Shown: positions 1 through 64,000 of the stretch, piece by piece
Layout: each line of letters begins with the position of its first letter
How positions within the stretch are numbered: position 1 is the first letter of the stretch
From: Centroberyx gerrardi
Lineage: Eukaryota; Chordata; Actinopteri; Beryciformes; Berycidae
Reading direction: 5' to 3'
NCBI RefSeq assembly: GCF_048128805.1
Contig: NC_136012.1
Coordinates: 5,993,121-6,057,120, forward strand
Length of the DNA stretch: 64,000 nt
Notes under the pieces: generated by a model
Seen by the model: only the letters and a program-made list of their open reading frames with translations
Databases searched by the model: none
Told to the model about the DNA's origin: nothing
Made by a program: the position numbers and the translations under genes

Positions 1-12256
<12,256 letters not shown>

Positions 12257-12608
12257 TTCGGAAAAATATCCACACTCGTGAAGTTTATTGCTGTAAATTC
12301 ATGTCAGTCGCGTTAAACCACATGCGAAGGAAAAGTTGCTCCTGTTTCACACGTGGGCGCTTCAGACTAAACCACGGCACTCAGTTCAGAGGGGGAGACA
12401 TGACTATAGCTGACTAGACTTATTTCCCAATTTGTTTGACATTTCCTTTCAAACTCGCGTATATATGTGAATATTATTACAATTAGCTCACTATAAAAGT
12501 ACGTAAAAAGTATTGTATTTCTTCAAATACAAACCAGTACTATTTTCTCTCCCCCCATCGTAGCCTATATGGTTTGTCCCTCCCAGAAGCCTTTTGGTTG
12601 TTTCCAAC
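12257..12608. promoter_or_regulatory. Bidirectional promoter region between polr1a and ptcd3
   Basis: The two start codons lie 352 bp apart on opposite strands, so both 5' UTRs and promoters must lie here, unless there are upstream non-coding exons. No TATA box is obvious. The ptcd3 start codon sits in CAACATGGCGGCGCC, which resembles the YY1-type AANATGGCGGC element common at TATA-less housekeeping and mitochondrial-protein genes. The same POLR1A/PTCD3 head-to-head pair exists in human, so the arrangement is old. That transcription is coordinated is inference. Confidence 0.7.
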
Positions 12609-23225
<10,617 letters not shown>

Positions 23226-25911
23226 GTGAGAGAACATACCGGATCCTGATGAACCGCCACCATCAACCCACCCAGAGTTGGATTTAGACAACATCAAAAG
23301 ACTCATCTGCTCTTTAACCCTTCATCACCCAGATTGAATGGTTCCTCCATGGTTATCCTGCAGTGAAACATCAGATCTGGTCAACACGGGGTTAAAAATC
23401 CACAGATAGGAAATCTGACAGATCCATAAAGAAGAATTAACTTGTTTCTTTACCTGTGTATTAAAAATGTGTGTTAAGTAAATGAAATCTAAAGCTTTCT
23501 CCTGGTATTTCATGGTGTCTGTGACTGAACTGGGCTGAAAGTGTGTGTATGTTTTCAACATTATTTATTCATTAACCATTTATTAAGTTTATTTAGGCAA
23601 GGTGGAATGAATGCATCAATTTGACAGTTTCTTTGGGAGCTGCATTGTAACTACCTTGTCCAGTTTCATGATGATATATGATATTTCAAAGACCTGGAAG
23701 TCGGGGTCTAGATTGATTAGTTGGCAATAAATTCTGAACCTGTATTGAGGGATTTTGGTGAAGTGGTTGAACACGTAAGTCTAGCCTGATTAGTGTGTTT
23801 GGAATGGGCGTAATTTAAAGATTCCAAGGTGTGTCCATTACTTAGATGTCCTGCAGAAATAACTGTAATTGATGGCTTACATTGTCATGCAAGTGTAAGA
23901 TGACCCTGTAACTAAGCTATACTGCTGATATAGTATATCATGTAATTTAAATTGTCCAAAATACATAAAAATTGGTGGAAAGATCAACTAGACGCACCTA
24001 TTCCTCCATGTTTGAGAATTTGATAAATTCTGTGGGAAAGCATTTTTAGGCCATGAAAGCACTCTGACTTTGCCATGGAAAAGTCATGGAATTTAACATC
24101 CGGACCACAGTGGGAACCCTACATGTATTTGATGTTGTCTGAAAACCCTGGGACATATTAGTACACATTAAACATGGTAACATGTTGCCTTCAGGGAGCC
24201 ACAAAATCCATCAACATAAAATACTCGGCTCTGAAAGGAGAGTTTATGTTGGTGATAACTGACCAACTTCCTCAAACTGCTGATAAGAAACTTCCTCAAA
24301 ATGCCAGCTGTGTGTCATGGAGCGTCAGACTGCACTGCTGCTCTGGACTGCCATTTCATTTCCCAGCCTGTACTCAGAGACTTCCAACTGGCTCTGATGA
24401 AACAGGATAACAGATAGTGGTGTGTGTGTGCGTGTGTGCATAAGTCTGCAGACTTCAACCATTTTATGGACTGCATGTCTGGACAGCTGTCTGAGGTGTG
24501 TGTGTGAGATTTTTTTGGTTTGTGGATAATTTAAACTTCAGTTCTGCATCACTCCAGCACAAGTTGAAACAGTGCTTGTTCGAGTTGAGGCAGAATTATG
24601 GGCTAAATTACATGATTGTATTTTTGATTAAGTCAAAATTAATTAGGAAAAAAAAAAAGGAAACCTTGGTGTGTGGCATGCATGTACAGGTGAATGTGTG
24701 TGCGTGTCTGTGTGTGCAAGCCTGTACAGGTGTGTATTTCAGAACCGCAGAGAATCAGAATGTTTTTCCCCCCCGACCAATCAGCAGTCGAGCTGGCAGC
24801 ACGACCAAATATGGACAAGTGGGCTAAAGGGAGGAGGGGAGGGGGGGCAGAGAGGGTTAAGATGGGTGTGGTCTGCGGACAGAGTGTATTGTTCTTCAGA
24901 GGAACTGCTTGAAGCTACACACACACACACACACAAACATGCTCACACACTCGCTGATACACACCGATCACACACATTACAGACTGCCACTCTATTACTT
25001 TGCCCTTTAACCTGCCTAAGGCCACACACACACACACACACACACCTTACGCTTTCTCTCTCACCCCCTCATACATGTATATACTCTCTTGCTCGCTCTC
25101 ACACACACACACACATCAGGTTGGAAACTTGTCAGACAAACAGCAGCCTAAAGGCAGATTTTTGCTTCCCATCTGAATCATTGAAAGGAAATTTACCACA
25201 GTTGTCTTTCGTCAGCTATTGCTTTCCGGGATGAAATTTGCAAGTAGCCGACAAGATGTGTGACTCGGGCAATCCCACATTCGTCCATTCTTTGAGAAGT
25301 GGGTGTAGCTCAGGAGGAGAACAGGCCCTGAATGGACCGGCTCAAAGAGAAGTGAAGAATGGGAGGTGAGAGGTGTAAAGTTACCCGAAAAACAATGGGA
25401 GTTGCGTTCGCCTGGAGGAAGGCAAACACGTTACAAAACAGTTTGTGAAAAACCCACAAAACAATCAGGAGTTGTTTTCTCCCACTCCTTTTTGAAGCAT
25501 GAATGCAGGGTATTGCATCGGAGGTCAGAGGTCAAACCTGTTCATAAATGCAAGATGTGATAAAACTTCTCACATCTCTCCTGTTCTCCTTTTCTAGTAT
25601 TTCTGGTTTGGGACTAAAACTGGTGAGATAAAGGGAAGAGTTGCAGGGTTTTCTTCCCCAGTAAGTTGCTTCCTGACAGGAGGTGAGGAGAGGAAGCGGG
25701 GAGAGAGCGGAGGTTGAGAGGAAAGGAGGAACAAGGAGGTAGTGGTGGGGGGAAAGGGAAGGAGGAAAGAGAGGAGGGGATGAAAGAGGAGGAAAAGAAC
25801 ATTAGCGAAAAGTTTTGAGACGGCAGCTCAGAAAAAAAAGATACATCCAACCATCCTACCAGAAACATAACGTAAGCTGGGTGGCAGTGACAGTCTGCAA
25901 ACACTGTCAGC

Positions 25912-25943
<32 letters not shown>

Positions 25944-26362
25944 TTATGAGTCACAGGACATGTGTTTAAAGCATTTACCTCATCCTGCCAAAACTGCACA
26001 ATGGACAGTCAGTCTGTCTTTCTCTCTCTCTCTCTCCATCTGTCTGTCTGCCTGTCTCTCTCTCTTTGTGTCTTCATCGTTCTTTCTGTCTGCATCACAC
26101 TATCAATGTCTGCTCCTCTCTCTCTCTCTCTCTCTCCACACACACACACACACACAAATACAAACACACATAACTTCGGGGCAGGAAAAACAGCCAACAA
26201 TAGTGAATTGGCCGACAGTGTGTTTGGCTTGTTGACATGATATCAGTGATATCACATGAGCCAGTTGTGGGCTCGCAACCCCAGTCCACGAAACCCAAGG
26301 CCTTTCTGTCACTGCATTCACACGGGAACTCAAATCATCTGTTGTAGTGTATGGGTTATTTT

Positions 26363-26695
26363 AAAGGTGCTATGTGTAGCATGTTAACATCAATAAATCA
26401 TTACCATATTCATTTTGAGGCATTGGTATGATTATCTTCAACAAACGAGACCATTGCGTAGAAGATTGGCAGCCTCTACCGGCCTCTACACTGCATTTTA
26501 CAGGAAGCAAAGGGGTTTATGGGAAATGTGGTCTCAACACTAGCAGCAACAATACCACTGGTGTGAGATAGAGACTACCAATTGGCTTAACCATGATCTC
26601 ATTTGTTTACGGTAATTAAACCATGGTATCACAATTAATTTTAAAATTATATATTGATTTTTAAAAATGCTACATGTAGCAACTTTAAGCTATGC
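26363..26695. mobile_element. MITE-like element, copy 1 of a three-copy family
   Basis: It begins AAAGGTGCTATGTGTAGCA and ends TGCTACATGTAGCAACTTT, so the ends are inverted repeats. Interior landmarks are CAGCCTCTACCGGCC and ACACTGCATTTTACA. Related copies begin at 34727 and 41757. The class is not determined. Confidence 0.65.
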
Positions 26696-27384
26696 TACTA
26701 TGAATTGAGAGAGAATTGAGAAAAACTATGAGTTAGAGAAAAGTAGCTAAAAGATGTGTCACTGAAATTGAGGGGAATTCAACTTTTTAAGCCATGAGTC
26801 ATTTACTTTTTTCCTTCCTGGAGCTCAATTTCTCCGCCAGGTTGTATAAGCCAGAACTGGCTTTACTGGTATCTGCTGCCTGATGAAATGAAACGATTGA
26901 ACATTAGTGGTCTCTCTTTGACCTCAATACAACTCTTTATAGATAGATAACCAGGGATGTAGTGGAGGGTAAACCCACCTAAACTCAGTTTACCCACCAT
27001 AATATTTGCAGAATGGAGTTTACCACCTTTTTAGACTGAGATAAATCTTTATTTTTATTTTTAAGGCGGGAAAAGGCAGGCATTAATGCTCTTTCTGTTT
27101 ATATTGGAGGTGGGTTGCTTCATGATGATCACCAACATGGAGGTCAGAGTTCAGTGTCTTGGTCCCAGGGTCTCTACACATTCCCTACACCTGAGAGACA
27201 ATGTCAGCTATCAAGTACAGTAAGAAAAGACAAAGTGGTCAAACTAGAGAGAGGAGGTAACCGGTTTTCCAGCAAATAGGCAACATACAGAAAAGCCAGC
27301 GAGCACCTTCTGGAAAGATCTTCCTGGTTTTCTGCCATAAAGGAGGAATTTACTCTCTGACAAGATTCAGCACATCACCCTCCT

Positions 27385-27570
27385 GGACAGAGAGAGAGGG
27401 AGGCATGAGAGGAAGAGGGAAGGGTGGGAGTGGTAAAGGGGGAAGTGAAAAGAGAGGAGAGGTAGGGAGAGAAGAGAAGAGGGAGGGAAAGGAGAGGTAT
27501 GAGGAGAGGAGGAATGAGAGAGAGAGGAAGAGAGAGGGGGAGGGAGGGAGGGAGGGAGAGAGGAATTCTT
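27385..27570. repeat. Polypurine (AGGG/AGAG) tract
   Basis: Nearly all purine on the plus strand for about 180 bp, with GGGAGGGAGGGAGGGAG at 27537-27556. It contains mirror-symmetric blocks of the kind that can form triplex (H-DNA). No function is evident. Confidence 0.8.
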
Positions 27571-29079
27571 GCGTGTAGAGACTGGTAGCAGCAGTGGAGC
27601 TCCGACAGTTAAAACACAAAGTTTCACTCGCTGATAAAGCGTGTTTACAGAGTGTATAATCAGTAATCTGCTTCACATTACAATTTGGAAGTAATCTTCC
27701 TAACCCTGACTGTTGGTGATACCTAGTATATTGGTTGTTGGTGATACCTAGGTTGATGTCCATCTTGCTTCTGTAAAGTTGGGCTTATGACTAAAATAGT
27801 TTGGTAATACATTGCTATTTAGTATCTAAAATGGTCATATTTAGACATTAGACACCACACTTCCATGCATGGCTACACAGTATGTCAATAAGTTGCAGGC
27901 TCAGGCTGGGTTTGGGCTGGACTTCCTCAGGCTTATCTCCAGATGTGAGTCAAATAGCATACTGTTCATGGTTTAGCCTCTTAAGGTGGCAGATGGGTGT
28001 GGCTGGCCTCACAGGATAATATAATGCGTGGCGGGATGTTAGACAATCACAGGAGAGTCTATTTAGTCAATTGCCCAACATCCCTATGCAATTTTTCTGT
28101 CTATTTTAATGTAATGAGCACCACTTGGCTGAATTAGCATGAAAGGATCGCCTGATCTGTGGGGGCAGGTTTAAAATGAAAGAAATTATGTATTAACAGT
28201 CCTGAAGAACATCCATATTAACACTAGTAGGCTAGTTAATATGGGTGCTCCGGTGCAGCTGAGAGCGGAGCTTGTCGTTAAAGTCACCGCCGCCCGGGCT
28301 TGTTTTCCGGTCAACCTCCCCAAACACGAACACCAGCATTATTCTTCTTCTTATCAGTTTCTAGCCAGCATTGTTCCCAAAATATGCAGATTAGATGCAA
28401 ATCACGCTCCCCCCCCCCCCCCCTCCCCTCAACGTCAAAAGAGCGCCAAGGAAACTGTCATTGGAAATAACAACTTTGAAGCATCAAAAAAGTGTATGGT
28501 CAAAAAATTAGCACGTGTTACATTCAGTTTATTTTGTTTTCCGATGCCAATGTTTTTTTGGGGGGTTGTTTTTTTCAGTTCAATTTTGGTTCTCAATGCT
28601 AATGTCCTGTTTTTCAATGCCAGTTTTTTTTTCAATTCCAAATACAATGCCAACTTTTTCTTTTTCAATGCCAACCCTAACCCTAAAGTCACTGTTATGT
28701 ATTACCCCGTATATTATCTATATTATGACTGTATGGCCAACGGCCAACATTAGCATAACAGCTAGTTTGCCAAATAGGCTACATGAGCAATTCTTCAAAC
28801 TCTTTCCATTTTTCTGATGGATGTATTATTATTTTTTTTTTTTTACCTATTTGCTTCCACCTATGTGATGGAAACTCACCCAATTCACATTTTATTTGTT
28901 GACACATTTGAAAAGTTTATATCAAATTTTCTTGACACTTACGTGGAAACAATGTTACCTAGACTGACTTTGTTCCAGTTGCCAGACCGAATCCTTGACG
29001 GCAATAACGCCAGTCTCTTGCCTTAAAATGTTTATGTATTTCGATTTAATGACTCCAAGAGAGACATGAAAGAGGGAGT

Positions 29080-29314
29080 GAGAAATGGAGAGGTGGAGGA
29101 GGAGGGCTGAGGGAAGGAAAGAGACGGTCCTTTACTGTGCCGACGGGAGGAAGGCGGAGGAGGGTTGGTTCGGGAAGGAGTGGCGCGGAGGGGCGGAGCA
29201 GCCCTCCTTACCGGGCGGTGTCAACTGAAGAAAAGGGGACAGAGCAGCGGGGAGAGGCCGACACAGGGAATCGTTTGCCCCGGTGATTTACGGATTTGCA
29301 CCAGCGGACTTCAG
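29080..29314 (+). promoter_or_regulatory. Putative promoter and non-coding first exon of the plastin gene
   Basis: A locally GC- and CpG-richer block (GGAGTGGCGCGGAGGGGCGG and similar) ends in a strong donor, CGGACTTCAG followed by GTAAGAGG at 29315. The next exon with an acceptor is 35307, which has only 8 nt before the plastin ATG. A non-coding first exon is therefore needed upstream, and this is the best candidate. The transcription start cannot be placed; the whole assignment is inference. Confidence 0.5.
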
Positions 29315-29502
29315 GTAAGAGGACAACGCGTTCGGGGCGTTTTCTCATGACACACAACGGGAAGTCTAGGGTTACATTTAGGCTACCAACGAACAAAAAA
29401 CAGCATTTATAACTCACCGCGGCACATTTCTCATGTTAAAAAATGCATCTCGCATACACCTCAGCATATGTTTAGAGAGGTGTTACAAAAATAATACGAA
29501 CA

Positions 29503-29622
29503 GTGGCCAAAAATGTTTTGTACATGTAAATGACATTCATTCAAAATGTGTTACATTTTCTTCCCATTCAAGACAAAATTTCCAATGAATGTCATCTGCA
29601 CACGTACAAATACATTTTTGCC
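29503..29622. repeat. Imperfect palindrome / small MITE-like hairpin
   Basis: The left arm contains TTGTACATGTAAATGACATTC and the right arm GAATGTCATCTGCACACGTAC, its near reverse complement, separated by about 42 bp. CAAAAATG also recurs inverted further out. The DNA could fold into a hairpin of about 120 nt. Confidence 0.6.
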
Positions 29623-31314
29623 CATTTTGTATCTAAAAATATTGTGTATTAGCTATATGTGAAATGTATTTTTTTTCTTCTGCAGTAGCTGTTTAAAGAG
29701 GGAGAAACCACACAATATCTTATATGCTATTTATCAATGTATTCAACCACAAAAAGGGGGGGAAAAAAGGGATTTGTGTATGGAAATACATGTAGGACTA
29801 AGAATATCTCCATATGCGACCTGTCAAGGCAATCACCCTCTCCCATTTTAATTATCAGCAGGATTTCCTTTTCCTGTGTGCTTACAGCCTAATTAGAGAT
29901 TATAGTGTATAATGCATGAATGGTTTTCACATAAATGTCCTAGTTAGGAGGCTGTTTTCCTGAATGAATTTGAGGAATGAATAATGCTGGAGTGTGATTG
30001 GCAGACAGTGCAGCACCAGCCCTCTGTCAGGAATGGAATGCATCGTCATTCTGGACACAGAGGTGTGTGTGAGGGTCTATCAGAGTCTATCCAACTATCT
30101 AACTAATGGATTACCAGTGGTTTGATTGGAGGCTGCCCAGAATCTAAATCTGGAGGATAGCATCAGACAGCAAAGTGTCACTGATTCAATGTTAGATCTG
30201 ATTGAATGATGTAACAATGTTAGGCCAATGTTAGATCAATCAGCAAGAAAGATGCTGAATCAGTGTCAGGTGTCAGTGATACAATGTAATTCACAGTGAT
30301 GAATTCATTCAGTGTCAGTCTGCTGTATGGCAGATTAACGATGATCCTTGTGCAAATAGTTGAGACAATGTAGACACACAGAACATTTGTATGGAGTAGT
30401 GTAAGTCAAACATATTTATATATATAATGGAGGACATTTTCTTAACTTTACATTAATAATTATCAAATGACATTCAGTAAAACATTTTATGGTTAATATT
30501 GCTGTGACACTGTTGACCTCTAATCGATGTACCCTTGACACAGATGCTACATTTTAACAGAAATCCATAAAGCAGAGCAAGGACAAACCTTCCAGTCTTT
30601 AAAATGTATTCTTCTGAGGTAGTGACATCTGGTGGTGCAGTTCAAATGATTTTTGGACAAACTTGTTTCTCTTGAGAGGTTTTTGATTGAGAGGCTTGCT
30701 GGCATCTCCATTTCTCTCTATTCAAGACTCCATGGCAATAGAGAACTGGAGTTAGGCAATGTGTCATCTGACCGTTGCCATCTTCTTCACGAGTCAGATG
30801 AAAATTTAGAAACAAACGATCAAGTGTTTTTGGGAACATCAGTGGCTCTTTGATTGCTGTCTGCCCGCCTGTCTGCTGTCTTGTCTGTCTGCCTGTGTGT
30901 GTGTGTGTGTGTGTGTGTGTCTTGTCTATCTGTCTGTCTGACCATTACATTTGCATTCCTGCTGTGATGCAGTGCGTTTTTATTTGCTGTGCTGTAGCAC
31001 GGTCACATTGCTGGTGAGAGGTTATTCAAGAGATTCAAACAGGAGTCCTGATTGAAATGGGCTGAATGTTGATTCGGACAAAGAGGCGATTTGAATTGAA
31101 ATGGACATTCAAGAGCGATGATTTGAGAAGGTTTACTATCCAAAATTTGTTTTGTCTGCAAATCTCTCTTCAAGGACACGGAGAGAAGACTGTGGCTGGA
31201 TTCCACAACACAAAACATGAGGCATTTAACTGGCCGTCTAAACAGGGACAAATCAGGTTCTGTTGGGTTTCTCTCTGTTCCAACAGCTGTGAGAAGATCA
31301 GATCCGGGACACAA

Positions 31315-32140
31315 AGGCTACATTCACACTGCAAGTCTTAGTGCCCAATTCGGATTTATTGCTCAGATCAATTTTTTTGTTTGGCTGTTCACATTATTTT
31401 TTAAATGTGGCCAATATCAGATTCCAGTGTGAACTGGTCACGGTCCTGAACTGACCCGCATGCGCAAAAGAACAATAACAAAGACGTCACACGCAGCACG
31501 CTGTCGTACGGAAGTAAACATGGAGGCCACTGAAGTCAGCGTTTACGGTTTCATTTATAAGTTGATGTGCAGTGGAAGCCAGCGAATTCGTGAGCAGATG
31601 ACAGTGAGGACGAGGATGAGGAGAAAGAGAGCCAAATTTTTAATTATGGCTTTTTGTGGAGCAATGGCTGCTACTTCTGTATGGAGGTGTGTGTGGATGC
31701 GGAGTCGGAGCCAGGAGTGGTGGGATCGTGACGTGAATGGCTTCACTGAAACAGATTTCATCCAAAATTTCACCATAAATACTTATGAGGTCTAAACACC
31801 TCACTGTCCCTCCACTGACTACCTCCATCGCAGCTGTCTTCCATGTTTGTATTCACCGAGTGACTCCCGCCAGCGCAGAATTGTGACGAATGTCGATCTA
31901 GAGTGACGTAAAAGTCGCATGAATTCCGATATGACTGTTCAGACTGAGGTCGCATTGCAAAAAATCAGACCTGTATCTGATTTAGGACCACATATGAAAG
32001 TGGCCCAAATCAGAATTGAAAAGATCAGATTCCATGTGATTTGTGCTGTTCACACTGTTATAAAAAAAAACAGATCTGAGTCACATATGAGCAAAAAAAT
32101 CGGATTTGGGCCACTTCTGCCTGCAGTCTGAACGTAGCCT
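31315..32140. mobile_element. Non-autonomous DNA transposon with AGGCTAC termini
   Basis: It starts AGGCTACATTCACACTGCA and ends TGCAGTCTGAACGTAGCCT, clear terminal inverted repeats. Sub-terminal motifs (GCCCAATTCGGATTTATTGC at the left, GCAAAAAAATCGGATTTGGG at the right) are also inverted. The family is not identified here and no clear target duplication was seen. The interior has no long transposase frame. Confidence 0.7.
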
Positions 32141-32449
32141 AAGAGTTGAAATCACATCTTCACTTGTCTTTCTGTTTAGATGCCAATATACTCTTGATTT
32201 ATCTATCCATGTAATATTGTTTTCCTAGGCTGCTATTTCTATAATACTGATTCTCTGTGCATATAATACATCAAGCTGTCACATCTTCCTGTCCCAGCTA
32301 ATAGCTCTCTGCTCTCTGCAGCAGAAAGCTCTACCTCAGGCTAAGATAGCCTATAGAGGCTAATCTCACTATCTAATGTTACTGGGTCTGTATTTCAAGG
32401 TTCATATATTCCATAATATTGACCGGCTTTATAATTGACAGAGGTGTGA

Positions 32450-33310
32450 CCAAGTCAACTTTGCTCAAGTCCCAAGTCAGTCTCAAGTCTTGAGGCACAC
32501 GTCTCAAGAATGTAGATTACAAGTCAAGTCCAAGTCAAGTCCATGTCATTAGTGTCAAGTCTCAAGTCTAAATGTAGAACAGCAAGTCAAGTCAAGAGTC
32601 CAGTGTCAATTTAATATCTTAAAGACGAGATGAAATGAAAAATGCCTTTTTAACCCTTTTAGATCACATCCCCGGTCATACTGTGCACCTATTTAACAAT
32701 ATATGCCAAAAAAAATACCAAAAATCAATTTAATTGTATTCTTATATCAAAATTCAATCATGTTTTCTTCCTGTAAAACAAAATATGCCGTGTGCTTACG
32801 TAAGCATGCCCGTAACTAATTTCAACCAATAATATCATGACATCCACCCATCAATCAATCTTCAACTTTTAGCGCACAGAGCTAAGAGGCTAAGATTCAT
32901 TAGTTAGCTAGCTAGCAGCAGCATGGTACTTCGGTGTGTCTTCGGGTGTTATGACACACCCACTTTTCAACGTTCAAATCAAATTCCTCCCAACGTTATG
33001 TCCCGCCTGTCTTTCCTGTTTCACTCGGAAATACGTCACGATACGGAAGTTAGATACTCTCGAAATGCCGTTTCATCTCGACTTTAAAGAAAACTAAATA
33101 TCTAGGACTTTTCAATGCAATATGGTTTTAATAGGATAAAAACTTGGTAAGAGCATCATGAGTTTGATTTCTAGAATCAGTTTCAACTTCAATAAATTCA
33201 ATCATTCAATACAAATTCAGAAAACTGAATTTAAATTCAGTCGTCTGCTGGAACAAATCTCATCACTTTCAATCTAAGTCATTTACACAAACACAAGATC
33301 TCAAGTCAAG
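32450..33310. repeat. CAAGTC-rich interspersed repeat
   Basis: Frequent CAAGTC, CAAGTCAAGTC and CTCAAGTCT motifs cluster at 32450-32600 and return at 33295-33320 (ATCTCAAGTCAAGACTTTAG). The two clusters may be the ends of one element, but I could not fix its boundaries or class. Confidence 0.45.
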
Positions 33311-33971
33311 ACTTTAGAAACCATGGCTCTGTATGCTAAGGCTAATATTTTCCATAATATTAGCTGTCTGTGTGTGTGATACATCCAACTACCGTATCTA
33401 ATAAGCCTGTTGAACAGGGTTTGTTATATCAGCCCTGGGCTCTCAGCCTGTCAGCTACTGTAGATGTAAAGTGTAAGTAAACATGCAGGTTTAGAATGCA
33501 AATACAGCAGGCTTATCTACATATCAAAGCTCTGTATCTTATCTCACTTTACAATTGAGACAGCACTATATCTATTGTAATAGCTGTAATATAACATGGC
33601 TAGTATCTACATAAGCTGTAATAAGATCCTTCTATGCCTTCCATTACAGAACAGTGATATAATAAGGCAGTCCATATAAATCTATGTTATAAGCCTCTCT
33701 AGGCTAATATAACTATAATGCTGAATGGCTCTTTGTGTAATATATCAAGCTACTGTACCCTCTAGGCAGAGCTAACAGGGCTGTGCTGTCTGAGAGCTGC
33801 TGTAAAGCTCCAGGCTGACTGAACCATTTAATAGTGAACTGGGGAATGTGGAACATGCCAAGCTATCATATCTCATAGGCTCATAGGCCCATAACAGGCT
33901 TAGAGCCCTGGGCCGCCATATAACAAGTCTGTGTGTCTTTGATACACTGAGCTGTTTAATACCCACGGGCT

Positions 33972-34712
33972 TCCAAGGTTTTAGAATACATTTAACCCAG
34001 GTAACAAAGGTCCTAGAATGCAGTTAATGTTGGGTTCAAAGGTTCTAGAATGCGTTTAACGGAGGTAACAAAGGTCCTAGAATGCAGTTAATGTTGGGTT
34101 CAAAGGTTCTAGAATGCATTTAACAGAGGTAACAAAGGTACTAGAATGCATTTAACCCAGGTAACAAAGGTCCTAGAATGCATTTAATTCAGGGTTCAAA
34201 GGTTCTAGCATGCATTTAACCCAGGCAACAAAGGTCCTAGAATGCAGTTAATGTTGGGTTCAAAGGTTCTAGAATGCATTTAACAGAGGTAACAAAGGTA
34301 CTAGAATGCATTTAATTCAGGGTTCAAAGGTTCTTGCATGCATTTAACCCAGGCAACAAAGGTCCTAGAATGTAGTTAATGTTGGGTTCAAAGGTTCTAG
34401 AATGCATTTAATTTAGGGTTCAAAGGTTCTAGAATGCATTTAATTTAGGGTTCAAAGGTTCTAGAATGCATTTAACGGAGGTAACAAAGGTCCTAGAATG
34501 CAGTTAATGTAGGGTTCAAAGGTTCTACAATGCGTTTAACGGAGGTAACAAAGGTCCTCGAATGCATTTAATTCAGGGTTCAATCCGTTTAACCCATGCT
34601 ATAAAGGTTCTAGAATCCATTTAACCCATGATACAAAGGTTCTAGAATGCATTTAATTCAGGGTTCAAAGGTTCTACAATGTGTTTACTGTATAACCCAT
34701 TTTAAAAAGGTT
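33972..34712. repeat. Minisatellite, unit of about 33 bp
   Basis: A tandem array of a unit of the form AAAGGTTCTAGAATGCATTT followed by AACCCAGGTAAC, alternating with variants such as AATGTTGGGTTC and AATTCAGGGTTC. About 22 copies are visible, with point divergence between copies and some higher-order alternation of two unit types. It lies in the presumed first intron of the plastin gene. Confidence 0.9.
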
Positions 34713-34726
34713 CTAGAATCCACTTA

Positions 34727-35200
34727 AAGTTGCTAAATGTAGTATTTTAACATCAATTGCCACATTAAGTTTGAGACATTAGTATACATTAGTATTACTG
34801 TAAACAAACAAGACCATCACTGGGAAGATTGTCAGCCTCTACCGGCCCATACACTGCATTTTACATTGGTCAGATTTGGTGGGAAATCTGCTCTGTTGCT
34901 TTACGGCACAAAGGGAGATTGCTTTACAGAACAAAACAGGAAAAGGAAAAGCTGTTCTTCCAGCGCAAGCCCAGCTGAAGCTTTCAGTTTCTTGCAATGG
35001 TGGAACAAGTGAAAGGCCGGTGGAAAAATCACTTCCAACATGTTTAACCTCTTCGGTAAAGACAAAGAAAAAACTTTAATTTTGAGAAACACTAGCATTA
35101 ACAATACCACTGTTATGAGATAGAGGCTATCAATCATCTCAGCCATGATTTTATTTGTTTATTGTAATTTTACCAAGGTATCACAATTAATGTGTAAATG
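34727..35200. mobile_element. MITE-like element, copy 2 of a three-copy family
   Basis: It begins TTAAAGTTGCTAAATGTAG and shares GTCAGCCTCTACCGGCC, CACTGCATTTTACA, AACAATACCACTG and the GGTATCACAATTAAT segment with the copy at 26363-26695. It carries an extra central block (TTGCTTTACGGCACAAA) that is also present in the copy at 41757. Confidence 0.65.
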
Positions 35201-35314
35201 TGTTCATTGCAATAATTCCTGCAATCCATAGAAAACCTACTGGATGACAAAACTATCTTGTCTCTCATCACTAAAACTGTATTACCTCTGTCATACTGTC
35301 TTCTAGGTGTCAGT

Positions 35315-35382
35315 ATGTCAGGACAGATGAGTGAAGAGGAGTTGGAGGTCAGGGAGGGCTTCGATAAATTTGGTGAGTAAAA

Positions 35383-35414
<32 letters not shown>

Positions 35415-38385
35415 GTGTTGATGTCTAGATTACAGATGCTTTTGAAGAATACAGGAGGCAAAGACTTGCTGATTTAGGGGGCGATCACACCGAGAAGCGT
35501 CGCTACAGGCGCAGCCGCGTCAAAAACGCCTTGGCAGACTGCGTCGGGCAAAACAGCTTGGTGCGTCTGTGGAGCAGGGCTGCGTGTGCGACCGGGTTAA
35601 AGACCGCTAATATCAGCTTTTCATCTGTGTTTGCCAGTGTCCCACCGTTCCCACCACATCAAACCGCATCAAAACAGGAAGGAAAGCCCGCCTTCTGCTT
35701 GATTTGATTGGCTGCCTGGCCCAAATGTGACATTGATGACCGGTGCGACTCCGCGCCTTGCGCTGAAAAGTTGAGAATATTTTAACTTTTATGCGCGCCT
35801 AAAAACCGCCAGAAAAACGCGACGCGCGTCGCAAGAGAAGAGCGCGCCCCAGGCGCGCCGTACCATAGGAAAACAATGGTTTTGGTGGCGACGCGTTTCT
35901 AGCGACGCTTCTCGGTGTGATCGCCCCCTTAGTCAGTTTAATCAGTGGTATACAGCAGCTGACAGACACATGTTCCTAGAGTTTGTGTGAATCTGCGTGT
36001 GTGACTGAAAGTGTGTAAATAACTAACCCCCCCCCCCCCCCCCCCCTCTAGATGTGGACAAAAATGGGCATATCACCTGCTCAGAGATCGGTAATCTCTT
36101 CTCTGAAGTGGGCATTTCCTTGCCTGGATACAAGATCAGAGAAATGATCCGAGAAGTGGACCTTGACGAAAACGGCACGATCACCTTTGACGAGTTCTTC
36201 AATGTAGGTAACACTAACTAACTAACTAATTAATTAATAAACTGACTGATTCACAACCTAATTAACTAACTATTTGACTGACTGATTAAATGACAGTCTG
36301 AATAACTGGCTGAATGACACTGAAAATTATAATCAGCTGATGACAAATCTACTGTCTGATACACTAACCAACTAGCTGACTAAGTAACTAACTGACAATC
36401 TAACAAACAAACAAGTGAAGTTATTGAGTAACTCAACCCGACTAACGACTTAACTACCTGACCATAAGAAATAGGCAACTAACTAATTGACTGACTAATG
36501 AATGTACTGGTCAACTATATCAGTCAAGTGTGTGTGTGTGTGTGTATGTGTGTGTGTGCGCGTGTGTGCATACCCAGATGTTCAAGCAATTGAAGGACAG
36601 CTGTGTGGCCCAGAGTTTCATGACGGCTCTCAACAAGAAGGAAGGCATCGTAGCCATCGGAGGCACCAGTGAGAACACCAATGAAGGAACTACGCATTCA
36701 ATGTCTGGTTAGTAAAGCTAACTAACATCTCACATTATGAAGTAACCTTGTAGCTAACTAACCCACTAGCTAGTTGCACTGTAGGACATGTGATATGTAT
36801 AGTCCACCGTATGTCTTTGGTCTCTTGTACTGCAGGTGAGGTCCTGTTGCCCTTGTACCATGTGTATCAGTGTGTACTGCACTACTGTTAGATGTCAATA
36901 TGTCTCTGGACCAATGCCACCAAGACACATTCCTGGACATTTATTGTCCTTTGAGCATAAAGTAATTCAGATACTAGCTGAAATGAAGGAAAGACTACTG
37001 GCCATCAAGTGAAGGGACATAACACTCTTAACTGTATTTCAGAGCAGGAGCGCTTTGCCTTCGCCAACTGGATCAACTCTTCTCTGGAGAAGGATCCAGA
37101 CTGCCAACACTTTCTGCCCATCGACCCCAACACTGAGGCTCTGTTTACTGCAGTGGGAGATGGCATATTGCTTTGGTAAGCCTTAAAGTATAACCTATTT
37201 TCCCATCTTTTTTCCATCATACCAATCGATTCTGATTCTGATTCAAAATCTCATCAATTGGTTCACTATAGAGCTACTTATGTCTTGCTTACCTGGGTGC
37301 GAGGTTCTCCAGTACAGTCCTAACGGGCCAATGGACACTTTTTCAACACACTGTAATGATCTGTAATTATCCATCCATAACTTTAACTAGATCTACTTTA
37401 CTTTACTTTATCTTTACCCTTGATCCTTAACTCTAACCAGTTTTCAGTCCATTTAACTTCAGTGCGGAGTACTGAAGTGTTTTCTGTTTTTGCAGTAAAA
37501 TCATCAACTTCTCCGTTCCCGACACCATCGATGAGAGAACCATCAACAAAAAGAAACTCACTCCTTTCACCACACAGGTGGGTTAGTTACTTAACTAGTT
37601 AATTCGATGTTTAGTGAGTTGGTTGTTTAGTTTGCCAGTTGATTGCCAGTTAGTGTCTGACATTGATGTAAACTTCTGATTCAGTGACTTGCTATCAAAA
37701 TCTGTCAGTCAGTCAGTCAGACAGACAGACAGTCAGACAGACAGTCAGACAGTCAGACAGTCAGTCAGTCAGACAGTTAATTAGTTAGTTGACCTTCTAA
37801 TCAATAAGCAGAATTGTTACAGTAATATCACAGGTTAACTTTTACACCATTTTATTCTGACATAAACCTTTATGACGTAAACTCATTGTATCAATCATAG
37901 TAAATAGTATCAAACTGATTTAAGTTATGTGTAGGTTGATGTTAGTTTGTTCAAGGAAAAATGCATAAATGAATGTTTTTCTGAAAATATAATTGATTGC
38001 TCATATTTGTGGTTTGATTTATGATGATCACTAATTGGAGGTCATAGTTTACCAACCTTTTTAATTACACATCACTGGTTAGTTGCCAGTAAATTACATT
38101 ATACTTGGCTTTGAATTCAGCCTCTGTAATCAGTCGCCTTGTTGTGAAACTTGGAATGAATTCAGTGGGTCGGTGTTCTCCTGACTTGTGCGTGTCTAAC
38201 TCTTCATCCCGACAGGAGAATCTGAACTTGGCTCTGAATTCGGCCTCGGCCATCGGCTGCCAAGTCGTGAATATCGGAGCTCAGGATCTGAGGGAAGGCA
38301 AACCTCACCTGGTGCTAGGACTCCTCTGGCAGATCATCAGGATAGGACTCTTCGCTGATATAGAGCTGAGCCGCAATGAAGGTAT

Positions 38386-38420
<35 letters not shown>

Positions 38421-38837
38421 ATCATCAAGCTGGAACTGTTTGCTGATATAGAATTCTGTTGGAAGGAACAAAGATTTATACACTTCCATCTACATATGCA
38501 CACACTCTGTCATACATGCACTCTTGCTCTCAATTTAGCTTGATTTACCAATCATTCCACCCCCCAAACCAGAGTCTTGGTTGTCTCCCTGTCTGCAGCT
38601 ATAGCAGCGTTGCTAGAGGAAGGGGAGAGTGTGGAAGATTTGATGAAACTCAGTCCTGAGGAGCTGCTCCTGCGCTGGGTCAATTTCCATTTAAAGAAAG
38701 TTGGAATGAGCATAAAAAACTTTTCCGGGGATATTAAGGTAAGAAAACCCTACCGACAAAACTGGTGCCAGCAAGCAAATGTGGAACTATTTTGCTGATA
38801 GTGTAGCTTAACAACACTGTGTCTCTCTGTGTCTATC

Positions 38838-38879
<42 letters not shown>

Positions 38880-39619
38880 GAACTCCGAGGCATATTTCAA
38901 CCTGCTCCAGCAGATTGCTCCCGATGGCAGCCAAGAGGACGTTCCACGGATTGACGTTGATATGCACGGTCTAAATGTAAGCTGATTCATCTACACTTAA
39001 AGCTACGACTTACTATGACTTGCTGTGACTTCCCTGTGTTGCAGCCGCTAGCCTCACCTTGATAGCCACAACCCAGCTCACTGTTGGCCAGGCCCACAGC
39101 AGATGGTATATGTCCCAAAATGTGCCCAACATCATTGAAAAGCCAATTGCAGGCAAACGGGAGGATTAAGACCTGAACACACAGGGACACAGACAGAAAC
39201 AGACTGATAATGTTATCACATGTTCTATTGTTATTTTAATGTGAAATAAGTTGCATTGGAGCTTTAATGTTTATGAATCAAGATGTCTGACATATCAGCA
39301 GTAATGTGAAATTTATATCTGAGTATATGAGGGGGAGATATAGAAATACAGAGAGAGAGACGGGGGCGGGGTTATTGGATTATTTCACTGCATTAATCTT
39401 CTAATGGTTTCTCCATTCAGCTGGCAGAGCAGTTCAGCAGCTCCACACAAACAGCAACAGTTTATACACACACACACAAACACACACACACACACAGTGG
39501 TATTGTGTGTGTGTATAGTGGAAGCTGACTTCCCGTTGACCTGCTTCCTGCTTCCTGTTGGGCTGTTTTAGGATAATGATATCAACCTGACTTTGAATCA
39601 CAGGAGGACAGGGCTCTCT

Positions 39620-39661
<42 letters not shown>

Positions 39662-39923
39662 CCCAGTCTATTTCACACAATGGACAGAAGTTGTACACTG
39701 CAAAACTGCATCAAGTAGCATAGCTTCACCAAAAACATTAGCATTTTCTTTACAAAATAATAATAAATCTTATAAAAATCTGTTAGAGAATGTTGCATGC
39801 AGATGTAATCAGTTTTGTAAACTCACACTGACATATTTCTTCTCAGTAAAAATGTCCAGCTACAATGCGTCAAGTGGCATACCGTTGCCAAATATTAGCA
39901 TTTTTATACAAACGCCTAAAATG

Positions 39924-39954
<31 letters not shown>

Positions 39955-40714
39955 TACCAGGCCCAGGATCTCACGAAGAGAGCAGAGTATATGCTGGAGC
40001 AGGCCGACCGTCTCGGCTGCCGACAGTTTGTGACTGCGACCGATGTTGTCAGAGGAAACTCCAAACTCAACTTGGCCTTCGTGGCCACGCTCTTCAACAA
40101 GCACCCCGCTCTCACCAAGCCAGAGGACCAGGACTGGACTCTGGAAAGTAAGCATGGATGAGTAATCCCTCACACACATCGACACTCTCATGCTTGTGTC
40201 TGCATCTACAGGCCAGCGTAGGGTTCAGTGCACGTACAACCTGAATTGCAGTTTGAATTTACTTAGTGAATCGGTTGAATTGAAAGTGAATTGAACTGGC
40301 AGTGGCAGCTATTCCTATCATTATTGCTCTCTCCACCTACAAGTAAAAACTGGATTGAAGTTAGCTTGGTATTGGATATTGGTGGATATTTATTTTTCCA
40401 CCTTAAATAACTTGTAAAAAAAACAAACATTATCATTATTGAAAGAATTTACAGCCACTGGTTTCAATATTTGAGAATATCCACAGAAACACTAATATCC
40501 AATTTCCAGTATCAAGCTAACTTTACTCCACAACCCACAGCTAAATGCAACAAATTCACGCCCCTTCTCTGGAAGTTGACAAAGGCATTCTGGGAAATGT
40601 AGTTACACTTCATCACAAAATAACTGTAAATATTGTGGAAAGTTTTGCCAAAGAAAAAAAAACGGGGTTCAGTTTATCAATTTCTGGTGATATTTCCCAT
40701 TGACCAATAATTGT

Positions 40715-40745
<31 letters not shown>

Positions 40746-43119
40746 AGGTGAGACCAGAGAGGAGAGAACGTTCAGGAACTGGATGAATTCTCTAGGGGTC
40801 AATCCATTTGTTTACCATATCTACGGGTCAGTGTCTGCCTGTCTGAATGACTGAATTCATTTAAAATGTTGACTGACTGACTGACTCAATAATAAACTGA
40901 CTTACTGACTGCCCAACTCCACACTGCTGACTTACTCTACTGTTACATTTACTGTAGTTAGCCTCATATTTAACATTATTACTGCATATTGCCACGCTGG
41001 TAAACAGCTTATTCTTTAAATGCACGTGCTCTGTGATTCTTCCCAAATTACTGGACACCTAATTTACTCAATTTTTGAATTGGGTGATGTCAATGGTCAT
41101 GGCAACAGTACTGATATGTTTTAATTAGTCTGGATCACAGCGTGATCCCAAGCTGAAAAAGTTGAAGAACCTACTTAAAGGAATACACCAAGTTTTTGGT
41201 AGATTGTCCCGTTAACCTTTAAGTAATGAGAACATAGACACCAAAATCATACGTGTCCCTGGTAGATCATTGGCTCCATGCTAACACTTTAGCATACACT
41301 ATGTTGAGTGATAGTATGCTACAATAACATAATGTTTTTTTGTTTCTTCCTATGTGTGTGTGTGTGTGTGTGTGTGTGTATGCAGTGACCTGCAGGATGC
41401 CCTGGTGATTCTCCAGCTTTATGACAGGATTAAGGTGCCAGTGGACTGGAATAACAGAGTCAACCGCCCTCCATACAAGGCAATAGGAGGGCATTTAAAA
41501 AAGGTAACTATGTAAACACACATATAAAGGTACATATATACCTTTCTCTATCGCTCTCTCATTCTCAACAACTGGGCTTGTGTGTGTGTGTGTGTGTGTG
41601 TGTGTCACAGATGGAAAACTGTAACTATGCTGTGGAGCTGGGTAAGACATCAGCTGGTTTTTCCCTGGTGGGAATCGGAGGTCAGGACCTCTACGATGGA
41701 AATGCAACTCTAACCCTGGCGCTGGTCTGGCAGCTGATGAGGAGGTAATAATGACTTACAGGTGCTATGTGTATCATTTTAACATCAGTAAATCATTGCC
41801 ACATTCATTTTGAGACATTAGTATAATTAGCGTAAACAAGTGAGAACATTGGCAGCCACTACCAGCCTCTACACTGCATTTTACATTGTCAGCCACCAGG
41901 TAGGATTTGGCGGGAAATCTGCTGGATTGCTTTACGGCACAAAACAGGAAGAGGGTGCTTTATCCTTGATCCTTTATCTCTGTTTGCAGAGCAAACAGAG
42001 ATAAAGCTTTCAGAGTTTCTGGTAATGGCAGATGGTGGAAGGAGTGAAAGGAAGATGGAAAAATCACTTCCAGCATGTTTATCCTCTTCCGTAAAGCAAC
42101 TCGCTGGCTGCACCCTAATCTTCATATCTGAAAACATAATAGGACAAAAACTGCCGATATTCTCACATGTATTCTTCGCATTTGTGTGCAGGTACACTTT
42201 AAATGTTCTGGAAGACCTTGGAGATGGAGAGGCTGCAGGAGACGAGCTGATCATTAACTGGGTCAACAAGATTTTGGCTGAGGCTGGCAAGACTTCATCC
42301 ATCAAAAGCTTTAAGGTCAGTTTGTTTTACCGAACTACAACTCAAACATCCTGCATGCAGTATTATTGTAGGAAGAGAATGATATTATATTGTGGATTAT
42401 ACTATTATTATGCTAAGTGGGTCAGTTAGTTAGGTGGACCTGGTTTATATATTGCAGTGTGGATGCATGTGTGATGTGTGTGTGTATCTGTGTGTCCCTC
42501 TGTTCAGGACAAGGAGATCGGCACCAGTCTTCCAGTTCTGGACCTGATTGACGCCATGCAGCCAGAGAGCGTGAACTTTGACCTGGTTAAAACAGGCAGT
42601 CTGTCAGAAGAGGACAAGCTGGACAATGCCAAGTAATCACCTGTCTCGCTGAGTGTGTGTGTGTATAATAATGATGTACGGAGGTGCATCAGACTCAAAA
42701 ACATCTGAGAATACGTAGAATAGATCTGAACTTGACTTAAAAAGCAATTCTGAACATCTGTGGATTCAACATTAAAACACATTTTTGCAGATATTTTCTG
42801 TGTCTACAAATTCCAATACAGTTGAAAACTATCCTACATGTCCTCAGATGTTTTGAGTATAGTCTACCTTGATAAAGATGAAGACTGAATAATATAGGAT
42901 ATAATATATGGCATAATAATTTTTTTTTTTTTTCAAATTTTGCAATTTAGCTTAGTTCATTCAGGTGTAATAAGGGGCTGAATACTAGCACTTTTTAACT
43001 TTATTGTATATGTTTTTTTTAATATTCCTAGAATATGCTTTGCTTGTTAGAGAGAATAGAGGATTTCAGGTAAAATACCAACCCGCCCAATCAATTAATC
43101 AGTTAATAGATAGATAGAT

Positions 43120-43166
<47 letters not shown>

Positions 43167-43404
43167 CAAGTAAAAACAGAAATAAATACATATATACATA
43201 ACACATTATGAGGGCCATAGGTCTAATTTGTTGCCATGGTGACCCTGACTGTGACTCCGCCCCCCCACCAGGTACGCCGTTTCCATGGCGAGGAAGATCG
43301 GCGCCAAAGTCTTCGCGCTGCCTGAGGATCTGGTAGAGGTCAACCCCAAGATGGTGATGACCATCTTCGCCTGCCTGATGGGGAGAGGCATGAAGAGGGT
43401 GTAG
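35315..43404 (+). CDS. Plastin/fimbrin, plastin-3-like actin-bundling protein
   Basis: This is a cytosolic Ca2+-sensitive F-actin bundling protein. The fifteen coding exons are 35315-35372 (exon from 35307), 36052-36203, 36578-36707, 37043-37175, 37496-37577, 38216-38381, 38599-38738, 38881-38976, 39961-40147, 40748-40826, 41386-41503, 41611-41744, 42192-42315, 42508-42632 and 43272-43404. They join to 618 aa; human plastins are about 627-630 aa. Two EF-hands have canonical loops at residues 20-31 ([12 protein letters not shown]) and 56-67 ([12 protein letters not shown]). Four calponin-homology domains form two actin-binding modules, with family signatures [59 protein letters not shown] and [12 protein letters not shown]. 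It ends in [10 protein letters not shown], as do PLS3 and LCP1. Several blocks ([24 protein letters not shown]) favour PLS3, others do not, so the exact paralogue is left open. The EF-hand region is 2-3 residues shorter than in human plastins. Confidence 0.95.
35474..35931. mobile_element. Harbinger-type MITE in a plastin intron
   Basis: The element at 35477-35928 has long inverted ends: GGGGGCGATCACACCGAGAA at the left and TTCTCGGTGTGATCGCCCCC at the right, an exact reverse complement over 20 bp. It is flanked by TTA on both sides (35474-35476 and 35929-35931), the 3-bp duplication typical of PIF/Harbinger elements. The interior is unusually rich in GC and CpG (GACGCGCGTCGC, GGCGCGCC) and has no transposase. 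Confidence 0.85.
36027..36046. repeat. C20 homopolymer at the plastin exon acceptor
   Basis: Twenty consecutive C residues followed by TCTAG form the entire pyrimidine tract of the acceptor for the EF-hand exon at 36052. Homopolymer length is prone to sequencing error. Confidence 0.9.
36204..36530. repeat. Degenerate AACT/GACT tetranucleotide tract
   Basis: CTAACTAACTAACTAATTAA at the start grades into diverged CTGACTGA and TAACTAACTGAC units through the plastin intron. It looks like an old decayed tetranucleotide microsatellite. A related CAGT/CAGA tract lies at 37705-37776 in another plastin intron. Confidence 0.65.
40355..40524. repeat. Inverted repeat in a plastin intron
   Basis: The left arm GTTAGCTTGGTATTGGATAT (from 40360) is mirrored by AATATCCAATTTCCAGTATC followed by AAGCTAAC (40492-40520). 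GGATATT/AATATCC is also repeated inside. It is a small palindromic element of unknown class. Confidence 0.55.
41757..42080. mobile_element. MITE-like element, copy 3 of a three-copy family
   Basis: It begins TTACAGGTGCTATGTGTATC and shares TTTTAACATCAGTAAATCATT, the TACACTGCATTTTACATTG block and TTGCTTTACGGCACAAAAC with the copies at 26363 and 34727. The right end is diverged and the boundary approximate. It lies in the plastin intron before the exon at 42192. Confidence 0.6.
43123..43163. repeat. (GA)n microsatellite
   Basis: A near-pure GA run preceded by GATA units, about 110 bp upstream of the last plastin exon. Confidence 0.9.
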
Positions 43405-43419
43405 AGGACGCGCGTGCAT

Positions 43420-43453
<34 letters not shown>

Positions 43454-44475
43454 ACCGTCTTCGCCTGTTCGACGTGGGTTTCCTCCCACAGTCCAAAGAC
43501 ATGCAAGTCAGGTGAATTGGACACTCTAAACTGCCCATAGGTGTGAATGCGAGTGTGTCTATCTGTAAAGTGGGTAAAGTCAATGAATGAATGAAAGACT
43601 GGGCAACATTTAAAGGCAATGCGTGTCGCCGATATCGGCAACAAGTATGACCAACATTTTTTGTATTCTTGATTACATGTTCGTTTAGACAGGTTTTGTT
43701 ACTATTTCTCAGAAGCAAATATTCAAGGATGTGATTTTTCTGGTCTTGATATTTCAGGGGTTTGCATTTATTTCTTATGAGACTTTACCGCTGTCTCGCC
43801 TTTATCCTGCTGTTTGTTTCCCCCGATCACAGTTTCCCATGTGTCGTTGCCTTAAGACGAGCATTTAATGTACTTAAGCCATAATATTCTGTACTTGATA
43901 CCTGTTGACCTTAGCCATTTTATGACCAAAACTGTGCTAGATTATAGGCAGGTTATTTTTTCACACTCTAAAGTGATGTTGCCTTGGTGCTGCAGTCAAA
44001 TGACATCCAGGCTGCAGGTTAGAGGTTCGTTGCTGCTGCTGTTAACATTCCACAGTCTTAAAATTCCTTTTCCTTTATTCCAAATGCTTCCCAGTAAAGC
44101 AGCTGCTCCGGGAATGCGATGGTTTCTTTTTACTAGTGACAGAATACTGACATTTTTCTCTTCCAAATCAGCAGTTACTCTCCAATATTGCAGGTTGTCG
44201 TCATAATATTGGAGGGTAACTGTTGATTTTGACGAGGGTTGTTTCCAATCCAATAAAACCCTTGCATTCTTTTTTTTTTTTAAATATGAGGGGCCGCAAA
44301 TGCTACTCATCATCGCAATTTTACAACAGTAATCTGCCGAATCGAAGCGCTGTCATTGTGGCAAATTGTGTCCCATGTGTCAAAAAATGCTTTAAATGCT
44401 ATAGCAATACTTCCAAATGTTAGTGTGTACAATTACACAATTGAATTGTGTTAAATAAAGGCATTTTCCATATAA
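43405..44475 (+). other. Probable plastin 3' UTR
   Basis: The region runs from the TAG at 43402-43404 to a canonical AATAAA at 44454-44459, the first clear poly(A) signal in a favourable AT-rich context. It contains a CA tract (43421-43451) and a near-perfect 25-bp hairpin (44165-44229). Where cleavage occurs is inferred. Confidence 0.5.
44165..44229 (+). repeat. Hairpin with 25-bp stem in the plastin 3' UTR
   Basis: AAATCAGCAGTTACTCTCC followed by AATATT (44165-44189) pairs with AATATTGGAGGGTAACTGTT followed by GATTT (44205-44229) with about two mismatches, around a 15-nt loop. It could be a short palindromic repeat or a structured RNA element. The stem is shorter than that of a typical microRNA precursor. 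Confidence 0.6.
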
Positions 44476-45631
44476 TTTGTTTATTTGTTGTTTTTTAATA
44501 ATTTTCTATAGCTGCTCTACACCTGTAGTGTGTCCATGAGCCAGATTTCATCATTTGAGAAAATCTACTATAATATTATAAATAATATACTAGAATATTT
44601 TTTAAGGGTTAAAAACTATAACATTATGTAAAACAACTCTATTTTTACTATGTGCATCATTAAAATCACATTCGACTTTTAAAGTATTTAATTTATATAT
44701 ATATAAATTGTCCTGGTACTGCTGTAATCAGAACCATTGTATGTTTTAAGTGTTATCTTATGCACAATTTGATTGTACAGTGAAGTTGTCAGGCTGTGCA
44801 TTAGTCTACTTGTCATGTATTAAGGACATTTCCCCCATGGTCATGTCCTCATGCAGCAGCAAAACACTGAGGACAACACAAAGACACACTGCCAGGGAAT
44901 ATGAATTTTGTCCTCAACGAGTTTGTCTATGGCCACGGACACTGATGTGACATCATGCCAACACTATGGATAGTTCTAGTTCTATCAGTGTTTCCACCAT
45001 TATAGCAAAATAATTCATTGAGATTATTACAGTGTATAACAATTGAATTGTCTGACATAAAGCTAAAATCATACTGCTATAACACTTAAGGTAATTTACT
45101 GTAAGACATACTTCAACCCAAATGCATTTCCACAAATTTTATTATTTTCTTGGTGGAATAAAGCTTTTTTTTTTTTAAGTCTACATTGAAACGTAAATCT
45201 TTATTGCAAAGTATTAGACATGCATTTAAAATCAGTAAGAGAGACCTGTATTGTTGTTTTATTGTATTATGAATTCATTGATTGAGCATTGCCAACTTAT
45301 AACTTAGTATTTTAAAACCTTCATTCATTCAGTGTTTACAGGTGCGATAAGTACGATTTTTACTTAGAATTTTATTTTAGTTTTTTATTTAACCTTTATT
45401 TTACCAGGTAAATCTCATTGTGATTAGGAATCTCATATCCAAGAGAGACCTGGCCAAAAACAGGCTGATAAAAGTCATAGATTACTTAATGCCCCTTTAA
45501 CATTTTAATGAAAAGAAATTGTTTGGTGACATACATTTTTGGTATGGTCATACAGGTGGAAAAAAATGAGCGAAGTCATGCATTTTTCAATAAAATATGT
45601 GAAAAACACTCTGAGCTCACACTGTATCTAT

Positions 45632-45678
<47 letters not shown>

Positions 45679-45871
45679 CATTCATTCTCAGGTATTTATT
45701 CCTCGGTTGCAAATGACAAATTATAGTTTTAATGTTTCAATTTTGATTCAAATCCATTTCCTGCATTGAACTGAATTGAAAATAAATCGAGGTGTGAGCA
45801 GGTGTGTGCTTAGAAACACACTTCCCACTCGGTAATCAGAGCTGATTACGATGTTTGCCGTCACACACTCA

Positions 45872-45917
<46 letters not shown>

Positions 45918-45997
45918 TGCAGCTTAGAGGCCACTTCAAACAAGGTTCTTGAATTCAGATGAGCTTGCTGGTACAAAAGGAGTGCAGCTCAAGGGGA

Positions 45998-46031
<34 letters not shown>

Positions 46032-46194
46032 TTTGCAATTTAAAAGGTGGTTTTGTCGAGTGCCATGTGATCATTCCTTTTATCTGTCTCTTGTCCATCC
46101 ATCCATCCCTTCATTTGTGTGTGTTCATCTGTCCTTCTCTTACTGTAATCAGTCTGCTGTGGATCTAACTAAATACAGAGACAGACAGACAGAC

Positions 46195-46229
<35 letters not shown>

Positions 46230-46947
46230 AGTGAAATGAATTGAAATAGATTGACGTGCTGAACTTTGGGACAACAGGAAAATTATCAGGTTTGTTGATT
46301 TCTAGAATGTTTTTACGTCTCCATCTCTCTGTCATTCTCTCATATCATCTATTGCCATGGCAACCATACAGCTTGTTGCTATGTCATCTGGTTTCCGTAG
46401 TGATGTCTCAACGCTGACCTCGTATTAGATGACCTCCCTTTTCTCTGTGTGTGTGTGTGTCAGTTGCTGTGTGCATGTGTGCTGGTTAGTGGGTTGGTGT
46501 GTGTATGTGTGTGTGTCAGTCTGCATGTGTGAGGATCTCACTCCGTGTTTGCATGTGTGTTTCTCTATTTCTCTGTGTGTGTGATGCCTTGTGTTTTATT
46601 GTGTTTGTGTGTGTGTGTGTCTGTCTGCATTAGTGTGTATTGTGACCATGTGTGTGTATGTATATGAGTTTGGTGTTTTGGTTTGCAAGTGTGTGGGTGG
46701 TGTGTATGTGTGTGTGTGAGAGGGACAGAGAAAATGTGTGTGTGTGGTGATTGCGTGAATTTACTGTGTGTATATTTGATGTTTTGGTGTGTTTGAGAGA
46801 TAATGTGTGTTTTCTCTGTGTGTGTGTGTGTGTCTATGTTCAGTTTCATAGATCAACTGATATCGTCTCTAGTTGTCTGTCTGTACTGATTAAATTGAAA
46901 ATGAATTGAAGCTTGCCTTGGTGTGTGTGTGTGTGTGTGTGTGTAGT
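44476..46947. other. Intergenic region between the plastin and channel genes
   Basis: No conserved coding exon is recognised here. A teleost interspersed-repeat-like segment lies at 45370-45465 (ATTTAACCTTTATTTTACCA ... GAGACCTGGCC). TG/CA tracts lie at 45634-45675, 45872-45914 and 46000-46029, a GATA tract at 46196-46229, and a long degenerate TG-rich stretch at 46447-46834. The channel 5' UTR and promoter must lie near its right end but cannot be placed. Confidence 0.6.
46447..46834. repeat. Degenerate TG-rich low-complexity stretch
   Basis: Many short (TG)4-8 blocks are separated by diverged sequence over nearly 400 bp, just upstream of the first coding exon of the channel gene. It looks like an old decayed dinucleotide array. 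Confidence 0.75.
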
Positions 46948-47039
46948 ATGACAGGTCAGGCGGTGGATTCGCACAGACTGTCTGTGAAAACGTGGACAGA
47001 AGAGGAGAGTGACCGAGCTGACAGCATACTTAGCAGGTA

Positions 47040-47072
<33 letters not shown>

Positions 47073-47329
47073 AAAACAAATTTCATGATTTTATGTGTAT
47101 TGGTAGTATCTGTATATGTGTGTGTGGGGCACATCAATGTGTTCAGATATATACTAATAGTCTCAGTATAGTGCTATACTATATGCAATATACTGTATAT
47201 ACTTGTGCAATCAAATAATATGATAAACAACTTGTGAGAATGAGAATTATAGCTTTATCATTCATAAATGTGATGATAGTTTAGTTGAAGCTTTTGATAA
47301 ATCACAGAAAATCTGAGAAAATTGATTGA

Positions 47330-47370
<41 letters not shown>

Positions 47371-47887
47371 GCCAGTCGATGTGTGATGACACCTGTTCAG
47401 AGCTACAGAGAATGGCGGCCATTGACAGAAGAGACCTTAACTCCCAGAATTCCTTTCGTGGGCGAGGTGCTCTGTCCAGGTATGACTGCTGGGCAATGAC
47501 CTGATCCACAGATTGACTATCTATCTATCCATCTATCCATCTATCTATCTATCTATCTATCTGATATGTTGGGCAGATTCCAGGTCTGAATGTGTTCTCT
47601 GTCTCCAGGTTAGTTAGTATGGTGATGACGCTGAGAGAATGGGCCCATAAGAGTTTGGCTGAAGAGGCAGAGCGACCGGATTCCTTCTTGGAGCGTTTCC
47701 GAGGCCCCGCCCCCGTGGACCTACAGGCCCCGCCCAGCAGGTTTAGCCACACCCACACCGACTCTGACACAGATACTGAAGGCAGACGCGCCAGACGCAC
47801 GTAAGAGAAGAAAACACACATAAGAAGCAGACACATTAAAACACTGACTGACATTTGTATACATCTCTCTGTCTTTGTCTGCTTCTT

Positions 47888-47919
<32 letters not shown>

Positions 47920-50900
47920 AGGAGGAGGAGGTGTAATGTGTTGGTCTTGTCCCCATCTGATGATGCCTACTACTACTGGCTGATGGTGATTGGTGCTGCT
48001 GTTCTGTATAACTGGACCCTCCTAGTCGTCAGGTCAGGAATCACATATCATTACTACTACTACTACTACTACTACTGCTACTGATGTTTCTACTACTACT
48101 ACTACTACTACTGCTACTGATGTTTCTACTACTACTACTACTACTACTGCTACTGATGTTACTACTACTACTTCTTCTACTACAACTACTACTAATACTG
48201 ATGTTACTACTACTACTCCTACTACTACTAATACTGATGTTACTACTACTACTACTACTGCTACTGATGTTACTACTACTACTTCTTCTACTACAACTAC
48301 TACTAATACTGATGTTACTACTACTACTCCTACTACTACTAATACTGATGTTACTACTACTACTACTACTACTACTGATGTTACTACTACTACTTTGTCT
48401 ACTACAACTACTACTAATACTGATGTTACTACTACTACTACTACTACTACTACTGATGTTACTACTACTACTTTGTCTACTACAACTACTACTAATACTG
48501 ATGTTACTACTACTACTACTACTACTACTACTGATGTTACTACTACTACTTTGTCTACTACAACTACTACTAATACTGATGTTACTACTACTACTACTAC
48601 CCCTACTACTACCGATGTTACTATACTACTACTATTACTGCTACTACTACTAATACTGATGTTACTACTACTACTACTACTACTACCAATGTTACTACTA
48701 CTACTACTACTACTACTGCTACTACTACCAGTACTGAGGGAATGCCTATCTGTGTGTGTAGGGCCTGTTTTGATGAGCTCCAGATGAAGGGTGTGTTGGT
48801 GTGGCTGGTACTGGACTATCTCTGTGATGGAGTCTATATCCTGGATATGGCTGTTCGTCTGCGCACAGGTAATAAAATAAAATAACTGAAATGAAACTTC
48901 CTGTCCTGAAATCTCCTGGACAGGCGAGATATTCCTACATGGGAAGTCTTCATAAGAAACTCTCTATTATCTGGAAATTATGAAGTGGAACTCATGTTCT
49001 GATAGTATGTGTGAGAATGGTTGATTATGTGACTGTATCTGCACATATATTTGCTTGCTACAGATTTCTTGGATCAGGGTGTAATCAAATACATTTGTCA
49101 TCTGAGAGAGATTTCTTGTGCAACTTGATAACTAAAGTTTATCATTATTATGTTTATACTGTGTGTTAAGGTTTCTTGGATCAGGGCTTGATGGTGAAAG
49201 ATGTGCGTCGCCTGAGAGAAACCTACTTTCGCAAAGTCCAGTCTAAACTTGACATCTGCTCCATCCTTCCCACCGACCTCCTGTACCTCACCGTGGGACT
49301 CGCCTACACTCCTCTTCTTCGATTCAACCGGCTGCTTCGCCTGCAACGTCTCTTTGAGTTCTTTGAGCGTACAGAAACCCGAACGGGCTACCCCAACGCT
49401 TTCCGCATCTGTAAACTGGTTCTGTACATCCTGGTGATCATCCACTGGAACGCCTGCGTTTACTACAGCTTCTCCAAGGTCCTGGGACTCGGCTCGGATT
49501 CCTGGGTTTATCCCAACGCTTCTGATCCGGAGTTTAGCTCTCTGGCCAGAAGTTATATATACTGCCTGTACTGGTCCACTCTGACACTGACTACCATCGG
49601 AGAGACACCGCCTCCTGTTAGAGATGAAGAGTATCTGTTCTTGGTATTTGACTTCCTGGTAAGTTCATAGCAATTATGTAACCTTAGCTTTGCTGATGTC
49701 TTACCTTGACCGATATATAACCTTAATTCCACTAACAACCTCCTGTCTCTGACACTTAGGTACGTTCACATGAGCATTTGTGATATCCCAGGTATTTCAA
49801 TGAAACCTATGCGTTCACGAATTATATGGATTGATGGAATGCAGTGCGTGAAAATATCGCAACCCAGTCTGTCAAAAAAGAAAAAGTAAAAGTAGTTGAA
49901 CTTTTGACGGAGCGCAGGTAAGCGTCATCTGCTAATGGACTTCATCAGCCAATGAAATTTGTACAGACTGCTTCAAAAGGTTTCGAAACCCACCCCCACA
50001 ATGCAACACAACCTAGCTGGTTTCAACGCAGACTTGTTTGTGAATGTGACGCATGCCAAATGTCCCATGTGAACCCCACCTTACCCTGCATTCAAATTCA
50101 GGTTGTACTTTTCTCCGAGTCGGGAATACATCACAACTCTGCCATCCAAGTAGTTCGCATTCACATACTTTATGGTTGGAAAATTGGAGAACGTTTCCTC
50201 AACCATTTACACACATTGCCAGCCTTCTAGACTAACGTTTGCAATGGAGCTAGCAATAGCCTAGCTAGCAAGCAATCTTCGGCTATTTCAGGGGATTATG
50301 AATGTAAATACCACAGGAAATTTAATGTTGTTGTAGCACTAAGTTATCAAGGAATATACATGTCTTTTAAATATGTACTTGTGGTTCATTTTCGGCTTTA
50401 TTGTATGAAATTTATTACATTCAAGTACGACTCTGTGTTCTGTTCAGCCATGTTGGAACGAGCGATTACGTTACAACCCAGCTAATTTGTGCCGCATCTA
50501 CAATCCCGATTTCTCCGACTTGATCATCCGACATAATAAGATGTTCATGTGGCACTTTCTGGTCGGAAACTCGTTCAGACTGTAAATCCGACACCACTTG
50601 AATGCAGTTATCCTAACCTTAGGTATAATAGCCTTATACCTTGTGGCTCCCAATGAATCCAATGTATCAAGAATGTATCTAAAATGCACCAAAAACCCTG
50701 TCAAGAGTCATTAGTCATCAGCCAATTGCACTTACCTATTTTTGAATTACTAGCCATGATACTGACATATCTATTTTAGGTTGGTGTCCTGATTTTTGCC
50801 TCTATCGTGGGGAATGTTGGAGCCATGATCTCCAACATGAACGCTACGAGAGCAGCCTTCCAGAGCCGCGTGGACGCGCTGAAGCACTACATGCACTTCA

Positions 50901-52432
50901 GACACGTCAGCAAGGAGCTGGAGCAGCGCGTCATTCGCTGGTTCGACTACCTCTGGAGCAATCAGAAGGCTGTGGACGAACAGGAGGTGTTGAAGAGCCT
51001 GCCCAATAAGCTGAGAGCGGAGATTGCTATTAATGTTCACCTGGACACACTGAAGAAGGTAAAAACCCAAACACAACATGACCCCTTAAAGTCCATTTCT
51101 AAACCCTTAAATCCCATGATGGTCGCTCATATTTTAACACATTTTAACACTAAAACATTTCTAAATGTGTTCTTCAGCTTCCACAAAATGGCTTATTGCA
51201 ATTAGCTATAAGGAGAAGATATTACCATCAATTGCTACCCCATCTTCTAACCCTGACCATTACCTGTGTGTGTGTGTGTGTGTGTGTATGTGCACAGGTG
51301 CGTATATTCCAAGACTGTGAAGCAGGCCTGCTGGTAGAGTTGGTGTTGAAACTTCGACCGCAAGTCTTCAGTCCTGGAGACTACATCTGTCGAAAAGTCA
51401 GTATTACTTTTACTACTACTGCTGATAAAATGATAGTACATTACTACTGTTAGTACTACTACTACTACAACTAGCGTAAATGCATCCATTGTTAGACAGC
51501 TAGCGGCTAGACATTCATTATCTAACAGACCTTCTGCAGTTTTTCCCATCGATCAAACATAATGACTTTCCCGTCCTATGTATTCTCCAACCTTTTGTTT
51601 CCTAGGGAGACGTGGGTAAGGAGATGTACATCATTAAAGATGGCCGCCTGGCGGTGGTGGGGGAGGATGGCGCCAGCCAGTTAGCCGTTCTGACCGCTGG
51701 AAGCTGCTTTGGAGAAATCAGCATCCTGAACATCAGCGGCAGCAAGATGGGGAACAGACGCACGGCTAACATCCGTAGTCTGGGCTACTCGGACCTCTTC
51801 TGCCTTTCCAAACAAGACCTGATGGAGGCGCTGCAGGAGTTCCCCCACGCCAGGGCCCAGCTGGAGCAGAGGGGGCGGGACATCCTGCAGAAGGAGGGGC
51901 TTCTAGAGGAAGTGAATGTGTCTGCAGGGGAGGAGCTTGAGGAGAAGGTGGAGAGGTTGGAATCCAGTCTGGACCGGCTACAGGTAAATAGTACTACTAA
52001 TGCCACTAACCAATACTACTACTACAACTACAACTACAACTACTAATACTACTACTACTACTACTGCTATTGCTATTGCTATTGCTATTGCTATTGCTGC
52101 TACTACTACTACTACTACTACTACTGCTATTTCAAAAATAATAACAAATTTTGGAATTGGAAGTTTTACACTGTTAACAATGTAATGTGAGAAAATGTTT
52201 AACTCTGTCCAGATATTAATACTAATAATAATAATGTTGCCTTCAGACCTGTCTGGCCCGTTTGCAGAGCGAGTTCAACTCCTCCCAGCTTCGACTGAAA
52301 CAGCGAATCACGGCCCTGGAACACAACATCACCACGGCAACCACGGGCAGCGGCTTCCTGTCCGACGCCGATGGCAACGAGAGTGTCTCCGGGGGCGACG
52401 GCATACGCAGCGAAATCAACATCCGGCTCTGA
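46948..52432 (+). CDS. cnga2: Cyclic-nucleotide-gated cation channel alpha subunit, CNGA2-like
   Basis: This is a plasma-membrane cation channel subunit opened by cAMP/cGMP; family members serve olfactory and photoreceptor transduction. The ten coding exons are 46948-47036, 47369-47479, 47609-47800, 47922-48032, 48762-48868, 49171-49658, 50780-51058, 51298-51396, 51606-51983 and 52247-52432, joining to 679 aa (human CNGA2 664, CNGA3 694). S1 begins at [16 protein letters not shown]. The pore TTIGETPPP (about residues 344-352) keeps the permeation glutamate. The C-linker follows, then the cyclic-nucleotide-binding domain (about 460-590: [35 protein letters not shown]) and a C-terminal leucine-zipper-like coiled coil ([16 protein letters not shown]). 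The N-terminus (SELQRMA..., [20 protein letters not shown]) matches the CNGA2 type, including the region homologous to its calmodulin-binding segment. ACFDELQ and the C-terminal coiled coil are closer to CNGA3, so a CNGA3 assignment is not excluded. The ATG follows a TG run closely, so an upstream 5' UTR exon is likely. Confidence 0.9.
47331..47367. repeat. (TG)n microsatellite forming the acceptor of channel exon 2
   Basis: About 18 TG units end directly in the AG acceptor before 47369, again without a conventional pyrimidine tract. A similar run (46919-46944) precedes the first coding exon at 46947. Confidence 0.9.
48046..48735. repeat. Compound trinucleotide (ACT/TAC)n array with higher-order period
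   Basis: Nearly 700 bp of ACT units fill the intron between channel exons 4 and 5. The array is punctuated regularly by ACTGATGTT and by blocks such as TTCTTCTACTACAACTACT or TTTGTCTACTACAACTACT, giving a higher-order repeat of roughly 60-130 bp. Long leucine- or threonine-rich frames run through it but are artefacts of the repeat. Confidence 0.95.
51990..52130. repeat. (TAC)n and (TTGCTA)n compound microsatellite
   Basis: ACTACTACTACAACTACAAC runs into TAC units, then about six copies of the hexamer TTGCTA, then TAC units again. It lies in the last intron of the channel gene. Shorter TAC tracts of the same kind occur at 51408-51476 and 53342-53375. Confidence 0.9.
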
Positions 52433-53412
52433 TTGGCTGATTGATTATGGAAGTAGCATGCAGCATTTTCATTGTTGCAAAATTACTTAGTGTGCTACTT
52501 TCATTCATTCAAAAAAGTGAAAGAAAAGCACATGGCTTATCAGTTTTTGCTCTTGCTGTTCTCCATTTGCCAGTGCCTGTCTTAATGTATGTTCTTTCCA
52601 TCTATTTTAAAGATATTTTCATGTATTTCATATTTTATATATTTTTATCTTTTATATCTTAAATCTCTCTTATATCTTTTTTCTCCCGTTTCTACCCTCT
52701 TAAAATTTTACACTTTTTTTGTTTCAACTTTTTATTGAGGAATATACAGTAAAAAACAAAAAAATACATTCCTGGTATCCGAGACTTTTAACAATTTTCA
52801 CAACAATTTACAATTTTCATAGCATTTATCCTAAGCATAGAAGGAAAAACAGAGAAATACCCTACTGTTCTCCTCATAAAATTTTATACTTTTTTTAAAG
52901 GAGAACAAGCAGTTTACTCCCCCTGGTATATATTGTGACAGTTTATTGTTCGTATGTGTTCTCTAAAGCTGTTCTCTGTAATTTGAGACCTCTGTGTTGA
53001 CTATGCCTTAGAAACCATAACAAACCCGGTAAAACCAGTTAAACAATTACAATTTCTGCCATGGATCACCGATGTTTTTCTTCAGCAGGTTGGGTTCTTT
53101 TTAAACTAGCCTGAGAAAAAACTGAAAACTTTTTAGAAAAGCCTTCTGAACTTGTTTGTATTGTGTCTTGAAAAGTTTTTACTCCTACGTTTAGAACTTT
53201 GAGATCTAGGCTATTGTTAAATGGAAATCATTTTACTCTAACAATTATTATGTTTATTGTTAATAATAAATATTGTGTTAACCCTAAAGCTGAACATTCC
53301 TTGTGAGTTTGATAACCCTGCCATATAGTTTTGTAGAACACAGTACTACTACTACTGCCATTGTTACTACTAGTACACATTGTGTGTAATCCTGAATGGC
53401 CATGTGCATGTT

Positions 53413-53461
<49 letters not shown>

Positions 53462-54059
53462 TAACTGCAATCCGCATGCTTTGTAGCCATGTCAACTAGT
53501 GACTTGGGACCAAAGTCCAACATCACATGACTGGAAGAATTCAGGAAGTGTTTTTTAAGAAACTGGGGAAAACAGGAAGATCAGGTAGAAACACTCTGTC
53601 TGGTTCTCTCTACCTTTCTCTCTCTGTTGCTCTCTCTTTTACTCTTCCATGTCACTGCTTGTTTTTTCTCTTTTCCTTTCCCCCTATGTCTTTCTCCCTG
53701 TCTTTATCTGTCTCCTCTCTTCCCTCCTCTCCTCTATCTCCCTCTGTCTCAGCCTTTTCATTGACAGTAGGCTGACTTTCTGTCATTGTATAGAGCTGGA
53801 TTTACATCAGCATTGCTTTCCTTTATTCGCAATAGGTTTTCCATGCTACACCTGTAATGTTAAGGTCAGATTCAGGTCATGCAGGGTTTACAAATTAGAC
53901 TTTTTGTCTCTATTCCTGTGGAAATACAGTATTAGACCCATAACCTTCGTTTTTATCAGTGGTCTTATTTTAGTGTGTCTGTGTGCATGCTTATGTGTGG
54001 GTGTGTGTTTGTGCACATATTCACATGCATGTGTGTGTCTGCAAGTGTAAGTTTCAGAG
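52433..54059. other. Channel 3' UTR and short intergenic region
   Basis: A candidate poly(A) signal AATAAA for the channel gene is at 53265-53270. A segment at 52715-52860 (CAACTTTTTATTGAGGAATA onward) looks like the end of an interspersed element of unknown class. A TG tract lies at 53418-53460 and a CT-rich tract at 53605-53755. No conserved coding sequence was recognised; in particular I see none of the calnexin lectin-domain motifs upstream of the next gene. Confidence 0.6.
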
Positions 54060-55383
54060 ATGGAGATTAGCAGTGTGTTGCTGTGCATGGTGTTAGTAGC
54101 CAGTGTGACACCAGTGTCTGCTGCGGCACAGGTAAGCCCTGCTTTTATGTTACTATTCAGTTGTTCTTTTAATAATTTTTTAAGGCAGTTCAGCCTATTA
54201 TTCATTAGTATCCCAGGACCAGGAGACCCCATGTTGCACTTATTTAAGCAGGAAAGAGAGAATTACAGGGTTCGGATTCAAGAAGTAGCTCATGTCACTT
54301 TTTCTTCAATGAATGATATGCCCTCTCCACTCACTTTAATTGCTCTCAAAAATCCCATCAACCTCTCTCCTTAGCTCTATTTTCTAGCCATTTGGTCTTA
54401 CATGATCACTCTGTGGTCACAGGAATATCAGGGCACTGCAGCTCTGACCTTTGACCTCCTTACTGTTGGTTACTTATAATGTTGGTGAGTTTAAGCTTGC
54501 CCTACTGTTGCAGTCACTGTAAGTCACTCTGGATAAGAGCATCAGCTAAATGTCCTACATGTAAAATGTTACACAAAATTAGTTTTCTGCAGAATGCTAT
54601 ACCTCCAACTTTGCCATTTTCACAATATACAGAACAATGCACCGACATTTGGAGTGCAAGCAAACAAGTCAACTATTTAATTATAATACGATACGCTCTG
54701 TTTTAAAAAAGAAATACACATCATACACCGGATGAACACACAATCACATTGCACATAAAACACATAATCACACTACACTCAATTACACATAAGCATCAGA
54801 ATAGCACATCCTGGGATACCCCCATATTGCACTGAGCCCTTATATTGTACCCTCCACCCTAAAAAATGATGTTTATTGTTTAGGGAAGGTCAGAGAGCTG
54901 TTCTTTCAAGGATATCTTGCCTTGTGTAAGGTAAAGATGTTGGTAAACCAAAGCCTTTACGCAAAAAATACACAAATGAACACATTGTCAGAATATAGAG
55001 TCCATCTATGGTGTTTTACAGCACCTCTTACTGGCTACTCCAGGCATCTGTGTAGGTCTCTATCTGAATCCCTACCAGCTCCAGGACTGCTGTTCTGTAG
55101 CTGAACCTGACCTCTGACCTCCCTGGATATATAGTTATTATTGTGTATCTATATCTGTATAGTGCATATATATGTGTAAATATATATCTTTATGCATATC
55201 CTAGCCTGGTGTCATAGAGAGCCTCCTGTTGGCCACCCAGCAGCGTCCCTGGCTGTGGGGCCTCTATGTCTTCATTGTTGGACTTCCCATCATCCTCTTC
55301 GTCAGCCTCATGTGGCCTGACAAGGTACTGTAGGTGTGTGTGTGTGTGTTTGTGGTTTGGTCTAGTACAAATATAGGGAATCT

Positions 55384-55418
<35 letters not shown>

Positions 55419-55533
55419 TAGAGGTTTGGACCCCCTGATCAGCAGTACTATTACAAGAAGTCTGATGATGCTCAACCAGACGACCCTCAGTTCTCACAAC
55501 TGGCACAAACACTGGAAAACAATGGTAACATTA

Positions 55534-55572
<39 letters not shown>

Positions 55573-55881
55573 CAACAGTAATACTAGTAGTAGCAGTAGT
55601 GGTAGTTTCAGTAGTAGTTTACTAGTAGTAGTGGTGGTAATAATAGTAGTTGCAGGAGCTGTAGTAGTGTTATTTATATTGTCAGTATTCTATTCTATTC
55701 TATTCTATTCTGTGTGTAGGGAGGGCTGACAGATCTGTGGCCAGGAGGAGAGACACTCCAGGCAACCTGAGGAAGTCTGATTTAGACCTGAAGGTAAGAT
55801 TCACAATGCAATTATCTTAACTCATTCAATATTCTGGACGGAACCATTTGGAGCTATTGGGACAATGCCGATTTCAATGTT

Positions 55882-55918
<37 letters not shown>

Positions 55919-55927
55919 GGTCGATGA
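54060..55927 (+). CDS. Calnexin-like microprotein: signal peptide plus TM and cytosolic tail only
   Basis: Five exons (54060-54131, 55205-55324, 55422-55524, 55720-55793, 55919-55927) join to exactly 125 codons plus TGA. Exon 1 encodes a signal peptide (MEISSVLLCMVLVASVTPVS, then AAAQ). Exon 2 reads PGVIESLLLATQQRPWLWGL and continues through a hydrophobic segment to MWPDK. This aligns with the membrane-proximal and transmembrane part of calnexin, recalled from family knowledge as a PGVV...RPWLW...P motif. Exon 3 has YYYKKSDDAQPDDPQ, matching the calnexin and calmegin tail pattern YKK(T/S)D..QPD. The tail ends in a basic RRRDTPGNLRKSDLDLKGR. The globular lectin domain and P-domain arm (about 450 residues in calnexin) are absent, and no such exon is seen in intron 1 or upstream. 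Predicted: a type I ER membrane microprotein with almost no lumenal part. The function is unknown. All junctions are GT-AG, which argues against a random pseudogene. Confidence 0.75.
54132..55204. other. Intron 1 of the calnexin-like gene
   Basis: It contains a SINE/LINE-tail-like segment at about 54515-54568 (TAAGTCACTCTGGATAAGAG onward). It also has a segment at 55070-55125 (CCTACCAGCTCCAGGACTGC ... CTGACCTCTGACCTCCCTGG) that is nearly repeated at 11508-11563 in polr1a intron 1. Neither holds a calnexin-like exon. Confidence 0.6.
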
Positions 55928-58533
55928 TCGGCGCAGCAACCAGGAAAAAGGGAAAGCTGCATTGGTTCAGAACAACCTCCTTGACAACAGTTGCCATGGA
56001 AAAAAGTTCTCTCAATGCAACCAACTATTCTGCACAGTACAGTACGAGTCCACAAGAGGGCGGTGTGCTGTCACAACTTTGACCAACCAGACCGCATGGC
56101 TGAAACCACTGCTGAGACTACTGTGTGTAATACACAAACATCTGAGGACTGACTCATGTATTTTCAATGCAAATTAAATATTCTGCAGTATTGGTCCATT
56201 AAACCGTATCTGAGTGAGCAATTTCTTGACAATAAATAACATATATAAGCTAAAAAAATTTTTTTTTCAAATATTCCTAAATGTTCCCATCAGATTTATT
56301 TCACCTGTCCTTGACCCCAGGGGCTTCATGTCATAATGTTCTCTATAATGTAGAACTAAATTCAGTAGTGAAACACCTGCTATCAGTGATTCAAATTAAA
56401 ACTTAACTGCATTATAAGGGGAGTTGTAATCAAGAGTCCCTACTTCACACCTATTCACAATGTGCATCTAAAAGTGGGAGTATTTGTTGTGTTCTTCTAT
56501 CTTTCTATTTTACTTGATTTGATTCTTTTAATGCAATGCATCTTGCTTGTTCTTTTATATGAATTTTATCTTTTTATCTGTCTTTTATCTGCCTTTTATT
56601 GATGTAAAGCACTTTGAGCTGCATGTTGTGTATGAAAGGTGCTATACAAATAAAGGTTATTATTATTATTATTATTCCCAGTGAGGGGCATTGGAGAATA
56701 ATTACACTAATACATGTCCAAGATGTCACAGTGACCTCCGCACATACACCATACACACCCACACACTGTTCTACTGGGACTTCTCTACATTCATTTCTTT
56801 ATTCATTGGAGGTGATGTGGATGTTTGCTTGGCATGCATGAACTGACACTATCTAGATTTACCTATTTTGCAAATGGGTCTTTTTATTCTATATAGAATT
56901 ATGATAAATAAATTATGGAATTCTACAATTATTTTATGGGATGTGCATATTATGTAAGATATGTACTGTCAATGTAATATTTATTTTAACTTCCCTCCCC
57001 CCTTTACTTTATCCTATTACTTCTCCTATTCCCCTTTCCTTCCCAGGTCTATGATTGGTCTGTTTTTAATCAGTGTCACCTGTGTTCATGAGCCCTATAG
57101 GATATTTTTACAATGCTTTTCATCTTGTATTTTTATCAGATCAGGTCCATTTGGAATTAAACATGTTTTTAAAATCACAATGAAATGATATATGACTTTT
57201 CCACCTTGTTAGCTAATTCTCCATATCATAACGTACACTTATGTAACAATAAATGCCAAACAATTTACAAGATGTTCATTTTTTAAAATGTTTCTATTAA
57301 AATTCCATTACTTTCACTTCCTGGAAAATGGTGTATTTTTAGTGGTTACTCCCCTCCGCCCCTCCCATCATATAAAACCTGCAACTTTATGGTGTCTTAT
57401 AACCTAAGACACCATGGTTACATCTCAGTGGCTAAATATATTAATTTTGAAGAATCTGAGAAATTTGAGATGGCTCATTATGAGCAAAGCATTTGTCAAA
57501 TTTTGAACACTTTTGACCAGTAACCCTCCACGTTATGTCCCATCCCAACATACTGTTTCAACTGGAAACATGTCGAATTACAGAGGCGAGACACCATCAA
57601 AATTCTATTTCCTTGTGACTTTAATAAGACTGACTATTAAAATTTGGACACTTATCACTAAGAGTGTTGCACTTTGTAATCCTTCAAGGGAAAACACACC
57701 TTCAGTGGCATTTAGCTGGTATGGCAACATCTATTTGAAGTTAGAAATTGGCACATTATTACTAATCATTAAACCTTTGGAGCTAGACCAGCACCTTACA
57801 TCCACTATTCACCTACAGATTTCCAATGTTTGACTTGTATATAATATGATCACACTTTCTATTGTTACCCAACAAAATGATTTGTCAATGCTTTTAATGC
57901 CAGTCTTTTGAAGCAAACACTAGCCGGCTAAAAGGGAAGGAATGGAAAAATTGTTGTTCTGGTAAGTGGAGAACAGAGAGAACAGAAGGGAGGGAAGAGA
58001 TAAGGAGAGGAGGAGGAGAGAAAAGCCAAAAGACAACAGAGAAGAGAATTAGTGCTGTTGAGCAACACACTGAACCCCAACTCCATTCTTCAGGGACGCT
58101 GCACTTTGGCCGAACCTCTGCTTTTCACTCCTCTGATGAAATGCATAGAGGAATATGGTTACATTTTTTTTTCATATTATCATCTGTTACATGATGAATG
58201 AAGTGCCTGCTCTATTCTATTCTATTCCCCAAAAAACAATAGAAGTTTTCCCATAAGTCCTGCTGGTTTTGGCATGTGTGTCTGTTCTGACACTCTGCAC
58301 ATATTTTTTTTGATTTTATGACTGTAGAGAATCAGGTATTCTCTCTCTCTCTCTCCTTGGCTACAGCTTTTGTTTGGCTCTGGAGGTGAGGAATATTTCA
58401 CAAATCTAAAGCTTTGTGCAGGTTCCTGAGAGGAGAAAAGTCAAACAGATTCAACTGAACTCCTTGGAAGAAGTCCCCCTCTCGTTTGACTTGTAAGAGT
58501 TTACTGGTCTTTGGTACTGTAAGCAGGGAGAGG
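55928..58533. other. 3' UTR of the calnexin-like gene and intergenic region up to the FGL1-like gene
   Basis: AATAAA at 56231-56236 is the likely poly(A) signal of the calnexin-like gene. A LINE/SINE 3' tail of the L2 type lies at 56605-56676 (AAAGCACTTTGAGCTGC ... GGTGCTATACAAATAAAG followed by ATT units). The rest is AT-rich, without recognised genes. The 5' UTR of the next gene probably lies within 58380-58533. Confidence 0.6.
56605..56676 (+). mobile_element. 3' tail of an L2-type LINE or a SINE partner
   Basis: AAAGCACTTTGAGCTGC, GGTGCTATACAAATAAAG and a terminal (ATT)n run form the conserved 3' tail shared by L2-clade LINEs and their SINEs in fish. Only the tail is present. Confidence 0.65.
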
Positions 58534-61178
58534 ATGGGAGGCCCACTGGTGCTTCTCATAGGACTGATGGTCTTCATGGCTGGCTCTCCGTCTCTGGCTG
58601 TAAGTACATGGATTCAGCATTTCTAAGTACTAATCTTTGAAAAACAATCACTCAGGCAGACTGGTGTTCTTGCTACTTTACATTTAATTTGGAAACATTA
58701 ACATTTCAGTCAACAGACCTTCATAATGGTATCAGTATTTTGAATGTGTGTGCATTCTCTACCTGTGTGTATGGTTGTCCTGTACCCAACTACATATACA
58801 GTATATATACTGTATTTGCGTATGTAATGTAGGTGAATGTAGGTCTGATCAACGATTTGAATATATTTTGTCATAGAGAAAGGTGGTTTGGGGATACTAA
58901 AATGTACTTTTGGGACAGTTACATCAGATCCTGTGCACTGGTAAATGTAACTTCTCTGAGTGTGTGTTCTTGTAGTTCTGTACTTATGAGGACCAAATGT
59001 CCTCATAAGCAGAGAGAAACTTCCAAAGTGAGGACATTTTGGCCGGTCCTCACCTCTTTAATTTTAAGTTAGGGTTAAGGTTAAAAGGTTACGCTTGTTG
59101 TGGTGAGGGTTAAAGTAATAATCAACAACTTTTTCGTATATTCAATATGGAAAATGTTCAATACTTGTCTGTTTTGCTATGCTCTATTGCCAACTGATAC
59201 CATACAATAGTGATTCAAGCTATAGCCAGTTCATGAAAGCTTTTACATTTGCTGTTCTAAACTCCTATGAGGCGGTCCTTCTTTCCCAGGAAAAATCCTC
59301 TGCTGCTCAGTGATGCGTTTTATGTTTAAGTGATACATTTTATGTTTACGGAAGGAACAACAGCGGTTTGTTTGGTATAAATAGAAGGTAGAAGAAATAT
59401 AAGAAGCTGCAGTCTATATTGAGTGTCTTTATTATTACAGTATGTTGGGACAGTGCCTAGATTGAGTGAAAAACAAGAATCTTGCGGATTATCACTTTAA
59501 AGAGTAACTAAACACCAAACCCAAATCTGTGTAAAGCCTGACATCTAATGGTAAAAAGCATGCTACTGAAATGGCCATCTGCTATTGGCTGATCTTTGGT
59601 GTCACATGATGTCACCACTTGCTGGACTCTATAGAAGGTGACATCACCTGGCACCATTTTTTTCATTAATTATACATACAAGTAAATATATACATATATA
59701 TATATATATAAAAGAAAGAGGCAGACTTTCCTATTGTCTCCATGTACCAGGTCTGTGGTACATTTAGGTCTTGAATATTTTCCCTTGAAGGCATTCTGCC
59801 TTTATACAGAATAGGGAAGTGGTGAAAGGAGATGACTAACACAATACAGCGATTAAACCACCTCTCAATGTCTTACTGCTATGATTGTATGAAATGCCTG
59901 CCACACCAATCCCTGTATGCCTGATTATTGTGTGTAATGACTTGTTCACAGTTCTTAGAACAACGTATTGTCACTTTTTGCTGTAGCTGTGACTATCTGT
60001 GCTTTCTTTAAATGAAGATACTGAACCACAAACCCCCCCCCCCAAAAAAAACAGATGGCAATTTCAGTAGCATGCTTTTTACGATTTGGGTTTGGGGTTT
60101 AGTTCCTCTTTAAAGGGAAACCAAACACATAGCCTGTTTTTCCAGGTTGGATTGACATCTACTGGTTAAAAGCATGCTATTACAATTGCAATCCTGTGAT
60201 TTAGGTTATCTGTATGACATGGTTTGTCATGGATTAGCCAACAACAACCAAGATCAGCCAATAGCAGATTGCAATTGCAATAGCATGCTTTTAACCAGTA
60301 GATGTCAGTCCAACCTGAAAAGTAGTCGATGTGTTTGGTTTCCCTTTAAGGTTAGGGTTAGGGGTTAGAGAATGCATGCCATGTGAATGAAGGTCCTCTG
60401 AAGGCTCCTATATAGTAATACAAATGTGTGTGTGCGTGTATGTGTGTGTGTGTGTGCAGGCGTCAGACATCTGTCGCGAGGAGGTGGTTCGTCTGAGGGA
60501 GCAGGAGAAGCTTCTGAAGAGCCGGGTTCAGAAGCAAGAGATCCTCCTGCACAGATTACAGCTGCTGAACCAGCCACAGCCTGGCAAGGACAAGCCCAGA
60601 CCAGACCAGACCCAGGACACACAGCACCCAGGTCAGAGACGTTCAAGTCTTCATTTTCACTAGAAGATAATGCTTGAAAACTGAGCTCACTGGAATATTT
60701 GTAGCGTTAAACATTTCCCATTATCTGCCTAAATGTTGGATGCAACTCAATTTTTTAAACCTCAAATCAAGTTGTGAAACAGCTGAAATGGGAATGTGAA
60801 AATAAATCAAATATTTACTCTCTCTGTGTGTGTATGTGTGTGTGTGTGTGTGTGTGTGTCAGACTGTTCCCAGCTCTTCAGTTCTGGCTCCAAATCCAGT
60901 GGTTTCTACAGTATCAAACCCCATGGCAGCCCCTCTCCAGTCACAGTCTACTGTGACATGACTGAAGGAGGCGGATGGACGGTCGTACAGAGGCGGACAG
61001 ATGGCACCGAGAGGTTCAACAGGTGTGAGTGTGTGTGTGTGTGTGTGTTTGTGTGTGTGTAAGTCTGATATCAAGCAAGGAAATCATCAAAAGCAATGCA
61101 CCCTGCTTTCATGACCCCTCTTTAAAATAAAATCAGTACGAAGAAACTTAGATGATTAGAAATTGACTGATGTCTGTG

Positions 61179-61241
<63 letters not shown>

Positions 61242-62491
61242 CATCTATCTATCAGGTCGTGGGCTGAGTATAAGGATGGTTTTGGAGACATGGAGTCAGA
61301 ATCAGGAGAGTTCTGGCTGGGAAATGACAACCTGCATTACATTACTGCACAAGGTCAATATTTTTTCTAACATTAGAATGCATGAGAGTATCTAGATCCT
61401 TCTGTAAAGAAATGTGATGTTACAAAGTTTACAGCAGGCTGTAAAGAACAAAAGCATCATTAAAAATACTGTGTTTCATGGACTTCAGTGACAAGTGGCA
61501 TTGTTCTGTCTGTGTCTAGAGCCAAGATATGGGTTGGATTTATTATGTGATTTATTTCATTTTTCAGAAAGTATTTATTATTTATTTGTCTGCTACAGGG
61601 AATTATTCTTTAAGGATCAACCTGGAAGACTTTGAGGGTAACCAGCGCTACGCCGACTACAAGAACTTCAGAGTGGCTCATGAAAAGGTGGGATGGATGG
61701 ATGGATGGATGGTTGTTTAAATGGGTGGATAGATATATAGCTGTCTTACTACAAATGCCACATCTCATAATACTCACCACTAATAAACCAAAAAATAAAA
61801 AGTTGGAGTAAGTACTGGAAAACAATTACTCTTATAAGTAAAAAACATATGTTTGGAAATACTGAGAAAAGTGGTGTTACTCTGAAAATGTCTGAGTGTG
61901 TGCATGTGTGCACGAGTGTAAGTGTATGTGTGTGTGTGTGTGCGTGCGTGTGTGTTTATTAGGTTCACTACTAAGCGAAGATAAATTGATGGTAGCTTGA
62001 CCAATGAGAATGAATGGGAAGCCCCAAGATTCATTGCGAAAAGGACACATAACATTTACTAATTAATTCATGTGGTTCTAGTCCTTGGTAATAGACCAAC
62101 ATTTATTGTATATATGTTTGAATGTTGCTAAATTGGTATTGAGATGACAATGAATGTAAAAATTTTACTTTTTGTTGCTAAAAATGGTTTTATGAGCATA
62201 AATGTACTTACTACTTCTCCTATGTGGCTGGTTCCATCTCAGCCATGTTGAAATGGAAGTCTCTTCCTAAATGCCTCATCACATGACACATAGTGTTTAT
62301 CATTGATAGGATACAGTGGGTGGCCCAACCTACCCACTGGTTCATCTTACCCCGCTCTCCCCTACAGAGACTGATGAATCAGCAGGGAAAATGAACAACT
62401 GTGCATCTTAACTGATCACACAAGGTCAATCACAAAGTCCATCTCAAACGACACGGACACAGGTATCGACTTGGAATTCTTGGATTTGATA

Positions 62492-62534
<43 letters not shown>

Positions 62535-63017
62535 GGACCAGTACCGACTTGCCTTTGGAAGCTGTTCAGGCACCGCCGGAGATTCTCTGTCCGGCGGCTA
62601 TCAGGTCGGCGTCTCAGCGTGGGCCAGCCACCAGGCCATGAGGTTCAGCACCTACGACCGGGACAACGACAACTACAGCGGGAACTGCGCCCAGGAGGAC
62701 AAAGGAGGCTGGTGGTTCAACAGGTTAGGGCTTTACTCCTTTGGGGGATCCATAAAGTACCTCCATCCTTTACAGAAAAAATCACCAAAGATGATTTCCT
62801 CCATCTCTCTCTCAGGTGTCACTCAGCCCATCTCAATGGCCTGTACTACCCTCGTGGCCACTACAGCGCGGTCACAGACGACGGGGTAGTTTGGTACACT
62901 TGGCGGGGATGGTGGTACTCCCTGAAGACCAGCATCATGAAGCTGCGACCCTCTGACTTCAAAATCGACCCGATCGACGACCCCAACGCTGTTCGGAACC
63001 TCGGCCCTCCCTCCTAG
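58534..63017 (+). CDS. fgl1: Fibrinogen-like protein 1 (FGL1-type hepatokine)
   Basis: This is a secreted protein with a C-terminal fibrinogen domain; FGL1 is liver-enriched and in mammals is also a LAG-3 ligand. The seven coding exons are 58534-58599, 60460-60631, 60863-61022, 61256-61353, 61599-61687, 62536-62723 and 62816-63017, joining to 324 aa (human FGL1 312). Residues 1-22 ([20 protein letters not shown], then LA) form a signal peptide. Residues 25-60 form a short coiled coil with an early cysteine ([20 protein letters not shown]). The fibrinogen domain runs from about residue 80 and shows [67 protein letters not shown] and [17 protein letters not shown]. The D-R-D-N-D-N-Y stretch is the usual Ca2+ loop. 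Teleosts can carry more than one fgl1-like gene, so the exact paralogue is open. AATAAA at 63310-63315 is the likely poly(A) signal. Confidence 0.9.
58960..59110. repeat. GAGGAC/GTCCTC interspersed repeat
   Basis: TGTCCTCATAAGCAGAGAG, AAAGTGAGGACATTTTGG and CCGGTCCTCACC, followed by GGGTTAAGGTTAAAAG, resemble a widespread short repeat of teleost introns. Its class is not determined. It lies in intron 1 of the FGL1-like gene. Confidence 0.45.
59498..60115. mobile_element. Inverted-repeat element with CTTTAAAG termini (first of an adjacent pair)
   Basis: The left end CTTTAAAGAGTAACTAAACA (then CCAAACCCAAATC) and the right end GATTTGGGTTTGGGGTTTAG (then TTCCTCTTTAAAG) are inverted repeats. The symmetry extends inward through GCATGCTACTGAAATGGCC versus AATTTCAGTAGCATGC. 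The interior of about 440 bp has no reading frame of note. Confidence 0.75.
60109..60350. mobile_element. Inverted-repeat element with TTTAAAGGGAAACC termini (second of an adjacent pair)
   Basis: The left end TTTAAAGGGAAACCAAACAC mirrors the right end GTGTTTGGTTTCCCTTTAAG. Inner arms CATCTACTGGTTAAAAGCATG and CATGCTTTTAACCAGTAGATG continue the symmetry, so each arm is about 75 bp. The motifs (TTTAAAGNG.AAC.AAACAC, AGCATGCT) are related to those of the element ending at 60115, and the two abut at a shared TTTAAAG. Confidence 0.75.
61177..61254. repeat. (CTAT)n microsatellite forming the FGL1-like exon 4 acceptor
   Basis: About 19 CTAT units with one CCAT variant lead directly into CAG before the exon at 61256. 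The microsatellite itself supplies the branch and pyrimidine region of this splice site. Confidence 0.95.
62494..62531. repeat. (CT)n microsatellite forming the FGL1-like exon 6 acceptor
   Basis: About 19 CT units followed by GCAG immediately precede the exon at 62536, acting as the pyrimidine tract. Confidence 0.95.
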
Positions 63018-64000
63018 GCCAGGGACGATTCAATCAGATTAGCATATAATACGATTTTTTGTATATGGTTTAGAAGCACTGCCCTTATGCAGCCATTACA
63101 CCTCATGCATGATGTAGTTTTATGCTATGGCTAGTTCACTAACACTTGAATTAAAAGGATGCCTTCACATGCAGTGGTTTAAGATTACAAATGCCAAGGT
63201 ATTCCTTTAAGGTTCATCATCATACTCCACTTTATCTCAACTCAACTTAGCAATGAACATACTGTAGCAGCTCTATCTCTGTCACTTCAATTATAACCAA
63301 GACTTAACAAATAAAACAAGGAATCAATATTCCTTTTGTCTGTCTCATTATTTCGTATTCTTATTTGGTAACATTGTATGTCAATGGATCTCATAACTGC
63401 AGCATTTCAAGGCCCATTCTGCAAGGAGTGAGGTACAAGTGTTTTTAATTCCAAGGGCCACTGATTAGAATGACATGGGGAATTTTGCATTCATTCAATT
63501 TTCAAGTGGAAATTAAACTAGTCTTCATCCCCTGACAACTTTCAAGGAGCCCATTTGCAAAACCACTGTCATAGAAATTGAAAGAGAGGCTCGGCTGACT
63601 CTGGAAATACGTGTCACTCGCAAAAAGACAGAAAATGAATCTAATCTGCTGCCTTATTAACATTTTTGGGTGGTGCCTAGAAAAGCTCCATGGGGAATGG
63701 GAGAATGCCTCACTGCAGCACTTGTATCTTTCCGTATTAAATCAAAAATCTTCAGTTGAAACTGTATTTTGGGATATTTTCCCAGTGAATCTTTTATCGG
63801 TGCAAATTTTGTAACAGTTGTACCAGCTTGAGATTTTAAACAGTTTGCACATACATTCAGCAATCTGGAGAAAGTCAGTAACACTGTAGAAGTGGCAGGA
63901 AAGTTGAGACGGACAACTTCTCTTGTTGACTACACCAACTCGTGTGTCATTTATTTTTTAACCCACAGAGCAAGACAATTTACTTCGCGCTCCAAAACAC
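63018..64000. other. FGL1-like 3' UTR and downstream sequence
   Basis: The 3' UTR probably ends shortly after AATAAA at 63310-63315. No gene, repeat array or conserved motif is recognised from there to the window end. Confidence 0.55.

What the first reader, a model, noticed from the sequence alone, without database searches (positions are those of the whole stretch)
54060..55927. A calnexin-like gene without its lumenal domains
Five GT-AG exons form an exactly in-frame 125-aa protein whose signal peptide is spliced straight onto a calnexin/calmegin-type transmembrane segment and tail (PGVIESLLLATQQRPWLW, YYYKKSDDAQPDDPQ). The whole lectin and P domain is missing. Such a protein could compete with calnexin for tail partners (ribosome, kinases, sorting factors) or anchor something at the ER membrane without binding glycans. 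I do not know of a described vertebrate gene of this form. The domain match is to known calnexin tails; the function is inference.
Basis: partly seen in the sequence, partly recalled or inferred. Interest (0 to 1): 0.85.

Follow-up and report, generated by a model that had tools for sequence, protein, structure and literature searches.

The report
Calnexin gene lacking its lumenal domain
A fish-like genome carries a small gene that keeps the secretion signal, membrane anchor and part of the tail of the folding helper calnexin but has lost the whole sugar-binding part, which makes it a possible natural test of what the anchor and tail do alone.

Summary
Five GT-AG exons at the stated junctions read as one open 125-aa protein whose membrane/tail part is homologous to calnexin (PDB 8rjc, E 2e-10). 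The membrane exon has the borders and phases of this genome's own calnexin and calmegin, the tail introns have the same phases in the same order, and the signal exon ends in phase 0 in all three genes, so loss of every lumenal exon keeps the frame. No lumenal relic was found nearby. The 26 calreticulin-domain matches listed genome-wide fall in calnexin, calmegin, three KDEL-ended calreticulins and one fragment. Codon changes on this gene's branch suggest constraint, though the test is weak. It is nearest calmegin in the membrane exon (22 of 39 aa) and is the only such gene found here.

Not shown: transcription, presence in other species, function. The palmitoylation cysteines and acidic tail are gone. 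An engineered calnexin without its lumenal domain stays in the ER and binds a channel (PMC5599688, passages), so a natural version could work. My mechanism, glycan-blind action at the membrane, is inference. The main rival is a decaying relic. I found no natural case in print within the searches named.

The parts
54060..54131 (+). Exon 1: signal peptide MEISSVLLCMVLVASVTPVSAAAQ, donor CAG|GTAAGC, ends phase 0
   Evidence: signal exons of own-genome canx and clgn also end phase 0; similarity to clgn signal reached by 20 of 2000 region shuffles, to canx by 389 of 2000
54132..55204 (+). Intron 1, where canx/clgn carry their lumenal exons; no lumenal relic found
   Evidence: best E in 52400-55204 is 0.92; all 16 lumenal exon queries hit both the canx and clgn loci at E 1e-3 or better as control
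55205..55324 (+). Exon 2: short lumenal stem and transmembrane segment PGVIES...RPWLWGLYVFIVGLPIILFVSLMWPDK, phase 0/0
   Evidence: 22 of 39 aa identical to clgn, 16 of 40 to canx; same exon borders and phases
55422..55524 (+). Exon 3: juxtamembrane tail RFGPPDQQYYYKKSDDAQPDDPQ..., phase 0/1
   Evidence: core 6 of 12 aa identical to clgn, 7 of 12 to canx; phases as in canx and clgn
55720..55793 (+). Exon 4: basic tail RADRSVARRRDTPGNLRKSDLDLK, phase 1/0; position and phases of the acidic tail exon of canx/clgn, no recognisable sequence similarity
55919..55927 (+). Exon 5: GR-stop, phase 0 start; least certain exon
56231..56236 (+). AATAAA, possible poly(A) signal 304 nt after the stop

Best explanation
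A third calnexin-family gene, nearest to calmegin in its membrane exon, that lost all exons between its signal exon and its transmembrane exon. Because both flanking introns are phase 0, the loss kept the frame. Predicted product: a type I ER membrane protein. The signal peptide is cut off, leaving about 20 lumenal residues, then a proline-kinked membrane helix and a tail of about 60 residues. Most likely action (inferred): it works at the membrane level. It offers calnexin/calmegin's membrane helix, which in calnexin contacts non-glycosylated membrane clients and probably TRAP, without lectin or P domain, so it can bind or shield membrane helices, or occupy calnexin's membrane site, without binding glycans. 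Shown: gene structure, homology, absence of lumenal exons, signs of coding constraint. Inferred: expression, ER location, membrane-level action.
For: Open 5-exon model. Calnexin homology. TM exon borders and phases 0-0-1-0 through the tail as in canx and clgn; phase-0 signal exons in all three. No lumenal exon found nearby, no orphan lumenal domain among the 26 genome-wide matches. Window branch 0.38/0.14/0.82 changes per codon position; second below third in 99% of bootstraps, mean of first and second below third in 97%. 28 of 51 aa shared with clgn against a mean of 14.2 with randomly placed changes, 0 of 5000 reaching it. Kink proline kept. Calnexin's TMD proline is tied to translocon association (PMC9913998, section 3 read); a TMD-plus-helix density on TRAP-gamma is provisionally calnexin (PMC11186639, passages); calnexin binds non-glycosylated membrane proteins via their TMDs (PMC10648718, passage); an engineered calnexin without the luminal domain stays in the ER (PMC5599688, passages).
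Against: No transcript or second species examined. Constraint may partly predate the loss of the lumenal exons. The branch test is weak: the intact canx branch does not show the same pattern clearly (second below third in 68% of bootstraps), and TM exon identity to canx alone is reached by 126 and 276 of 5000 random placements. The gene has more private changes at positions 1 and 2 (16 of 74 sites) than clgn (11) or canx (12). Juxtamembrane cysteines absent: palmitoylation is called crucial for TRAP contact (PMC11186639), and non-palmitoylated calnexin is degraded faster (PMC4765739, passages). In PMC5599688 the tail without the TMD still bound the channel, which favours a tail action over a membrane action in that case. 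Exon 4 has no recognisable homolog. No copy in 20 kb beside the CNG paralog on C11.
Confidence: 0.38

Rival explanations
1. Relic: a calmegin/calnexin duplicate that lost its lumenal exons and is decaying; the remaining exons happen to be open still.
For: Missing domain; only one such gene found; more private changes than its paralogs; lost cysteines and acidic tail; exon 4 without homolog; exon 5 codes only two residues.
Against: All 8 splice dinucleotides and 125 codons intact at about 0.8 third-position changes per site on its own branch. Randomly placed changes over the 51 aligned codons of exons 2-3 gave a stop in 4018 and 3969 of 5000 trials. Second-position constraint. Complete in-frame signal exon.
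Confidence: 0.22
2. Real gene acting mainly through its tail: it binds cytosolic parts of calnexin's clients or partners, retaining clients or acting as a decoy.
For: YKK juxtamembrane motif kept. PMC9913998 (sections 4-5 read) lists tail partners. In PMC5599688 (passages) engineered calnexin without the luminal domain co-precipitates Cav3.2, the tail binds its III-IV linker without the TMD, and the authors call this sufficient for ER retention. I raised this rival from 0.15 to 0.20 after seeing those passages.
Against: Acidic stretch and palmitoylation cysteines gone, tail pI 9.2, against 4.52 reported for human calnexin's C-terminal domain (PMC9913998); C-terminal similarity not significant.
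Confidence: 0.2
3. Coding gene that only reuses a calnexin anchor exon for an unrelated task, for example a small membrane-anchored regulator that leaves the ER.
For: Exons 1 and 4 have little or no sequence similarity to canx/clgn.
Against: Signal and tail exons keep canx/clgn phases; the signal resembles that of clgn (20 of 2000 shuffles).
Confidence: 0.13
4. The exons belong to a full calnexin whose lumenal exons were lost from the assembly or lie elsewhere.
For: None found. The genome search scores only its best candidates, so an undetected weak exon cannot be fully excluded.
Against: No N in the window. The 26 PF00262 matches listed fall in canx (6), clgn (7), calreticulins on C9 (4 and 4) and C13 (4), all three ending KDEL, and one fragment on C21. 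canx and clgn have TM exons of their own.
Confidence: 0.05

Closest known systems
Calmegin (clgn), own-genome copy at C3:22.72-22.73 Mb
   Same: Signal exon ending phase 0, TM exon borders, tail intron phases; 22 of 39 aa of the TM exon; W-P after the membrane helix
   Different: Window gene lacks all lumenal exons and the acidic tail and has one extra codon (D) after the helix
Calnexin (canx), own-genome copy at C16:28.85-28.87 Mb
   Same: Same exon plan and phases; 16 of 40 aa of the TM exon; tail core 7 of 12; kink proline
   Different: No lectin/P domain, no juxtamembrane cysteine pair, no acidic tail, no significant C-terminal similarity
[quoted passage not shown] PMC5599688, passages seen)
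   Same: Transmembrane segment and tail without lectin and P domain; it stays in the ER and co-precipitates the Cav3.2 channel
   Different: Laboratory deletion with the cytosolic region of normal calnexin; the window gene would be a natural gene with a shorter, altered tail
Caspase-cut calnexin tail peptide (PMC9913998, section 4.4 read)
   Same: Calnexin tail acting without the lumenal domain
   Different: Soluble peptide cut from full calnexin; here a membrane-anchored product would be encoded directly

Membership tests
Calnexin/calmegin family (functional, lectin chaperone) | Lumenal lectin + P domain (PF00262) | tested here: not met
Calnexin/calmegin family (by descent) | Homologous membrane segment and juxtamembrane tail | tested here: met
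Calnexin/calmegin family (by descent) | Same TM exon borders and tail intron phases; phase-0 signal exon | tested here: met
Calnexin/calmegin family (functional) | Juxtamembrane cysteines for palmitoylation | tested here: not met
   the only Cys is residue 9, in the signal peptide. The own-genome clgn has one cysteine there (FCW), so the pair is a calnexin feature
Calnexin/calmegin family (functional) | Acidic cytosolic tail | tested here: not met
   tail pI 9.16
Calnexin/calmegin family (functional) | C-terminal basic ER-retention motif | tested here: inconclusive
   RSVARRR present, but the alignment to the canx C-terminus is reached by 1320 of 5000 shuffles and to clgn by 2048 of 5000
Calnexin/calmegin family (functional) | Binding to TRAP/translocon or membrane clients through the TMD | not testable with these tools
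   needs experiments

The most novel reading that the evidence does not exclude
A maintained lineage-specific gene class: lumenal-free calmegins that act purely at the membrane, as glycan-blind chaperones of membrane proteins or as built-in competitors of calnexin/calmegin at their membrane sites.
Probability: 0.25. Interest if true: 0.78.

Novelty: new variant of a known kind. Interest (0 to 1): 0.55.

Why it matters
How much calnexin's membrane helix and tail do without the lectin has been studied with laboratory deletions. A natural gene that keeps the helix and drops the lectin would be evolution's own separation-of-function experiment and could be tested directly. If it is only a relic, it is a neat case of exon loss that kept the frame because both flanking introns are phase 0.

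Tried and rejected
Split or misassembled full calnexin: rejected. Chance signal exon: unlikely. Homology of exon 4 to the calnexin C-terminus: looked good by eye, not above shuffles. Shared synteny with clgn or canx: among the best 40 hits listed between window frames and 11 fetched loci, the only one I can name is the TM exon; the rest look repeat-like but were not identified. The window's CNG and plastin exons have their best paralogs about 15 kb apart on C11, and the 20 kb beyond that CNG gene shows no copy of the calnexin-like or fgl1-like exons. So I cannot say how the gene was duplicated. Literature: no natural lumenal-free calnexin gene in searches (listings, plus passages of PMC3434135, PMC1188056, PMC5599688 and PMC4765739); searches looked for mechanism. 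Bloemeke 2022 (intramembrane client recognition) is not held and is known here only from citing passages and recall.

Full report
WHAT IS THERE. The window lies in a 779-Mb genome of 278 contigs at C16:5993121-6057120. The five exons of the finding are present at the stated junctions, with GT-AG borders throughout, and give MEISSVLLCMVLVASVTPVSAAAQ-PGVIESLLLATQQRPWLWGLYVFIVGLPIILFVSLMWPDK-RFGPPDQQYYYKKSDDAQPDDPQFSQLAQTLENNG-RADRSVARRRDTPGNLRKSDLDLK-GR (hyphens mark exon joints). AATAAA follows 304 nt after the stop. Neighbours: an Rpb1_2-domain RNA polymerase gene on the minus strand, a plastin-like gene (named by eye; its 64-aa exon had no Pfam match), a cyclic-nucleotide-gated channel upstream and a fibrinogen-C gene downstream.

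HOMOLOGY. phmmer against PDB sequences gives calnexin 8rjc, E 2.2e-10, aa 20-94; the only other row (E 1.4) is unrelated. In the own genome the protein matches itself (4 of 7 rows), the TM exon of the C3 gene (47%, E 1.2e-9), that of the C16:28.86-Mb gene (44%, E 8e-5), and a C5 stretch at E 0.9. I call the C3 gene calmegin and the C16 gene calnexin by their tails (...QAVRKRRVRKD and ...RRSPRNRRLRKD); the names rest on recall. TM exon identities: window-clgn 22 of 39, window-canx 16 of 40, clgn-canx 23 of 39. Tail core: 6, 7 and 6 of 12.

EXON PLAN. In canx and clgn the TM exon starts CAG|CC(C/G)-GG and ends AAG|GT, phase 0/0; the next exon is phase 0/1, the acidic exon 1/0, and the last exon starts in phase 0. 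The window gene has the same phases in the same order, TAG|CCTGGT to AAG|GT for the TM exon. The signal exons of clgn (NVSFQ|GTCAGG) and canx (PPTPK|GTAAGT) end in phase 0, as does window exon 1. A signal exon can therefore be spliced to the TM exon without frame loss if everything between is deleted. This is the most economical account of how the gene arose.

NOT A SPLIT GENE. The own-genome search lists 26 PF00262 matches (only best candidates are scored, so this is a lower bound). None lies near the window. They fall in clgn (7), canx (6), two loci on C9 (4 each), one on C13 (4) and one on C21 (1). The C9 and C13 genes end in KDEL, as calreticulins do. The C21 piece reads like a calreticulin P-domain exon (assignment by recall; PF00262 E 2.4e-5, under the cut-off). 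Sixteen lumenal exon peptides of canx and clgn gave nothing better than E 0.92 in 52400-55204 and 0.10 in the whole window; all sixteen found both the canx and clgn loci at E 1e-3 or better.

IS IT MAINTAINED? Over 51 aligned codons window-clgn differ at 20, 12 and 34 first, second and third positions. 28 amino acids are identical against a mean of 14.2 (0 of 5000; reverse mean 15.1, 0 of 5000) when the same changes are placed at random. Against canx: 23 of 52, mean 15.8, 12 of 5000 (reverse 39 of 5000); with the TM exon alone 16 of 40, 126 and 276 of 5000. Because this mixes branches, I split the distances: the window branch has 0.38, 0.14 and 0.82 changes per first, second and third position; second is below third in 99% of bootstraps, the mean of first and second in 97%. 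Limits: the third position is near saturation; the clgn branch gives the same signal (99%) but the intact canx branch only 68%, so the test is noisy; constraint may predate the loss of the lumenal exons; and the window gene has more private changes at positions 1+2 (16 of the 74 sites where clgn and canx agree) than clgn (11) or canx (12). No estimate exists for exons 1, 4 and 5.

SIGNAL EXON. By a simple rule (hydrophobic core at least as strong as this exon's, small residues at -3/-1, in-phase donor of 7/9 or better) the expectation is 0.13 per 64 kb of one strand in 15 simulations, about 0.004 per 2 kb; with donor 8/9, none in 15. In the real window one other hit exists on +, in a GT-rich repeat, and none on -. 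The exon resembles the clgn signal (20 of 2000 region shuffles) but not the canx signal beyond chance (389 of 2000).

WHAT IT COULD DO. Kept: signal, short stem, the PG...RPWLW entry to the membrane, the kink proline, YKK. Lost: lectin and P domain, juxtamembrane cysteines, acidic stretch. PMC9913998 (abstract and sections 3-5 read) says the proline favours association with the ribosome-translocon and that palmitoylation of the cysteines does too. PMC11186639 (passages) provisionally assigns a TMD-plus-helix density on TRAP-gamma to calnexin and calls palmitoylation crucial for that contact. PMC4765739 (passages) links early decay of calnexin to the non-palmitoylated form, so this product may be short-lived. 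PMC10648718 (passages) says calnexin binds many non-glycosylated membrane proteins via their transmembrane domains. PMC5599688 (passages) is the nearest experiment: calnexin without its luminal domain stays in the ER and co-precipitates Cav3.2; the tail alone binds the channel's III-IV linker, and the soluble tail raises surface expression by uncoupling. That supports the view that such a protein can act at all, and it supports a tail action as much as a membrane action. I still favour the membrane level, because here the helix is the best-kept part and the tail the most altered, but by less than at first (0.40 lowered to 0.38, tail rival raised from 0.15 to 0.20). All of this is inference.

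COPY NUMBER AND ORIGIN. The best paralogs of the window's CNG and plastin exons lie about 15 kb apart on C11, which looks like a duplicated block. The 20 kb beyond that CNG gene shows the CNG end but no calnexin-like or fgl1-like exon. Around clgn (59 kb of C3) and canx (33.5 kb of C16) the best 40 hits listed include the TM exon and otherwise pieces that look like repeats but were not identified.

LIMITS. One genome, no transcripts, no other fish held, no structure model. Absence from print rests on searches of an open-access library only.

Noticed in passing
own genome C21:18947378-18947479 (L018): Isolated calreticulin P-domain-like exon in a 101-aa open frame; PF00262 E 2.4e-5 but under the cut-off; possibly a stray calreticulin exon or relic.
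   Followed up: partly
window 36982-52043 and own genome C11:19942549-19957327: Plastin-like and CNG-channel exons are neighbours in the window and have their best paralogs about 15 kb apart on C11, which looks like a duplicated block; the calnexin-like and fgl1-like exons were not found in the 20 kb beyond the C11 CNG gene.
   Followed up: yes
window 16652-17633: Repeat-like element whose translated stretches are up to about 94-97% identical to an element inside the clgn locus on C3 (L010); probably a transposon.
   Followed up: no
window 55793-55820: If intron 4 is retained, exon 4 reads on for 8 codons to a stop, so a four-exon form with a different C-terminus is possible.
   Followed up: no
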